From an uncultured bacterium (GTDB lineage Bacteria > Atribacterota > Atribacteria > Atribacterales > Caldatribacteriaceae): a stretch of 64,000 nucleotides of DNA. A model generated the notes under the pieces. That model did not search any database. It had not been told where the DNA came from and saw nothing but the letters and a program-made list of their open reading frames with translations. Every line of letters starts with the position of its first letter. Position 1 is the first letter of the stretch. The stretch covers positions 1-64,000 of the forward strand of contig CALAIW010000007.1 of assembly GCA_937922705.1 (NCBI GenBank). Reading direction: 5' to 3'. A program made the translations under genes and the position numbers. Below, one piece after another: positions 1 through 64,000 of the stretch.

Positions 1-2583
<2,583 letters not shown>

Positions 2584-2586
2584 AGT

Positions 2587-4104
2587 TTACGTTTCCTCCG
2601 AAAGGAATTTTGCATTAAAAGCTGCCAGGATTTTGCCCATCTCCTCTTCGAGGTCGGGGGTAAGGTCCCGTTCTTTTTCCAAACGTTCAAGAAGAGGTTG
2701 ATACTCGCCTTGCAGGTGTTCAATAAGCTGCTCTTCCCAGGATTTTACCTTCTCAAGGGGGATGGTATCAATAAATCCCTTAGTAGCGGCAAAAATTTCA
2801 AAGATCTCAACGCCCAGGGGAAGAGGGGAAAAGTGCTTCTGTGTCAGAAGCTCAAGAACACGTTTCCCATGCTCGAGTTGTTTTCGAGTGACTTCGTCAA
2901 GATCTGCACCAAAGCGAGCGAATTCCTCAAGTTCAAAGTACTGAGCAAGGTCAAGGCGCAGGCGTCGGGCGACCTTTTTCATGACAGGTGTTTGGGCTTC
3001 GCCTCCCACTCGAGAGACAGAAAGACCGATATTGATGGCTGGGAAAAATCCCCTGTTGCCAAGTTCGCTTGCAAGGTATATCTGTCCGTCGGTAATGGAG
3101 ATGATATTGGTGGGAATGTATGAGGTGATGTCACCCTCCTGAGTTTCTACAATGGGAAGAGCCGTCATGGATCCTCCACCCCGGGAGACAGCAAGCTGTG
3201 CGCTTCGCTCCAGAAGACTTGAATGAACGTAGAAGATATCACCAGGATACGACTCCCGCCCTGGAGGGCGGCGCAAAAGAAGCGAAAGGGATCGGTACGC
3301 TGCAGCGTGTTTGGTGAGGTCGTCATACACAACGAGCACATCGTCTCCTTGTTCCATAAAGTATTCTCCTATGGCACAGCCAGCATAGGGGGCGAGGTAC
3401 ACAAGAGCCGGGGGATCCTCAGAGGATGTGGCAACGACAATGGTGTACTCCAAGGCCTTGAATTTGCGAAGCACCTCAACAACCTGGATGGTATTGGCAA
3501 GACGCTGTCCGATGGCAACGTAAATGCAGAGAACTCCCTTTCCCTTTTGGTTGAGGATGGTATCTAGAGCTATGGTTGTTTTTCCAGTCCGGCGGTCTCC
3601 AATGATGAGTTCTCGCTGTCCCTTTCCCAAGGGGATCATGGCATCGATGATTTTGATTCCCGTGAGGAGTGGTCGCTGCACCGGAATCCGATCCGTGACC
3701 GAGGGAGCAGGAGAAAACACGCGTCTTCGTCCCCGACACGCGGGTTCACTTTCCCCGTCAAGGGGTTCTCCCAGGGGGTTCACGACACGTCCAAGGAGTT
3801 CTTCTCCTGCGGGAACTTCGAGGAAATTCCCGGTGCGAAACACAAGGTCTCCTGTACGGAGGGTTGTGTAATCACCAAAGAGAACACATTGTATGCACTC
3901 TCGTTCAAGTCCAAGGACCTGACCTCGAAGGCTCTTTCTCCCAAAAAGGAGTACCTCCCCAAGCATTGCCTGGCGTAAGCCCCGAACACGGGCAACACCA
4001 TCCTGTACCTCCAGCACTTCCCCGACTTCTCCAATTTCTGGTTCAGGCCGATATGTGGTAACGACCTCTTTGGCTTTCTTAAGGATATCACTTACGATTG
4101 CCAT
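2587..4104 (-). CDS. atpA: F-type ATP synthase alpha subunit
   Basis: Non-catalytic nucleotide-binding subunit of F1 that alternates with beta in the hexamer. The Walker A motif GDRRTGKT is near residue 171, and the segments RPPGRESYPGD and TDGQIYL follow in family order. The best start is ATG 4104 (MAIVSDIL), preceded by AAGGAGGAGG; an upstream in-frame ATG at 4173 would run through atpH and is unlikely. The chosen start overlaps the end of atpH by 17 bases. The length of 505 residues is normal. The N-terminal helix, which in other enzymes binds the N-terminal domain of delta, is present even though that delta domain is missing here. Confidence 0.96.
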   Translation of the reverse strand: MAIVSDILKKAKEVVTTYRPEPEIGEVGEVLEVQDGVARVRGLRQAMLGEVLLFGRKSLRGQVLGLERECIQCVLFGDYTTLRTGDLVFRTGNFLEVPAGEELLGRVVNPLGEPLDGESEPACRGRRRVFSPAPSVTDRIPVQRPLLTGIKIIDAMIPLGKGQRELIIGDRRTGKTTIALDTILNQKGKGVLCIYVAIGQRLANTIQVVEVLRKFKALEYTIVVATSSEDPPALVYLAPYAGCAIGEYFMEQGDDVLVVYDDLTKHAAAYRSLSLLLRRPPGRESYPGDIFYVHSSLLERSAQLAVSRGGGSMTALPIVETQEGDITSYIPTNIISITDGQIYLASELGNRGFFPAINIGLSVSRVGGEAQTPVMKKVARRLRLDLAQYFELEEFARFGADLDEVTRKQLEHGKRVLELLTQKHFSPLPLGVEIFEIFAATKGFIDTIPLEKVKSWEEQLIEHLQGEYQPLLERLEKERDLTPDLEEEMGKILAAFNAKFLSEET

Positions 4105-4345
4105 AGGGGGAACCCTCCTCCTTGAGGATTCGTTCTCGGAGACGCTCAAGCTGCGTTTTGATACTGCAGTCAATCAGGAGTTCTCCCCAGAGGATAATCA
4201 CCCCACCAATAAGCGATGGGTCTATCTCTTCTTCGATGACGAAGGGTCTGGGGATAATTCGGGAGAGTTTTGCGTAGATGATATCTTTCTGCTCTTCGGT
4301 AAGAGGGAGGGGAGTCAGGACCTTTACGCGTTCTTCATCTTTCAT
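4088..4345 (-). CDS. atpH: F-type ATP synthase delta subunit, reduced to C-terminal domain
   Basis: Delta (OSCP) links the peripheral stalk to the top of F1. Family members have about 180 residues: an N-terminal six-helix domain that binds alpha and a C-terminal domain that binds the b subunit. Here only about 85 residues are encoded and all match the C-terminal domain: PLPLTEEQ, then DPSLIGG and the IDCSIKTQLERL helix. Upstream sequence is atpF in another frame, with no room for the missing domain. The ATG at 4345 overlaps the atpF stop by 11 bases. An in-frame upstream ATG at 4402 adds only 19 residues. Either a true reduction or an old deletion; the frame itself is intact. Confidence 0.8.
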   Translation of the reverse strand: MKDEERVKVLTPLPLTEEQKDIIYAKLSRIIPRPFVIEEEIDPSLIGGVIILWGELLIDCSIKTQLERLRERILKEEGSPYGNRK

Positions 4346-4850
4346 GGACAATTTCCATCTCCGCTTCGAGACGGCGTACTGCTTCCTCAAGCATTTCTTC
4401 AATGATTTGCGTTTGAACCTCAGGGGTGAGATGCGCCTTCAGAATTCGCGCTACAATCTCTTTTGATATCTCCACGATGTCTTCCTTGAGTTCGGCAAAA
4501 ACTTGCTCAATCTCTCGCTGTGCGCGACGCTCATAGTCTCGTTTGATTTTTTCTGCCTCTTGATAAGCTTCTTGGATGATGGTTTCTTTAATTCTCTGAG
4601 CCTCTCTATTTGCTTGATCCAGCATTTCGAGGTATTTCTGCTTGAGGTTTTTGAGTTCTTCCTCAAGCTTCTTCCGCTCTTCTTCAAGGGCTTGCTTTTC
4701 TTTCTCAATGTGCTCAAGTTCTTCTCGGATACGGTTTGAGCGTGCGTCAAGTGCTTTCACCACAGGCTTAAAGAGAAAGCGAAGAAGAAGGAGCACCAAG
4801 GCTACAAAGTTAATAATCTGGAAGATAATGCTTCGATCAATGCGGATCAC
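4335..4850 (-). CDS. atpF: F-type ATP synthase b subunit
   Basis: Peripheral-stalk subunit. Residues 8-30 form one transmembrane helix (IINFVALVLLLLRFLFKP). The rest is a long, highly charged coiled coil rich in Glu, Lys and Arg, ending in the conserved EIVARIL segment followed by a short amphipathic tail. The length is 171 residues. Only one b-type gene is seen, so the stalk is probably a homodimer. Its 3' end overlaps atpH, and the tail does not resemble the missing delta N-terminal domain, so this is not a b-delta fusion. Confidence 0.94.
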   Translation of the reverse strand: MIRIDRSIIFQIINFVALVLLLLRFLFKPVVKALDARSNRIREELEHIEKEKQALEEERKKLEEELKNLKQKYLEMLDQANREAQRIKETIIQEAYQEAEKIKRDYERRAQREIEQVFAELKEDIVEISKEIVARILKAHLTPEVQTQIIEEMLEEAVRRLEAEMEIVHER

Positions 4851-4864
4851 GGAGGAAAACCCCC

Positions 4865-5131
4865 CTACTTAAAGACGTATTTGAGAAGAGGATTCGCAAA
4901 AAGGAGGATAAAGGAGACGACGAGAACGTAAATCGCTAGGGATTCAAGCATAGCAAGACCCACAAAGAGCGTTCGGCTAATTGGACCCGCTGCCTCAGGT
5001 TGCCGGGCAATACTTTCCAAAGCCTGAGAGCACGCCTTACCCTGACCTATTGCTGGGAACATAACCCCAAGAGCAATGGAAAACCCCGCCGTAAACACGG
5101 TAATACAGAGGAAGAGTATTTCTCCTTGCAT
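4865..5131 (-). CDS. atpE: F-type ATP synthase c subunit, probable Na+-type
   Basis: Rotor-ring proteolipid of 88 residues with two transmembrane helices. The loop ESIARQPEA and the ion-binding helix with LESLAIY are clear. Compared with the Ilyobacter Na+ ring, the helix-1 Gln (PAIGQG), the helix-2 Glu, the following Ser and the Tyr five residues after the Glu are all kept; the Thr after Ser is Leu. This suggests Na+ rather than H+ coupling (inference). Start ATG 5131 follows AAAGGAGG by 9 bases; the ATG at 5152 lacks such a site. The stop codon is TAG. Confidence 0.94.
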
Positions 5132-5169
5132 GTTCTCAAGCCTCCTTTGCATTAAGGCAGATTATACTC

Positions 5170-5835
5170 TTAGTGCCCTGAAGATTCAACCGCAGCACTC
5201 AAATAGACCACGGTGAGGACCGTAAAGATGTATGCTTGGATGACACCGGTAAAGATACTGAAAAGCATCATCGGTAAGGGGAGGAAAAGGGGAGAGAGGA
5301 GGAAGAGGATGGCGATAATGGTTTCCTCACCCATAATGTTTCCAAAGAGACGCAGGGCCAGGGAGACTGTTCGAGTAATTTCGCTGATAATATGAAAGGG
5401 AGCAAGGATTGGTGAAGGGGAAAAGTAACTTCGTACATAGTTTTTGAGTCCTCTTGTTCTTATACCGTAGTAAGGTACGGCGAAAAAGACCACAAGTGCC
5501 AGGGCAAAAGTGGTGTTAAAGTCACTGGTTGGAGATTTGAGGCCGGGGACAAGACCGGTGATGTCAGAGACACCGATAAAGAGAGCAAGAGTTCCCACAA
5601 GAGGCAAGAATTTCCTTCCGTTTCCTGGAGACATGTCCTCGATAAGGTTGAGAATCGCTTCCACAAAGAGCTCAAGGATATTTTGTAAACGCGTGGGGAT
5701 AAGTCGCATTTTACGGGTAAAGAGGAAGGAAAAAAGCACCAGAAAACCCATAACAATCCAAGTGGAGACTACTGTTTTTGTTACTGGAAGGCCAAAGAGC
5801 CAAAAGAGAATATGGGGATTAAGTACCTCTTCCAT
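5170..5835 (-). CDS. atpB: F-type ATP synthase a subunit
   Basis: Membrane stator subunit forming the ion half-channels against the c ring. About 221 residues with five to six hydrophobic segments. The essential arginine is in SLALRLFGN and the C-terminal helix contains IQAYIFTVLT. Start ATG 5835 is preceded by GGGAGGCGG; an in-frame ATG at 5868 would overlap the preceding gene and has no such site. It is the first core subunit of the operon, after the two small membrane genes. Confidence 0.95.
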   Translation of the reverse strand: MEEVLNPHILFWLFGLPVTKTVVSTWIVMGFLVLFSFLFTRKMRLIPTRLQNILELFVEAILNLIEDMSPGNGRKFLPLVGTLALFIGVSDITGLVPGLKSPTSDFNTTFALALVVFFAVPYYGIRTRGLKNYVRSYFSPSPILAPFHIISEITRTVSLALRLFGNIMGEETIIAILFLLSPLFLPLPMMLFSIFTGVIQAYIFTVLTVVYLSAAVESSGH

Positions 5836-6109
5836 GGTATTCCGCCTCCCTAAAAAAGCAATGGGCAAAGAACACAGTTAAAGCGAAATAACTCGCAACA
5901 AAGGCGATCATAAAGACGTTAGGCTTCATCCGTCCGTATCGTAAAAGGATAAAAAGCCATGTACCTGCAATGCCCTCCCGTGTGATGATCCCACGCCAGG
6001 GAGAGTAAGAACGTTTCCTAAGAATGGTTCGAACGTCGTGAAGAATGAGCCCAAGGACAAGGAGAGCAAGGAGTGTTCCTCCAAGGAGACTAAAAACGAT
6101 CGGTACCAC
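5819..6109 (-). CDS. AtpI-like small membrane protein
   Basis: A 96-residue protein with two or three hydrophobic segments (near residues 5-24, 48-58 and 66-86). It lies between the AtpZ-like gene and atpB and overlaps both. Position, size and hydrophobicity match the AtpI/AtpR accessory genes that precede atpB in many operons and are involved in c-ring assembly or cation supply. Sequence similarity is too weak by eye to fix the family. Confidence 0.6.
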   Translation of the reverse strand: MVPIVFSLLGGTLLALLVLGLILHDVRTILRKRSYSPWRGIITREGIAGTWLFILLRYGRMKPNVFMIAFVASYFALTVFFAHCFFREAEYHGRGT

Positions 6110-6353
6110 GGTCTCCCTTCTTTCGTTCTATTTTTCGGCTTGCCTTCATGAGGGTTTCGTAGAGGTTGTAAAGGCCAAAGATGGCTCCCAAGGAGAGCAA
6201 AGACAAGGTCCAAGAAAATCCAAGGGGATACTTTTGGTCGAGGTACTGTCCCAGGAATACCCCAAAAAGAATCGGCGCTACTGTAACCCAGGCAAGGTCC
6301 CAGACTTCTCCAAGAATTTTCCATGTATTTTCCTCGTCAAACTTCCTTTTCAT
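6090..6353 (-). CDS. AtpZ-like ATP synthase accessory protein
   Basis: An 87-residue protein with two transmembrane helices separated by a short loop: a VAPILFGVFLGQYLD helix, a proline-containing turn, then a glycine-rich helix (SLGAIFGLYNL). This GxxxGxxLD/GxxxGxYN layout is that of AtpZ, which accompanies AtpI at the head of F-ATPase operons. It is the first gene of the operon. Its ATG lies only 6 bases after a TATAAT on the minus strand, so the message may be leaderless. The stop codon is TAG. Confidence 0.72.
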   Translation of the reverse strand: MKRKFDEENTWKILGEVWDLAWVTVAPILFGVFLGQYLDQKYPLGFSWTLSLLSLGAIFGLYNLYETLMKASRKIERKKGDRGTDRF

Positions 6354-6359
6354 GGAAGT

Positions 6360-6365
6360 ATTATA
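6360..6365 (-). promoter_or_regulatory. Candidate -10 box of ATP synthase operon
   Basis: A perfect TATAAT on the minus strand ends 6 bases before the ATG at 6353. A start site at the usual distance would fall on the A of the ATG, giving a leaderless transcript. No convincing -35 box is seen 16-18 bases upstream, so this call is tentative. Confidence 0.4.
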
Positions 6366-6406
6366 CGACTCAGGGAGAAAATTGGTGCCCGTGCTTCTGG
6401 GGGTAC

Positions 6407-6435
6407 TTGAAAAAAGTTATCGTCCCGAGTATTAT
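6407..6435 (+). promoter_or_regulatory. Promoter of tRNA-Gly
   Basis: TTGAAA (6407-6412), a 17-base spacer, then TATTAT (6430-6435). The expected transcription start is about 7 bases before the mature tRNA 5' end. Confidence 0.75.
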
Positions 6436-6448
6436 ATTGAAGCGAGGA

Positions 6449-6523
6449 GCGGAAATAGCTCAGGGGTAGAGCATCGGCTTCCCAAGCCGAGGGTCGCGGG
6501 TTCAAATCCCGTTTTCCGCTCCA
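6449..6523 (+). tRNA. tRNA-Gly (CCC)
   Basis: A 75-base cloverleaf with encoded CCA. Acceptor GCGGAAA pairs with TTTCCGC; the anticodon stem TCGGC/GCCGA encloses loop TTCCCAA, giving anticodon CCC; the T arm is GCGGG-TTCAAAT-CCCGT. It is divergent from the ATP synthase operon. Confidence 0.96.
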
Positions 6524-6835
6524 ATTTTTATTGGTGAGAGTATCGACTCCACAAGGGGGAGATGACCTGCCCCCGCTCACAAGCATGGAGTGTGCCTCAC
6601 GCAACGTTTTTCTGGTCACATCACGAAAGAACTTTCTTTTGGGCGTTTTGCCTATTTTGAGCACGCTTGAAGAACTTACTCCCTGTTGGACCAAGACAAC
6701 GCAGAGCACATGGACACTGGGGTGCACATTAAGCTTGAGTCGCAACATATCCTGCAAGGTGAGCAAGGGAAGGAACCGGCGAGGGAACCAATGATTCCAC
6801 CGTGTTCTCGTAGTACCATCTGCTTTTTGGCATGT
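6524..6835. other. Intergenic stretch without recognised gene
   Basis: About 310 bases between tRNA-Gly and the 3' end of the acetyltransferase gene. Open frames exist on both strands, but they read through the tRNA or lack any family resemblance. I see no terminator with a T-run and no repeat. Confidence 0.5.
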
Positions 6836-7957
6836 TTACTGGATTTTTTTCCAGAAAAGGGCAAACCTCTTGTAGGGGATACCCCCAAGGGCTTCAGCTT
6901 CTCGGCACATTTTTGTGTTGGCAGCGTTAATAAGAGAACCCTCTGCAAAAGTGTACCCTCGTTTTCGTCCTTCCTTAAAAAGTTCAAGGAGAAGTGCTCT
7001 GGCTACTCCTTTTCCCTGGTACGCTGGGGTGACGAAAAGAAGAAAAGCTCGTCCTCGGGTAATGCGCTTTCGGTACCGTAAAAGGGCAACCCAGCCAGTG
7101 GGGAAAATTTTCCCTCCCATTCTCTTGAGGATTTCGTTGTAGTCGGGCATGGCTGCAGCAAAACCTACTGGCCCTTCCTTTGCCCAGGCAATCTGGGCAA
7201 AGCCAGGAGGCACAAACCTGCGAAGCGTTCGCGCTGCTTTAAGGATCTCGTCAAAAGTAGGGGGAGTCACGTAATCGTACTCTAAAGAAAGGAGGGCGCT
7301 TTCGAGAATGCACTGAATAGCTTCAAGCTCTTCTTCCTTGAGACTGTGACTCATGGGCCGGACATCAAAACCGTATTTTTCCTTAGCGTACTCTATAGCC
7401 TGGAGGGATGCATCAAAAGACATTGCTGTAAGGTCATAGCGGAAGGCGAGAAAAGTATGGTATTCCACAAAGCCAGAGTTTGCAAAAAGACGCTTGTAGT
7501 AGGGAGGATTATAGGAAGTGAGAATGAGGGGAGGGTCGAGGAAATTCTCAACCAGCAGTCCGCGAAAGTCATCTCCATTGGTTGGCGAAACAGGACCGAT
7601 GGCTGCTTCCATGCCCTGTGTTTTGAGCCACTCTTCTGCCTGGGCAAAAAGGGCATGAGCGACTGCATCATCGTCAATGCACTCAAAGAGGGTGATATAC
7701 CCTTCGCGTTTCCCCCTAAGTTTGTTTCGCTTTGCGTCCACTCCAACGGCAATTCTCCCCACGACTTCCTTCCCTGCGAGAGCAAGATAGAAGGTATGTG
7801 GTCCGCTCTGGAAGAGAAAGCTCGCTTTGCCCCAGAGTATTTGCCGCATGTCTCGTATAAGGAGGGGTACCCAGAGGGGATCGCGCCGGTACAAGGTGAA
7901 GGGAAAACGGAGGAAGGCTTCCCGGTCTTTCCGTGTTTTGACTTCTCGGATGTCCAT
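6836..7957 (-). CDS. GNAT-family N-acetyltransferase
   Basis: A 373-residue protein with two GNAT-like halves. The N-terminal part contains YRRDPLWVPLL and GRIAVGVD, features of a large family of uncharacterised cytosolic acetyltransferases. The C-terminal part has the acetyl-CoA loop pattern (PAYQGKGVARALL near residue 310) followed by AEGSLINAANTKM, which resembles the GNAT C-terminal helix. Substrate unknown. It is a single-gene unit divergent from the uronate-isomerase-like gene, with its own promoter. Confidence 0.8.
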   Translation of the reverse strand: MDIREVKTRKDREAFLRFPFTLYRRDPLWVPLLIRDMRQILWGKASFLFQSGPHTFYLALAGKEVVGRIAVGVDAKRNKLRGKREGYITLFECIDDDAVAHALFAQAEEWLKTQGMEAAIGPVSPTNGDDFRGLLVENFLDPPLILTSYNPPYYKRLFANSGFVEYHTFLAFRYDLTAMSFDASLQAIEYAKEKYGFDVRPMSHSLKEEELEAIQCILESALLSLEYDYVTPPTFDEILKAARTLRRFVPPGFAQIAWAKEGPVGFAAAMPDYNEILKRMGGKIFPTGWVALLRYRKRITRGRAFLLFVTPAYQGKGVARALLLELFKEGRKRGYTFAEGSLINAANTKMCREAEALGGIPYKRFALFWKKIQ

Positions 7958-7984
7958 AGGGCCCCTAGCAGGTTTTTTGCCTGT

Positions 7985-8013
7985 AGTGTATCCTTTCTTG
8001 AGAAGACAAGCAA
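7985..8013 (-). promoter_or_regulatory. Promoter of the acetyltransferase gene
   Basis: Minus strand: TTGCTT (8013-8008), 17-base spacer, TACACT (7990-7985). The leader of about 25 bases contains a small hairpin (CAGG/CCTG) before the start. Confidence 0.55.
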
Positions 8014-8025
8014 GGGGGTTACCGT

Positions 8026-9498
8026 ATGGATGAAGTTTTCCTTGGTCCTAATTGGCTTCTCACTACTAAGGAGGCGGTATGGCTCTACTATGAGGTGGCT
8101 TTGCCTTTTCGGAAATCCTGTGGCATTGTCGATATTCATACGCATTTGAGCCTCAGACAGATTTGCGAAAACCAGTCATTTCTCAATATCTGGAAGGCAG
8201 AGGTGGTGGACGAGCGGTACGGAAACCGTGACCACTATCTTGTACAACTTGCGGCCAAATTTCCGCCCTTTTCTTTTGAGCTGGCTTATGATGCCTCTCG
8301 TTCCGACTTTGAAAAATGGATGGCTCTAAGCAGCGTTTTTCCCTACCTTGAGGGCAACCACGTCCATCAGTGGATGCACCTTGACCTTCAGAGAATTTTT
8401 GGCATTTTCGACCTTCTTGGCCCAGAAACAGGGAAGGCTGTATGGGAGGTTACAGAGAAGGCCTTGACACGAGAGGACATGCGTCCTCAGGCACTTCTTG
8501 AGAGAATGGACGGTCGCCTTTTTGCTACGACTGATGATCCCTTAGATGACCTTGAAGACCACAAAAAGGTCCGAGAAATGCTCCCTAATCTTGTCTTTAT
8601 ACCTACTTTTCGTCCTGACGCATATATCAATATTGCCGATGCGTGCTGGAGAGAAAAAGTGGAGAAAATCTGTGCTGCGACGGGTGAGGACACGACCCTG
8701 AATGGGCTCACTGCCGCTTTGCAAAAGCGCCATGCCTACTTTGTTGCCATGGGTGCTCGAGCAAGTGACCATGGACTTTTAGAACCGTGGGGTTTTGAGG
8801 TCCCTGAGTCTCGCGCAGAGGAGATTTTTATACGAGCATATGAAAAGGGGGAACGCTTTTACCCTCGTTCTCTTGAGGTCAGGGAGTTTGTTTCTTACAT
8901 GATGCATCGCCTCTTTGAGATGGACTACGATGCGAAAATGGTAACCCAGATTCACTTTGGAGTTCTCCGGGACGCCAATGAGTACCTCTTCGTCCACTTT
9001 GGGAAAAATGTCGGAGGAGATGTTACCCTTGACAGCGTCCAGGTGGTGGAGAACTTACGTCCTCTTCTGTCGCGCTTTTGTGGTACAAGCGGGAATACAC
9101 ATCACATTGTCCTCTACACGATGAATCCTGAATATCTCCATGTTCTTGTGGCACTGGAGCGGGCTTTTCCTGGAGTCCATATTGGCTTTCCCTGGTGGTT
9201 CAACGACACACCTTACATGATTGAGCAAGCACTTTGCGAGGTGGCCAATGCTTCCCTTCTTACCTCCATGGTAGGTCCGGTGGCTGACGGACGAAAAATT
9301 CTCTCTGAGGGAAGCCGCTTTGAAGTCTTTGATCGAATGATTTGCCGAGTGGTCGGCAAACTCCTCTCTGAGGGCCAGGTTTCCCGCCAGGGCGCTGTGC
9401 GCCTAGTGGAAGCTTTGATGTACCGCAATGTGGTCCGGCTCTTTAGGCTCGAAGAGATTCTCTCAGGAGAGCACTTTTTGAGAAGTACTACGCCTTAG
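8026..9498 (+). CDS. Glucuronate/uronate isomerase-like protein (UxaC family)
   Basis: A 490-residue TIM-barrel metal-dependent hydrolase-fold protein. The N-terminal DIHTHL provides the metal-binding HxH, GNHVHQWMHLDL matches the GNPLYHWTHLEL pattern of uronate isomerases, and TTDDPLDDLEDH corresponds to the family's TDDPxDDLxxH. These enzymes interconvert glucuronate and fructuronate (or galacturonate and tagaturonate) in the cytosol. It is more divergent than typical UxaC in the middle, so the substrate could differ. Start ATG 8026 follows AAGGGGG. No other uronate-pathway gene is adjacent. Confidence 0.82.
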   Translation: MDEVFLGPNWLLTTKEAVWLYYEVALPFRKSCGIVDIHTHLSLRQICENQSFLNIWKAEVVDERYGNRDHYLVQLAAKFPPFSFELAYDASRSDFEKWMALSSVFPYLEGNHVHQWMHLDLQRIFGIFDLLGPETGKAVWEVTEKALTREDMRPQALLERMDGRLFATTDDPLDDLEDHKKVREMLPNLVFIPTFRPDAYINIADACWREKVEKICAATGEDTTLNGLTAALQKRHAYFVAMGARASDHGLLEPWGFEVPESRAEEIFIRAYEKGERFYPRSLEVREFVSYMMHRLFEMDYDAKMVTQIHFGVLRDANEYLFVHFGKNVGGDVTLDSVQVVENLRPLLSRFCGTSGNTHHIVLYTMNPEYLHVLVALERAFPGVHIGFPWWFNDTPYMIEQALCEVANASLLTSMVGPVADGRKILSEGSRFEVFDRMICRVVGKLLSEGQVSRQGAVRLVEALMYRNVVRLFRLEEILSGEHFLRSTTP

Positions 9499-9561
9499 AG
9501 GATTTTTCAATGGCGGAAAAAGAGGGAGATTTCTCGTTGAAAAGTCCTGCTCAAAAATAAA

Positions 9562-9638
9562 TGGTAGGCCGTGCAGGACTTGAACCTGCAACCCACTGAT
9601 TAAGAGTCAGTTGCTCTGCCAAATTGAGCTAACGGCCC
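9562..9638 (-). tRNA. tRNA-Lys (CTT)
   Basis: A 77-base cloverleaf with encoded CCA on the minus strand. Acceptor GGGCCGT pairs with ACGGCCT (one G-U); the anticodon stem ACTGA/TCAGT encloses CTCTTAA, anticodon CTT; the T arm is GCAGG-TTCAAGT-CCTGC. Confidence 0.96.
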
Positions 9639-9652
9639 ACCAGGCAAGCTAA

Positions 9653-9681
9653 AATATACTATGGGAGAGAAAGTGTGTCAA
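9653..9681 (-). promoter_or_regulatory. Promoter of tRNA-Lys
   Basis: Minus strand: consensus TTGACA (9681-9676), exactly 17 bases, TATATT (9658-9653), about 15 bases before the tRNA. Confidence 0.85.
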
Positions 9682-9751
9682 GGGATTTTGGAAAAGTTGT
9701 AGAATCCTGGTTGTGTCGTGCTTTCTCTGATCCCCAGAGAGTATTCCACTA

Positions 9752-9780
9752 TTGCGTAATTCTGAGATAGTAGGTACAAT
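9752..9780 (+). promoter_or_regulatory. Promoter of tRNA-Arg
   Basis: TTGCGT (9752-9757), 17 bases, TACAAT (9775-9780), 8 bases before the tRNA. TACAAT is also the -10 of the Glu, Pro and Thr tRNA genes in this window. Confidence 0.75.
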
Positions 9781-9788
9781 ACACTTGC

Positions 9789-9865
<77 letters not shown>

Positions 9866-9973
9866 GGGTTTTTTCAAGGGTTTGAGGCCTCTCCCTCTTG
9901 GCCGGAATTTTCGGAAGCTACGGACTCACCGTTTTTTCCGCGCTCGTCTAAGTCATCAAGGAGCCCTCTATCA

Positions 9974-10002
9974 TTGACAGGAATCCCTCACTATGTTATC
10001 AT
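9974..10002 (+). promoter_or_regulatory. Promoter of first sugar ABC transporter operon
   Basis: TTGACA (9974-9979), 17-base spacer, TATCAT (9997-10002). The leader to the ATG at 10050 would be about 40 bases. No clear operator repeat is visible. Confidence 0.7.
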
Positions 10003-10049
10003 TCCAAAAGAAGCCCTCGTTTGAGGCATCGGTGTAAAGGAAGTAAATC

Positions 10050-10946
10050 ATGGTTTCTTCTCTATGGGAGAGGAAAAGAGTCGTCATCTTTCTACTCCTT
10101 GCACCTGCTTTAGTTCTTATTTTTGGACTTCTGCTGTACCCGCTCGGTTATTCCTTCTACGTTAGCCTGTTCGACTTAAACCTAACTCGCCCCGGCACAA
10201 GGCCCTTTGTGGGTCTGGGAAACTACCTTGAAGCTCTTGTGAACAGGCAATTCTGGAGTAGTGTTTCGAAAACTGTCTACTTTGCAGGTCTAACCGTATC
10301 CGTGGAAATTCTGGTGGGTCTGGCAATCGCCTTGCTCCTCAGACAGAAATTCTACGGGAGAGGCTTTGTAAGGGGTATCGTCATACTCCCTTGGGCCCTT
10401 CCTACAGTGGTCAACGGAATCATGTGGAAGTGGATTTACAACGCTAATTTCGGACTACTGAATGCCTTGCTTTTCAAGACGGGGCTCATAGACAAATACC
10501 AGGTCTGGCTTGGGGATGCCTGGCGCGCCCTTCATTTTGTGATGCTTGCCAACATATGGAAGGAGACTCCGGTCGGTGTCCTGATGCTTCTTGCGGCCTT
10601 GGAGGTAATTCCTGGAGAACTTTATGAGGCTGCTTCGGTAGACGGTGCTACCGTTTGGCAGAGGTTCAGGTATATTACTTTGCCCCTTTTGAAACCGATG
10701 ATTTTTATCTTGTTTATCATTAAGACCGTCTGGGCAATTCGGGAGTTCGATCTTATATACATAGTCACTCGTGGTGGTCCCGCAGGAGGGACTATGGTAT
10801 TGAGCTACCTCGCTTACCTGAACAGCTTCAAGTTCTTCCGGATGAGTTATGGGAGTGCAATAGCTTATCTTATAGTAGGGATTGCTCTTTTGCTTGGGAT
10901 TCCCTATCTTTTAGGTTTTAGGCAACCTCGAGAGGAGGGAGTTTAA
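10050..10946 (+). CDS. Sugar ABC transporter permease (MalF type)
   Basis: A 298-residue membrane protein with six hydrophobic segments. The EAA loop that docks the ATPase is readable (ELYEAASVDGATVWQRFRYI, near residues 190-209). It resembles the carbohydrate uptake transporter-1 family permeases. It pairs with the next gene to form the channel for the binding protein at 11917. No ATPase gene is nearby; CUT1 systems often share an MsmX-type ATPase encoded elsewhere. Confidence 0.92.
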   Translation: MVSSLWERKRVVIFLLLAPALVLIFGLLLYPLGYSFYVSLFDLNLTRPGTRPFVGLGNYLEALVNRQFWSSVSKTVYFAGLTVSVEILVGLAIALLLRQKFYGRGFVRGIVILPWALPTVVNGIMWKWIYNANFGLLNALLFKTGLIDKYQVWLGDAWRALHFVMLANIWKETPVGVLMLLAALEVIPGELYEAASVDGATVWQRFRYITLPLLKPMIFILFIIKTVWAIREFDLIYIVTRGGPAGGTMVLSYLAYLNSFKFFRMSYGSAIAYLIVGIALLLGIPYLLGFRQPREEGV

Positions 10947-10950
10947 GCAC

Positions 10951-11814
10951 GTGCTTTCTGGAAGAAGGGGGACAATGACTAAGATACTTCTTTACATAGC
11001 AGTTCTTGTTCTGGTTGCCGTAGTGTTGTCTCCGTATCTTTGGTTGTTCATCTCCAGTATTTCCACAAAGGCAGATTTGACCAAAGTACCATTGTCCTTT
11101 TTCCCTCCAAAACCGACCTTTGAGAGTTACTCCCGTCTTTTTAGGGGAGGAGTAGGGGTGACCGATGCAGCCTCACAGTTTAAGCACGCCGTCTTAAATA
11201 GCCTGGCTGTGGCTTTGGTGGTAACATTCATTTCGGTTTTCGTTGGTTCTCTTGCTGCATACAGTCTGACGCGGTTTCGATTTAAAGGTCGAGATCTACT
11301 GAATTTCCTTGTCATTATTCCGCAGCTCCTTCCCCCGATTGCCCTTATTATTCCTCTGTATCTCATTATTAGAGGATTGGGCCTCCTTGACACAAAGCTT
11401 GCACTCGTGCTCACCTATAACTCCTTTGTTTTACCCCTGGTGGTCTGGCTTATGATCGGGCACTTTCGTTCTGTACCCGTTGAGCTGGAAGAGGCTGCCC
11501 GCATCGACGGTTGTTCTCGCATAGGAGTGCTGTTCAGGATAATCCTTCCTTTGGTGTCTCCCGGCATAGCAGCCACCTCTATATTTTCCTTTATCATCGC
11601 CTGGAACGAGTTCTTCTATGCTCTGATTTTCTCTTCCACCTTAAGTTCAAAGACGCTTTCCGTTCTGGTTGAGGAATTCAGCAGCAAATTCGGGGAAGAC
11701 TATGTACTGATGAGTGCAGGAGGGGTTTTAGCCAGTTTACCCCCGGTGGTTCTTGCCCTCGTCTTCCAGCGATACATTGTGCAGGGTCTAACGGCAGGAG
11801 CAGTGAAGGGTTAG
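10951..11814 (+). CDS. Sugar ABC transporter permease (MalG type)
   Basis: The second membrane subunit, up to 287 residues with six hydrophobic segments. The EAA loop is ELEEAARIDGCSRIGVLFRI, and the family signature AWNEFFYALIFSS follows near residue 215. The GTG at 10951 is 4 bases after the previous stop; ATG 10975, eight codons later and preceded by AAGGGGGA, is an equally good start. It ends in GAVKG, typical of the family. Stop codon TAG. Confidence 0.92.
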   Translation: MLSGRRGTMTKILLYIAVLVLVAVVLSPYLWLFISSISTKADLTKVPLSFFPPKPTFESYSRLFRGGVGVTDAASQFKHAVLNSLAVALVVTFISVFVGSLAAYSLTRFRFKGRDLLNFLVIIPQLLPPIALIIPLYLIIRGLGLLDTKLALVLTYNSFVLPLVVWLMIGHFRSVPVELEEAARIDGCSRIGVLFRIILPLVSPGIAATSIFSFIIAWNEFFYALIFSSTLSSKTLSVLVEEFSSKFGEDYVLMSAGGVLASLPPVVLALVFQRYIVQGLTAGAVKG

Positions 11815-11916
11815 TTTGAAAGGAATGGGGGTGAGAGAAGAAAATTTGATTTTTTGAGGGTTCGTGACCGCAGTGAGAGGCAAAGTGTGGGAAAAAACAA
11901 GAAAGGGGGAAGAGCA

Positions 11917-13170
11917 ATGGAAAGGAGAATAATGTGGGTAGTGGTACTTGTCGGCTTGCTCCTTCTTGGGAGCCGGGTGTGGGCCGAACAATCGATAACC
12001 GTGATTATGCCACGTCACGAGATGGATATAAAGGGAGTTTGGGAGAGACAGACCCGCGAGTTCGAAAAGGAAACTGGTATCAAGGTAGAACTTATACAGA
12101 TGGCCTGGGAAAGAGTGGCAGATAAAGTGTTGACGGAAATGGCGTCAGGAGGAAGTGCTTACGATGTTATAGAATTCGACAATGTCTGGCCGGCAAAGTT
12201 TTTATCCGCCGGCTGGATAATACCCCTCGATGAATTTATCGATCGAGAAACCGTCGACGAAATGTTACCCGGGCTTGTGAGCACTTTTAGCAAGGATGGA
12301 CATCTTTACGGAGTGGTTTGGAATAACGATACCAGGTTTTTCATGTACAACAAGAAGAAGTTAGAATTAGCTGGTATTGCTGTTCCACCAAAGACCTGGG
12401 ATGAGTTTACCGAGCAGACCAAAAAGATGCAGGCAGCAAACATTATAAGGTATGGCTACATTGGAGCTTGGGAACAGAGTCAGATGTTGACCAACGAGTT
12501 CACCTTCTTCTGCTATAGCTTTGGATCGAATCTGTTCACCGAGGACGGGAAACCAACCTTTCTCGAAAAGCCTGCGATCGATGCCCTCTCTTTCATGGTA
12601 GATGCAGTCAACAAGGAAAAGACCGTTGACCCTGCCTCGATCACCGCAAACTACGAAATGGCTGCCAACGTCTTTTATAACGGTGAAACGGCTTTCTTCC
12701 TGCAAGCCTGGCCCGGTGTATACGCTTATTCGAACGACCCTTCCGTTTCCAAAATAGTCGGCGAAGTTGAAGTAGCCGAATGGATTCCGGCAGCTCGCGA
12801 AGAGTTTCAAGCAACTCTCACCCTTCCTGAGGCTTTAGCCATTCCCGCTACTTCCAAGAACAAGGAAGCAGCCTGGAAATACATTGAATACATGACTTCT
12901 CCCGAAAGGGAAAAGCAACGTTGTCTGGAAATAGGAGTTCTTCCCATATGGAAGAAACTGTTCACCGATCCAGATTTATTGGCTCTGTATCCTTACTGGA
13001 AATACTTTGGAGAGCAGGCCCTCTATGCCAGAGGCCACCCGAAGCTGCTCTGGTTTGACGAGTGGGCAGTTGCTCAGCAAATAGAAGTTCAAAATGCCCT
13101 CTCCGGGGCGAAAACGCCAGAACAAGCGCTCAAAGATCTCTATGAGGCCATAAAGCGACACTTCGAGTAA
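11917..13170 (+). CDS. Sugar ABC transporter substrate-binding protein
   Basis: Family-1 extracellular solute-binding protein of 417 residues. A signal peptide (positively charged MERR, hydrophobic VVVLVGLLLLG, then RVWA) is followed by a bilobal binding domain with ETGIKVELIQ and the hinge-region AAWKYIEYMTSPE. No lipobox cysteine is seen, so anchoring is unclear. ATG 11917 was chosen because GGGGGA precedes it and the signal peptide begins there; an in-frame start at 11854 would add an implausible charged leader. The ligand is not predictable. Confidence 0.92.
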   Translation: MERRIMWVVVLVGLLLLGSRVWAEQSITVIMPRHEMDIKGVWERQTREFEKETGIKVELIQMAWERVADKVLTEMASGGSAYDVIEFDNVWPAKFLSAGWIIPLDEFIDRETVDEMLPGLVSTFSKDGHLYGVVWNNDTRFFMYNKKKLELAGIAVPPKTWDEFTEQTKKMQAANIIRYGYIGAWEQSQMLTNEFTFFCYSFGSNLFTEDGKPTFLEKPAIDALSFMVDAVNKEKTVDPASITANYEMAANVFYNGETAFFLQAWPGVYAYSNDPSVSKIVGEVEVAEWIPAAREEFQATLTLPEALAIPATSKNKEAAWKYIEYMTSPEREKQRCLEIGVLPIWKKLFTDPDLLALYPYWKYFGEQALYARGHPKLLWFDEWAVAQQIEVQNALSGAKTPEQALKDLYEAIKRHFE

Positions 13171-13210
13171 GAAACGCGTAAAGAATGGGAAGCCGGAGGT
13201 GTCGTGTCAT

Positions 13211-14593
13211 ATGATCGTTCCCCGAATGGGGTTTATTGTCTTTGGAGTCCACAAGGATGGATTACGAGATCCTATGGGCAACCTCTTCATCGACGAGACA
13301 ATTATCAATCGTTCAAAGGAGGCCCTGCGGGAAAGAGGTATAGAATTAGTAGAGTATCCCGTCGTTATCGCTACCAAGGAAGAAGCCAAGGTAGCCCTGC
13401 GGGAGATGAAGCACCGAGAGGATATCGATGGAGTCATTCTCTTTTCAGGGACCTGGGTTTGGGCAGCTCACCTCATTGCAGCCGTCCGCGACTATTCCCT
13501 GACCGGCAAGGGAATCCTGCTCTGGACCCATCCTGGGTCGCAGGGCTGGCGCACCGTTGGGGGACTGGTTATGCACGGGGCCATGATGGAGGTCGGCATT
13601 CCCCACAGATTTGTTTACGGTTCGGCCGATGATTCGGCTGAACTTGACAAGATAGTGAGCTACTGCAGGGCAGCACACCTCAAAAACCTGCTGAACATGG
13701 CCACCATCGGGGCATTTGGAGGAAGAGGTATGGGGCAAACGGTGGGCGTAGCCGATCCTTCCCAATGGATGAGGGTATTTGGCATTGACATCGATACAAG
13801 GGATACAACCGAGTTGATCCACACGGCAGAGAGCATCACCACAGATGAAATCGAGGCCCTTAAGCCCCGGCTTATGGAGCTATTTGGAACCCTTCCGGAG
13901 GAAAGCATTGCCAATGAGCGCTCTATAAGATTGTACTTAGCGATTAAGAGAATTGTTGAGAAGGAGAAGTGGGATTTCTACACTATCCAATCTTTCCCGG
14001 GACTGGGGGACGACTACTGCGCTACCTGCTTCGCCCAGTCAATGATGTTGGAAGACGGCATTCCCACCTCGACGCTGGGTGATTTTAATACCGCATTGAC
14101 CACTTTTCTCCTCACGAAACTCAGCAAGGAGAGGGTATACTACGGCGATCTTCAGCATGTGGACAAAAAGAAGAAGGAGATCAAAATCATAGGGGATGGT
14201 GCTATTCCTCCGTCCCTGGCGGGTAAGGTCGGTCCTGCCGGGTTTACCCAGCATGGAATTCCCACTGAGGGGAAGGCAGGCGGTCTCGCGGTGAGGGCGG
14301 TGTGCAAGGTGGGTGAGGGGGTCATTGCCCGACTTGGAAGGGTAAACGGAGAATTTATCATGGTTATAGCAAGAGTTTCGATCTTTGAGCCCCCTGCGGA
14401 GCAAATCCAGTCGAGACTGGAAGAGTGTGGAATTCCATTCTGGCCCCACGGTTTCGTGACAGTACATGGAGACATAGAAAAACTCTTACAGGCATGGACC
14501 AACGAATACGCCTGTCTCGGCTATGGAGAGGATCTCTACCCAGCCTTGGTGGACTTTTGCGAAATAACTGGTGTCAGGGCGATACTGCCATAG
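13211..14593 (+). CDS. L-fucose/L-arabinose isomerase-like protein
   Basis: A 460-residue cytosolic protein of the FucI/AraA fold. It has a Rossmann-like N-terminal half (PRMGFIVFG, then VILFSGTWVWAA) and a C-terminal half with GLGDDYCATCFAQS, DFNTALTT and YYGDLQHVD, where acidic residues probably bind Mn2+. The usual metal-binding Glu region reads as TLGDFN, so the ligand set differs from classical FucI. ATG 13211 has GGAGGTG 9 bases upstream; the in-frame GTG 13199 overlaps that site. It follows the binding protein by 40 bases and probably shares its transcript. Confidence 0.82.
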   Translation: MIVPRMGFIVFGVHKDGLRDPMGNLFIDETIINRSKEALRERGIELVEYPVVIATKEEAKVALREMKHREDIDGVILFSGTWVWAAHLIAAVRDYSLTGKGILLWTHPGSQGWRTVGGLVMHGAMMEVGIPHRFVYGSADDSAELDKIVSYCRAAHLKNLLNMATIGAFGGRGMGQTVGVADPSQWMRVFGIDIDTRDTTELIHTAESITTDEIEALKPRLMELFGTLPEESIANERSIRLYLAIKRIVEKEKWDFYTIQSFPGLGDDYCATCFAQSMMLEDGIPTSTLGDFNTALTTFLLTKLSKERVYYGDLQHVDKKKKEIKIIGDGAIPPSLAGKVGPAGFTQHGIPTEGKAGGLAVRAVCKVGEGVIARLGRVNGEFIMVIARVSIFEPPAEQIQSRLEECGIPFWPHGFVTVHGDIEKLLQAWTNEYACLGYGEDLYPALVDFCEITGVRAILP

Positions 14594-14605
14594 GACGAAC
14601 CCCAG

Positions 14606-14654
14606 GCCCTGCAGGTACCCTTCGGGATCTTGGTCCTGCAGGGCTTTTGTTTTT
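14606..14654 (+). terminator. Rho-independent terminator
   Basis: A 10-bp perfect stem (GCCCTGCAGG at 14606-14615 with CCTGCAGGGC at 14635-14644), 19-base loop, then TTTTGTTTTT. It closes the first sugar operon. Confidence 0.85.
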
Positions 14655-14868
14655 GAACCATCTCAGGGTGAAACTTCCCTTTGCGCTTGCCGGAAAACTC
14701 AGCTACGGATAAGAGTAACGTACTTATCACTGTGGGGTGCACTTGCCTATTTCTGAAACCTCTTCTTCAGCCAGGGATTTGCAGGCGGTTTTTGAGAGAG
14801 CTTCACAGTCAGAAATGTGGTAAAGTGGGTATTGTACTACAAGAGCACCCGAGGAGGTGTAAGGTCTC

Positions 14869-16047
14869 GTGGCAGAAAATGTTGTGCTCAGGGGGATACC
14901 ACAAAGTGAGTTCCAGGAGAGGGTCAGAAAAATCCAGGAGAAGTTGATTGAGCACAACTTTGATGCTTATCTTGTGCACTCCAACGAAGCAGACCAGGGC
15001 AACGTACGCTATCTCAGTGACTACTGGCCGGTCTTTGAGAGCGCTGGAGTTCTCATTCCCAGGGAGGGTGAGCCTGTGCTTCTCATTGGTCCTGAGTCGG
15101 AGCCCTTTGCCCGGGAGAGGAGTAAGATCAAAAATATCCGAAAGCTCCTTGCCTACCGGGAATCGGCTGAACCGGAGTACCCAGGGCTTAAGCTCTCCAC
15201 CTTCAGGGATGTCCTCGATGAGGTCTTCAGGGGAAAGGGAATCGCAAGGCTTGCCCTTGGCGATTATGCCATTCTCCCCATGCCGGTCTTTGAGGGTATC
15301 AGAGAGGCTTTGGGTCCCAAAGGAGAAATAGTCCGGGCGGAGTGGATCATCGCCGAAATGAGGATGATAAAATCTGAGGATGAGATTGCCCTCATGAGGG
15401 AGGCCCATCGCATCAGTGCCCTGGCCTTGGGAGACGCCCTCAAGGTCATGAAGCCCGGAATGAGGGAGACCGAAGTCGTGGGTGTACTTCATGAGGCCAT
15501 GTACCGCTATGGGGCAGAGTCGGAAGCTTTCCCCAACTACGTCTTTGGAGGAAGAAAGACAAAGAGCGCCATCAACCGGGCCGGAAGTGAGAGGCTCAAG
15601 GAAGGCAAAGTGATCCAGCTCTGTGTGGGAGCCAGATTTGGAGGGTATGCCTCCTCCATCGGTCGACCGGTGTTTTTCGGAAAGATGCCCGGCGAGCTGA
15701 GGAAGAGAATCCAGTTTGGTCTTGATGCCCATCGCAAGACCTTGGAGTGGATTCGGGAAGGGGAGGAGGCAGGGAACATCGCCATAAAGTTCTACGAGTA
15801 CTTCAAAGACCATGGATATGCGGCAAACTACCTCTACGGGCCCTGCCATGGTACCGGGATACTGGAGGTGGAAAAGCCCTGGGTGGAGAGAAACTCAAAG
15901 TACCGGCTCAAGAAGAATATGGCCTTCATGGCAGACACCTTCTTCACTGCTGAGGAGTACGGTTTCCGCTGGGAGGTTGGCTTCCGGGTCACCGAGGATG
16001 GATGCGAGGTGTTCTCGGACGTCCCGAGTGAAATCATTGAACTTTAG
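14869..16047 (+). CDS. M24-fold (Xaa-Pro peptidase/creatinase-like) protein lacking metal ligands
   Basis: A 392-residue protein with the creatinase N-terminal domain (EFQERVRKIQEKL start) and a pita-bread M24 domain. In metallo-members the ligands are Asp, Asp, His, Glu and Glu. Here the first Asp position reads LCVGARF (Asp to Cys), the second reads GYASSIGR (Asp to Ser), the first Glu reads FMADTFF (Asp), while the His (GPCHGTG) and the last Glu (FRWEVGF) remain. It therefore resembles metal-free creatinase-type hydrolases more than peptidases. GTG 14869 follows GAGGAGGTG. It is separated from the sugar genes by a terminator. Confidence 0.82.
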   Translation: MAENVVLRGIPQSEFQERVRKIQEKLIEHNFDAYLVHSNEADQGNVRYLSDYWPVFESAGVLIPREGEPVLLIGPESEPFARERSKIKNIRKLLAYRESAEPEYPGLKLSTFRDVLDEVFRGKGIARLALGDYAILPMPVFEGIREALGPKGEIVRAEWIIAEMRMIKSEDEIALMREAHRISALALGDALKVMKPGMRETEVVGVLHEAMYRYGAESEAFPNYVFGGRKTKSAINRAGSERLKEGKVIQLCVGARFGGYASSIGRPVFFGKMPGELRKRIQFGLDAHRKTLEWIREGEEAGNIAIKFYEYFKDHGYAANYLYGPCHGTGILEVEKPWVERNSKYRLKKNMAFMADTFFTAEEYGFRWEVGFRVTEDGCEVFSDVPSEIIEL

Positions 16048-16091
16048 AGAATTCTTGCCATAGTTTAAAACCGACATGGGGGCGGGGAATA

Positions 16092-16432
16092 GTGAAAGAA
16101 GAGGAAATCATCGCTTCGGTTCTACAGGAAGTCCTCGACGCCCTTCCTCCGCATTTACGGGAGAAGCTCGAGAATGTGGAGTTTATCGTCCAGGAGAGAG
16201 CAGAAGGCTATCAAAGATTTATCCTTGGGCTCTACCACGGAGTACCACTCCCCAAAAGAGGCTTGGGATACACCTTCACCCTGCCGGATCGAATCGTGAT
16301 CTATGTCCAGAACATTCGAAGAGTAGCACCCTAGGATGCAGAATTTCGGCAAAAGGTGAAAGAGGTTATCCTTCACGAAATAGGCACTACTTTGGCCTTG
16401 GTGAGGAAGACCTTGCCCGCCTTCTGGGCTAA
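16092..16432 (+). pseudogene. Zincin-family metalloprotease (PF06262-like), nonsense codon plus frameshift
   Basis: The first 80 codons encode an acidic N-terminus and GLYHGVPLPKR, typical of this small family. A TAG at 16332-16334 interrupts the frame, which then continues as far as VILHEIG. The next frame supplies HYFGLGEEDLARLLG. Joined, these restore the zinc motif HExxHxxGxxE, so one base (probably a C in GGCCAC) has been lost near 16385. Two independent lesions argue for a real pseudogene, though sequencing error cannot be excluded. Confidence 0.8.
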
Positions 16433-16703
16433 AAGGGGTACTCAGCCATAACAGGATGGTGGGAAAAAAGAGCTCTCTTTTTGACTTTCCGTCACAAGAG
16501 GACCCCACACCGTGATTGCTGGGGTTGGCAACGGTGTCTTCGTTTGCCTTGAAAGGGAGGGTAGCAGAACCCCTACTGTTCCCCGGTGGAGAGAATTTTA
16601 CCGTTGAAGCCGGAAAGAGAATCACCTCAGGCTTGTAGAAAAAGTGGGCATGGTTTGTTATAATTCTTTCGGTTTGAATCTGGCTTGAGGGAGGAGATAC
16701 GCC
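16433..16703 (+). promoter_or_regulatory. Intergenic stretch with candidate -10 box of the ferredoxin gene
   Basis: About 270 bases with no recognisable gene. A TATAAT at 16659-16664 lies 39 bases upstream of the ferredoxin ATG and a GGGAGGAG ribosome-binding site lies at about 16690. No good -35 box is seen. Confidence 0.45.
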
Positions 16704-16892
16704 ATGGCTCTTAAAGTGGACGAAGAACTCTGCATCGGTTGTGAACTCTGTGTTTAGATTTGCCCGGATGTATTTGAGATGAATGCCAATGGGAAGAGCG
16801 TGATCAAGAACGGAGCCGATACGAGCGCAAGTTGCGTGGATGAGGCTATCGACTCCTGTCCCACAAGTGCCATTATTAAAGATAAGGCTTGA
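16704..16892 (+). pseudogene. Ferredoxin (single 4Fe-4S) with in-frame TAG
   Basis: 63 codons encode a small ferredoxin: CIGCELCV, then TAG at 16755-16757, then ICPDVFEM and, near the end, SCPTSAI. The four cluster cysteines (CxxCxxC...C) are all kept and the frame is otherwise intact. The TAG sits where relatives have Glu or Gln, so a single base change (GAG or CAG to TAG) explains it. It has a good ribosome-binding site and a candidate promoter. Either a recent nonsense mutation, a sequencing error, or readthrough. Confidence 0.78.
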
Positions 16893-16908
16893 AAATTCCT
16901 TCCGGCGC

Positions 16909-16937
16909 TTGCCTTTCAAGCCACGTTTTTGTACAAT
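16909..16937 (+). promoter_or_regulatory. Promoter of tRNA-Glu
   Basis: TTGCCT (16909-16914), 17 bases, TACAAT (16932-16937), 13 bases before the tRNA. Confidence 0.75.
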
Positions 16938-16950
16938 AGGGTTTGCCTGC

Positions 16951-17027
16951 GCCCCCATCGTCTAGCCAGGTTAGGACATCGCCCTTTCAAGGCGACGGCA
17001 GCGGTTCAAATCCGCTTGGGCGCGCCA
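16951..17027 (+). tRNA. tRNA-Glu (TTC)
   Basis: A 77-base cloverleaf with encoded CCA. Anticodon stem TCGCC/GGCGA with loop CTTTCAA, anticodon TTC; T arm AGCGG-TTCAAAT-CCGCT. The acceptor GCCCCCA against TGGGCGC leaves a C-C mismatch at position 3-70, unlike the other tRNAs here. The promoter is intact. Confidence 0.88.
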
Positions 17028-17145
17028 GGGGTGAGCTCTTCGGTATTATCAACTGCTTCTCTTTCTGCCCCAAGAGCAAAAGGGTTGTCGATTTGTGTTT
17101 CCGCTTTCTTGCTCGGAGAAGCTAAGGGTTCTGGAGTACAGGGTC

Positions 17146-17808
17146 TTACTTTTTCTTTATCGATGGAAATTTTTTCTCTATGAGATCTTTGACGGTTAAC
17201 CGGAGATATTTTTGTGGTTCTCCTTTCGATTTTGCAACGTACTTGTAGGCCATCCCTTGCCAAAGGAGCACTGGATTGTCAAGGTCGAAGCGATACGCAG
17301 CAATCAGTACTCTTGGAACATAATAGTCTTTGTATCTTGCCGGAATAGTTATTTGCTCTGATGTCCAGTAACCCCGGGTGTAGAGAGAAGCATCAAAGTA
17401 ATAAGTACTGAAACCACTCCCAAACTGAGTAACGCGACCACTGATATCGATGCTTTGTCCTGGATTGTATCGGGGAAGGAAGATACTTATGGGTGGTTGG
17501 TATACCCATTCGACTTCCCAAGAGAAGACAACAATGATCACAAAATCAGGATACATCGATGATTCAGAGTCTGGGAACGCAACCTCCTGATACCCCTTTT
17601 TGCGAAGGGCATCGCTGATTTCCTTACATATATCCTTGAATAAGCCCTTCTCAAGCGGTGTAGCCATATCTGGTCGATAGATTGCATACTTGGCAAGGTT
17701 CCTGAAGTCCGTATCCGAATCCTGGTAGATATCGGCGTAATAGGTCTTGCTCTGGCTCACCGAGGGAAAAAACAACACCAGTAACAAAATAATCAGAATT
17801 TTTTTCAC
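17146..17808 (-). CDS. Exported DUF4136-like protein
   Basis: A 220-residue protein with an N-terminal signal peptide (MKKILIILLLVLFFPSVSQS) and a mature part containing DTDFRNLAKYAIY, close to the SDxDFxxYKTYxW start of DUF4136 domains, followed by ALRKKGYQEV and PDFVIIVVFSW. No lipobox cysteine is seen. Family members are periplasmic or outer-membrane associated and of unknown function. It lies alone, convergent to tRNA-Glu. Confidence 0.68.
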   Translation of the reverse strand: MKKILIILLLVLFFPSVSQSKTYYADIYQDSDTDFRNLAKYAIYRPDMATPLEKGLFKDICKEISDALRKKGYQEVAFPDSESSMYPDFVIIVVFSWEVEWVYQPPISIFLPRYNPGQSIDISGRVTQFGSGFSTYYFDASLYTRGYWTSEQITIPARYKDYYVPRVLIAAYRFDLDNPVLLWQGMAYKYVAKSKGEPQKYLRLTVKDLIEKKFPSIKKK

Positions 17809-18058
17809 GACTACCCCTCCCTGATATTGACACTATTTCAGTTCCCGTTCTTCCCCCACCAGCTGACCGATTGGTAAAGCCTCTACGTTCTCTGCTTGCA
17901 GACCTTCTCCCTTGAAGACAAGGTAGTTTTTGCCCTGTTGCGGTCTGTGTTGCACAGGCAGAGCGCTTGTCGCTTCAGTTCGTGATTGACTTCTTCTGGC
18001 TCAAAAACCGTCCTCTATCTTATTTTCCTGTCGTCTTTCGGTTATTTGGACATCCGAT
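17809..18058. other. Intergenic stretch, no gene seen
   Basis: About 250 bases between the DUF4136-like gene and the TPR pseudogene. No frame, repeat or terminator that I can support. Confidence 0.4.
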
Positions 18059-18427
18059 TCAGTAATTGCTCCGCAAAACAAGCGCAGAATATCCATCTCC
18101 GGTTCTTACATATGCCAAACCCAGAACATAATGGGCCTCAGCATAATCGGGTTTGATGCGAATCGCTTCTTGGTAGGTTTCGATGGCTTCCTCAAGGCGA
18201 CGGAGGTTATGGTACACTACTCCCAGATTGGTAAGCTTTGGCGTAACCAGGCTCGATGCGAATGACTTGTTCGAAAGCCTTGATAGCTTCTTCAAAGCGA
18301 CCGAGGTGGTAATTGCACTCTCCAATGCTAAAGTAAGCTTTTCCGTAGTCTGGGTTTTCCTCGATCGCCCCTGCAAAAAAGGGCAGAGCTTCGGCACATT
18401 TTTTTCCTGGAGCTTCATTTCCCTCAT
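18059..18427 (-). pseudogene. Tetratricopeptide-repeat protein, frameshifted
   Basis: Three frames together encode TPR units. One frame gives the unit that starts ENPDYGKAYFSIGECNYHLG and continues FEEAIKAFEQVI. A second frame gives NLGVVYHNLRRLEEAIETYQ, ending AHYVLGLAYVRTGD. Joining them needs a one-base shift near 18235, and the N-terminus needs another shift near an A7 tract at about 18400. No intact frame spans the gene. Confidence 0.7.
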
Positions 18428-18547
18428 AGTATCATAGCACAGGGAACCTCAAAAGGATTCCTTCCATAGAGAATGGTGCGGGTTAGGGTTGCAATCTTTC
18501 TGGATCCGTCAGAGAAAAGTTTTGGTACACGGAGAACCTAAGGTCCG

Positions 18548-18575
18548 TTGACAGTGAGAAGGTTTGTGTTACAAT
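18548..18575 (+). promoter_or_regulatory. Promoter of tRNA-Pro
   Basis: TTGACA (18548-18553), 16 bases, TACAAT (18570-18575). It may also serve the dehydrogenase gene that starts 22 bases after the tRNA. Confidence 0.8.
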
Positions 18576-18585
18576 AAAAATGCGT

Positions 18586-18663
18586 CGGGGCGTGGCGCAG
18601 CCTGGCAAGCGCACTCGTTTGGGGTGCGAGTGGTCGGCCGTTCAAATCGGCTCGCCCCGACCA
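18586..18663 (+). tRNA. tRNA-Pro (GGG)
   Basis: A 78-base cloverleaf with encoded CCA. Acceptor CGGGGCG/CGCCCCG; anticodon stem CTCGT/GCGAG with loop TTGGGGT, anticodon GGG. A decayed relative of this gene lies at 47317. Confidence 0.94.
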
Positions 18664-18685
18664 TTTTGTGGTTTAAGGGGGAGAT

Positions 18686-19465
18686 GTGGTGCACATCAAT
18701 GACCTCTTTCGCCTCGATGGAGAAGTTGCCATTGTCACCGGTGGAGCGCAGGGTCTTGGAGAGCAAATGTGTATAGGTCTTGCCGAAGCTGGAGCCTCTG
18801 TGGTGGTAGCTGATTGTAACCTCGAAAAAGCCCAGAAAGTTGCCGAGTATATCCGGGATCTTGGTGGTCTTTCTGAGGCAATTGAGGTTGATGTAACGAA
18901 GAGAGTCCAGGTTGAGGCGATGGTACAGAAGACCCTCGAACGCTTTGGAAAGATTGATATCCTCGTAGCCTGTGCTGGAATTGGACAGTGGATGAAGGCC
19001 GAAGAGATGCCCGAGGAAGATTGGAAAAGGGTCCTCGATGTTAATCTCAATGGGGTCTTCTTTGCGTGTCAGGCTGTGGGAAGGGAAATGATTAAGCGCC
19101 GCAAGGGTAGTATCATCACCATCTCCTCTATGTCCGGGATTATCGTGAACACCCCTCAAGCTCAGGCCCACTATAATGCCTCAAAAGCCGCGGTCATAAT
19201 GCTTACAAAGTCTCTAGCTTCAGAATGGGCTCCCTATAATGTCCGGGTAAACACCATTGCCCCAGGGTACATGGAGACACAGCTTGTGGTGGATCTCCTG
19301 AAGCAGTATCCTGAATACGCAGAACTCTGGAAGAAATTGACGCCCATGGGTCGCCTGGGCCGTCCAGAGGAAATAAAGGGTCCTTGTGTCTTTTTGGCTT
19401 CCCCTGCTTCCTCGTATATTACAGGAAGCGTGCTCGTCATGGATGGAGGATACACTATCTGGTAA
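18686..19465 (+). CDS. Short-chain dehydrogenase/reductase
   Basis: Classical SDR of 259 residues. The NAD(P)-binding TGGAQGLG is near residue 17, an acidic Asp in VVVADCNLEKA suggests NAD preference, the active-site Ser lies in ITISSMSG, and YNASK supplies Tyr and Lys. The C-terminus has the usual TGSVLVMDGGYTIW. Probably a sugar or polyol oxidoreductase, given the ABC transporter 108 bases downstream. Start is GTG 18686 or the next codon, GTG 18689. Confidence 0.93.
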   Translation: MVHINDLFRLDGEVAIVTGGAQGLGEQMCIGLAEAGASVVVADCNLEKAQKVAEYIRDLGGLSEAIEVDVTKRVQVEAMVQKTLERFGKIDILVACAGIGQWMKAEEMPEEDWKRVLDVNLNGVFFACQAVGREMIKRRKGSIITISSMSGIIVNTPQAQAHYNASKAAVIMLTKSLASEWAPYNVRVNTIAPGYMETQLVVDLLKQYPEYAELWKKLTPMGRLGRPEEIKGPCVFLASPASSYITGSVLVMDGGYTIW

Positions 19466-19572
19466 GGGGGGTGAGGAAAGCTACAAAGAGTTTTTGGTCC
19501 CTTTTGTCTACCCTTTGCGAAAAGACTATCTGTTCTTTGTGAAAAAACCTGAGTTATGGGGGGATGTGAAGC

Positions 19573-20997
19573 ATGAGAAAGTTCCTTGGGTTGTTTGTAG
19601 TGGTGCTCCTTGTTTTGGGGAGTGCGGTGGTGTTTGCAGAAGTGGCTAACCCAGAGTGGTGGCAGAAAGCGGCAGAGCCGTATAAGGGTGTGGTTATCAA
19701 GGGAATTTCTGAGAGTACACCTCCTTCAAAGGCTATGGTCGAGATTGCGGCACCAGAGTTTGAGAAACTCACCGGGATTAAGGTTGAGTTCGAAGTAACC
19801 TCCTGGGATGAAATGTACAATAAGTCTATCCAGGACCTCCAGACGGGTGCAGGAATCTACGATTTTATCTACGTTGAACAGGATATCATTTATGCGTACC
19901 TTGCCCAGAACTGGTTAACCAACCTCACCCCATTTATCCAAAATGCAGCTATCACCGAGCCTAACCTTGACCTTGACGACTTTACAACCTTCATCAACTA
20001 CTTTAAGGATGAAAAAGGTGACATTTACGCTATTCCCTTTGAGGCCTTCTTGAAATCCTACATCTATCGAAAAGACCTCTTTGAGGACCCTGAAATTCAG
20101 GCAGCTTTTAAGGCCAAGTACGGGTACGATCTTGCTGTTCCTACTACCTGGGAACAGTACACCGATATTGCTAAGTTCTTCACTGAGTACGGCAAGGAAA
20201 AAGGTATTGAGCTCTATGGCCATATTGCTCAGGCCAAGACTCACCCCTGCGTAGCCTACGAAATGGTCGAAAGCATCTGGCCAGCTTGGGGTATCTACAA
20301 CTGGGGTATCAACCTTGAGAAGATGCGGGCAAGCGTTGCAAATGGCGGAACCCTAGATAGCGACCAGGCAAAGAAGGCTCTCCGCTGGTACGTAGAGATG
20401 CTCCAGTACGCACCTCCGGGAGTTCGTACCTACACTTGGGATGAAACTGCTGCTGTATTCGGTGCCGGAAAAGTCGCTCAGGGACTTGTCTACCTTGAGA
20501 ACCTCGGTTGGCTTGCTCAGGACGAAACTCGCTCGGCGGTGATCGGTAAGATTGGTGTTGCCCTTCCACCTACTGCTCCTGGGGTTCTTGACGAAGCCAA
20601 GGCTGGCAAGGGCTACATTGGTTACTACGATGGTGGTGCCCTTGGTATTCCCCACAGCGCCAAGAACAAGGAGGCAGCTTGGCTCTTCATCCAGTGGTGC
20701 GCTCGGAAAGAGTGGCAGCCCGAATTTGCCCGTTTGGCAACCAGAGTTGTCCGCAAGTCCACCTTTGAGGATCCGATGATTAAGGAACTCGACGCCAAGA
20801 TGGGTGGTTACTACACCCTTCTTAAGGATTACGGTTACCTCTTTGCTGGTGCTCCAGCCCTGCCCATGCATCGTCCGTTGAATGAGCTTTACCTCAAGTG
20901 GATTTCGAAGGCTGTTGCTGGAGAGGTCTCACCTGAGGAAGCCCTGGATAATCTTGCCAAGGAAGTTGACGAACTTATGGAAGAACTTGGGTACTAG
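19573..20997 (+). CDS. Sugar ABC transporter substrate-binding protein
   Basis: Family-1 solute-binding protein of 474 residues with a signal peptide (MRKFLGLFVVVLLVLGSAVV, cleavage after FA). The mature part has LTGIKVEFEVTSWDEMYNKS and NKEAAWLFIQWCARKEW, features of CUT1 binding proteins. The length is at the upper end for the family. It is the first gene of the second transporter and is followed within 15 bases by a permease. The ligand is not predictable; adjacent SDR and isomerase-like genes point to a monosaccharide or polyol. Confidence 0.93.
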   Translation: MRKFLGLFVVVLLVLGSAVVFAEVANPEWWQKAAEPYKGVVIKGISESTPPSKAMVEIAAPEFEKLTGIKVEFEVTSWDEMYNKSIQDLQTGAGIYDFIYVEQDIIYAYLAQNWLTNLTPFIQNAAITEPNLDLDDFTTFINYFKDEKGDIYAIPFEAFLKSYIYRKDLFEDPEIQAAFKAKYGYDLAVPTTWEQYTDIAKFFTEYGKEKGIELYGHIAQAKTHPCVAYEMVESIWPAWGIYNWGINLEKMRASVANGGTLDSDQAKKALRWYVEMLQYAPPGVRTYTWDETAAVFGAGKVAQGLVYLENLGWLAQDETRSAVIGKIGVALPPTAPGVLDEAKAGKGYIGYYDGGALGIPHSAKNKEAAWLFIQWCARKEWQPEFARLATRVVRKSTFEDPMIKELDAKMGGYYTLLKDYGYLFAGAPALPMHRPLNELYLKWISKAVAGEVSPEEALDNLAKEVDELMEELGY

Positions 20998-21012
20998 ATG
21001 GAGGTTTAGCAA

Positions 21013-21882
21013 GTGCGGGAGAGAAAAGCACAAGTGTGGGGGCTTTTAGCCCCCACACTCTTTTTAATGTTTGCTATTGGTGTTGTTCCGGTTATTTACA
21101 TATTGTACTTGAGCGCTTTCAAGTACAATGTGTTCTCTCGTGTAGGTATGGTGTACACCGGTTTTAATAACTTCCGAAAGCTCGTTTTTGACACCGATTT
21201 TCTCAAGTCCCTTCGCTTGGGATTGACTTTTGTTGCGCTTTGTTGTGGTATTGAATTACCCCTTGGGCTTCTTATTGCAAATCTTCTGACGCTTGAGTTC
21301 CGGGGGAAGGGACTTTTCCGAACCATTATGACTCTGCCACTTGCCATGGCGCCAATAACTATCGGGAGCATGTGGGTCCTTTTGATGAACCCTGATATTG
21401 GTCCTATTCCATTCTACCTTCGGAAACTTGGAGTTGAGTACAACATTGGGGTGAACCCTACACAGGCCTTTTTTACTACGGTTCTTGTTGATATATGGCA
21501 CTGGACACCCTTTGTGGTTCTCACTTTTATGGCTGGTCTCTCTGCCCTGCCCAAACAACCCTATGAGGCAGCGGTTGTGGATGGAGCAAGCCGCTGGCAA
21601 GTCTTTCGGTACATCACCATTCCCCTTCTCAAGCCCGTTATCCTTACAACCCTTTTTATCCGTATTATGGACACCTTCCGGGTTTTTGACGAAGTCTGGA
21701 TGCTGACAAGCGGTGGACCAGGAACTGCTACGCGTTACGTGAGTATTCACCTGGTGCGCCTTGTGCTTCAGTCGATGGAATATGGCTACAGTTCTGCTAT
21801 GTCGCTTTTCCTCCTCTACCTTACCATTGTCATGTGCTGGCTTTTGATGACTTTTATCTCCTCTTCCCAGGAGGCGGCGTAA
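21013..21882 (+). CDS. Sugar ABC transporter permease (MalF type)
   Basis: A 289-residue six-helix permease with EAA loop QPYEAAVVDGASRWQVFRYI. GTG 21013 follows a GGAGG site. It abuts the next permease with no gap (stop TAA, then ATG), so the two are translationally coupled. Confidence 0.93.
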   Translation: MRERKAQVWGLLAPTLFLMFAIGVVPVIYILYLSAFKYNVFSRVGMVYTGFNNFRKLVFDTDFLKSLRLGLTFVALCCGIELPLGLLIANLLTLEFRGKGLFRTIMTLPLAMAPITIGSMWVLLMNPDIGPIPFYLRKLGVEYNIGVNPTQAFFTTVLVDIWHWTPFVVLTFMAGLSALPKQPYEAAVVDGASRWQVFRYITIPLLKPVILTTLFIRIMDTFRVFDEVWMLTSGGPGTATRYVSIHLVRLVLQSMEYGYSSAMSLFLLYLTIVMCWLLMTFISSSQEAA

Positions 21883-22707
21883 ATGCAGAGGAAAACCCTG
21901 CGACTTGCCTTGGTATACGTAGTCTGCGTTCTCATTGCTATATTCACCCTTTTTCCGATCTACTGGATGTTTGTAGTTTCGGCTCGAACAAAACTCGAGG
22001 TATTCTCTGGGCCAAAACTCGTTCAAACAAGTTTCTACGCCTTTAACTACTACCGTCCGTTCTTCCGGGATGTGTATGGACGGTATCTGGTAAATTCTCT
22101 TATTATCGCCTCAGGCAATACTCTTTTAGTCATTTCCCTTGCTGTCCTTGCTACATATGCCTTCTCCCGCTTCAGGGTTCCAGGATCGAGCAACCTCTTT
22201 TTCTGGACCATCACAAACCGTATGGCTCCTCCAGCGGTGTTCATTGTACCGTTTTTCCTCATTTTCACCCGACTTGGTCTTCGAGATACCCGCATCGGCA
22301 TTATTCTTCTGTACTGCATCTTCAATTTGCCCTTTGCCATATGGCTCCTTAAGGGAATGATTGACTCTATTCCAAAGGAGCTTGATGAAGCTGCCTATAT
22401 CGATGGGTGTTCCCTTTTTGGGGTTCTCTGGAACGTTATTTTGCCTCTGGCAAAACCGGGCATCATGACTACGGCCATTCTTACCTGGATTTTTGCCTGG
22501 AATGAGTACCTCTTTGCCGCTATCCTTACAAGCGTTCATGCCCGAACGATCACCACAGGTCTTGCCGAATTCGTTACGGTCATTGGAACGAACTGGGGTG
22601 AAATGGCAGCAGTGTCAGTTATCTGCCTCATTCCGGCAGTCATCTTTATTGGTATTGCTCAACGTCACATTATTGCTGGACTTACCTTTGGAGCAGTGAA
22701 AGATTAG
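21883..22707 (+). CDS. Sugar ABC transporter permease (MalG type)
   Basis: A 274-residue six-helix permease. The EAA loop reads [20 protein letters not shown], followed by [13 protein letters not shown], and it ends in GAVKD. The partner of the preceding gene. No ATPase gene follows; a small membrane protein does. Confidence 0.94.
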
Positions 22708-22712
22708 GGGGG

Positions 22713-22889
22713 ATGACGGTGCGTATACTCCCTTTTCGGAGTAATCTCTGGGATAGAATCTTTATTGGAGTCGTCATCATGTTTGCAGTGCATCTTCTTT
22801 GGGTTCGTTTTGTAGAGAAATTTTTACCCCTTACAGTGGCGACAATAGGAACGCTCTTTTTCCTCATCCTTCTTGTTATCACCGGATAA
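22713..22889 (+). CDS. Small two-helix membrane protein
   Basis: 58 codons, starting 5 bases after the permease stop with AGGGGGG directly upstream. The product has two hydrophobic segments (RIFIGVVIMFAVHLLWVRF and TVATIGTLFFLILLVITG) joined by a short charged linker, and ends just before the terminator. Its position makes it the last gene of the transporter operon. I do not recognise the family. It could assist the permease or be a leftover of one; the clean ribosome-binding site and frame favour a real gene. Confidence 0.65.
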   Translation: MTVRILPFRSNLWDRIFIGVVIMFAVHLLWVRFVEKFLPLTVATIGTLFFLILLVITG

Positions 22890-22897
22890 GCAGCAAT

Positions 22898-22929
22898 AAA
22901 AAATCCCGGCCACGTGGCCGGGTTTTTTT
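22898..22929. terminator. Bidirectional terminator
   Basis: An 18-base perfect palindrome (22905-22922, CCCGGCCAC/GTGGCCGGG) flanked by an A-run on the left and a T-run on the right. It separates the plus-strand transporter operon from the convergent isomerase-like gene. Confidence 0.92.
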
Positions 22930-24337
22930 ATGCCTCATTATGCCAGTAGGTAGTGAACCCGAGGTACTTATCGAAGGCTTCAGCAAGGATTTCGCCAACA
23001 TGGGAGAGGTTAATAGCCACATGGTGTTCGAACCCATTTTCACAAAGGAAAGCAAGAAGGTCCTGTAGACCCTTCACTTTCACGACACCGATACCACCGA
23101 AGGTTTGTACCCGGTCAGGAGTGATTTCTCCTTCGGCGATGTAGGCGACAATGTCTCCTTGGGTATCATCAGTGGCAAGGCGGGAAAGCGTTACTGGACC
23201 CTGGGGAATAGTGCCGTAACAGGTCCCATAAGTCTTCTCTTTGGGAAGCGTAGAGGAGATAATGTCACCATACCCCATGCGGATGCCTTCAAGGAGCGAT
23301 TTTGGAAAGTTACTGCAGTGGAAGAGAATAGCTTTCTCAGGGTCATCATCAAAGTTGTTGTTCCAGTCAACAAGTGCTGAAGGTTTCCCAGAGGCAAGCT
23401 GTAAAGCGTACATGCCAAGCGCTCCGGTGAGGTCTACCTCACACGCTGCAGGGATGAGTCGCTCACTCAACATGCTCATAGCAGTACAGGGCATAATGCC
23501 AAAGTTTTCCTCAATTGATGTCCAGCACTGAATAGCTACAAGGCGAACTCCAGTTTGAGCAATCCACTCATCAAGGACAACAGCGAGTTTGGCAATTTTG
23601 ACGAGGGCTTCCTCAGGAACAGAGGAAGTATCGAGGTACCCCTTGATTTCCGCAAGCTTTTCTCGAACCCTCGGATCGTTGTTCTCAAGGCGCTCACAGG
23701 CTCCAATGATTTCTGAAAGATCGGCAACCTCTACAGAGATTCCATGGCGTTCCAGAATCTTTTCTGAAAACCGCACGGTATTGAAGGCGTTGGGACGGGC
23801 ACCGATTGCTCCTGCTTTAAGGTTTTTAAACCCTTGCACGACTCGGCAAACTCCTGCAAACCATTCGATATCTTTACGAAAAGTTGCAGAATCTGGGTCC
23901 TCGGTATGGTATGTGGTGAGGGAGAAGGGAATGCCAAATTGCTTCAAGTTGTTACAAACGGAGAGTTTTCCGCAGAAACTGTCCCGGCGGTGTTTTACAT
24001 CGAGGAAACCCGTTCGGTCTGGAAAAGCATGAACGAGAACGGGAACGTTGAGCCCCGAAAGACGGATGGCGTAAGCAACGCCTTTTTCGTCTCCAAAGTT
24101 TGGTAAGGTCACGAGGATGCCACTTATCTCTTTTCGATACTGGTCAAAAAGACGAGCACACTTTTCCGCATCTTCAAAAGTTTCCACAGTTCCAAATTTG
24201 GTGTCCTCAGTGCTTAAGGTGACTACATCAAATCCCATCTCTTCAAGGATGGCAAGAACTTTCTCTCGGCCTTCCCGAGCGAGTTCGTCTGGGAAAAACC
24301 CGCGGTTGCCAACGATAACTCCTAGGGTCTGAGCCAT
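22928..24337 (-). CDS. L-fucose isomerase-like protein
   Basis: A 469-residue cytosolic protein of the fucose/arabinose isomerase fold. The N-terminal half has LGVIVGNRGFF and GILVTLPNFGDE. The C-terminal half has PAACEVDLTGALGMYAL, ALVDWNNNF and ILFHCSNFP, which supply the Glu, Asp and His expected of the Mn2+ site. It is closer to canonical FucI than the protein at 13211. Start ATG 24337 has AAAGGAGG upstream. Convergent to the sugar transporter and probably linked to it functionally. Confidence 0.86.
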   Translation of the reverse strand: MAQTLGVIVGNRGFFPDELAREGREKVLAILEEMGFDVVTLSTEDTKFGTVETFEDAEKCARLFDQYRKEISGILVTLPNFGDEKGVAYAIRLSGLNVPVLVHAFPDRTGFLDVKHRRDSFCGKLSVCNNLKQFGIPFSLTTYHTEDPDSATFRKDIEWFAGVCRVVQGFKNLKAGAIGARPNAFNTVRFSEKILERHGISVEVADLSEIIGACERLENNDPRVREKLAEIKGYLDTSSVPEEALVKIAKLAVVLDEWIAQTGVRLVAIQCWTSIEENFGIMPCTAMSMLSERLIPAACEVDLTGALGMYALQLASGKPSALVDWNNNFDDDPEKAILFHCSNFPKSLLEGIRMGYGDIISSTLPKEKTYGTCYGTIPQGPVTLSRLATDDTQGDIVAYIAEGEITPDRVQTFGGIGVVKVKGLQDLLAFLCENGFEHHVAINLSHVGEILAEAFDKYLGFTTYWHNEA

Positions 24338-24479
24338 GCTTTTTCCTCCTTTCGACGCAGGTGAATCGGTGTTTCCGTTCTTGGACCTTTTGGGAACTAT
24401 ATTACCACATGTTACTTTGTTCTGCTATTCTTGTTCTTTGGAAGAGGAGTCTTGCAGTAGGGTGGGCTCTAGAGTATAT

Positions 24480-25007
24480 GTGTCCTCAAAGGGGAGGTTT
24501 TGGTCTATTCGAAATACTCGCTCTCTAGTGTATATTGGCCTTTTTACCGGGTTTGGAACGGCTCTCCATGTTGTGGAAAGCGTTCTTCCTCCGGCGATTC
24601 CTTTGCCTGGGATCAAGATAGGGCTTGCTAATGTGGTTACTCTTGTCGTGCTTTTTCTCTTGGGTGGGAAGGAAGCACTTTGTGTTTCTTTCTTTCGTAT
24701 CGTCCTTGGGAATCTTCTTTCTGGAACATTTTTGGGAGTTGCTTTCTTTTTGAGTTCTGGAGGGGGTTTAAGCAGTTTCGCGGTGATGTACCTTGCAAAG
24801 CGAAAGGGACTGCCTCCTCTTTGGGTAAGTATACTTGGAGCCTTATTTCACAATCTTGGGCAGTGGCTTGTGGCCTCTCTCTACATACAGAGCAGCGCCT
24901 TGCTTTTCTATCTCCCGATTCTTCTCCTTTTTTCGCTTCCTGCTGGAGCTGGAGTAGGGTACCTTGGGATGCTCCTCCTTAAGAAGGAAGCTTTGTTCAA
25001 AACTTGA
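24480..25007 (+). CDS. Gx transporter family membrane protein (heptaprenyl diphosphate synthase component I-like)
   Basis: A hydrophobic protein of about 175 residues with five predicted helices. The signatures LPPAIPLPGIKIGLANVVTL and FHNLGQW identify the family often labelled HepS-I. It is membrane-bound and may be a small-molecule transporter, often near isoprenoid or FMN-linked genes. The start is uncertain: GTG 24480 is used here, but the frame is open back to an ATG at 24336, which would overlap the divergent isomerase start. Confidence 0.75.
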   Translation: MSSKGRFWSIRNTRSLVYIGLFTGFGTALHVVESVLPPAIPLPGIKIGLANVVTLVVLFLLGGKEALCVSFFRIVLGNLLSGTFLGVAFFLSSGGGLSSFAVMYLAKRKGLPPLWVSILGALFHNLGQWLVASLYIQSSALLFYLPILLLFSLPAGAGVGYLGMLLLKKEALFKT

Positions 25008-25032
25008 CAGCTTGAGAGGCTTTCTATATTCT
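25004..25032 (+). promoter_or_regulatory. Promoter of greA
   Basis: TTGACA (25004-25009) overlapping the previous stop codon, 17 bases, TATTCT (25027-25032). A TATATT with a 15-base spacer overlaps it. Confidence 0.65.
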
Positions 25033-25078
25033 TATTGAGAAAATACGGGGCTTTTGAAAGTCGATGGAGGCGGCAGTT

Positions 25079-25576
25079 ATGCAGAAGAAAGAAGATGGGA
25101 AAATTCGCCTCACCCGGGAGGGATACCAAAAGCTCGAAGAGGAGCTTCGGTACCTGAAGACAGTGAAGCGAAAAGAAATCGCTGACAAAATTAGTCATGC
25201 GCTTTCCTTTGGGGATTTGAGTGAAAATGCTGAGTACGAAGCGGCTAAAAATGAGCAGGCGTTTATCGAAGGGCGTATTCTTGCTCTCGAGGAGAAACTT
25301 CGTCGAGCAGAGATTGTCGATGAAGGGTACGTGGAAGAAGGACTCGACCGTGTTCGACTTGGAGTAAGGGTTGTTCTCGAAAACCTTGATAAAGGAAAGG
25401 TTGTGGAATATTCCATAGTGGACTCGGTAGAAGCAGATCCCTCACTGCAGAAGATTTCCTTTGAATCCCCTCTTGCTCAAGCACTTATTGGGCGTACACG
25501 GGGTGAAGTGGTAGAAGTAAAAGTTCCTGCGGGAATTGTGCGATACCGCATTGTGGACATTCGCCAGAAGGAGTAG
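25079..25576 (+). CDS. greA: Transcription elongation factor GreA
   Basis: A 165-residue factor that rescues backtracked RNA polymerase by stimulating transcript cleavage. The N-terminal coiled coil has LTREGYQKLEEEL and the tip GDLSENAEYEAAK with the catalytic acidic pair; the C-terminal FKBP-like domain ends SPLAQALIGRTRGE then V-P-A-G. ATG 25079 has GGAGG 9 bases upstream; the ATG at 25064 overlaps that site. Confidence 0.96.
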   Translation: MQKKEDGKIRLTREGYQKLEEELRYLKTVKRKEIADKISHALSFGDLSENAEYEAAKNEQAFIEGRILALEEKLRRAEIVDEGYVEEGLDRVRLGVRVVLENLDKGKVVEYSIVDSVEADPSLQKISFESPLAQALIGRTRGEVVEVKVPAGIVRYRIVDIRQKE

Positions 25577-25650
25577 TCATTGTATTTTCCTCCTTGTTCT
25601 TGGTTTCTCACCAAGAGAGAGTGATTTTTGTCCTAAGGCGGGGTGCGACG

Positions 25651-27108
25651 GTGGAAATTGTGGCCCATGAGAAATATGAGAAAATACGAGAGTTGCAAAG
25701 TTTTGGCATAGAGCCATACAATGGCCGCTTTGAGAAAACACACACTGTTTCTGCTATTCGGGCCGAAGAGCCTTCTCTTGTAGCAAGTGGGGTGCGGGTT
25801 CGGACGGCAGGAAGGCTCATGGCCATTCGGAGGCATGGGAAGGCTATCTTTGCAGATCTCCAGGACTACACGGGACGGATTCAAATATATGTAAGAAGAG
25901 ACATTCTTGGAGATGAGCGTTTTGCTGTTTTTCGAGTTGTTGATGTGGGGGACCTTCTGGGTGTTGAAGGGGAGGTTTTCCGAACCCACGCAGGTGAGTT
26001 AACCATCTTTGTGCGAGATTTTGTCTTTCTTGGGAAATGTCTGCGTCCACTTCCAGAAAAGTGGCACGGCCTGAAGGATGTAGAAGTTCGTTACCGCAAG
26101 CGATACCTTGACCTTATTATGAATCCCGAGGTTCGGGAGATCTTTGTTCTCCGTTCTCGCCTCATTCAGGAAATTCGGAACTTCCTTGATTCCCGAGGTT
26201 TTATAGAAGTCGAGACCCCCATGATGCAAATTATCCCTGGCGGGGCACTTGCCCGGCCCTTTCGAACATTTCACAATGCGCTGGGAATAGAGCTTTACCT
26301 TCGTATTGCTCCAGAGCTCTTTCTGAAGCGCCTTGTGGTAGGTGGCTTTGAAAAGGTTTACGAAATTAACCGAAACTTTAGAAACGAGGGTATTTCTGTT
26401 CGTCACAACCCCGAGTTTACCATGCTTGAGCTTTATGAGGCCTATGGAAATTATGAGACCATGATGCAGCTTTGTGAGGAACTCATCACCTCAGTGGTTT
26501 TGAAACTCTTTGGGAAGTATACAGTGACGTATCAGGGAATGACTATAGATTTTACCCCTCCTTGGCGGCGGCTTATGCTTCCTGAAGCTATCTCCAAGAA
26601 AACGGGCATTGACATTCTTGAGGACTCTCTTGAAACTATGCAAGCCAAAGCGAAAGCCTTAGGCATGGCTTTCGAGGAAACCTGGGATCGAGGAAAGTTT
26701 GTGAATGAGCTTCTTGAGCGGTTTATTCAACCGGAGCTTATTCATCCTACCTTTGTCCTGGATTATCCGGTGGAAATTTCTCCTCTTGCCAAGGCAAAAA
26801 AAGACGATCCCCGTCTTGCAGAGCGATTTGAGCTTTTTATTGGACGAGAAGAAATTGGGAATGCCTATAGCGAGCTTAATGATCCCTTTGAGCAGAGGAG
26901 GCGTTTTGAGGAACAGGCGCGGAAACGGGCAAAAGGAGATCTTGAAGCACACTCTATTGACGAAGATTACATTGAGGCGCTTGAATACGGGATGCCCCCC
27001 ACAGGAGGGCTTGGTATTGGTATCGACCGGCTTACCATGCTTCTTACGAACTCTTCCTCTATTCGGGAGGTCATACTCTTTCCTCTCCTTCGGCCTCTTG
27101 GAGATTGA
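25651..27108 (+). CDS. lysS: Lysyl-tRNA synthetase, class II
   Basis: About 485 residues: an OB-fold anticodon-binding domain (VRTAGRLMAIRRHGKAIFAD) and a class II catalytic domain with motif 1 (FLDSRGFIEVETPMM), motif 2 (FRNEGISVRHNPEFTMLE) and motif 3 (GLGIGIDRLTMLL). The start is uncertain; GTG 25651 gives a normal N-terminus (HEKYEKIRELQSFGIEPY). The frame is open upstream to 25594. The stop codon overlaps the -35 box of the ctsR promoter. Confidence 0.95.
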   Translation: MEIVAHEKYEKIRELQSFGIEPYNGRFEKTHTVSAIRAEEPSLVASGVRVRTAGRLMAIRRHGKAIFADLQDYTGRIQIYVRRDILGDERFAVFRVVDVGDLLGVEGEVFRTHAGELTIFVRDFVFLGKCLRPLPEKWHGLKDVEVRYRKRYLDLIMNPEVREIFVLRSRLIQEIRNFLDSRGFIEVETPMMQIIPGGALARPFRTFHNALGIELYLRIAPELFLKRLVVGGFEKVYEINRNFRNEGISVRHNPEFTMLELYEAYGNYETMMQLCEELITSVVLKLFGKYTVTYQGMTIDFTPPWRRLMLPEAISKKTGIDILEDSLETMQAKAKALGMAFEETWDRGKFVNELLERFIQPELIHPTFVLDYPVEISPLAKAKKDDPRLAERFELFIGREEIGNAYSELNDPFEQRRRFEEQARKRAKGDLEAHSIDEDYIEALEYGMPPTGGLGIGIDRLTMLLTNSSSIREVILFPLLRPLGD

Positions 27109-27132
27109 CAAGCGTGTCTCTTCGGGTATAAT
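27105..27132 (+). promoter_or_regulatory. Promoter of the ctsR-clpC heat-shock operon
   Basis: Consensus TTGACA (27105-27110), 16 bases, consensus TATAAT (27127-27132). One of the strongest vegetative promoters in the window, as expected for an operon under repressor control. Confidence 0.9.
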
Positions 27133-27148
27133 GAAAAATGTCAGTGAT

Positions 27149-27166
27149 GGTCAAAGGGGGGTTCAA
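27149..27166 (+). promoter_or_regulatory. Candidate CtsR operator
   Basis: A heptad GGTCAAA (27149-27155) is followed after four bases by GGTTCAA (27160-27166). CtsR binds tandem GGTCAAA heptads separated by three bases in Bacillota; the second copy here has two mismatches and a one-base longer gap. It lies just downstream of the expected start site and upstream of ctsR, implying autoregulation. Confidence 0.65.
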
Positions 27167-27180
27167 GGGAGGGATTGGGA

Positions 27181-27663
27181 ATGTACTCCCTCTGTGACAC
27201 AATAGAGAGGTACATTATGCGTCTTATTGAGAACTCTCCCGATCAGGTCGTCACCATTCAACGAGGAAAACTGGCAAGTGAGTTTGATTGCGCTCCATCC
27301 CAAATCAACTATGTTCTCGCTACGCGTTTTAGTGTCTTTCGAGGCTTTATTGTGGAGAGTCGCCGCGGAGGAAGTGGTTATGTTCGTATCAGAAAAATCC
27401 CCATTGACCGGATTGAACCAATTGTTGCCTACCTTGAAGAGTATGAAAGACAACTCAAAGAGAGCGATGTTGAGGATCTTTTGAATTGGCTCGAGCGAGA
27501 GAACTTTATTACCCATCGTGAAAGCGAGCTTATGAAAGCGGCAATGATTAAGGCCCTTGCAAAGGTTGACGATTTGGGTATTCCTCCTGGGGCGGAGCGA
27601 AACCAGCTTCGCTCAAGGATTCTCAGAGAAATGCTTTTGCAGGTTTTGAGTTGGGGGAAGTAA
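27181..27663 (+). CDS. ctsR: Heat-shock repressor CtsR
   Basis: A 160-residue repressor of class III stress genes. The N-terminal winged helix-turn-helix has LASEFDCAPSQINYVLATRF and the beta-wing with ESRRGGSGYVRI, including the RGGGG-like heat-sensing wing tip (here RRGGSGY). ATG 27181 follows GGGAGGGATTGGG. It is the first gene of the ctsR-mcsA-mcsB-clpC operon. Confidence 0.94.
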   Translation: MYSLCDTIERYIMRLIENSPDQVVTIQRGKLASEFDCAPSQINYVLATRFSVFRGFIVESRRGGSGYVRIRKIPIDRIEPIVAYLEEYERQLKESDVEDLLNWLERENFITHRESELMKAAMIKALAKVDDLGIPPGAERNQLRSRILREMLLQVLSWGK

Positions 27664-28143
27664 ATGAGGTGCGATTTTTGTGGGTATCATGAGGCAGTAA
27701 TTGTGGTGTACCTGGCACGGAGCAGGGAGGGTGCACCAAACAAGCTCTTTTTGTGCCGCAGATGTGCAAAGCATGTTTCTCTCGCTTACCTTATGGAAAA
27801 GGGAATTGGAGAAGAAAGTATAAAGCGGGAAAAAGCCTTCAGTCGTAAAAGGAAAAGTTGCCCATTTTGTCTTTTGCCTCTGCGTGTATTTCTTGAAAGC
27901 GGAGTTTTGGGTTGTCCATATTGTTACAGTGCCTTCTCGAGGGAAATTGAAAAGAGAATACGGCAAGAGCAAGCAGGCAACCACCATAGAGGTACCGTCC
28001 CTTGGAGGTATCTTCAAAAGAAAAAGATCCAGCAGAGTCTTTCTCGAGCATTGCGAGACCTTGAGCGCTGTGTTGCTGAGGAACGCTATGAGCAGGCAGA
28101 GCGTCTCAAAAAGCTTATCGAGAGGTTGCGATCGTTCTTATGA
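27664..28143 (+). CDS. mcsA: McsA, activator of the McsB arginine kinase
   Basis: A 159-residue zinc-binding adaptor. CDFCG and CRRC form the first zinc site, CPFC and CPYC the second, and the C-terminal coiled part (EERYEQAERLKKLIERL) is a UvrB/UvrC-type motif. It starts immediately after ctsR and overlaps mcsB. It normally stimulates McsB and modulates CtsR. Confidence 0.9.
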   Translation: MRCDFCGYHEAVIVVYLARSREGAPNKLFLCRRCAKHVSLAYLMEKGIGEESIKREKAFSRKRKSCPFCLLPLRVFLESGVLGCPYCYSAFSREIEKRIRQEQAGNHHRGTVPWRYLQKKKIQQSLSRALRDLERCVAEERYEQAERLKKLIERLRSFL

Positions 28144-29114
28144 GGGTATTTCTTTCTTGGAAAAGAGCATTACCGTCCCTTGGGGTAGTTCGAGAAAAGA
28201 CGAAGATTGTTCTTGCTCGGAACCTCAGTGGTCTTCCTTTTCCTTCCTCGCGTTTTTTCCGCCCAGTTTTTGCTGAAGAGGTTAAGGCAAGGGTGACTGG
28301 GGTTATCACGCAGGAGGGGAAGAAGTGGAGATTTACCCAGGAAGAGAGGGCAGATGGCACAACCCTTTTTCTTCGAAAGGAAGGAAACTACAAAATAGGG
28401 ATCATTGTGAATGGAGAGGATCATCTCCGGATTTTCTTGGAACACATGTCGTCTCTGCGCCGATCTGATTTTGCAACTGTGCAACGTCTTGACCGCTTCT
28501 TGGAGCGTTTTTTGGATTATGCTTTTGACCCCCAGTGGGGATACCTTACCTCCACATCTCAGTGGATGGGAACAGGTTTGCGGATTTTTCTCTGGCTGCA
28601 TCTTCCTGCTCTTTCTTTGGTATATGGGGAGGGTGAGCTCCTTCGGTGGTTTAAAGAATATTCAGGGGTTGTAGTTTCAGGGTTTGGTGGGATGGAAAAA
28701 CCAGTAGCTCATGTGTTTGAAATTACGAATCGTTACACCCTTGGGGTTACAGAGCAAGAGATATTTGAGTGGATGTCCCATATCGAGCGAAAAGTTGTTC
28801 AATGGGAGCAGAATGTGCGGAATATCTTGCGTAGCTCAGACCTTCACCGGAGAATGCTCCTTGAAAAGCTACGAGAAGCGGGTAAAGATATTGCTCAAGA
28901 TGACGATACAAGGGATAAGAAAGTTCTTGATTTTCTTTCGCTTCTTCGCTTGGGTCAGGAAGAGGGAATATTTGCTCAAGAGTGGCGTTGTAATGAAGTG
29001 AGTACCAGGGATCTCGTAGAGGGGAGTTTGCAGGCACTTTCCTTGCGAGGAATGTGTGAGGATATACTTGAATTTTTAGGAGTTCCTGTGGGGAGGATAC
29101 GTGACGATGTTTGA
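28140..29114 (+). CDS. mcsB: McsB-like protein arginine kinase, catalytically degenerate
   Basis: A 324-residue phosphagen-kinase-fold protein in the mcsB position. Family landmarks [22 protein letters not shown] and TLGVTEQEI are kept. Key residues are not: the ATP-binding SRxR before LARN reads TKIV, the NEEDH loop reads NGEDH (near residue 90), and the TSCPTNxGTG substrate loop reads [10 protein letters not shown], losing the Cys. The RxGxxxE-type segment is also altered. McsB may therefore act as an adaptor without kinase activity. The frame is intact. Confidence 0.85.
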
Positions 29115-31566
29115 ACGGTATACTGAGAGGGCACGAAAGGTTATCATTCTCGCCCAGGATGAGGCAGTTCGCCTAAAGCACAACCATATCGGCACTGAAC
29201 ACCTCCTCCTCGGTCTTTTGCGCGAGCGAGAAGGCTTAGCGGCGAAGATTCTTGATAGCTTTGATATCACCCTGGAGCTTGTTCGGAGTGAACTTGAAAG
29301 CATGGTTGACCGAACGGAATACCAGGGGTCAAAAGAGGTTGCCTTTACGCCCCGGGCCAAGCGTGTCTTGGAGCTTGCTTTAGACGAAACCCGGCGCATG
29401 GGTCACAATTACGTCGGTACCGAGCACATCCTGCTTGGTATTCTTCGTGAGGGTGAGGGAGTAGGAGCCCAGATTCTTCGTCGTCTTGGTCTTGATCTTG
29501 AAATGGTTCGAAATCGGCTTTATGAGCTCCTCAATGAGACCTCTTCATCGCAGGAGAGCTTTCCTGACACTCCATCGCACCGGGAGAGTCGTACTCCGGT
29601 TCTTGATGAGTTTAGTCGAGACCTGACGCAGCTTGCTCTTGAGCGTAAACTTGACCCAGTTATCGGGCGAGAAAAGGAAATCGAGCGAGTTATCCAGATT
29701 TTGAGTCGGCGCACCAAGAATAACCCTGTGCTTATTGGCGAGCCAGGTGTCGGCAAAACAGCTATTGTCGAGGGTCTTGCGCAGAAAATTGTGAAAGGCG
29801 AGGTTCCAGAAATCCTCAAGGGTAAACGTGTTGTGAGTCTTGACCTTGCCGCTGTAGTTGCTGGAACAAAGTACCGTGGAGAGTTTGAAAAACGACTCAA
29901 AAAGATTATTTCTGAAATTGTACAAACCAAAGAGGTTATTCTCTTCATCGATGAGGTGCACACCCTGGTGGGGGCAGGAGCAGCAGAGGGAGCTATTGAC
30001 GCAGCGAACATCTTAAAGCCCGCTCTTGCCCGGGGAGAGCTACAGGCTATAGGGGCAACAACCATTACTGAGTACCGGAAGTATATTGAGAAGGATTCTG
30101 CTCTTGAGCGGCGGTTTCAACCGGTGTACGTTGATGAGCCATCTGTTGAGGTTACTATTTCGATCCTTCAGGGCATCCGAGAACGGTATGAGGAGCATCA
30201 CAAAGTTCGTATCACCGATGAAGCGCTGGAAGCGGCGGCAAAGCTTTCCCAGCGCTATATTTCTGACCGCTACCTCCCGGATAAAGCCATCGATGTTATG
30301 GATGAGGCAGCAAGCCGTGTCCGACTTCGCGCAACAGTGCTTCCTCCAGAGCTCAAAGAACTTGAAGCTCGAATCGAAGAGGTCCGCCGTCAAAAAGAGC
30401 GAGCAGTGCGAAACCAGGACTTTGAGGAAGCAGCTCGTTACCGGGACGAGGAGGAGCGGCTCAAGCGGAAGTATCGGGAGAGCAGGGAGGCCTGGTTGCG
30501 AGAGGTCGATGCCACAAGGCCTTTGGTGACCGAGGAAGATATTGCTGCGGTTGTCTCAAGCTGGACGGGGATTCCGGTATCGCGTCTTGCTATGGAGGAA
30601 CGAGAAAAGCTTGTCCACATGGAGGAGGAGATTCACAAGCGCATTGTGGGTCAAGAGGAAGCGGTTAAAGCAGTATGCCGGGCAATTCGCCGCTCTCGGG
30701 CTGGCCTTAAGGATCCGCGCCGTCCTATCGGTTCTTTCATCTTTCTTGGCCCCTCCGGTGTTGGAAAAACGGAATTGGCCAAAGCTCTGGCTGAGTTCCT
30801 CTTTGGACGGGAAGATGCACTTATCACTCTTGATATGTCCGAATACATGGAGAAATTCACCGTCTCGCGCCTTGTTGGTTCGCCCCCAGGATACGTGGGA
30901 TACGAAGAGGGGGGTCAGCTCACCGAAAAGGTCAGGCGACGACCGTACTCGGTGGTGCTCTTTGATGAGATCGAAAAGGCAAACCCAGAGATTTTCAACA
31001 TCCTCCTTCAAATTATGGAAGAGGGGCGTCTCACTGATGCTCAGGGCCGGGTTGTAGATTTTAAGAATACCATCATCATCATGACCTCAAACCTTGGGGC
31101 GCGGATGATTGCTTCACAAGGAGGCATTGGATTTGGTGACCGAAAAGATGAGGGACTCTCGTATCAGGAAATCAAACACCGGGTCATGGAAGAAGTCAAG
31201 CGGGTCTTCACCCCTGAGTTTCTCAATCGAGTTGACGAGATCATTGTCTTCCGACCACTGAAGCAGAAGGAGATTGAGCAGATTGTAGAGCTTCTTATGC
31301 GGGAGACGAGGAGTCGCCTGAAAGAGCAAGGAATGGACATCGAACTTACTCCGGAAGCTCGGTCCTTTATTGCACGAGAAGGATACGATCCGAACTTTGG
31401 TGCTCGTCCACTCCGTCGAGCTATCCAGCGCCTTGTAGAAGATCCTCTTTCTGAACTGATCCTTAACGGGGTCTTCAAAGAGGGCGACCGTATTGTCGTG
31501 ACCTTCGAGGACGGGAAGATTTCGTTTACCAAATTTGCGCCTCTTGAGCTTTCCCTGCAGACGTGA
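29107..31566 (+). CDS. clpC: ATP-dependent Clp protease ATPase subunit ClpC
   Basis: An 819-residue Hsp100 unfoldase that feeds substrates to ClpP. It has two Clp-N repeats (residues 1-145), the first AAA domain with GEPGVGKT, a UVR-type middle helix ([18 protein letters not shown]), the second AAA domain with GPSGVGKT and a D2-small C-terminal domain. ATG 29107 gives the family start [15 protein letters not shown] 29101 is possible. It overlaps the end of mcsB by 8 bases. Confidence 0.97.
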
Positions 31567-31568
31567 CA

Positions 31569-32924
31569 ATGCGGTACGTTTGCTCTGAGTGCGGGTATTC
31601 CACCCCTAACTGGATGGGGCGCTGTCCCCAGTGCGGGGGGTGGAATACTTTTTTCATGGAGAAAAGCGAAAAGAGAAGAGAAACGAAGCAGCAGTCTTCA
31701 CAGGTCATACCCATTGCTTTTACAGAGCTCGATGAGGCTTCTCTCAGGGAGTACAATCGCTTCGCCACAGGTTTTTCCGAGGTTGATCGGGTCCTTGGGG
31801 GAGGGATTGTTGCTGGTTCTTTGATTCTTTTAAGTGGTGATCCTGGCATTGGAAAATCGACGCTCCTTTTTGAGATTGCTCACAATATGGCTCTTCAGGG
31901 AAAGCGTGTTCTTTACGTGTCAAGTGAGGAATCCCTTCCCCAAATATACCTCCGTATAAAGAGACTCAAAGCAGAGAAAACCCCAAACCTTTTCCTTCTC
32001 TCGACAAGCATTTTTGAGGATGTTCTCAGTGCTCTTGAGCATCTTGCCCCTGAGCTGGCTATTGTTGATTCTGTTCAGAATCTCTCTCGAGAAGAGGGCG
32101 ATTTCCTTCCCGGGAGTGTTGCTCTCCTTCGAGATTTCAGCGTCCGCTTCATGGAAATTGCCAAAAGCCGCAATGTAGCCCTTATTCTCGTGGGGCATGT
32201 TACCAAGGAAGGTGTTGTTGCCGGCCCAAGAACTCTGGAACATCTTGTGGATGTTGTGCTGTACCTTGAGGGGGACCCGAATCGACCATTACGATTCCTG
32301 CGGGGTATGAAAAACCGCTTTGGCTCAACCCAGGAAATTGGACTCCTTGAGCTTACTGAAGATGGTTTTGTTGAGGTTACCGATCCTTCCCGATACTTTC
32401 TCAGCGATGGAGAGGAGGCCCCCCACACTGGGGTTGCCCGAACCGTCCTTGCAGAGGGAAAAAGGGCTATGGTGGTTGAGGTTCAGTCTCTTGTGCATCC
32501 GAGTTTTCTCGATTTTCCCCGGAGGGTAAGCCTTGGTATTGACCTGAACCGAATACATCTGCTCCTTGCGGTTATCGAGAAAGTTGCTCGAATCCGTTTT
32601 TCTCGTCAGGATGTTTATGTAAGCATTGCGGGAGGGATACGCACGTTCGAAACAAGCTCTGACCTTGCACTCTGTGTGAGTCTTGTTTCTTCACGCCTTG
32701 AGCGGGAAGTACGCAAAGACACAGTTTTTTGCGGCGAAGTGGGTCTTGGGGGAGAGATTCGCTCTGTGCCTTTTCTTGAGAACCGTCTCCAAGAGGCCCT
32801 TCGAGTGGGAATTCGGCGAGCAGTTCTTGCTCGCGGTCAGGGTATACCCTCGCGGCTCAGGGAGATAGAATGCGCTTCATACGGAAACATCCTTGAGCTC
32901 TTCCAGCACGAAGGTCTCCTCTAA
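31569..32924 (+). CDS. radA: DNA repair protein RadA
   Basis: A 451-residue recombination and branch-migration ATPase. An N-terminal C4 zinc finger (CSECG and CPQCGGW), a RecA-like core with Walker A GDPGIGKST, the RadA-specific KNRFGSTQE motif and a C-terminal Lon-like domain are all present. It overlaps the clpC stop region and belongs to the same operon, as in Bacillota. Confidence 0.96.
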   Translation: MRYVCSECGYSTPNWMGRCPQCGGWNTFFMEKSEKRRETKQQSSQVIPIAFTELDEASLREYNRFATGFSEVDRVLGGGIVAGSLILLSGDPGIGKSTLLFEIAHNMALQGKRVLYVSSEESLPQIYLRIKRLKAEKTPNLFLLSTSIFEDVLSALEHLAPELAIVDSVQNLSREEGDFLPGSVALLRDFSVRFMEIAKSRNVALILVGHVTKEGVVAGPRTLEHLVDVVLYLEGDPNRPLRFLRGMKNRFGSTQEIGLLELTEDGFVEVTDPSRYFLSDGEEAPHTGVARTVLAEGKRAMVVEVQSLVHPSFLDFPRRVSLGIDLNRIHLLLAVIEKVARIRFSRQDVYVSIAGGIRTFETSSDLALCVSLVSSRLEREVRKDTVFCGEVGLGGEIRSVPFLENRLQEALRVGIRRAVLARGQGIPSRLREIECASYGNILELFQHEGLL

Positions 32925-32964
32925 GGCCTACCCCTGTCTTTCTTTGATTTACCAGGAAAATTGG

Positions 32965-32970
32965 TATAAT
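32965..32970 (+). promoter_or_regulatory. Extended -10 promoter before the PIN/TRAM gene
   Basis: TGGTATAAT (TG-N-TATAAT) with only a weak -35 match (TTTGAT, 16 bases upstream). It could give the downstream isoprenoid and tRNA synthetase genes a transcript independent of CtsR. Confidence 0.6.
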
Positions 32971-33030
32971 GGAGGAAAGATTTTGTGGGAGGCTTGAGGA
33001 TGCTCTTTGTACAGAGCGGGGGTGCTGTGT

Positions 33031-34059
33031 ATGGAAAAAGAAGATGGAGTCCTATTGGTGTTCCTTTTTTGTGTTGTCTTCATCATCTCCTTCTTACTTG
33101 CTCCATGGTCTCCTTTTTGGGACACTGTGCTTGCGCTTGGGGTTTCCGGAGGGGTTACAGTTTTGGGTATGCGGTTTGGAAAGCCTTTCAAGAAGACTCT
33201 GAATGCGGTGGGGGGGTTCTTTTCTCGCGCTTCAGCCATCGACATCCTCGTAGGCCTTGGAGGTCTCATTGTTGGGCTGGTTATCGGAGTACTCCTTACG
33301 TACCCGATATCGTTTTTGCCTTTTAAAAATGCGGCTTTGCCTCTTGTAGTTACCATCGTCTGTGGTGCTTTAGGGCTTGCTATTTTTCTTCTTCGGAAAG
33401 AAGACATTATCACCCTTTTTACTGGTCTTCCCCGAGTACGTTTTTTGCGAGGTCAGGGAGGAACGAGCAAGATTCTCGACACAAGTGCTATCGTGGATGG
33501 AAGGATTGCGGATATCTGCAAAACTGGTTTTCTCGAGGGAGAACTCATCATCCCCCGGTTTGTGCTTCGAGAACTCCAGCAGGTGGCCGACTCTCAAGAC
33601 CCTTTAAAGCGAGGCCGTGGACGCCGCGGACTTGACATCCTCAATAGAATGAGAAAAGAGAAAAAGGTTACCATTCGCATTATTGATCGTGACTTTCCCG
33701 ATATTCGGGATGTGGACGCAAAGCTCATTAAGTTGGCCAAGCTCATGGGGGCGCGGGTCATTACCAACGATTTTAATCTGAACAAAATTGCTGAGCTTGA
33801 GGGTGTGGAAGTCCTCAATATTAATGAGCTTTCCAATGCCCTTAAGCCTTATGTTCTCCCTGGAGAGGAGCTCCGAGTGCAGATTATTCGAGAGGGGAAA
33901 GAAGCGGAACAGGGTGTGGGGTACCTTGATGATGGAACCATGGTTGTGGTGGAAGAAGGGAAAAAGTACATCAATTCCGTCGTTGATACTGTTGTCACCA
34001 GTGTCTTGCAGACCCCTGCGGGACGGATGATCTTTGCTCGCCTCAAAACGAAAGGGTGA
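33031..34059 (+). CDS. Membrane PIN/TRAM-domain protein (YacL-like)
   Basis: A 342-residue protein with four N-terminal membrane helices (residues 5-125), a PIN nuclease domain and a C-terminal TRAM RNA-binding domain. The PIN acidic residues are visible in ILDTSAIVDGRIADI, in RGRRGLDIL and in IRDVDAKLIKLA, followed by GARVITNDFNLNKIA. TRAM covers VGYLDDGTMVVVEEGKKYI. This is the conserved yacL neighbour of radA and ispD. ATG 33031 is preferred over TTG 33007. Confidence 0.92.
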   Translation: MEKEDGVLLVFLFCVVFIISFLLAPWSPFWDTVLALGVSGGVTVLGMRFGKPFKKTLNAVGGFFSRASAIDILVGLGGLIVGLVIGVLLTYPISFLPFKNAALPLVVTIVCGALGLAIFLLRKEDIITLFTGLPRVRFLRGQGGTSKILDTSAIVDGRIADICKTGFLEGELIIPRFVLRELQQVADSQDPLKRGRGRRGLDILNRMRKEKKVTIRIIDRDFPDIRDVDAKLIKLAKLMGARVITNDFNLNKIAELEGVEVLNINELSNALKPYVLPGEELRVQIIREGKEAEQGVGYLDDGTMVVVEEGKKYINSVVDTVVTSVLQTPAGRMIFARLKTKG

Positions 34060-34775
34060 GGCTTCTGGGATCGCTCTTTTTTGCAGTCGTTGTCGCTGCC
34101 GGCGTGGGCGAACGCATGAATACATCGTTACCTAAACAGTATCTCCCGCTTCTTGGGAAGCCCGTCCTTGCCTATACCCTTGAGGCTTTCGAACGATGTG
34201 AAGCGATTACGGAAGTGACGGTGGTCATTCATCCTCTGCATGAAGAGATTTTCCGCCGTGAAATCCTCAAAAAGTACGATTTCCGGAAATTACGGCATTA
34301 CGTTTTTGGCGGCGCAACACGGCAGGATTCAGTATACGAGGGGATAAAGCTCTATAGAGATTGCCTTGAGGATTTTGTCCTGATTCATGATGGAGTACGT
34401 CCCCTGATAAGTGAAGGTATTATCAAGCGCTGTGTGGAGGAAGTCGCTCAGTTTGAAGCTGTGTGTGTGGCCATTCCCTCTGTGGATACCCTGAAGCTTT
34501 CTCCTGATGGAAAAACCATCGAAGGAACGCTTGATCGAAGGAAAGTATGGCGGGCACAGACTCCGCAGGCGTTTCGTGTTAGCCTTATTCTTGAAGCCTT
34601 GGAACGGGCACAAAAAGAGGGGTTCTGTGGAACTGATGACGCTTCCCTTGTCGAACGTTTAGGATTCCCGGTGCGCATAGTTCTGGGGTCTGAGGAAAAC
34701 CTAAAAATCACTACACCTCAGGATTTCCTTATTGCCGAGGAGATGCTTCGCTGGAGAATACGATGGTCACGCTAA
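34056..34775 (+). CDS. ispD: 2-C-methyl-D-erythritol 4-phosphate cytidylyltransferase
   Basis: Third step of the MEP isoprenoid pathway. The 239-residue protein has the CTP-binding AAGVGERM near the N-terminus (family AAGxGxRM), LPKQYLPLLGKPVL, HDGVRPL and WRAQTPQAF. GTG 34056 overlaps the previous stop. The 3' end overlaps ispF by 13 bases, so the two are coupled. Confidence 0.95.
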   Translation: MRLLGSLFFAVVVAAGVGERMNTSLPKQYLPLLGKPVLAYTLEAFERCEAITEVTVVIHPLHEEIFRREILKKYDFRKLRHYVFGGATRQDSVYEGIKLYRDCLEDFVLIHDGVRPLISEGIIKRCVEEVAQFEAVCVAIPSVDTLKLSPDGKTIEGTLDRRKVWRAQTPQAFRVSLILEALERAQKEGFCGTDDASLVERLGFPVRIVLGSEENLKITTPQDFLIAEEMLRWRIRWSR

Positions 34776-35251
34776 GGGTAGGTCTTGGGTATGATATCCA
34801 TCCCCTTGTGCGAGGGCGGAAACTCGTTCTTGGAGGGGTGCTCATTCCCTTCGAACAGGGACTTCTTGGGCATTCTGATGGTGATGTGGTGTGTCACGCA
34901 CTTATGGATAGTCTCCTCGGAGCCTGTGGTCTTCCTGATATTGGCTCTCTTTTCCCTCCTGACGACCCTGCCTGGAAGGATGCTAGGAGTTTGGACCTCC
35001 TTGGAAGAGTTGTGCAGGATATTAGGGGCAGGGGATGGAATATTGGGAATGTCGATATCATGCTCATTGCTGAAAAACCAAAGATTGCTCCCTTTGTGGG
35101 TCAAATTCGAGAAAATCTTTCTCAAACGCTTGGTGTCCACAAAACACAGGTTGGTTTCAAGGTGACGACCAATGAGGGCCTTGGGAGCATTGGAAGGGGT
35201 GAAGGAATGTGTTGTTTTGCTGTCAGTCTCCTCGTGCAAGAGGGACCTTAG
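34763..35251 (+). CDS. ispF: 2-C-methyl-D-erythritol 2,4-cyclodiphosphate synthase
   Basis: A 162-residue trimeric zinc enzyme of the MEP pathway. The zinc site GYDIHPL and GHSDGDVVCHALMDSLLGA, LFPPDDPAWKDARSL and the C-terminal TTNEGLGSIGRGEGM are all present. Follows ispD as in most bacteria. Confidence 0.96.
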   Translation: MVTLRVGLGYDIHPLVRGRKLVLGGVLIPFEQGLLGHSDGDVVCHALMDSLLGACGLPDIGSLFPPDDPAWKDARSLDLLGRVVQDIRGRGWNIGNVDIMLIAEKPKIAPFVGQIRENLSQTLGVHKTQVGFKVTTNEGLGSIGRGEGMCCFAVSLLVQEGP

Positions 35252-35259
35252 GGGTGCTC

Positions 35260-35964
35260 ATGGTGCTTCTTGGCATCTTTGCGGTGGCACAGAGTACCCA
35301 GGCTAAAGCTCAGTTTGCCCTTTTGGAAGAGCGGGGTGCTTGTGCCATCCTCTATGATGGTCGGGTGCTTTTCCGTGTCCGGTATCGTGGGCCGTTTGCT
35401 TCCTGTGAGGAACGGGCTCGCGTTATTCTGAAACGCCTCCAGGATGCTTTTTCCACCTCTTGGAAAAGCCCTCCCACCTTTCGCCTGGTGCGAGAAAAAA
35501 GTGGCGGTATCAGTGCCTTTTGTGGGGAAAAAAGGCTCTTCTCTGTTCTCCCAGAGGATGCGTCCTCTAACGCCTCGAATCCTTTAGATCTTGCTATGCT
35601 CTGGCTGAATAATGTGCAACTTGCTTTTTATGGGGTTTCTGGGAGGACTTTTAAGGTTGCAAGAGAGTTTGACGGTACTGCCTCATTCTGTCATCCGAAA
35701 TTTGATGGTCGGAGAACCGCCTCGGGCGAAATGTACAGCTCCTATGCCTTTACTGCGGCACATCGGACGCTTCCGGTTGGAAGTGTACTCCTCGTGACGA
35801 ATCCAAGAAACGGGAGACAAGTCGTCGTCAAGGTAAATGACCGTGGTCCTTGGAGAAAGAATCGAACGATTGATCTTTCTCTCATCGCTGCAAAAGTTCT
35901 GGGGATTGTAGAAGAAGGCATAAGTACAGTGCACATTGAGGTGATTGCGTGGCACAGAAAGTGA
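35260..35964 (+). CDS. RlpA-like double-psi beta-barrel protein
   Basis: A 234-residue exported protein. An N-terminal signal peptide (VLLGIFAVAQSTQA) is followed by a poorly conserved domain and a C-terminal RlpA barrel: ASFCHPKFDGRRTASGEMY, TAAHRTLPVGSVLLVTN, VKVNDRGPW and the catalytic-type Asp in TIDLS. RlpA proteins cleave denuded septal peptidoglycan or bind it. ATG 35260 follows AGGGGTG; upstream ATGs would overlap ispF. Confidence 0.85.
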   Translation: MVLLGIFAVAQSTQAKAQFALLEERGACAILYDGRVLFRVRYRGPFASCEERARVILKRLQDAFSTSWKSPPTFRLVREKSGGISAFCGEKRLFSVLPEDASSNASNPLDLAMLWLNNVQLAFYGVSGRTFKVAREFDGTASFCHPKFDGRRTASGEMYSSYAFTAAHRTLPVGSVLLVTNPRNGRQVVVKVNDRGPWRKNRTIDLSLIAAKVLGIVEEGISTVHIEVIAWHRK

Positions 35965-37349
35965 GAACGAGGTTTGCTCCAAGCCCAACAGGAATGCTCC
36001 ACCTTGGGGGAGCAAGAACGGCTCTCTTTAACTGGGCTTTTGCCCGGAGGGAAAAGGGAACGTTTATTTTGCGCATTGAAGATACTGATCCGGTACGGTC
36101 GCGTAGAGAATTTGAAGAGGCAATATGTGAGGACCTTTTTTGGCTTGGTCTTGACTGGGATGAGGGTCCATACCGGCAATCCGAGCGTAGACCACTCTAT
36201 GCAGAATTCTTGGGAGTGCTCCAAAAAAAGGGCCTCGTATACCCTTGTTACTGTACACAAGAGGAGCTTGAGGAAGAGCGGCATGCGGCGCTCAGGGAAG
36301 GACGTCCACCTCGTTACTCGCGTCGTTGTCTTTTCCTCTCTCCAGAAGAGCGAAGAAGGCTTGAAGAACAGGGACGAAAGCCATCCTGGCGTTTTTTTGT
36401 TCCCTCAGGGAGGACTGTAGTTGTAGAGGACCTCATACGAGGAAAAGTGACTTTTGGTACCGATGACCTTACCGATTTTATTGTTGTTCGTTCTGATGGT
36501 ATACCAACGTATAATTTTGCCTGTGTGGTTGATGACGCCCTTATGGAAATTACCCACGTTCTCCGAGGGGAGGAACATCTCTCCAATACGCCGTACCAGC
36601 TCCTTCTTTATGAGGCTTTAGGTTTTGATCCTCCTCTTTTTGGTCATGTTCCGGTCATCTGCGGTACAGACGGAGCAAAGCTCAGCAAAAGGCAAAAGGA
36701 CACAAGCATTCGCTTTTTCCGGGAGGAAGGCTTCCTCCGAGATGCCCTCTTTAATTACCTCCTTACCTTGGGACACTCCTTTCCAGAAGGGAAGGAAATC
36801 CTTCCTCGGGAAGAGCTTGTAGCTCTTTTTGACCTCAAAAGGATTAGCAGAGGGAATGCTATTTTTGACCTGGCGCGACTTTCCTGGATGAACCGAGTGT
36901 ATCTTCGAAACCTTTCCATAAGCGATCTGCGAAAGGAATTGGCTTCCTTTGCAGGAGTTTTGTGGGCGAAATGGGAACGTCTTCTTGGAGAGGAATACCT
37001 TCTGCGGCTTCTTGACCTTTTCCGAGAAGAGGCAACAACCCTTAAAGACCTTGTGGCTTCCATTGATCGGAGCTTTCAAGGTGGTGAGGTTTCCGAGGGC
37101 GAGGCCAAACGCCTCTCTGCTTTTTTGCATGCTGCCTTTTCTGCGCTCCCCGAGAACTTCTTCGAGGATGCAACAAGACTTCAAGAAGAACTCAAGAGGC
37201 TCCAAAAGGCAAGTGGTCTCCCTCCTCGGATTTTTTACCGTACTTTACGGGTTATCCTTATTGGACGAGAGGAAGGTCCGGAGATGTACCGGATTCTTTG
37301 GGCTCTTGGGAAAAAGAATGTTCTTGCAAAACTTGAAAGCAGGGAGTGA
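35949..37349 (+). CDS. gltX: Glutamyl-tRNA synthetase
   Basis: Class I synthetase of 466 residues. The HIGH signature reads MLHLGGARTALFN and the KMSKS loop reads KLSKR; RIEDTDPVRS and RGEEHLSNTPYQ are the usual tRNA-acceptor and ATP-site elements. GTG 35949 overlaps the 3' end of the RlpA-like gene. Whether it is discriminating or also charges tRNA-Gln cannot be told here. Confidence 0.95.
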   Translation: MAQKVRTRFAPSPTGMLHLGGARTALFNWAFARREKGTFILRIEDTDPVRSRREFEEAICEDLFWLGLDWDEGPYRQSERRPLYAEFLGVLQKKGLVYPCYCTQEELEEERHAALREGRPPRYSRRCLFLSPEERRRLEEQGRKPSWRFFVPSGRTVVVEDLIRGKVTFGTDDLTDFIVVRSDGIPTYNFACVVDDALMEITHVLRGEEHLSNTPYQLLLYEALGFDPPLFGHVPVICGTDGAKLSKRQKDTSIRFFREEGFLRDALFNYLLTLGHSFPEGKEILPREELVALFDLKRISRGNAIFDLARLSWMNRVYLRNLSISDLRKELASFAGVLWAKWERLLGEEYLLRLLDLFREEATTLKDLVASIDRSFQGGEVSEGEAKRLSAFLHAAFSALPENFFEDATRLQEELKRLQKASGLPPRIFYRTLRVILIGREEGPEMYRILWALGKKNVLAKLESRE

Positions 37350-37351
37350 CT

Positions 37352-38785
37352 ATGGAGATTCGCTTTTGCAACACCCTGACACTTGCTAAAGACCGTTTTA
37401 TACCTCTTGAGAGTAACCGGGTCCGTATGTACGTTTGTGGTCCTACGGTGTATGACCTTGTGCACATAGGGAACGCTAGAGTTTTTGTTCTCTTTGACGC
37501 TCTCCGGAGGTTTCTGAGAGAAGTGGGATACGAAGTGGTTTTTGTCCAGAACTTTACCGATGTGGATGACAAAATCATCAAGAAATCCCAGGAACTTGGT
37601 GTTGACCCTAAGGAAGTTGCGGAACAATACATTGAGGAGTACTGGCGTGATGCTAGAGCGCTTGGGATTGAGCAGGCTACGGTACATCCCCGTGCAACGG
37701 AACACATTCCGGAGATGATTGCCCTTATCAGAAAGCTTGAGGAAAAAGGCTTCACGTACTCTGTGGAAGGAGACGTTCTTTTCGACGTTTCCCGTTTTCC
37801 AGACTATGGGAAGCTCTCGAAGAAAAAACTTGACGAGCTCCAGGAGGGAGCACGAGTGGAAGCCCGCTACGCAAAACGGAACCCTGCTGACTTTGTACTC
37901 TGGAAGAGTGCCAAGCCAGGCGAACCTTTCTGGGAAAGTCCTTGGGGAAAAGGTCGCCCTGGCTGGCACATCGAGTGTTCCGCTATGGCGATGAGGTACC
38001 TTGGGGAAACCCTTGACATTCATGCTGGTGGTATTGACCTTGTGTTTCCGCATCATGAGAACGAGATTGCTCAGAGCGAAGCAGCTACGGGCAAGCCTTT
38101 TGTCCGGTATTTTCTCCACAATGGGTACGTTACGATCAACGCTGAGAAGATGTCCAAATCCTTAGGGAACATTATCACGGTGCGAGAACTCCTTGAACAA
38201 TACAGTGCGAAAGCAATTCGCCTTGCCCTCTTTGGGACACATTACCGCAACCCTATAAACATCGATCAGAATCTTCTTGAGGCGTCTTCTCAGTTCCTCG
38301 AGCGTATCAAAAACTTCCTTCGGAACTTTGCCTTTATCCGGAGAAAGGTGGAGGAAAACCCCAGCCGGAGGGTGGAAGGAGAGGACGACGTTCTTGGGGA
38401 AGTTGTGCATTTCCAAAAACTTTTCCTTGAGGCTCTTGCCGATGATTTCAATACCCCTCAGGCCCTTGGGGTCTTTGGGGATTTTATGCGCTTCGGAAAC
38501 CGGTATCTTCTGCCCTCGCGGGGAAGGTGGAGTGTAAAGGTTCTTGGAGCTATGGATGCTTTCCTTGGGGTTGTCGAAAGGGTTCTTGGTATTATCCCCT
38601 GGACGGAACTCGGGATGGAAGACAGAGAAGTTCAGGCACTGGTGGAGGAACGAGAGAGGGCTCGAAGGGAGAGGAATTTCGCTCTGGCTGATACCTTGCG
38701 AGAACGCATACGTGCTTTAGGGTACGTTGTGGAGGATACACCTCTTGGAGCTCGTTTTTTCCGGAGTGAGGGAAGGGAAAGGTGA
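37352..38785 (+). CDS. cysS: Cysteinyl-tRNA synthetase
   Basis: A 477-residue class I synthetase. The zinc and HIGH region reads [26 protein letters not shown] and [11 protein letters not shown] supply the other zinc ligands, and KMSKS is intact. The C-terminal DALR-type helical domain ends [16 protein letters not shown]. Overlaps gltX and rlmB ends. Confidence 0.97.
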
Positions 38786-39537
38786 CAACGTACATCTATG
38801 GGAGACACCCTGTTTTTGAGGCACTTCGAGCACAAAAGAGGGCTTTCGAACGGCTGCTTCTTGGAAAGGATATCCAGGGCGATATTGTTCGACGTATCGA
38901 AGGCCTTGCACAGAGTCTTGGTGTCCCAATAGAACGAGTGGATCGGAAGGTTCTTGAGGAGCTTGTGGGCAAAAATGCTGTCCATCAGGGAGTGGTACTT
39001 CTTTGTGGGGAAAAAGTAACACCTTCCTGGAAGGAAATCCTTGCTAAAGTTAAGGGTACAAGAGACGCTCTTGTGCTTTTCGTTGACCGGGTTGAAGACC
39101 CTCGCAATCTTGGGGCAATTATCCGAACCGCGGCCTTTTTCGGTGTGTGTGGAGTTATTGTGAGCAAGGCTCGCTCGGCTCCTCTTGATTCCCGGGTAGT
39201 GAAAGCTGCGGCAGGGGGGGTGGAGGTGAGCGATGTCATTCAGGTGAATAATTTCACCGAAGTAGTCCGAGCGTTTCGGGAAGCGGGGTGCACCATTGTT
39301 GGCCTTGAGGAAGATGGAGAAGTTACGCTCTGGGAGTTTGATCCAGGTCCTTTTCCGATAGGACTTGTTGTAGGTGGCGAGAATGAAGGTATTCGAAGAA
39401 TTGTTCGGTCGCTTTGTGACGTAGTGGTGTGCATTCCGGGGAGGGGAAGTGTCCCGTCCCTCAACGTTTCTGTTGCTGCGGGGATAGCTATTGCCACACT
39501 TACCCAGAGGAGGAAAATGCATGGTTTGCAAGGGTGA
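38782..39537 (+). CDS. rlmB: TrmH-family 23S rRNA (guanosine-2'-O)-methyltransferase RlmB
   Basis: A 251-residue SPOUT methyltransferase. The N-terminal substrate-binding domain begins YIYGRHPVFEAL, and the knotted domain has DRVEDPRNLGAIIRTA, VVGGENEGIRR and IPGRGSVPSLNVSVAAGI (the trefoil knot). Adjacent to cysS as in Bacillota. GTG start overlapping the cysS stop. Confidence 0.94.
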   Translation: MTTYIYGRHPVFEALRAQKRAFERLLLGKDIQGDIVRRIEGLAQSLGVPIERVDRKVLEELVGKNAVHQGVVLLCGEKVTPSWKEILAKVKGTRDALVLFVDRVEDPRNLGAIIRTAAFFGVCGVIVSKARSAPLDSRVVKAAAGGVEVSDVIQVNNFTEVVRAFREAGCTIVGLEEDGEVTLWEFDPGPFPIGLVVGGENEGIRRIVRSLCDVVVCIPGRGSVPSLNVSVAAGIAIATLTQRRKMHGLQG

Positions 39538-40888
39538 CGTCATCGAGGGAAAAGTTCTGGATTTTGCCCTTCCTGAATGCCATGGAGTACTCAAAAAGAA
39601 TAGCTTTGTTATTTTTGTTCCTCTTGTTCTGAAGGATGAATTGTGTCGGGTGGAAATTACAAAGGTGAAAAAGAGCTTTGCTTTTGGGAGAACCCTTGAG
39701 GTGCTCGAGGGATCCCCGTATCGTGTTACTCCCTCTTGTCCTCATTTCCACGAGGGATGTGGGGGGTGTCAGTTGCAGTTTATCGCGTATGATGAACAAG
39801 TACGTTTGAAAAAGGAACACGCTCTTTCTGTTCTTGAGCGTATCGGACGGGTTGACCTTCGAGGGGTTCTTTTTGAGGATTTTATCCCATCGCCGCAAGC
39901 TCTTGGATATCGGAACAAAATGGAATTCACTTTCGGGGAGAGAAATGGGGAGCTCCTTCTTGGGCTTCGTCCAGCCAATCGCTTCTGGGATGTGGTAGAC
40001 CTCAAAACGTGCCTTCTTTTAAGGCAAGACCTTGCGGAGCGACTCCTTTCCGTTTTTCGGGAGTACGGAAAGCGTTACAACATTCCTGGTTACGACCCGG
40101 TGCAGAAGACAGGGGTCTTGCGAAATCTCTTGGTGCGATACAGTGGAACAACTGGAGACCTTCTTTTAGGTCTTGCGACAACACGTTTTGAGCTTCCTGA
40201 AAAAGACTCCCTCCTGGGGACCTTGCGAGAGCTTTTTCCTGGGCTTCGAGGTTTTATTCACATCGTCAATGACTCGCCTGCAAATGCCCTTATTTTTGAG
40301 GAAAAGCGGGTTCTCTGGGGAGAACCGTACCTTTTTGAGCGTATTGACAACCTTACCTTTCGGGTCTCTGTAGAGAGCTTTTTTCAGGTTCATTCTACCC
40401 TTTGTGGTGCTCTGTACCGAAAGGTTCGGGAGTACCTCCTTATGAGTGGCCCTGTGTCTCTTGTCCTTGACCTGTACTGTGGAGGGGGAGGTATCGGACT
40501 TTTCGTGGCTGATACAGTGGAGAAAGTTGTGGGAATTGAGGAGAACCCTAGGGCAGTTGAAGATGCGAATGAGAATGCGAGACGAAACAACTGTTTGAAC
40601 TTCACTTGTATACCGGGGAGAGTAGAAAAACTCCTTGCGTCTTCTCGCTTTCATGTAGATGCGGTTATTGTGGATCCTCCACGGGCTGGGCTTGACAAAA
40701 AGGTTGTTCAAAGAGTGGCGGCTCTGTCGCCCCGTACTGTTATCTACGTCTCCTGTAACGTTGGAACCTTTGCCCGGGATGTGGCACTTTTCCAGGAACG
40801 AGGATACACGCTCCTTCGGGTGAGTTTCTTCGACCTTTTCCCTCAAACACCGCATTTTGAGACTGTAGCTCTCCTTGTGCGTGACTGA
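39521..40888 (+). CDS. 23S rRNA (uracil-C5)-methyltransferase, RlmD/RumA family
   Basis: A 455-residue protein. An N-terminal TRAM domain is followed by the iron-sulphur cysteines (CPHFHEGCGGCQ), the SAM-binding LDLYCGGGGIGL, the motif VDPPRAGLD and the catalytic cysteine in YVSCNVGTFARD. It methylates uracil-1939-type positions; which one cannot be decided from sequence alone. ATG 39521 with GAGGAGG upstream overlaps the rlmB end. Confidence 0.9.
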   Translation: MVCKGDVIEGKVLDFALPECHGVLKKNSFVIFVPLVLKDELCRVEITKVKKSFAFGRTLEVLEGSPYRVTPSCPHFHEGCGGCQLQFIAYDEQVRLKKEHALSVLERIGRVDLRGVLFEDFIPSPQALGYRNKMEFTFGERNGELLLGLRPANRFWDVVDLKTCLLLRQDLAERLLSVFREYGKRYNIPGYDPVQKTGVLRNLLVRYSGTTGDLLLGLATTRFELPEKDSLLGTLRELFPGLRGFIHIVNDSPANALIFEEKRVLWGEPYLFERIDNLTFRVSVESFFQVHSTLCGALYRKVREYLLMSGPVSLVLDLYCGGGGIGLFVADTVEKVVGIEENPRAVEDANENARRNNCLNFTCIPGRVEKLLASSRFHVDAVIVDPPRAGLDKKVVQRVAALSPRTVIYVSCNVGTFARDVALFQERGYTLLRVSFFDLFPQTPHFETVALLVRD

Positions 40889-40962
40889 GAAAAAATCGCC
40901 AGGAGGTCTTGCAAAAGTGTTTGCAGCTCAGTAAAGTATTGCCAACAAGGCAGGTGAAAGAC

Positions 40963-42189
40963 GTGAAGGCCACGGAGAGCACAAAACGCGTTGCCAACCT
41001 TAAAGCATGTGTTGCGAGTCGAGTGTGTCGGCTTCGAGGAGAGGGAGCTTTTGAGGTTCTTGCCCTTGTGAAGGAGCTCGAAAAGCAAGGTAAGGACATT
41101 ATCCACCTTGAAATTGGGGAACCAGACTTTGATACTCCTGAAAACGTGAAAGAAAAAGCCATTCAGGCAATTCGCGAGGGTCACACTTACTATGTCCCTT
41201 CTGCAGGAATAGACGAACTCCGAGAAGCTGTTTGCCAGTACATGAAGCGCAGTCGAGGTATTGAGGTTTCTCCTGAGGAAGTCATCATTACTCCTGGAGC
41301 AAAACCAGTCATTTTCTTGAGTTTCCTTCTGCTTCTTGAGGAAGGCGATGAAGTTATTTATCCGGATCCAGGGTTTCCGGCGTATCGTTCCATTATTGAT
41401 TTTGTGGGTGCGAAAGCAGTGCCTTTGCGCCTTAGAGAGGAGAACGAATTTCGCATAGATGTAGACGAACTCCGGCGCCTTGTAACCCCAAAGACGAAGA
41501 TGATTGTTCTCAATTCCCCTGGGAACCCAACAGGTTCTGTTTTAACTTTTGAAGACATGGCAGAAATTGCCCGCATTGCGGAAGAAGAGGATCTTCTCAT
41601 CTTTACTGATGAAGTCTATAGCGAAATTATCTATGATGAGCCCCATGTGAGCATCCTCCAATTCCCAGGAATGAAGGAACGTACCATTCTTCTTGATGCT
41701 TTTTCGAAAACTTTTGCCATGACTGGGTGGCGCTTGGGGTATGCTGTGCTCCCAAAAGAACTTGCCCCCCTTTTGGCACTCCTTGTGACGAACTCCAACT
41801 CCTGTACCTGTACTTTTACTCAGATGGCCGGAGTTGAGGCCCTCCTCAATGCAGAAGATGCCGTTCGCAAAATGGTTGCTGAATTTCGTCGTCGAAGAGA
41901 CTTTCTTGTAGAACGGATGCGAGAAATCGAGGGACTTACTTTTGTCAAACCAAGGGGTGCTTTCTACATTTTCCCCAATATCACTGCCTTCCGTCTTACT
42001 TCTCAAGAGATGATGCGGTACCTCCTCGAGGAAGCAGGAGTGGCTACTGTTCCGGGAACGGCCTTTGGTGACTACGGAGAAGGGTATATCAGGATTTCCT
42101 TCTCGAATTCCCTGGAGAATCTTGCTAAAGCCATGGACAGAATTGAAGAGGCTTTGAGAAAACTCCGGCAAAGGAGAGGGCGTTTATGA
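40963..42189 (+). CDS. Class I/II pyridoxal-phosphate aminotransferase
   Basis: About 408 residues, aspartate aminotransferase-like subgroup I-gamma. The PLP-binding lysine is in DAFSKTFAMTGWRLGY, with NSPGNPTG, TDEVYSEI and a C-terminal YIRISFSNS supplying the substrate-binding arginine. Amino-acid specificity is not evident. GTG 40963 follows AGGTGAAAG; an in-frame ATG lies at 40909 with no clear ribosome-binding site. Confidence 0.92.
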   Translation: MKATESTKRVANLKACVASRVCRLRGEGAFEVLALVKELEKQGKDIIHLEIGEPDFDTPENVKEKAIQAIREGHTYYVPSAGIDELREAVCQYMKRSRGIEVSPEEVIITPGAKPVIFLSFLLLLEEGDEVIYPDPGFPAYRSIIDFVGAKAVPLRLREENEFRIDVDELRRLVTPKTKMIVLNSPGNPTGSVLTFEDMAEIARIAEEEDLLIFTDEVYSEIIYDEPHVSILQFPGMKERTILLDAFSKTFAMTGWRLGYAVLPKELAPLLALLVTNSNSCTCTFTQMAGVEALLNAEDAVRKMVAEFRRRRDFLVERMREIEGLTFVKPRGAFYIFPNITAFRLTSQEMMRYLLEEAGVATVPGTAFGDYGEGYIRISFSNSLENLAKAMDRIEEALRKLRQRRGRL

Positions 42190-42335
42190 AGATTGTTCTT
42201 TCGGGTTTTCAGCGAAAAGGAACTCCTTTGAGTCGGGCAGAAGAACAATCGCTTCTTCAGAAAATCATTGACCTTTTATGTCTTGAAGGTCTTGAGTTTG
42301 AACTGAAGGTTGAGGAGATGGAGCGCCAGGACTGA
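42186..42335 (+). CDS. Small protein of unknown function
   Basis: 49 codons starting with an ATGA overlap at the aminotransferase stop, so translation would be coupled. The product is charged and leucine-rich (SRAEEQSLLQKIIDLLCLEG) with no transmembrane segment. It overlaps the 3' end of the convergent EamA gene by about 70 bases, which weakens the case. I do not recognise a family. Confidence 0.45.
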   Translation: MKIVLSGFQRKGTPLSRAEEQSLLQKIIDLLCLEGLEFELKVEEMERQD

Positions 42336-43182
42336 AGCGGATTTGTGTCGTGAGGATGCCAAGGAGAATGAAGGTGCACCCAAGAATGCTTTGTTTGGTG
42401 AGGCGCTCCCCCCACAGGAAATATGAAAATAGTGCGGCGAAGACGGGCTCAGAAATAAAGATGATTCCTGCGTGCGTCGCGGAAGTGTAGCGCTGGGCTA
42501 CCTTCTGTACGGTGAAAGCCAGGGCTGTTGCCACAGCGCCGAGAAATACAATGCTCCCCCAGGCTGCGAGACTGTAGGGGAGCATTGTTTGTTTAGGGGA
42601 AAGGAGGGTAAGGAGAAGACTCAGTAGAGTCACTGTTCCCATCTCTACGGTAGCAAGGTCGAAGGCATTGCTTCCCCGAGTAAACCGCTCAACCAGCACA
42701 ATTTGCAGGGCATACGCTGTTGCCCCAAGGAGAGTGAGGACATCTCCTATAAAGAGAGGGTTGCTTTCTTTGTCGACACCGGTCAAAAGAAAGAGCCCAA
42801 AAAGTGCCAGGGCAATGCTTCCGGGAAGTGTCTTCTCTGGTTTGGTCCGAAGGAGGAGGAAGGCAAAGGGGGGTACAATAAGAGTACAAAATCCAGTAAT
42901 AAAGGCAGAACGGGCTGGAGTGACGTAGAGGAGTCCCAGGGTTTGGAAAAGATACCCCCCAAAAAGGGCGCCTCCGAGAATGGCTCCTTTTTTCAGCGTT
43001 TCGGGTTCCTTGGGACGAGAAAAGCTTGCCAGGATTCCAAAGGCTATAAGAAACCTCCAAAAAAGGATGGTCACTGGGGGAGTAGTCACAAGGAGGTTCT
43101 TCATGGTCACAAATGTTGCCCCCCAAATTGCTGTAACTCCAAAAAGAGCAAGGTCGGCGAGAGCCGCTTTTTTGGTAATCAT
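42265..43182 (-). CDS. EamA/DMT-family transporter
   Basis: A 305-residue membrane protein with ten hydrophobic helices and an internal repeat of two EamA domains (IWGATFVTMKNLLV in the first, ALQIVLVERFTRG between them, GIIFISEPVFAALFSYFLWG in the second). These export amino acids or metabolites. The ATG lies 6 bases after a minus-strand TACAAT, so the message could be leaderless. Single gene, convergent to the aminotransferase operon. Confidence 0.9.
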   Translation of the reverse strand: MITKKAALADLALFGVTAIWGATFVTMKNLLVTTPPVTILFWRFLIAFGILASFSRPKEPETLKKGAILGGALFGGYLFQTLGLLYVTPARSAFITGFCTLIVPPFAFLLLRTKPEKTLPGSIALALFGLFLLTGVDKESNPLFIGDVLTLLGATAYALQIVLVERFTRGSNAFDLATVEMGTVTLLSLLLTLLSPKQTMLPYSLAAWGSIVFLGAVATALAFTVQKVAQRYTSATHAGIIFISEPVFAALFSYFLWGERLTKQSILGCTFILLGILTTQIRFSPGAPSPQPSVQTQDLQDIKGQ

Positions 43183-43188
43183 GGTCGT

Positions 43189-43194
43189 ATTGTA
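43189..43194 (-). promoter_or_regulatory. Candidate -10 box of the EamA gene
   Basis: Minus-strand TACAAT ending 6 bases before the ATG, the same geometry as the box before the AtpZ-like gene. No good -35 match. Confidence 0.35.
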
Positions 43195-43292
43195 TCATGG
43201 AAAGCCGCAAGGTGTGTGCGCTTCTTTACGCTGATGCGCTAAGCGTAGAGTGACTTGCTGCGCTTTGTGTGGTGTGCTCTGTTTTTGAGGGA

Positions 43293-43298
43293 TATAAT
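43293..43298 (+). promoter_or_regulatory. Candidate -10 box of the GGDEF gene
   Basis: TATAAT with a leader of about 105 bases to the ATG at 43412. No convincing -35 box, and no c-di-GMP riboswitch signature in the leader. Confidence 0.4.
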
Positions 43299-43411
43299 GA
43301 TAGGGGGTGCTTCCTAGAGAGGCGCTGGAATTGAAGGATGGGAGTGTAAGGCAAAAGTACTGAAACCAGTTTGGTTTAGAAGGATTTTGTAGCCCTTTGA
43401 GGAGGGGGAAG

Positions 43412-44473
43412 ATGGAGAAAGAGGGTGGAGGGTCTTGGACAAAGAAGATCCTTTGTGTCCAGGGTGCAGGAGAACAACCTGATTGGGAGTCCTTTGATAG
43501 CTACGCTTTTGAGTGCGTTCCTGAAAATGAAGTTCTCTCTCGGATTCTTGAGGGCGCTCCTTTCCATTGTGTATTCCTTCCGGTTTCTTTCTTTCAGCGG
43601 ATTGCCCTGCTTCTTGAGGGAATTCCCTCTGCCTGTTGGGTCATCAACAGGGATCGAAAAATTCTTGCTCAGAATCGTGCAGCAGAAAGGGACTGGGGGA
43701 CAAGGGTTGGCGAATACTGCTTTCTTGCCGTCCACAAAGGAAAAGCTCTCCCTGAAAAGGACAGAGAAAAAGCCCTTGCGGGGAAGATTCGTCCAGGCAT
43801 GCAGTGTGTTTTCTGCCGCGCTGATGAGGCACTTACCAAATAGGAGCCTGTACGTTGCGAAATTGCGTGGGAGGGGAAATTTTGGGACGTCTTTTGGGTT
43901 CCTTTGGGAAAAGATGTGTACCTGCACCACGCTTACGATGTAACCCCATACCGGGAAATGGCTGAAGAGCTCAAGGTCTTGGCTATAACTGATAGCCTTA
44001 CTGGGGTGTACAACCGCAGGTATTTCTTTGACGTTCTCCTTCGGGAGATCAAACATGTTGAGGAGAGTGGTGGGAAGCTCTCTGTTATTCTCTTCGACCT
44101 TGACTTCTTTAAGGTGGTAAATGATTCCTTTGGGCACGATGTTGGAGATAAGGTCCTTGTTGAAGTTACCCAAGCGGTACAGGCGCTGATACGAAAAGAC
44201 GATGTTCTTGCTCGCTTTGGAGGCGATGAATTTGCTATCCTTTCTTTGGGCACAGGTGTTTTCGAGGCTGCATCTGTCGCTCGAAGGGTTGAGGAGGCTA
44301 TTTGTGCTCTTGGGAAACGGTATGGAGTGGTGCTTGGGGCAAGCTTTGGAGTGGCGGAGTACATTCCAGGAGAGGGTGTTGAAGCATTCCTGAGACGGGC
44401 TGATACCCTCCTCTATCAAGAGAAGCACAAAAAGCGGGCGTTAAACACTTCTGGAGCCGGCGATCCGACTTGA
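43412..44473 (+). pseudogene. PAS-like/GGDEF diguanylate cyclase with in-frame TAG
   Basis: One continuous frame of 353 codons interrupted only by TAG at 43841-43843 (codon 144). Before it: a response-type N-terminus and a PAS-like domain with CVFC. After it: the PAS end (CEIAWEGKFWDVFWVPLG) and a full GGDEF domain (LTGVYNRRYFFDVL, FDLDFFKVVNDSFGHDVGD, RFGGDEF, GASFGVAEY). The active site is intact. ATG 43412 has GGAGGGGG upstream. Its 3' end runs into the left island repeat and tRNA-Thr copy. Nonsense mutation, sequencing error or readthrough. Confidence 0.8.
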
Positions 44474-44535
44474 ACGGACAACCTGCGGATTACGATTCCG
44501 CTGCTCTGCCATTGAGCTACACCGGCTCCGGGGAA
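44448..44535. repeat. Left 88-bp direct repeat (att-like)
   Basis: Identical over 88 bases to 60602-60689; the match ends abruptly at both sides. Contains tRNA-Thr plus 9 bases of its 5' flank and 4 bases of its 3' flank. Confidence 0.95.
44452..44526 (-). tRNA. tRNA-Thr (CGT), left copy, promoterless
   Basis: A 75-base cloverleaf with encoded CCA, anticodon loop ATCGTAA (CGT) in stem GCGGA/TCCGC. Identical to the right copy. Upstream on the minus strand no TACAAT or TTGACA-like pair is found, so it is probably silent, a by-product of integration. Confidence 0.9.
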
Positions 44536-44966
44536 GGCGCTCCATTACGGGATTTTTTCTCTCTGCCCTTTCTTTCCGCATCCTTCAGGGTCAGCAGACT
44601 TGGCTTTTTTCTACTGTACCATAAAAAAAGTTCCCGGAGCACAAGCTTTGGGAACACAGAGAGAAAGAGGGGAACTTTGAGGAGCCTGGAGTTACTCTGT
44701 CAGACGCTCAGGATTATCCAGAGCTTTCTGCTCGGGCTTCTGATACACGGCCTGGAGTTCGGGGAGTTCATGTTCTTCCTGTCGTCCGAAATCAGGCGGG
44801 GGATAATCTGGCTTTACTCACGGGCATGCCCTCTTCCAGCAGGTGGTTTTGGGTCCACAGACTCAACCCAAAGAGAAAACCTCTTCCCCTGTAGCCTGGC
44901 GGCTTTTCCCTGTTCTCCAAGAACCTAACAGACTACGGATCCGCAGGTTAGAAGCCTGGACTCCTC
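44536..44966. other. Island left end, no recognisable gene
   Basis: About 430 bases. The 3' part could include the lost C-terminus of the protease pseudogene, but no GNSGGP-type motif can be read in any frame. No repeat or terminator seen. Confidence 0.4.
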
Positions 44967-45473
44967 TCAGGCGTACAGGAGTGAATTCTTCAGCATTATT
45001 AAGTGCTCGATTGTCCCAAATTCCGATATCTCCCGTACAGCTGAAACAATCCCCTCTGGAACTGTTTGCTCGAGCCCTAAGGGACTACCAATGACTACGA
45101 TGCGCTCACCCACCTCGGGAAGAGAAGGACTTACTGGGAGAGGATGAACCAACTTTGTTGGGATATCAACAACCGCCCTCACAAGGTCTACCTTTTCATC
45201 CTCAGCCACAATCTCTGTGATTTGGTAAACTTTTCCGTCACTGGTTTTGGCTTCAGCCTGGTGCGCCCCAAAAAGGACGTGTCTTGCAGTGATGATGTGT
45301 CCATCTTTACTCACAAAAAAACCACTTCCCTGACCAGTTAAAGCGCCTTTTTCGTTGTAAGTGAAGATGATGACGGTCGATGGGGCAATCTTGTTCACAG
45401 CCGGGACAATGCCTCCTCTGCCTGCACAAAAGAGAGGAAAAAGAGCAGATGAAAAGGGCGATGAGCAACACAT
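44967..45473 (-). pseudogene. Trypsin-like (HtrA-type) serine protease, truncated
   Basis: The open frame encodes GQGSGFFVSKDGHIITARHV (His of the triad), the Asp region EDEKVDLVRAVVD and GSPLGLEQTVPEGIVSAV, then stops at LIMLKNSLLYA before the catalytic-serine segment. The N-terminus is also shifted: another frame supplies a signal peptide (VYVLLIALFICSFSS). The protein would be inactive. Confidence 0.75.
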
Positions 45474-45739
45474 ACACCGCTTTCCTTATGATTCTCCCCT
45501 TCTGTAGAGTAAAAGATTACGAGTCTACAGGTTGAGATTGAAATCTTTCTGGGAGCGCCAGACTTCTTTCAAGGCTTTCAGACCTATCGTTTTTCGATTC
45601 TTTTCTGGGCCCAGCTGCCTTTTCATTCTTGATGTACAGCGAAGCGAACACCGAGGACTCCACTACTTCAATCATTCCAGGAACTTTCCTCTCTGTTTCC
45701 TGAAAAGCCATTACTTCGTGCTCAACACCTCTTTCTCAA
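45474..45739. other. Stretch without recognisable gene
   Basis: About 270 bases between the protease and transposase remnants. A 64-codon frame on the minus strand (45517-45711) may continue the transposase tail but has no recognisable motif. Confidence 0.35.
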
Positions 45740-46393
45740 ACTCCATAGGGAATCGGCTCTCCCTGGGAGAAGAGGTGGGCCTTACCATCGAGGGTCTTTT
45801 GGACTTCTATCTGCCTCCCGTCTAAGCTCTTGATTCCATGGGCAGGGAGGAGCTACCCGATCGCTCCCTGGTAATGTATGATATTGTCCTTTCCGTGCGA
45901 GCTCTGGTTGACTGGAGAGATGGATCCACAAGCGTTCATCGATTATGGCATGGTTCAGCACTCTTCCTTTTCTTGAAGAACCCGCCGATGCTTTGAAGAA
46001 TCCATCCGTACCAGAAGCCCTGCTCCGGGCATTCTCCTGCGTCTTTGGTATACCTTTTCTCTTGGTCCTGGGAGTATGGAATCCATTCCTCATAAGAACC
46101 CTCCTTAAGGTCTCGTAGCTCAGCACAATACTATGTCCCTGCGAAAGTAGGGGGTCTCTTGGAAATAGAGGATGTTGAAGTCAAGGTGGAGAGTGTCTGT
46201 AACCTTATGATCTCCTCCTCCAATTCTTGGGATATCCGGGTATGGGGAGGGTTTGGAGAAGATTTCCTGAGCAACCCTTCCAGTCCCTGAGTTCAAACCG
46301 TTTCTCAAGCCGAAGAATCTGCCGGTAGCTCAATCCTAGGAGCCCCGAGGTGACCCCGGGGGTGATGAGCCTATCAGCGACATTCTGGAGCAC
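45740..46393 (-). pseudogene. ISNCY-type transposase remnant
   Basis: Pieces in several minus-strand frames line up with ISNCY transposases in order: the helix-turn-helix (GLLGLSYRQILRLEKRFELR), a YPDI/DFNILYFQE segment, LSYETLRRVLMRNGF, and the C-terminal SLDGRQIEVQKTLDGKAHLF near 45800. The catalytic DDE core is mostly deleted. Terminal inverted repeats could not be identified. Confidence 0.65.
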
Positions 46394-46394
46394 A

Positions 46395-46870
46395 AAATAT
46401 TTGTAGCCACACTCAAAAGGAAACTGAGGGAAATAGGGATTGCTGAAACAACATGTTCTCCGGAAGTAGTGGTGGGATGTGATGGGCGCATTTCTGCTGG
46501 TGAGATCACCTGAGTGATGTGCTTTATCGAGGAAGGTGAGGAGCTTGTTGCAACGAACCTCGATATGGCTTTCACACTTCCCGAGGGAAACGTACCGGCT
46601 GCTGGAATTGTGGTGAGGGTGATTGGGTCCATTACGGGTCGCAAAGTGGCGTTCATTGGCAAACCCTCACCGTATATTTTCGAGTTCCTTTTCCAGGATT
46701 GGGGAGCATCAAACGGAACGACATCCTTCTGGTGGGCGAGAGTATTGAAACTGATACTCAGGGTACCCACGGAGTGGAAATTACAGGGGTTTTCTATGTA
46801 ACAGAGGATACGGTTCTTCCTTGCCTTCAAGATCTCTATTGTCCGGATATGGTGATTGTGTACCTTGGAC
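46395..46870 (+). pseudogene. HAD-IIA (NagD-like) phosphatase remnant
   Basis: The plus strand encodes EVVVGCDGRIS, then a TGA, then GEELVATNLDMAFTLPEGN and RKVAFIGKPSPYIFEF in the same frame, and after a frameshift near 46705 the segment NDILLVGESIETDTQGTHG. These correspond to the cap and C-terminal motifs of NagD-like phosphatases. The N-terminal DxD nucleophile region is missing. Confidence 0.68.
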
Positions 46871-46896
46871 GTATTACAGAAAGGGACCTTGTGCCA

Positions 46897-47287
46897 CCCA
46901 AAAAAGGGGTGGTAGGGACACTGATTCGAAATCGAATGAATCGAATTTTATGTATTCGCTGCCATGATAACCATCTCTGGTGTCTTCCTGCTGGAAAAGC
47001 GGAAAACTATGAATCTGAAGAGGAAGCAGTCTGTCGAGAATTTGAATACAAGGTTTGCAAGCGGTGTACTTGCAGGACCCAGCGCTTCATTTCCACTATC
47101 CAGTAGGAACTGGTTCCATTTCGTGTTTTTGTTTGAAGGCTTTTTCAAAGAGGGGAGTGTCTGTCCGTGTTCGGAGGAAATAGAGGAGTGGGGATTTTTA
47201 CTCGAGAATGGTCTTCCTCCCCTTTCTTACCTGCATCAGGAATGGATTCAGGAGATGGGCGAGAAGAACAGGAAAGTTGTGTTATAA
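46897..47287 (+). pseudogene. Nudix hydrolase remnant
   Basis: One frame gives GVVGTLIRNRMNRILCIR, DNHLWCLPAGKAENYESEEE and AVCREFEY, a damaged Nudix box; the next frame gives FHFVFLFEGFFKEGS, CSEEIEEWGF and LHQEWIQEM, the usual C-terminal half. A frameshift near 47050 separates them. Confidence 0.68.
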
Positions 47288-47316
47288 TTCCTAGGGGTTG
47301 CGTTACAATTCTCTGC

Positions 47317-47393
47317 CGGGTGTAGCGCAGCCTACTTAGCACAGTACGGTTTGGAACCTTGGTATCAGCCGCTCAGATCGGCTCACCCCAGTC
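47317..47393 (+). pseudogene. tRNA-Pro pseudogene
   Basis: About 77 bases aligning with tRNA-Pro at 18586: CGGGTGTAGCGCAG against CGGGGCGTGGCGCAG, TTTGGAACC in place of the anticodon arm, and GCTCAGATCGGCTCACCCCA at the 3' end. The acceptor and anticodon stems no longer pair and the CCA is lost. A TACAAT at 47304-47309 is a relic of its promoter. Confidence 0.72.
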
Positions 47394-47441
47394 ATATTCT
47401 TATTTCTGTCTCCCCACATTGTAGGAGGGGTTTCTGGCGCA

Positions 47442-48695
47442 GTGGCATGGAAGGCACGAAAGACCTTTTTAGCAGGTTTTTGGGGGTTGGTACTATTTTT
47501 GCTCTATTCCCTTTCCCGCCGGAATTATCTTCTTTTTCATTCTATCATTGAATTCTTAGCCATCCTTACCGGTTTTACCATGTTTCTTTTTGCCATGACG
47601 GCTTCCTCAGTGAGCCGCAACACCGTGGTACAGAAGCTCGGGTGGCTATACCTTGGGGTGGCAAGTATCGATACCCTCCATACTCTCTCTTATAAGGGTA
47701 TGGGTGTATTTCCAGGATATACGGCCAACCTCCCCACCCAGTTCTGGATTCTGGGTCGTTTGGTAGAATTCGGTGGCTTAGCCGTCATTGTCCTGTGGCC
47801 CCGGCACGTTTCGATAGGTGCACTGGCGTTAATGGTTTTTTCAGCAGCAATTGCTGGTAGCAGCACCATTTTTTTGGGGTACTTTCCAGATTGTTTTCTG
47901 GAAGGGAAAGGTCTTACGCTTTTTAAGGTTGTTTCTGAGTATGTCATGATTGCGTTGTTGTTTACGCTACTCATTCAGGTACAACGCGATAGAGATGAAG
48001 ATATGCTCCCCTTTCGAAAACCGATTTCCTGGGCACTTGTCCTTAGTGCTCTAGCTGAGTTTTCTTTTACTCTTTATACCGACGTGTACGGGTTTTTCAA
48101 TATGTTAGGGCACCTTTTTCGATTTATTTCTTATTTCGTTCTCTTGGAGGGGATTGTGGTGGAAAGCATCAGAAAACCTTTTGATGCCCTTCTTTTTGAG
48201 GTTCAGCAAGAAAAAAACCAGCTTGAAGAAATAGCCAAACGAGATGCCTTGACTGGAGTTTTTAACCGTCATTTTTTTAATGAGTGGATTAAGGAACACG
48301 CTCAGGGTCTGTCTTCCTTGGGTTTGACTTCGACCCTTGTGTTTCTGGACGTGGATAACCTGAAAGTGATTAATGATACCTATGGGCACCTGACAGGAGA
48401 CCAGGTACTTTCCTTTGTTGCCAGAATACTTCGGGAAAACCTTCGTAAAGATGTGTTGATTGCCCGATATGGTGGAGACGAATTTGTGGTAGTTTTCCCA
48501 AAAACGAGGGCTTCTGAAGCTTGCATAGCTATGGAGCGGGTACAGTGTTCCATGGCTAATCAGAGTGAGTTTTCCTTTCCCATTTCTTTCTCTTTTGGAG
48601 TTTCCGAATTTCGCAACCTGGACGAAGCGGAGAAAATCCTCCTTCAGGCGGATCAGGAAATGTATGCGATGAAAAAGGCAAGGCTCAGAATGTAA
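47442..48695 (+). CDS. MASE3-type membrane diguanylate cyclase
   Basis: A 417-residue protein. Six to seven membrane helices (residues 8-235) contain the MASE3-like SIDTLHTLSYKGMGVFP and PTQFWILGRLVE, followed by a coiled linker and a GGDEF domain: LTGVFNRHFFNEW, LDVDNLKVINDTYGHLTGD, ARYGGDEF and ISFSFGVSEF. It should make cyclic di-GMP at the membrane. Intact, unlike its neighbours to the left. GTG start with GGAGG upstream. The only non-defence intact gene of the island. Confidence 0.88.
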   Translation: MAWKARKTFLAGFWGLVLFLLYSLSRRNYLLFHSIIEFLAILTGFTMFLFAMTASSVSRNTVVQKLGWLYLGVASIDTLHTLSYKGMGVFPGYTANLPTQFWILGRLVEFGGLAVIVLWPRHVSIGALALMVFSAAIAGSSTIFLGYFPDCFLEGKGLTLFKVVSEYVMIALLFTLLIQVQRDRDEDMLPFRKPISWALVLSALAEFSFTLYTDVYGFFNMLGHLFRFISYFVLLEGIVVESIRKPFDALLFEVQQEKNQLEEIAKRDALTGVFNRHFFNEWIKEHAQGLSSLGLTSTLVFLDVDNLKVINDTYGHLTGDQVLSFVARILRENLRKDVLIARYGGDEFVVVFPKTRASEACIAMERVQCSMANQSEFSFPISFSFGVSEFRNLDEAEKILLQADQEMYAMKKARLRM

Positions 48696-48749
48696 TCTCC
48701 AATGAATGGCCATTTTGGTAGACCCACCACTAAGCTACCTTGCTTTGAC

Positions 48750-48965
48750 TTACACCGCTTCCCCCACCCGGCGCCGCGCGTGGGTTATAAAAAGGCCGGG
48801 CGGCACTTCCCGGTCCAGGTCCATCACTACTTGCAAGACCTTTACCACGTCATCCGTAGGGTATCCTAGTCCGTGGGGTACTTCCTCTCCGATTGAGTAC
48901 CCCATTCGTATACGAGTTTCTGCACGAAATTCCTTACACGGCCATTTGTCATTGTTTATCAGTGC
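48750..48965 (-). pseudogene. Remnant ORF with protein-like C-terminus
   Basis: The minus strand encodes IRMGYSIGEEVPHGLGYPTD, then DVVKVLQVVMDLDREVPPG and a stop. The composition looks like a real protein end rather than a random frame, but no start or upstream gene is visible and I do not recognise a family. Confidence 0.3.
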
Positions 48966-48992
48966 ATTTCTTCTCAAAAATTGGCTTTTTGC

Positions 48993-48998
48993 TATAAT
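48993..48998 (+). promoter_or_regulatory. Extended -10 promoter of the BREX operon
   Basis: TGCTATAAT (TG-N-TATAAT), about 57 bases before the brxP start, with weak -35 similarity (TTCTCA). An AAGGAGGGG ribosome-binding site lies at about 49040. No other promoter is seen before the five genes. Confidence 0.65.
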
Positions 48999-49055
48999 TT
49001 TCAGAGGAGAACCTTGTGACCGGTTTTTTAGAACCACACAAGGAGGGGTAAAAGG

Positions 49056-51371
49056 GTGTATGACTACACGTGGGATGAAGAAACTGGGGGATATGTACTC
49101 CAGCCGACCATTTCTTCCCCACAATTAGAAGTGCGCCCGGTATTTTTTGAGGAACTTGATCTCCTTGGTTTTGATCGATTCTGGGAGTATCCACGGGGTG
49201 AAATGCCTCTCCTTTGGGCTCAAGGCCGTCAGTACTTTTATCGTGGGGAACTCGTGGCTGAAACAATTGGTGGGAGGCTTTTTGTATTCCCGCAAGTGAA
49301 AGTCTACAAGAAATCATTAAAGCTCAGACCAGTCGATATCCAGGGGATGATCGCCAAGAATCACGACTTGATGGATGGACTGGTTAAGGAAACCCTGGAG
49401 AAAACATATGTCATCTTCAAAAAATATCAGAAGAAGTCCTATTTTTCCTACGTTGCTTTTAGTGGCGGGAAGGATTCGTTAGTCCTATTGGATTTAGTCC
49501 AGAGGACATTGTCACCTGATGATTTCGTGGTGATTTTCGCCGATACAACCATGGAGTTTTCCGAAACCTATCGAGCGCTCGACAGAGCGCGCAGGCGTTG
49601 GCCAGCGGTACGGTTTTACGTTGTTCGAGCTGCATACGATGCGCGAGAAACGTGGAGGATTTTTGGGCCACCAAGCAGGACGCTTCGGTGGTGTTGCAGT
49701 GTACACAAGAGTGCTCCCTCTTTACTCCTTTTACGAGAACTGGTAGGAAAATCTTCCCTGAAAGCTTTAGCCTTTGACGGAATCCGCGCCGAAGAAAGCC
49801 TTTCCCGAGCCACGTATACCTTAGTGAATATGGAAGCCAAGCACATTACCCAGGTTAACTGCAGCCCCCTCCTTGAGTGGGGATCAAGCGAGTTGTACCT
49901 CTACCTTTTTGCTCAAGACTTATTGTTGAACCGGTGTTACCGATACGGCATGACAAGAGTGGGGTGCGTTCTCTGCCCATATGGTTCACCGTGGCGGGAG
50001 TTTATTGCCGGCGCAGCTTTTGGTGAAGAAGTCCGACCTTTCGTGGATATCCTTCATGAAGTCTTTGCTTCCACAATTCCACAGGAGGAGCGGGAAAATT
50101 ATATTATTCAGGGGAAGTGGAAGGGGAGAAATGGAGGAAGAAACCTTAATAAAGTGGGCAACAGAGTAGTTGAGGTGGAAGAAGGCTCGGGTGCCGTTAC
50201 GCTTCATCTTCGCGAAAAGCATTCTCCCTGGCAGGAGTGGATGAAAATCCTGAGTTTCCACACCTTTCAGGGCAAATCGTACATTCGGTGGAATGAAGCA
50301 TTGCATGAAGTAAAAGTTGTGGATAATGGGAATGGTTTAACGGTGAAAATTTGGATTAATCTTCAAGATATCCAGCAAAGAAAGCTTTACCAGCTGGTGA
50401 AGGATGTTTGTCATAAAATTGCTTATTGTCAGCAGTGTCAGGTTTGCATGGTAGAATGCCCTGTTGGAGCGCTGGAGATGGAACAGGGGAAATTGCTGGT
50501 TCGCGAGGACCTCTGTACCCACTGTACCAATTGCCTCAGGGTTCGTCAGGGGTGTTTGATTGCCGACTCGCTTAGCGTAAAAGGGGGAAACGTGGCGATG
50601 CACAAAATTCGGGGGTACAAAACCTTTGGGTTGCGGCGGGAATGGGTCCAATACCTTTTTGAGTTTGGTGAAGCGTTTTGGGGCAGTCCACGTTTAGGAA
50701 GCGCTCAAATTGAAGCTTGTAAAGAGCTTTTCCGGGAAGCTGGACTTACCGATACCGGGAAGAAGAATAGCTTAACTGACCTTGCTAAAAAGCTATCTCG
50801 CCTGGGTGCTGATGATGTGCGCGTCTGGGCCATTATTCTGGTAAATCTGGCGTACAATTCAGGACTCATCCGATGGTTTCTCTTTGCAACAGACGTTGGA
50901 CGGGAATATACGTCTGAAGAACTCCTTGACATGATGGGCGAAACGCTTCCGCGGTCGACCAGGGAGAATGCTCGTCAATCTCTCCACGAAACCTTCAAGT
51001 TTTCGCCCTTAGGAAACGAATTGGGCTTGGGGATATGTCGGTTTAAAGGAAAGCAGGTGGTGGCGGTAACGCATCATCGATGGGCAAATCCGGACGCCCA
51101 TGTCGTTCTCTATGCACTTTATAAATTCGCTGAAGAAGCGGGGGGAGTATACAGTTTTACCCTTAGACAACTCCTGGATGATCACCCTGAGCGAAAAGGA
51201 ATAAGCCCCGCCAAAATTTTCGGTCTTACGGAAGAGGAGTTGAGGGCCATTTTACAGGGGCTTTCCCTCAATCATCCAGATTTTATCAAGGTGGTTTTTA
51301 CCAGGGATCTGGATAATGTAAACCTCAGTCGAGACAAAAGTTGTCTTGATGTGGTTGACCTTTTCTGCTAG
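49056..51371 (+). CDS. brxP: BrxP: PAPS-reductase-like protein with ferredoxin and DUF4007-like domains
   Basis: A 771-residue multidomain protein. After a roughly 110-residue N-terminal domain, a PP-loop ATP-pyrophosphatase domain of the PAPS reductase/DndC type has SGGKDS near residue 135, an ADTTMEFSET segment and a CC pair (LRWCCSVHK). Two 4Fe-4S sets follow (CQQCQVCMVECP near 458, then CTHCTNC). The last 230 residues (RREWVQYLFEFGEAFW to SPLGNELGLG) resemble DUF4007. Family knowledge ties such proteins to sulphur activation and, in DndC, to DNA phosphorothioation; that role is inferred here. GTG start. Confidence 0.9.
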   Translation: MYDYTWDEETGGYVLQPTISSPQLEVRPVFFEELDLLGFDRFWEYPRGEMPLLWAQGRQYFYRGELVAETIGGRLFVFPQVKVYKKSLKLRPVDIQGMIAKNHDLMDGLVKETLEKTYVIFKKYQKKSYFSYVAFSGGKDSLVLLDLVQRTLSPDDFVVIFADTTMEFSETYRALDRARRRWPAVRFYVVRAAYDARETWRIFGPPSRTLRWCCSVHKSAPSLLLLRELVGKSSLKALAFDGIRAEESLSRATYTLVNMEAKHITQVNCSPLLEWGSSELYLYLFAQDLLLNRCYRYGMTRVGCVLCPYGSPWREFIAGAAFGEEVRPFVDILHEVFASTIPQEERENYIIQGKWKGRNGGRNLNKVGNRVVEVEEGSGAVTLHLREKHSPWQEWMKILSFHTFQGKSYIRWNEALHEVKVVDNGNGLTVKIWINLQDIQQRKLYQLVKDVCHKIAYCQQCQVCMVECPVGALEMEQGKLLVREDLCTHCTNCLRVRQGCLIADSLSVKGGNVAMHKIRGYKTFGLRREWVQYLFEFGEAFWGSPRLGSAQIEACKELFREAGLTDTGKKNSLTDLAKKLSRLGADDVRVWAIILVNLAYNSGLIRWFLFATDVGREYTSEELLDMMGETLPRSTRENARQSLHETFKFSPLGNELGLGICRFKGKQVVAVTHHRWANPDAHVVLYALYKFAEEAGGVYSFTLRQLLDDHPERKGISPAKIFGLTEEELRAILQGLSLNHPDFIKVVFTRDLDNVNLSRDKSCLDVVDLFC

Positions 51372-51388
51372 GGGGGTGTTAAGAAAAA

Positions 51389-54300
51389 ATGTTCGGGCGG
51401 TATGCAGAGTATATTCAAGTCGATGAGGATTTTATTCCTGTATTCGATGAGGGTTGGGATAAAAAGTATCCAAAGCGATGGAAGTCCTTCTATCCTCATC
51501 ATGATTTCTTGAGTATTCTTGAATCGGTAGTGGCCACACTTGAAGGGACCAGAAACGAAGACCGAAAATCTTTATGGGTTTACGGGGCCTATGGGACTGG
51601 GAAAACTTTCGCTTCGTTTGTCATCCAGCACCTTCTTGAAGACCCTCTTGAGGACGTAGAGGATTATTTCCAAGTCTATAAGCTGAATCGCTCACTTTTG
51701 AACCGTTTGATTGGCTTGCGTAAGCAAAAGACGATCCTCGTTGCACGACGCTCTGCTTCTTCGGGGATTACCCAAGACTACCTTCTCTTTGAAGCATTGC
51801 AGAGCTCAATTATTGAAAGCATCAAACGGCACCATTTTACCTACCTTGGCACTCAAAGCCTCTACCAGGAGGTGGTATGGCACCTGAGTGATCCTGATTC
51901 TCCGTTCGATTTTCCTAAAGTTTTTCGGAGGGCAAGAAACAAGTATTTTCCCGAGTATAGTTCGCCAGAAGCTGTCATTCGGGACTTAAAAGAACGAAAT
52001 CCCGAACAGAATAGCGATCTTCTTTCGAGGGTCGTGGAGTTTCTTAGAGAAGAAAGGCAAAGCATTGTGCCTGATGATCCTCAAAAAATCTGTATCTGGA
52101 TTGCTGATGTCATTCAGCGCAATGGAATTCACGCCATGCTTTTTATCTGGGATGAGTTCAGCGATTACTTTCGCCAGAATCGAGCTTTTACAGGCCTCCA
52201 AGAAATTGCTCAAGCGGTTTCTTCGGCTCCTTTCTATCTTTTCCTCATCACCCACAAGGATTACGAACAGTTCTTGAAAGACGAACAAGATCGCCGGCGT
52301 ATTATGGATCGATTCAAGACACACCATATCTACATGTCTGAGCCGACTGCCTTACAGCTTATGGCCAACGTGATCCAGGTTAAACCGGAAAAGGAAGACG
52401 AATGGCAAAAAGTTTCAGAAGCACTCTGGAACGCAGTAAAACCAGGAATACGCAGATTATTTGAAATCCTGGAGAATGATTCCATGCGTTGGGAGCATTT
52501 GAGGAAGCTTCTTCCCGTCCACCCCTATTCTGCGTTTCTCCTTAGTATCCTCTCCCGTTTTTTGAGTTCCAACCAGCGAACCATGTTCCAGTTTTTGAGC
52601 GGAAAGGGTGAAAAAAGTCCCTATAATTTCCAGTGCTTTATCGAGGAATACGGAATAAGCGCAAGAAAACTTTTGACTTGTGATGTGCTGTGGGATTACT
52701 TTTTTGCTCAGGATAACGTTGAAATTCCCGATAGTATCCGCTGGATTGTGAACCGCTTGAGCAATGTTAAGGAGAAAGCCCAAAACGATGAGGAGTTGCG
52801 GGTTCTGAAAGCCGTTTTCCTCCTCTGTGCTGTACAGCGAATATTCGCCGCACGAAGTATTTCATCGGGATTGCCCAGTGCTCTTTTGGTGCCCACCCTC
52901 TCAAATCTTTCTTTAGCCTTTGCTGGAACCGAAATAGAGGACAAGCTGCGAAGTATCTTGGAGAGACTGGTGAAAGAAAGGATTCTCTGGACTCGCAGGG
53001 AAGGGGAAGACGTGCAGTATATCCTCCAGGAGGACATCACCGATCCGGAGCGGTATAACGAAATTCTGGAACAAATCCGTCGGGAAATGCCTCTGGAGCG
53101 CATCATGGAAAACGAAAAGGTGGAAGGCTGGATCCAGGAGAAGCTCTCGCCAGTGTATCTGAGGGACCGATTCCAGCCGCTCAAGTGTGCTTCCAGACGG
53201 AACTGGAAGAACGTTTTGAAAGAACCTTCTTCTGGACGTGTTCCCTGTGTGATTATTGTTACTACGCGAACAAGTGAGGGGAATGAGCTGGAAGAAGAAG
53301 TCTCAAGATACTTGGACAACGTTTCATTTGAATGTGTGGCGATCAGCGCTTCATCTGAACCTTTCGGAGAAGATAACCTGGAAGAGTACTGGAAAAAAGA
53401 GGCTGATGTTCGTTATTTCGAACAAATTGGAGGAAGGAACGAAAATATAAAGCTCTATGAAGAGCAGCGCCAGAATGTTGTTAAAGCCTGGCTGAATAGG
53501 CTTCAGAATGCCGTCTTTTTGGTACGGTACCGCATTCAAGACCGGAATACCCCTTCCAGGTGGGTTACCAGGTCCCGGCGGGTTGAGGGTTTAGAGGAGT
53601 TGCGAAAAGAGCTGGAGTTGATCGACAAGAGTATCTTCTACTGGGGTTTGGAAACGATTGCCGAACATGAGTCCCTTTTCAAATCAAAATCTTTCAGTAA
53701 GGAGATCGTCAAAATCGGAACCGGCGTTTCAAAGGCGAGTGGTCGGTATAATTACTTCAGCGATCTTAGATCGAAACTCGAATCCATGGGTGTTTGGAAT
53801 GAAGAGCGATATTGGGAGAAGGACTATCGTGAGGAAAGAGCACAGGCAATTGTGGCGATGAAAAGGGAAGTAGAAAGGGTGATTACCACTTCTTTGCAGG
53901 AAAAACGAGAGGTAACCATCCGAGATATTTACGAAGCGCTCCAGCAAAAACCCTTTGGCCTCTTAGAATGGGCGGGGACTCTCTTTTTGCTGGGATTCCT
54001 GCTTCGGGATTATTGCAAAGGGCGTTATTACCGGTATGACGGGAAGAGCGCTGTGCCCATTAACGATGATACATTGGCAGACATGGTTTTTAACGCGGTA
54101 CGTAAAGACGAAGATAGTGTCAGGATTGTGGAGATGACAAAGGAACAAGAACTGTTTTGCCTGTGTTCGGTAAGGATTTTTCCTTTCGACCAGGAACGCC
54201 AGAAGTATTCCATCAAAGGCATTCAGAACGCTATCCGTGATTATCTGAGTCGAGTAAGGTATCCCCTGTGGAGCGTTCGGTTCACAGGAAATCTAAAAGA

Positions 54301-55762
54301 GGATGAGGATAAGGTTCAAGAGATAATCGACTCTTTCTGCTCTTTTGTGGCCTGTCGTTACCAGACGGGCAGTGAGGATGAATCGTATACCCAGCCGGTT
54401 CAGGAGATTGCTCTTGCTGAGGAAATCGCTCGGAAAATTGCCGATTTCGATCCGCTTGTTTCTTTTGCTGGAATAGACTATCTGGTGCGAGGAGGAGAAA
54501 TTACCTCTCCAAGCGTCGCCAAGCTTCTTGAGGAACTCCGTCAACTTTTTCAACCTGATTCCCTCAAGAAAGGGTTACAGGAATACTTGCGCACCCAATG
54601 GCCACAACTTCTGGATCTTGCTCGACGTGTCAACTTTGATGATGAAGCGATTCTGCGTGTTATCAAAAGAAGGACGTCTGAGGATGCCGCCTGGCTGTGG
54701 GAAAAGGAAGATTTCGACCGAAAAGTCGAACAAGTTCAAGAGGACCTGAATTTGCTTGCGCTCTTGCGGCAGTACTTCAGCGAAGCAGTCCGCGAAGAAG
54801 ACACGATAGGAACGTATCTGCGGCGGGTTTTTGCCACAGTAAAAGTCTCCCATGCTTATATTCGAGAAGAATCGCCGTGTCCTCAGCTGGTGGAGCAGAT
54901 CCTTCAAGTATGCCAAGACCAAGATTTAAGCCTTGAGATAAACAACAAGAGGGCCTTCTTTGAAGCGCTGGTAATGCATGGAGAAACGCTTGCTCAATTT
55001 TTCACCAAAGAGGGATTTGCTCAGGTGATCCGAAAACACAGTGAGGAGATCCTCTCTATTTCCCCAGGTGAGGAAGAACTCTTTGAACTCTACGAGAAGC
55101 TTCCCAGTGGGCAATTTTTATGCTCGAAAGAAGAATTTGTGAACACGGTGCGTCATACCTGGGAGGAGTATCAGGCTTCAAACAAACTGAATATCCTCAA
55201 AAGGACCTGGCAAAAACAGTCGGGAACAAATTCTCCTCGAGAATGGTCGAAGAAATGCGGTATACCCGTTTTTTGGGTTTTAGGGGAAGAACCACTCGTC
55301 CAGGATACTTGCGAAGCGCTGGAAGGAAAAAGAAGGTTAGACGCTCATGCCTTAGAAAAGGCCAACCATTTTCTGGAAACAAGCGATAAAACGGGCTACC
55401 TGGGGGATTTAACAAAATGTAACGAGCTTTTTATTCGCCGACTTTTTCCCGGTCAAGAGCAGATATTACTCCTTTTGATGGACCACGTCGAAGAACTTAA
55501 AGCCTACATTAGGGATAAAGTGGCTGAAGAACCCTACGAGTGGTACCGCCTTGCTCAGGAAGTGCAGAGGATAGCGCGTGAATACTGGAGCGAGCTTTAC
55601 AAAAGTTACTACGCCGATAAAGCTCGCAAGAGGGTTGAAACAATGGATGCGCTTGAAGCCAAGCAATGGTTAGAAAAAATGGTGTGTGGGGATCCCTGGA
55701 TTGGGATGGCCATTCTTACGGAAAACGCTCAAAGGGAATGGAAAAATTTAAAAAATTTTTAA
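51389..55762 (+). CDS. brxC: BrxC/PglY-type P-loop ATPase
   Basis: A 1457-residue protein, somewhat longer than the usual roughly 1200. Walker A GAYGTGKT at residues 66-73 and a Walker B strand MLFIWDEFSDYF near residue 250 mark an N-terminal AAA-like domain; RFKTHHIYMSEPTALQLMAN follows. The remaining 900 residues are charged and largely helical. BrxC is the conserved large ATPase of BREX systems. It begins 17 bases after brxP and its end overlaps pglZ by 25 bases. Confidence 0.9.
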   Translation: MFGRYAEYIQVDEDFIPVFDEGWDKKYPKRWKSFYPHHDFLSILESVVATLEGTRNEDRKSLWVYGAYGTGKTFASFVIQHLLEDPLEDVEDYFQVYKLNRSLLNRLIGLRKQKTILVARRSASSGITQDYLLFEALQSSIIESIKRHHFTYLGTQSLYQEVVWHLSDPDSPFDFPKVFRRARNKYFPEYSSPEAVIRDLKERNPEQNSDLLSRVVEFLREERQSIVPDDPQKICIWIADVIQRNGIHAMLFIWDEFSDYFRQNRAFTGLQEIAQAVSSAPFYLFLITHKDYEQFLKDEQDRRRIMDRFKTHHIYMSEPTALQLMANVIQVKPEKEDEWQKVSEALWNAVKPGIRRLFEILENDSMRWEHLRKLLPVHPYSAFLLSILSRFLSSNQRTMFQFLSGKGEKSPYNFQCFIEEYGISARKLLTCDVLWDYFFAQDNVEIPDSIRWIVNRLSNVKEKAQNDEELRVLKAVFLLCAVQRIFAARSISSGLPSALLVPTLSNLSLAFAGTEIEDKLRSILERLVKERILWTRREGEDVQYILQEDITDPERYNEILEQIRREMPLERIMENEKVEGWIQEKLSPVYLRDRFQPLKCASRRNWKNVLKEPSSGRVPCVIIVTTRTSEGNELEEEVSRYLDNVSFECVAISASSEPFGEDNLEEYWKKEADVRYFEQIGGRNENIKLYEEQRQNVVKAWLNRLQNAVFLVRYRIQDRNTPSRWVTRSRRVEGLEELRKELELIDKSIFYWGLETIAEHESLFKSKSFSKEIVKIGTGVSKASGRYNYFSDLRSKLESMGVWNEERYWEKDYREERAQAIVAMKREVERVITTSLQEKREVTIRDIYEALQQKPFGLLEWAGTLFLLGFLLRDYCKGRYYRYDGKSAVPINDDTLADMVFNAVRKDEDSVRIVEMTKEQELFCLCSVRIFPFDQERQKYSIKGIQNAIRDYLSRVRYPLWSVRFTGNLKEDEDKVQEIIDSFCSFVACRYQTGSEDESYTQPVQEIALAEEIARKIADFDPLVSFAGIDYLVRGGEITSPSVAKLLEELRQLFQPDSLKKGLQEYLRTQWPQLLDLARRVNFDDEAILRVIKRRTSEDAAWLWEKEDFDRKVEQVQEDLNLLALLRQYFSEAVREEDTIGTYLRRVFATVKVSHAYIREESPCPQLVEQILQVCQDQDLSLEINNKRAFFEALVMHGETLAQFFTKEGFAQVIRKHSEEILSISPGEEELFELYEKLPSGQFLCSKEEFVNTVRHTWEEYQASNKLNILKRTWQKQSGTNSPREWSKKCGIPVFWVLGEEPLVQDTCEALEGKRRLDAHALEKANHFLETSDKTGYLGDLTKCNELFIRRLFPGQEQILLLLMDHVEELKAYIRDKVAEEPYEWYRLAQEVQRIAREYWSELYKSYYADKARKRVETMDALEAKQWLEKMVCGDPWIGMAILTENAQREWKNLKNF

Positions 55763-58149
55763 GTTTGCAAGAATTAGGGAATTTTCTCGACGAAGAGCGA
55801 ACGAAGTGGAGTCAATGGGTGGTTCGTTTCATCCATGCAGAAACCGAGTCGGATTGGATTAACCTGGTGCAGCTTCTCAGGGACTTCGCCCAAACTTGGT
55901 CGCTGTCTCGTTACTGCTGTGAAGATGATTTGTGGCCTGATCTATCGCTTTTACTTGGTGAACTTGCGTCGATCCAGCAGAATGTCCTTCTCATCCCCCT
56001 ACCAGCTCACTTACGCATGTTGAAACGTACCATGTCGAATGCTTTCCTGGAAGAGTTGGTGCGAGTCATACCAAAAGCTGAACCTGAGAAAAGGGGAAAA
56101 CTCCGAATTTATGTACCCCTTTACGGGGCTCTGGACCAGATCTCTCGATTGGTTGCTGGAGACCAGCGACTTGGTGATGCTTGTCTTTCTTTAGAGAGTA
56201 CTGAAGGAGCGTCCACACAGAGTAGTAAGGTAACCGTCGTAAGTAAAGAACTTCCCATTTCCCCGGTTTTCTTTGACGAAGAAGGGTGGATTGTCCGCCA
56301 GAGTTATAAAGAATACTTAGAGTACTGGGAGAACTTCCCATCACCTGGGAAACGGATCTTTCTCTTTACCGAACTTGCTGGTTCAAGTGGGCATCCGTTC
56401 GGTGAGGGAGTGGAAGTTTTAGTCAAACCCTTTGAAGCTTTGGAAGCGCTTTGTCCTGAATGGCGTCGCTACGGCATCAGTGAGGATTGGGGACCTAATG
56501 AATACTGGAGAGAACTGCTCTCATGGTTTTATAGCAAGGGGCGGTTTCGGAGTAAGGGGCTTATGAAGAACCTTCACAACATTCTGGAGATTTCCCCAAA
56601 TGAAGAAAAACCTGAGGCAGTGTTATCACAGTGGAGTACAAGCACTCCGTTTAAAAAATGGCTTCTTCTTGTGTGGCTCTTTTTGAAGCAAAACAAGGGA
56701 TATCTGGCGCTGGTCTTTCAAGGGGGTTTTCCCAATACCAAGCAGTTCGAGGAACGCTTAGCAACTGCGGTCTTTTTGATTGAGAGTCCGGCAAAGAATC
56801 CTCAATACTGGGAATGCTATCAGGAACGCAAACGATACCTTCAAGCTATGGGGATTACCAAACTCCCCTCCTCTTTCTGGGAAGAGCTTGAAAAACAAAA
56901 GGAATCGTCTGTCGCCCGCTTGCGCTACCTTACCGACCGTACCAGGGAGGAGAAAGAGAAGGTGGTTGATCTGGTTGGCACTGCCTTAAGAAAGGGAGTT
57001 CCCCTCCAGGAAATCCTTGGCACGCTCTCGAAGGTTTACCCAGGACTTTTCTGGTACTTAGCATGGGAGGCCGTTTGTGATTCTATTTCGTCTTCGCAGG
57101 TTGATTTACAAAGTTATTTTAGCGAGTATGTGCAACAAAAGATTGCTGATTTGGTAAAACCTGATTTTGTGGAACGAGTGAGGACTGTCGCAGAAGCCAA
57201 AGGTGTATGGTGGCAAGACTTTCAGCCGACAAAGCATATCGTCGACCAACTTTACCAAGATGGACAGACGCTTCTTTACTGGATCGACAGCTTGGGTCTT
57301 GAGTATCTGGGGTATCTGGCAGGTCTTCTTGCTCAGAAAGAGGAGCTTACATATGCCATTCACATTGGCTACGCTTTGCTACCTACGACTACTGAATACA
57401 ATAAGGCCTTTTTGGAAGGGAAAATAGTACAGGAATTTCGCCAGCTTGATGAACTCAAGCATAGTAACCAGTACTCCTATCCTGAGAGTATTGTGGACGA
57501 ACTCGATCTTTTACAAAAAGCTCTTGATGAAGCGGTATCTCGTCTTGATGACTATAAGAAGGTTCTTATCGTCTCGGATCATGGGGCCAGCCGGCTGGCA
57601 GTGCTCTCTTCCAAAAACAATCTCGGACTCTCATATCCTCCGAAACCCGATGCCAGGGTAAAAAAGTATGGGCGCTACTGTGTGGATGAGAAACATTCTT
57701 ACAGCTCTGAGATTCCCACTTGTATCGATTTCGGGGTGTACCACGTTTTCGCCGACTATGGCCGTTTTGCCGTTTCAGGAGGAAATGTAGGAGAAATTCA
57801 TGGTGGAGCCACCTTAGAGGAAGTGCTCGTTCCCATCATTGAGGTTCAAAAAAGGGTTGAACTTTCTAGAGCCATGCACCCGCAGGTCAAATTGGAGAGT
57901 ACTCTGGTAAAATTAAAACCGGGAACAAAACCAAAGATACGCTTTGAGATATCCCCTGAGGTTACAGGAAATGTCGTGGTTCAGGTTGAAGGAAAGAATT
58001 ACCCGTGTTTTCAAGAAGGATCATTCTGGGCTTTTGAAATTGAGACCAAACAGCCACTCGTTCAAGGGGTGGTAATTGTGGGTGGCCGCGAAGTCGGCAG
58101 AATTGCAGTGCATATCCAGCGGGGAATTCTGGAACACGATGATCTGTAG
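55738..58149 (+). CDS. pglZ: PglZ, alkaline-phosphatase-fold BREX protein
   Basis: About 803 residues. The C-terminal half has the alkaline phosphatase superfamily metal ligands: YWIDSLGLEYL near residue 515, IVSDHGASRL near 611 and EIHGGATLEEVLVP near 687, followed by a beta-rich tail. PglZ is the hallmark shared by all BREX types. ATG 55738 (MEKFKKFLSL) lies after AAAGGG and overlaps brxC by 25 bases; the longer frame from 55666 would overlap by 97 bases. Confidence 0.92.
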   Translation: MEKFKKFLSLQELGNFLDEERTKWSQWVVRFIHAETESDWINLVQLLRDFAQTWSLSRYCCEDDLWPDLSLLLGELASIQQNVLLIPLPAHLRMLKRTMSNAFLEELVRVIPKAEPEKRGKLRIYVPLYGALDQISRLVAGDQRLGDACLSLESTEGASTQSSKVTVVSKELPISPVFFDEEGWIVRQSYKEYLEYWENFPSPGKRIFLFTELAGSSGHPFGEGVEVLVKPFEALEALCPEWRRYGISEDWGPNEYWRELLSWFYSKGRFRSKGLMKNLHNILEISPNEEKPEAVLSQWSTSTPFKKWLLLVWLFLKQNKGYLALVFQGGFPNTKQFEERLATAVFLIESPAKNPQYWECYQERKRYLQAMGITKLPSSFWEELEKQKESSVARLRYLTDRTREEKEKVVDLVGTALRKGVPLQEILGTLSKVYPGLFWYLAWEAVCDSISSSQVDLQSYFSEYVQQKIADLVKPDFVERVRTVAEAKGVWWQDFQPTKHIVDQLYQDGQTLLYWIDSLGLEYLGYLAGLLAQKEELTYAIHIGYALLPTTTEYNKAFLEGKIVQEFRQLDELKHSNQYSYPESIVDELDLLQKALDEAVSRLDDYKKVLIVSDHGASRLAVLSSKNNLGLSYPPKPDARVKKYGRYCVDEKHSYSSEIPTCIDFGVYHVFADYGRFAVSGGNVGEIHGGATLEEVLVPIIEVQKRVELSRAMHPQVKLESTLVKLKPGTKPKIRFEISPEVTGNVVVQVEGKNYPCFQEGSFWAFEIETKQPLVQGVVIVGGREVGRIAVHIQRGILEHDDL

Positions 58150-58165
58150 TGAGTAGGAGAAGCCC

Positions 58166-59608
58166 ATGATATCGCCATTAGAAGAGAAACTGAAAACCTA
58201 TTTTGAGGATATGGTGGTCTTCAAGTCTCCGGACCAGGTGAAGTTTTTTGCTTCCTTGAGTCTTCCTTCCTTTATGCGGGATTGGTTGGTCATGAAATTC
58301 TCTGATCCAGAAGGACGAATCGACACTGACGAAGTGGCCAGTTATGTCAGGAAGTTTATCCCGCAGAAAGAAGACTGGGAGAAACTCAAGTATGCAATGA
58401 TCCGCGACGGTAAAGTGGTGAAGATTTTGGCCAAAGTTCGCGTTGAAGTGGATGTGGCAAAAAGGAAAGTCCTTTTTAGTCTTCCTGATTTTGGTTTTCC
58501 CAAGAAGAAATACGAGGCGGTGGTTGACGATGCGGCCATAAAAGGCAAAGAACACCACCTTCTACGACCGGGCGATGTCTGGGGTACAGTAGAACTCGTC
58601 TGCGAACCTTCTCTCGGTGATAAGGGTAGTGTCATGAAAATGATCAGTTTCAAGCCTTTCTGCCCTTATGAAGTTACCCTCGACTACTTCTGTGACGCTC
58701 GTCAATATTTCACCACTGAAGAGTGGATAGATGTCTTGCTCTCAGCCGTTGACTATAATCCCAAAGGGTTTGACACCGAACTGCAAAAGCTCACCCTCCT
58801 GACTCGATTGACACCTTTTGTGGAAAAACGGCTGAACCTTATAGAACTTGCTCCTAAAGGGACGGGCAAATCGTATATCTTTTCCAAGATCAGTAAATAT
58901 GGTTGGTTGGTGAGCGGAGGGAGTATATCCCGAGCCAAGATGTTCTATGACATGAATACCAAGGTCGAGGGGTTGGTTTCCCACTATGATTATGTCGTTT
59001 TTGATGAAATCCAGAGCATTCGGTTTACCGATGAATATGAAATGCGAGGAGCGCTCAAAGGGTATTTGGAGAGTGGTGATTACCGGGTTGGCAACCATCG
59101 AGGAGTTGGTGAAGCAGGATTGGTGCTTTTGGGAAACATCGATCAGTCCTTTATGGATGTTAATCGCAACATTTTTTCCGAGTTACCAAGTATCTTTCGC
59201 GAGTCGGCACTTCTCGACCGCTTTCATGGGTTTATTAAAGGTTGGGACATTCCCCGAATGCACGAAGGGATGAAAGCCAGCGGTTGGGCTTTAAACGTGG
59301 AGTATTTTTCTGAAATTCTCCATCTTTTACGAGGGGAACTCGTCTATCGCGCTGTAGTTGACGAGATCGTTGAAGTGCCCCCTAATGCTGACACAAGAGA
59401 TACAGAAGCAATTAAGAGGCTATGTACTGGGTTGCTGAAGCTCCTCTTTCCTCACCAGCGTTCTCCTGAGTCAATCCAGCCAGAAGAATTTGTGAAGTAT
59501 TGCCTTGAGCCAGCCAAAAAGGCCAGAAGGATCATTAAGATTCAATTGGGTATTTTAGACTCGGAGTTCCGAGGAAAAGACATTCCTGATATTCGACTCA
59601 AGGAGTGA
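58166..59608 (+). CDS. brxL: BrxL, short form without Lon protease domain
   Basis: A 480-residue ATPase. The N-terminal domain ends in LPDFGFPKKK; then DARQYFTTEEWIDVLLSAVD, Walker A PKGTGKS near residue 230, VVFDEIQSI near 277 and LLGNIDQSFMDVNRN. The long BrxL form of about 680 residues carries a C-terminal Lon-like domain; this protein stops at DSEFRGKDIPDIRLKE, matching the short family. ATG start 17 bases after pglZ. Last core gene of the type 4 order P-C-Z-L. Confidence 0.92.
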   Translation: MISPLEEKLKTYFEDMVVFKSPDQVKFFASLSLPSFMRDWLVMKFSDPEGRIDTDEVASYVRKFIPQKEDWEKLKYAMIRDGKVVKILAKVRVEVDVAKRKVLFSLPDFGFPKKKYEAVVDDAAIKGKEHHLLRPGDVWGTVELVCEPSLGDKGSVMKMISFKPFCPYEVTLDYFCDARQYFTTEEWIDVLLSAVDYNPKGFDTELQKLTLLTRLTPFVEKRLNLIELAPKGTGKSYIFSKISKYGWLVSGGSISRAKMFYDMNTKVEGLVSHYDYVVFDEIQSIRFTDEYEMRGALKGYLESGDYRVGNHRGVGEAGLVLLGNIDQSFMDVNRNIFSELPSIFRESALLDRFHGFIKGWDIPRMHEGMKASGWALNVEYFSEILHLLRGELVYRAVVDEIVEVPPNADTRDTEAIKRLCTGLLKLLFPHQRSPESIQPEEFVKYCLEPAKKARRIIKIQLGILDSEFRGKDIPDIRLKE

Positions 59609-59620
59609 AGGGGTGTACTC

Positions 59621-59818
59621 GTGCCAAAGGATCAGTGTCAAGAATGTGGAAGAGTGCTTTCGAAAGACTGTGTTGCCCTGAATAAAAAACTCCTGGGCAG
59701 GAAGGTCCAATCCTTCTACTGTATTTCCTGTTTGGCTAGCTATCTAGACTGCTCAGAGGACCTTCTATGGCGCAAAATAGAAGAGTTTAAGGAACAAGGG
59801 TGCGGTTTATTTCGCTAA
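59621..59818 (+). CDS. Small cysteine-rich (zinc-ribbon-like) protein in the BREX operon
   Basis: 65 residues, starting at GTG 13 bases after the brxL stop. CQECGR and CISC give two CxxC pairs about 30 residues apart, suited to one zinc ion; LNKKLLGRKVQSFYCISC and a C-terminal CSEDLLWRKIEEFKEQGCG form a compact fold that resembles small conserved proteins of anaerobes, function unknown. It is not part of the described type 4 core. Its close spacing and direction place it in the defence transcript. No catalytic motif is seen. Confidence 0.75.
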   Translation: MPKDQCQECGRVLSKDCVALNKKLLGRKVQSFYCISCLASYLDCSEDLLWRKIEEFKEQGCGLFR

Positions 59819-59829
59819 ATGTAATTATT

Positions 59830-60500
59830 CCTGGGTGACGGGGAATTACTTCCTACTAGCTTCCTTCTCTGCTCTCTGGCTTGTCTTTATGTTTTTTTAC
59901 TTCTTGCAGTCTGCTTTTTGTGCTCACTTGTTGCACATGTGGAGCACGCAGAGCAAAGAAGCTCCTGGCAGGAAGGTCGCCGAGCGACACAAATGGGAGT
60001 GTGGGGTAAAGACAAAAGCGGGGATCACTCTCTCACTTCTTAGCGGGAGGGAACGACTTCGTTACCCACTCCAAAAAACATCATCAGACGCCTATTTAAG
60101 ATCGTAAAACGGCTTTATGTTTTTAGAAAATGTCATAGTGGTGCGTTCATTGTATCTGAGCAACACGAGCTTCCTGCCGCTGCTTTCGCAGGGGTAGGTT
60201 CTTGAACTCCCTATTCTCCATTTCTTCTTTGGAAAAGGCCTTAAAGGATATTCTAGATGGTGGGAGGAGAAAAGCATAACACTCTCTTTAATTTTAGTAG
60301 GCAAGGACTGCCTTTCGAAGCGTTTCTTCTGAGTTCAGAGCCAGGGGAAACTTCCGAAAGAAGGCAGTGATGTGCTTCTTATAATCCCGAATGGTTCGCT
60401 CTGCTTTGCCTTCTGCTCGCTTCTCAAAGAGAAAGAGTTCAAGGAGTGCCTCAGCACTTTTCTCATGCTTGAAATGGACGATTTTGCCCATCGCTTCCAA
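59830..60500 (-). pseudogene. Tyrosine recombinase (integrase), decayed
   Basis: The first 68 codons (from 60500) encode the SAM-like core-binding domain (LELFLFEKRAEGKAERTIRD, then YKKHITAFFRKFP) and stop at 60294. Other minus-strand frames continue with AFSKEEMENREFKNLPLRK and, near 59950, LPARSFFALRAPHVQQVSTK, in the order expected of the catalytic domain. The RHR-Y active site cannot be assembled. It lies directly inside the right repeat, as an integrase at its own attachment site would. Confidence 0.7.
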
Positions 60501-60601
60501 CTCCAGAACGTCTGTTTTTGGGCCAGCGGACTCAGGAAGAAGGGAAAGGAGAGGGAAAAGAAGAGAATTCGCTCAAAGCCTAGTGGCAAGAGCCTTTTAG
60601 C

Positions 60602-60689
60602 CTTCTGGAGCCGGCGATCCGACTTGAACGGACAACCTGCGGATTACGATTCCGCTGCTCTGCCATTGAGCTACACCGGCTCCGGGGAA
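60602..60689. repeat. Right 88-bp direct repeat (att-like)
   Basis: Identical to 44448-44535. Homology ends 5 bases before the integrase-side flank and right before the promoter of the tRNA on the other side. Confidence 0.95.
60606..60680 (-). tRNA. tRNA-Thr (CGT), right copy with promoter
   Basis: A 75-base cloverleaf with encoded CCA; acceptor GCCGGTG/CGCCGGC with one G-U; anticodon CGT. This copy keeps a promoter and is probably the functional gene and the original integration site. Confidence 0.96.
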
Positions 60690-60719
60690 ATTGTAGCAAA
60701 ACGCGCGAAAAAGCGTCAA
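60690..60719 (-). promoter_or_regulatory. Promoter of the right tRNA-Thr
   Basis: Minus strand: TTGACG (60719-60714), 18 bases, TACAAT (60695-60690). It starts exactly where the repeat ends, so the left tRNA copy lacks it. Confidence 0.75.
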
Positions 60720-60774
60720 GAGGTCGCATGGGTTCACGTGACGTGTACTTTTAGGAGTTCCTATTTCCCAAACC

Positions 60775-61092
60775 CTACTGTAGCTTTGTGCGCTTCTTGT
60801 GCGAAGTATGCCGCCGCGTCCTTTTCTTCGAACCGTCCTCAAGAACCTGCTGGAGTTTGTAGACCACTCGACGGGGGCTTGGACCTACTTCTCTAAACGA
60901 TAAGCTCAAGGCGTCCTTTGTGTACATCCAAAAACCAGGCTGGGGGAGGGTCGACTTGACTTTAAAGATCCCCCTTTGGGGTTGCGCTCTGAGGGGACAC
61001 TGTGTACGTTTATCGATGAAGCGGTAAGGGCTCTCGGTGGCCTCACTGGATCTCCAAAAAGGGCAGAGTATGCTTTCCCAAGGTTCCCTCAT
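60775..61092 (-). pseudogene. Frameshifted ORF of unknown family
   Basis: The frame from 61092 reads KRTQCPLRAQPQRGIFKVKS, then PQPGFWMYTKDALSLSFREV and VVYKLQQVLEDGSK, then loses sense; a second frame continues with EKDAAAYFAQEAHKATVGFG and a stop near 60770. Together they look like the C-terminal part of a protein with one frameshift. The family is not recognised. It occupies the place where pstB might be expected but does not resemble an ABC ATPase. Confidence 0.4.
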
Positions 61093-61192
61093 AGAGTGTA
61101 GTCACCCTTAAAGAGGTTCCAGACTGCCCATCGGCATTCCCCGGGGTTCACTGACTCGTAGGGAAACTCTGAATCGTTGCACTACGCGGTTT

Positions 61193-62080
61193 TCAAAAGG
61201 CTTTCGAAGAAGACCTTTTCTCAAGTCTGCTTCGAAGGAATATAGAGAGCGCATTAAGCGTCAGGGTTATTGCGAGAAGAACAATGATTCCCGCAGCAGC
61301 GTTGGCGTGAAAAGCTTTTTGAGGGCGAGAGACCCAGTTAAAAATCTGGATGGGAAGGGTGGTAAAGGGGGATAGGATGCTGTCAGGTAGAAAGGCAACG
61401 TAGGTAAGGGCACCAATCATAATGAGTGGAGCAGCTTCCCCTATGGCTCGGGAGACGGTGAGAATGATCCCGGTTAGGATCCCTGGGAAAGCTACAGGGA
61501 GTACTTGATCTCGTAGCGCTTGCCAGCGAGTGGCTCCGAGGGCTAAAGCAGCTTCCCAGAGGGACTGGGGAATTGCTCGGAGGCTTTCCCGGGCTGCAAC
61601 AATAATAATGGGGAGAACAAGAAGGGCGAGGGTAAGGGCACCGGTGAGAAGACTTCGTCCAAGTTGCAGTGCTCGGGCAAAGAGCTCAAGTCCAAGCATG
61701 CCGTAAATAATGGAAGGGACTCCCCCCAAAGTGGCGATGCTTGTTTCAATAAGCGAGCTTACGCGATTTTTCGGTGCGTATACCTCAAGGTAAATTGCTC
61801 CTCCTATCCCAAGAGGAACAGCAAAAAGGATAGTAAGAGTGGTAACGTATATGCTCCCCACCATGGCTGGGAGTATTCCTGCTTCCTCAGGGCGTCGGGA
61901 AGGAAAACTTGTGAGGAACTTTATGTTGAGACGTGGAAGGCCGTCAAGAAAAGCGTCAATGATGAGGGCAAAGAGGATGACAAGAGAGAATAGCAAAGCA
62001 CTAGCAGCGAGAACAAGGAAAACCTTTTCCCTTCTCCTCTTTCCTACAAGGAGCGCATCGGTTTGTAAACCTCGTTTCAC
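61193..62080 (-). CDS. pstA: Phosphate ABC transporter permease PstA
   Basis: A 295-residue protein with six membrane helices. [20 protein letters not shown], the loop [16 protein letters not shown] and the EAA-like segment [20 protein letters not shown] are characteristic. GTG 62080 overlaps the pstC stop. No pstB follows within the 500 bases before the tRNA-Thr, so the ATPase must be elsewhere. Confidence 0.94.
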
Positions 62081-62982
62081 CAGTATACCTCCCGGAACCT
62101 TTGGCGGAGTTTGCGGGCAAGCACGTTAAGAAGAAGGGTAAAGATAAAAAGTAAAAGTCCAACGGCGAATATAGTCTGGTACTCAAGAGTTCCCGTGGGA
62201 ACATCTCCAAGGCTTACTTGGGCAATGTAGGCGGTCATAGTCATGATGGGGACAAGGGGGTTTAAAGTGAGCTGGGGCATTTGTCCAGCAGCGATGGTCA
62301 CAAGCATTGTTTCACCAATTGCTCGGGAAAGAGCAAGAATAAGGGAAGCGGTTACCCCTGAAAAAGCAGCGGGGAAGACTATCTTTGTAGCTACTTCAAA
62401 CTTCGTTGAGCCGAGAGCGTATCCTGCTTCCCGGAGACTCTGGGGTACAGCGTGCATAGCGTCTTCGCTCAGAGAGGACACAAGGGGAAGAATCATAATG
62501 CCCATGACAATTCCTGGGGAAAGGGCGTTGAACCCTGAAAGGGAGGGGATAACACGCTTCAAAAGAGGAGTGACAAAAAGGAGGGCAAAGTATCCATAGA
62601 CGACAGTGGGAACACCTGCAAGGATTTCAAGGATGGGCTTACAGAGCCGCCGTACTCGTGGTGAAGCGTATTCACTGAGAAATATAGCAATGAGAATGCC
62701 AAGAGGGGCGGCCACAAGGATGGCAATGCCAGTGGTCAGAAGGGTTCCACAAAGAAGAGGCAAAATACCAAAATGTTTTTCGTAAAAGAGGGGAGTCCAC
62801 TGCGTATCGGTGAAAAAGGAAACGATGGAAACTCTTCTAAAAAACTGCGCCGACTCAAAAAGAAGCATTCCTATTATCCCCAAGGTGGTAAAAACCGAGA
62901 TGAAGCTAAAGACAAAAAAGAGCCTTCGCATAAAGGCTTCTTCGCGCTTTGCTCGCTTGAGAATTCTTTTATTGTCTTGCAT
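62077..62982 (-). CDS. pstC: Phosphate ABC transporter permease PstC
   Basis: A 301-residue six-helix permease. [36 protein letters not shown] and [16 protein letters not shown] mark PstC. Start ATG 62982 lies 57 bases after pstS, beyond an intercistronic hairpin. Confidence 0.94.
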
Positions 62983-62996
62983 AGGAAATCCCCTTT

Positions 62997-63029
62997 ACCA
63001 AGCCACTCCCTCCTTGGGAGTGGCTTGGT
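62997..63029 (-). promoter_or_regulatory. pstS-pstC intercistronic hairpin
   Basis: A perfect 14-bp stem (ACCAAGCCACTCCC/GGGAGTGGCTTGGT) with a 5-base loop, 10 bases after the pstS stop. No T-run follows in the direction of transcription, so it is more likely an mRNA-stabilising element than a full terminator. Confidence 0.7.
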
Positions 63030-63038
63030 AACTCAGTT

Positions 63039-64000
63039 TTACAGTTCTTTCTCTTTTTCTAAAATCTCCTCGATGGAGACACCAACTGTAGCTCCGTGTC
63101 CTCCAAAGATAGAGCCAGTGATGCGTTTATTAAAGCGTTCAAGCGCAAGCTCATAAGCTCTTTTCGGCAGCGGTACATACCCAACCTCTTGAACAAGATC
63201 CGCTGCGTTCTGAAGGTAGAATTCGACGAACTTCACCACTTCATCGCGCTCAGCGCTCTTTAAACTCACGTAGATAAAGAGTGGTCGGCTTAGGGGCTGG
63301 TATGTTCCATTTTCGACGTTCTCTGGAGTAGGTGGAACGGGTTCTTTGTCTCCGACCTTTATCGGAACGGCTTTGAGGAGGTCCTGGTTCTCAAGGTAGT
63401 ACGCAAGACCAAAGTATCCCAGGGCATATTTATCCTGGCTCACTCCCTGAACAAGGACATTGTCGTCTTCGCTGGCCACATAATCTCCCCGACTCTTTCC
63501 CGATTCGCCCACAATGGCCTCGGTGAAGTAATCGAAAGTTCCTGAATCCACTCCTGGGCCAAAAAGGGTGATAGGTTTATCGGGCCATCCAGGACGGATA
63601 TCACTCCATTTCAAGCTTTTTCCTTGAGCCTCTGGCTCCCAGATTTTTTTGAGCTCTGCAACCGTGAGGTAATCCACCCGATCATTCTCCTTGTTTACTA
63701 CCACAGCGAGAGCATCAAAGGCAACAGGAAGCTCAATGAATTCGATACCGTTTGCCTGGCAAGCTTCGATTTCTGAAGCTTTGATGGGGCGGGAAGCATT
63801 GTTGATGTCCGTTTCTCCACGGACGAAGCGCTTGAAACCCCCACCAGTTCCTGAGATTCCCACGGTGACTTTAATGTCCTTGTAGACCTTTTGGAATTCC
63901 TCGGCAATGGCCTCGGTTATAGGGTAGACAGTGCTTGAGCCGTCAATCTGTACGAGTTTCTCAATTGCGAAGGCACAAGTGGAGAAAGCAAGTATACCCG
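63039..64000 (-). CDS. pstS: Phosphate-binding protein PstS, N-terminus beyond window
   Basis: The periplasmic or surface phosphate receptor. The frame is open to the window edge: a signal-peptide end ([11 protein letters not shown]), then [33 protein letters not shown] and RPIKASE, which build the phosphate site. The visible part has about 320 residues. A Cys in FSTCAFA could be a lipidation site but the context is not a good lipobox. First gene of pstSCA. Confidence 0.95.

What the first reader, a model, noticed from the sequence alone, without database searches (positions are those of the whole stretch)
49056..59818. Five-gene type 4 BREX-like defence operon with PP-loop chemistry and no methyltransferase
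The order PAPS-reductase-like (BrxP), BrxC ATPase, PglZ and BrxL is that of type 4 BREX, one of the least studied types. There is no PglX methyltransferase. BrxP combines an SGGKDS PP-loop, two 4Fe-4S sets and a DUF4007-like domain, so self-marking by sulphur chemistry (phosphorothioation-like) is a reasonable inference. All five frames are intact while nearly everything else in the island has decayed, which suggests selection for defence.
Basis: partly seen in the sequence, partly recalled or inferred. Interest (0 to 1): 0.85.

Follow-up and report, generated by a model that had tools for sequence, protein, structure and literature searches.

The report
Complete type 4 BREX phage-defence island
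The window holds a complete, apparently working copy of a known bacterial anti-phage system (type 4 BREX, which very probably marks the cell's own DNA with sulfur) on a genomic island at a tRNA gene; it is a good new example rather than a new kind of system, although its little-noticed fifth gene belongs to a conserved and still unnamed family.

Summary
Observation confirmed. Window 49056-59818 carries five intact genes: brxP, brxC, pglZ, brxL and a 65-aa zinc finger. The first four match type 4 BREX models decisively; no methyltransferase was found in the island. BrxP folds as a PAPS-reductase-like PP-loop enzyme with a ferredoxin-type dicluster and an SspB-like C-terminal DUF4007 domain, and the catalytic and cluster residues are kept.

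The operon sits on a 16-kb island between two identical 88-bp repeats, each with a whole tRNA-Thr gene. A congener has the empty site. Most other island genes are broken, but an intact MASE3-GGDEF gene is an exception.

An operon-borne cysteine desulfurase occurs only where the zinc finger does (38 of 44 against 0 of 19). The window, like its two closest relatives, lacks the desulfurase; the genome has one housekeeping NifS. Verdict: a new member of a known kind.

The parts
49056..51371 (+). brxP: PAPS-reductase-like PP-loop enzyme (SGGKDS 136-141; CC 213-214 and CxxC 304-307), ferredoxin-type dicluster (Cys 458-500), C-terminal DUF4007/SspB-like domain (about 520-767); 771 aa, GTG start
51389..55762 (+). 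brxC: large AAA+ ATPase, 1457 aa, Walker A GAYGTGKT at 66, Walker B MLFIWDE at 250
55738..58149 (+). pglZ, type 4 (mechanical ORF starts at 55666; start chosen at ATG 55738); alkaline-phosphatase-fold metal motifs WID 515-517, DHG 614-616, HGG 688-690 (numbered from 55738)
58166..59608 (+). brxL: short form, BrxL_N plus BrxL_ATPase domains, 480 aa, no room for a C-terminal protease domain; P-loop PKGTGKS at 230
59621..59818 (+). 65-aa CxxC...CxxC zinc-finger protein, fifth gene, conserved next to type 4 brx genes
44448..44535 (.). island boundary repeat, copy 1, containing tRNA-Thr(CGT) at 44452-44526 (minus strand)
60602..60689 (.). island boundary repeat, copy 2, containing tRNA-Thr(CGT) at 60606-60680 (minus strand); the copy that keeps the ancestral 5' flank
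60294..60500 (-). remnant of a tRNA-targeting tyrosine integrase (N-terminal SAM-like part only)
47442..48695 (+). intact MASE3-GGDEF diguanylate cyclase gene inside the island, upstream of brxP; not a known BREX part

Best explanation
This is a complete type 4 BREX anti-phage operon (brxP-brxC-pglZ-brxL plus a small zinc-finger gene), acquired on an island inserted at a tRNA-Thr gene. Likely mechanism: the host NifS cysteine desulfurase supplies sulfur in trans (inferred); the BrxP PP-loop domain activates a DNA backbone phosphate with ATP and replaces an oxygen by sulfur, aided by its Fe-S clusters, while its C-terminal SspB-like domain binds, and perhaps nicks, the target DNA (domain anatomy shown; chemistry inferred from published type 4 and Ssp work); BrxC assembles the complex on DNA in an ATP-dependent way (inferred from type 1). 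DNA lacking the mark leads BrxC, PglZ (metal-dependent phosphatase-fold nuclease) and BrxL (AAA+ DNA motor) to block phage replication (inferred). The zinc finger is probably an accessory DNA-binding or regulatory factor tied to the core genes rather than only to the desulfurase (weakly supported).
For: Decisive HMM matches for all four core proteins. Same gene set in 63 complete loci from many phyla. BrxP residues FS-GKDS, C213/C214, C304, C307, C458, C461, C464, C468, C487, C490 and C500 invariant in 48 divergent homologues. Confident model (mean pLDDT 92.3) matching APS/PAPS reductases (E 6.6e-9), SspB (E 1.3e-7) and TtuA sulfur transferases. Walker A/B of BrxC, metal motifs of PglZ and P-loop of BrxL kept and conserved. 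One clear NifS gene in the genome. Published: brxPCZL is one of three gene families that make phosphorothioates (PMC11931770), and type 4 BREX is a PT-dependent class (PMC12839542). Island: identical 88-bp repeats, empty site in congener G002.
Against: No phosphorothioate or phage-resistance data exist for this organism. The primary type 4 BREX paper (PMC12914056) was not readable here. No desulfurase lies in the operon, so sulfur supply in trans is an assumption. Expression is not shown. The closest BrxP found is only 47-48% identical, so selection could not be measured.
Confidence: 0.88

Rival explanations
1. A genuine type 4 BREX operon that is silent or non-functional in this host, for example because it lacks its own desulfurase or because the island is decaying.
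For: Most other protein genes on the island are broken; most zinc-finger-type relatives carry a desulfurase that is absent here.
Against: All five frames, about 10.7 kb of the island, are intact with catalytic residues kept; the two nearest BrxP relatives (L030, L031) also lack the desulfurase; NifS is in the genome.
Confidence: 0.1
2. An Ssp-like phosphorothioation system rather than BREX, with BrxP as SspD+SspB and BrxC as SspC.
For: BrxP matches SspD (E 2.6e-8) and BrxC matches SspC models (to 5.3e-22); BrxP has a fold match to SspB.
Against: Type 4 PglZ and BrxL are both present, and the BREX models far outscore the Ssp ones; no sspE or sspFGH-like gene was seen next to the operon.
Confidence: 0.03
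3. The PP-loop protein does sulfur metabolism (sulfate reduction or tRNA thiolation) unrelated to defence.
For: PAPS_reduct domain; folds like APS reductase and TtuA.
Against: BrxP homologues are linked to brxC in 78 of 89 loci examined, the others mostly on short or cut contigs; domain match to the SspB fold; no close copy elsewhere in the genome.
Confidence: 0.02

Closest known systems
Type 4 BREX (brxP-brxC-pglZ-brxL; PMC12839542, PMC11931770)
   Same: All four core genes in the defining order; BrxP fused to DUF4007; no methyltransferase; small zinc finger as mentioned in PMC12839542.
   Different: No operon-borne cysteine desulfurase; divergent sequence (BrxP at most 47-48% identical to relatives found); on a tRNA-Thr island.
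Ssp phosphorothioation (SspABCD-SspE; PMC9646914)
   Same: PP-loop sulfur enzyme, SspC-like ATPase, SspB-like domain.
   Different: SspD and SspB functions are fused in BrxP; the defence part is PglZ and BrxL, not SspE or SspFGH.
Nearest homologous loci: Nitrospirae bacterium MYbin6 (L030) and Sporomusa acidovorans (L031)
   Same: Same five genes in the same order, no desulfurase following.
   Different: BrxP 47% and 41% identical; unrelated hosts.
Second type 4 lineage, e.g. G007:C78 in the same family
   Same: BrxP end (contig edge), BrxC, PglZ, BrxL.
   Different: Has a second stand-alone DUF4007 gene, no zinc finger after brxL, and lies beside a tmRNA gene.

Membership tests
Type 4 BREX | PAPS-reductase-like BrxP in place of the methyltransferase | tested here: met
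   PADLOC BrxP E 1.1e-250; Pfam PAPS_reduct 102.9 bits; no methyltransferase among island ORFs scanned
Type 4 BREX | DUF4007, often fused to BrxP | tested here: met
   520-767 matches PADLOC PDLC02511; fold match of BrxP to SspB
Type 4 BREX | PglZ of the type 4 subtype | tested here: met
   NCBIfam NF033445.1, 405 bits against cut-off 140
Type 4 BREX | BrxC ATPase with intact nucleotide site | tested here: met
   PADLOC BrxC 5.2e-113; GAYGTGKT and MLFIWDE kept
Type 4 BREX | BrxL | tested here: met
   TIGR02688 443.5 bits against cut-off 329.3
Type 4 BREX | Cysteine desulfurase in the locus (about 56% of taxa in PMC12839542; optional) | tested here: not met
   None among the island ORFs; one NifS elsewhere in the genome
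Type 4 BREX | DNA phosphorothioation | not testable with these tools
   needs LC-MS or PT-seq
Type 4 BREX | Phage exclusion | not testable with these tools
   needs plating assays
Ssp system | SspE or SspFGH effector and separate SspB and SspD genes | tested here: not met
   fused BrxP; PglZ and BrxL present

The most novel reading that the evidence does not exclude
The 65-aa zinc-finger protein is a dedicated core component of one of two lineages of type 4 BREX, doing a job (DNA targeting, assembly or control of the complex) that the other lineage meets differently, sometimes with a second DUF4007 protein, and without which an operon desulfurase is not used.
Probability: 0.3. Interest if true: 0.5.

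Novelty: new member of a known kind. Interest (0 to 1): 0.32.

Why it matters
Type 4 BREX is among the least studied BREX types and the only one that replaces the methyltransferase with a sulfur-marking enzyme. This locus is a compact version with no operon desulfurase, so it offers a test of which genes are really needed. The co-occurrence pattern (desulfurase only with the zinc finger; zinc finger often without it) makes the role of the overlooked fifth gene directly testable by deletion.

Tried and rejected
(1) Zinc finger as a persulfide carrier between desulfurase and BrxP, suggested by an invariant fifth cysteine (C61): weakened, because divergent relatives next to GH27-type alpha-galactosidase genes, with no BREX in the fetched stretch, also carry a cysteine there. 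(2) Zinc finger as BREX-only: rejected; 9 of 13 copies among 300 genomes of the phylum of Desulfosporosinus are BREX-linked, 4 are GH27-linked. (3) Zinc finger in plasmid records: none found. (4) Its fold: no PDB match better than E 1.4, only weak helix-turn-helix resemblances. (5) Two desulfurases in the genome (my early note): corrected; the second strong Pfam hit is SerC, only one NifS is clear. (6) Integrase remnant as proof that BREX came with that integrase: not supported; a sister genus (G006) keeps the same remnant at the same tRNA without BREX in the stretch examined. (7) Sequence match of the DUF4007 part to solved structures: no meaningful one; only the fold shows it. (8) Type 4 BREX primary paper PMC12914056: not held.

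Full report
What is there. Five same-strand intact ORFs occupy 49056-59818: BrxP (771 aa, GTG start), BrxC (1457 aa), PglZ (mechanical ORF from 55666; ATG 55738 gives 803 aa and a short overlap with brxC), BrxL (480 aa) and a 65-aa zinc-finger protein. PADLOC, NCBIfam and Pfam identify the first four: BrxP E 1.1e-250, BrxC 5.2e-113, type 4 PglZ 405 bits against a cut-off of 140, BrxL 5.5e-210. No methyltransferase was found among the island ORFs scanned.

BrxP. In 48 divergent homologues the PP-loop residues F135, S136, G138, K139, D140 and S141, the cysteines C213, C214, C304 and C307, and the ferredoxin cysteines 458, 461, 464, 468, 487, 490 and 500 are invariant, G137 and C493 nearly so. 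The AlphaFold2 model (pLDDT 92.3) matches APS/PAPS reductases best (E 6.6e-9), then SspB crystal structures (1.3e-7) and TtuA tRNA thiolation enzymes. SspB has nicking activity thought to explain single-strand sulfur insertion (PMC9646914). A sequence search of the C-terminal part alone finds no SspB, so that link rests on fold and on the PADLOC BrxP model; which part of BrxP aligns to SspB was not printed, and the C-terminal DUF4007 part is inferred from PMC12839542, which equates DUF4007 with SspB.

Other enzymes. BrxC has GAYGTGKT and MLFIWDE; PglZ has WID, DHG and HGG; BrxL has PKGTGKS; the core positions are conserved across the 35-64 homologues aligned per protein. BrxL has only the N-terminal and ATPase domains.

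Distribution. One scan of GTDB species contigs plus viral, phage and plasmid hits gave 89 loci with BrxP; 63 have brxC, pglZ and brxL too. They span Bacillota, Bacteroidota, Planctomycetota, Thermodesulfobacteriota, Nitrospirota and archaea, and a few lie in viral contigs and in one archaeal plasmid. A BrxP tree (quick method, midpoint root) puts 42 of the 44 zinc-finger rows on one side, with the window near the base, and all double-DUF4007 rows on the other; two Lachnospiraceae rows with a zinc finger between brxP and brxC fall on the other side.

The fifth gene. The zinc finger is in 44 of 63 complete loci, mostly directly after brxL, sometimes between pglZ and brxL or between brxP and brxC. 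Profile search confirms its absence from the other 19. A cysteine desulfurase is in 38 of the 44 and 0 of the 19 (Fisher p 3e-11; loci are related, so p overstates). [quoted passage not shown] the additional point here is that the zinc finger is kept without a neighbouring desulfurase in the window, L030, L031, L037 and others, so it goes with the core genes. Ten columns are invariant, including C6, C9, C34, C37 and C61. No Pfam, NCBIfam or PADLOC family covers it. A divergent branch sits next to GH27-type genes in other genomes, so the family is not confined to defence.

The island. Two identical 88-bp copies, 44448-44535 and 60602-60689, each hold a complete tRNA-Thr(CGT). In congener G002 one contig reads EamA transporter, single tRNA-Thr, pstA within about 2.3 kb: the empty site. 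Copy 2 keeps the upstream sequence shared with relatives. An integrase N-terminal remnant lies beside copy 2. A sister genus, G006, has the tRNA and the same remnant (75% identical over about 400 bp) without BREX in the 12.5 kb examined, so the site has been used before and the remnant may not belong to the BREX insertion. None of four congeners has a full-length BrxP. In the same family, G007 has a type 4 operon of the other lineage beside tmRNA: an independent arrival.

Decay. Trypsin-like, transposase-like, NUDIX and integrase pieces are broken or short, but the 417-aa MASE3-GGDEF gene is full-length. Intactness of a 10.7-kb operon amid this is suggestive of selection, not proof.

Sulfur source. 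The genome (99.4% complete) has one clear cysteine desulfurase, NifS (555 bits against 530.75; also 381 bits to the DndA model, below its cut-off). Housekeeping desulfurases are stated to substitute in such systems (PMC12839542).

Mechanism. Shown: anatomy, conservation, linkage, island. From papers: type 4 BREX makes phosphorothioate (PMC11931770, PMC12839542); BrxC, BrxB and PglZ form a core complex in type 1 (PMC13326643). Inferred: sulfur transfer by this BrxP, NifS supply, replication block, and any role of the zinc finger.

Verdict. Ordinary in kind, clean in detail: a new member of type 4 BREX. The organism was not identified here.

Noticed in passing
window 43397-44473: A second GGDEF gene, apparently interrupted by an in-frame stop near 43843 and running into tRNA-Thr copy 1, lies between EamA and the island; congener G002 has nothing there, so this stretch is also an insertion (or a loss in G002).
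   Followed up: partly
L212 (G007:C78) 1-9700: A relative in the same family carries a type 4 BREX of the double-DUF4007 lineage directly beside tmRNA.
   Followed up: partly
L228, L229, L238-L241: Divergent homologues of the fifth-gene zinc finger sit next to GH27-type alpha-galactosidase genes in several genomes, with no BREX genes in the fetched stretch.
   Followed up: partly
L252 (G003:C169) 2520-3107: A longer copy of the integrase family, cut by the contig end, lies beside tRNA-Arg(TCT), suggesting that this integrase family uses several tRNA genes.
   Followed up: no
L028 21478-23190: The Methanosphaera plasmid type 4 BREX is followed by a DUF262-domain gene, a possible extra restriction factor.
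   Followed up: no
window 60690-61190: About 460 bp of extra DNA between tRNA-Thr copy 2 and pstA compared with congener G002; origin unknown.
   Followed up: no
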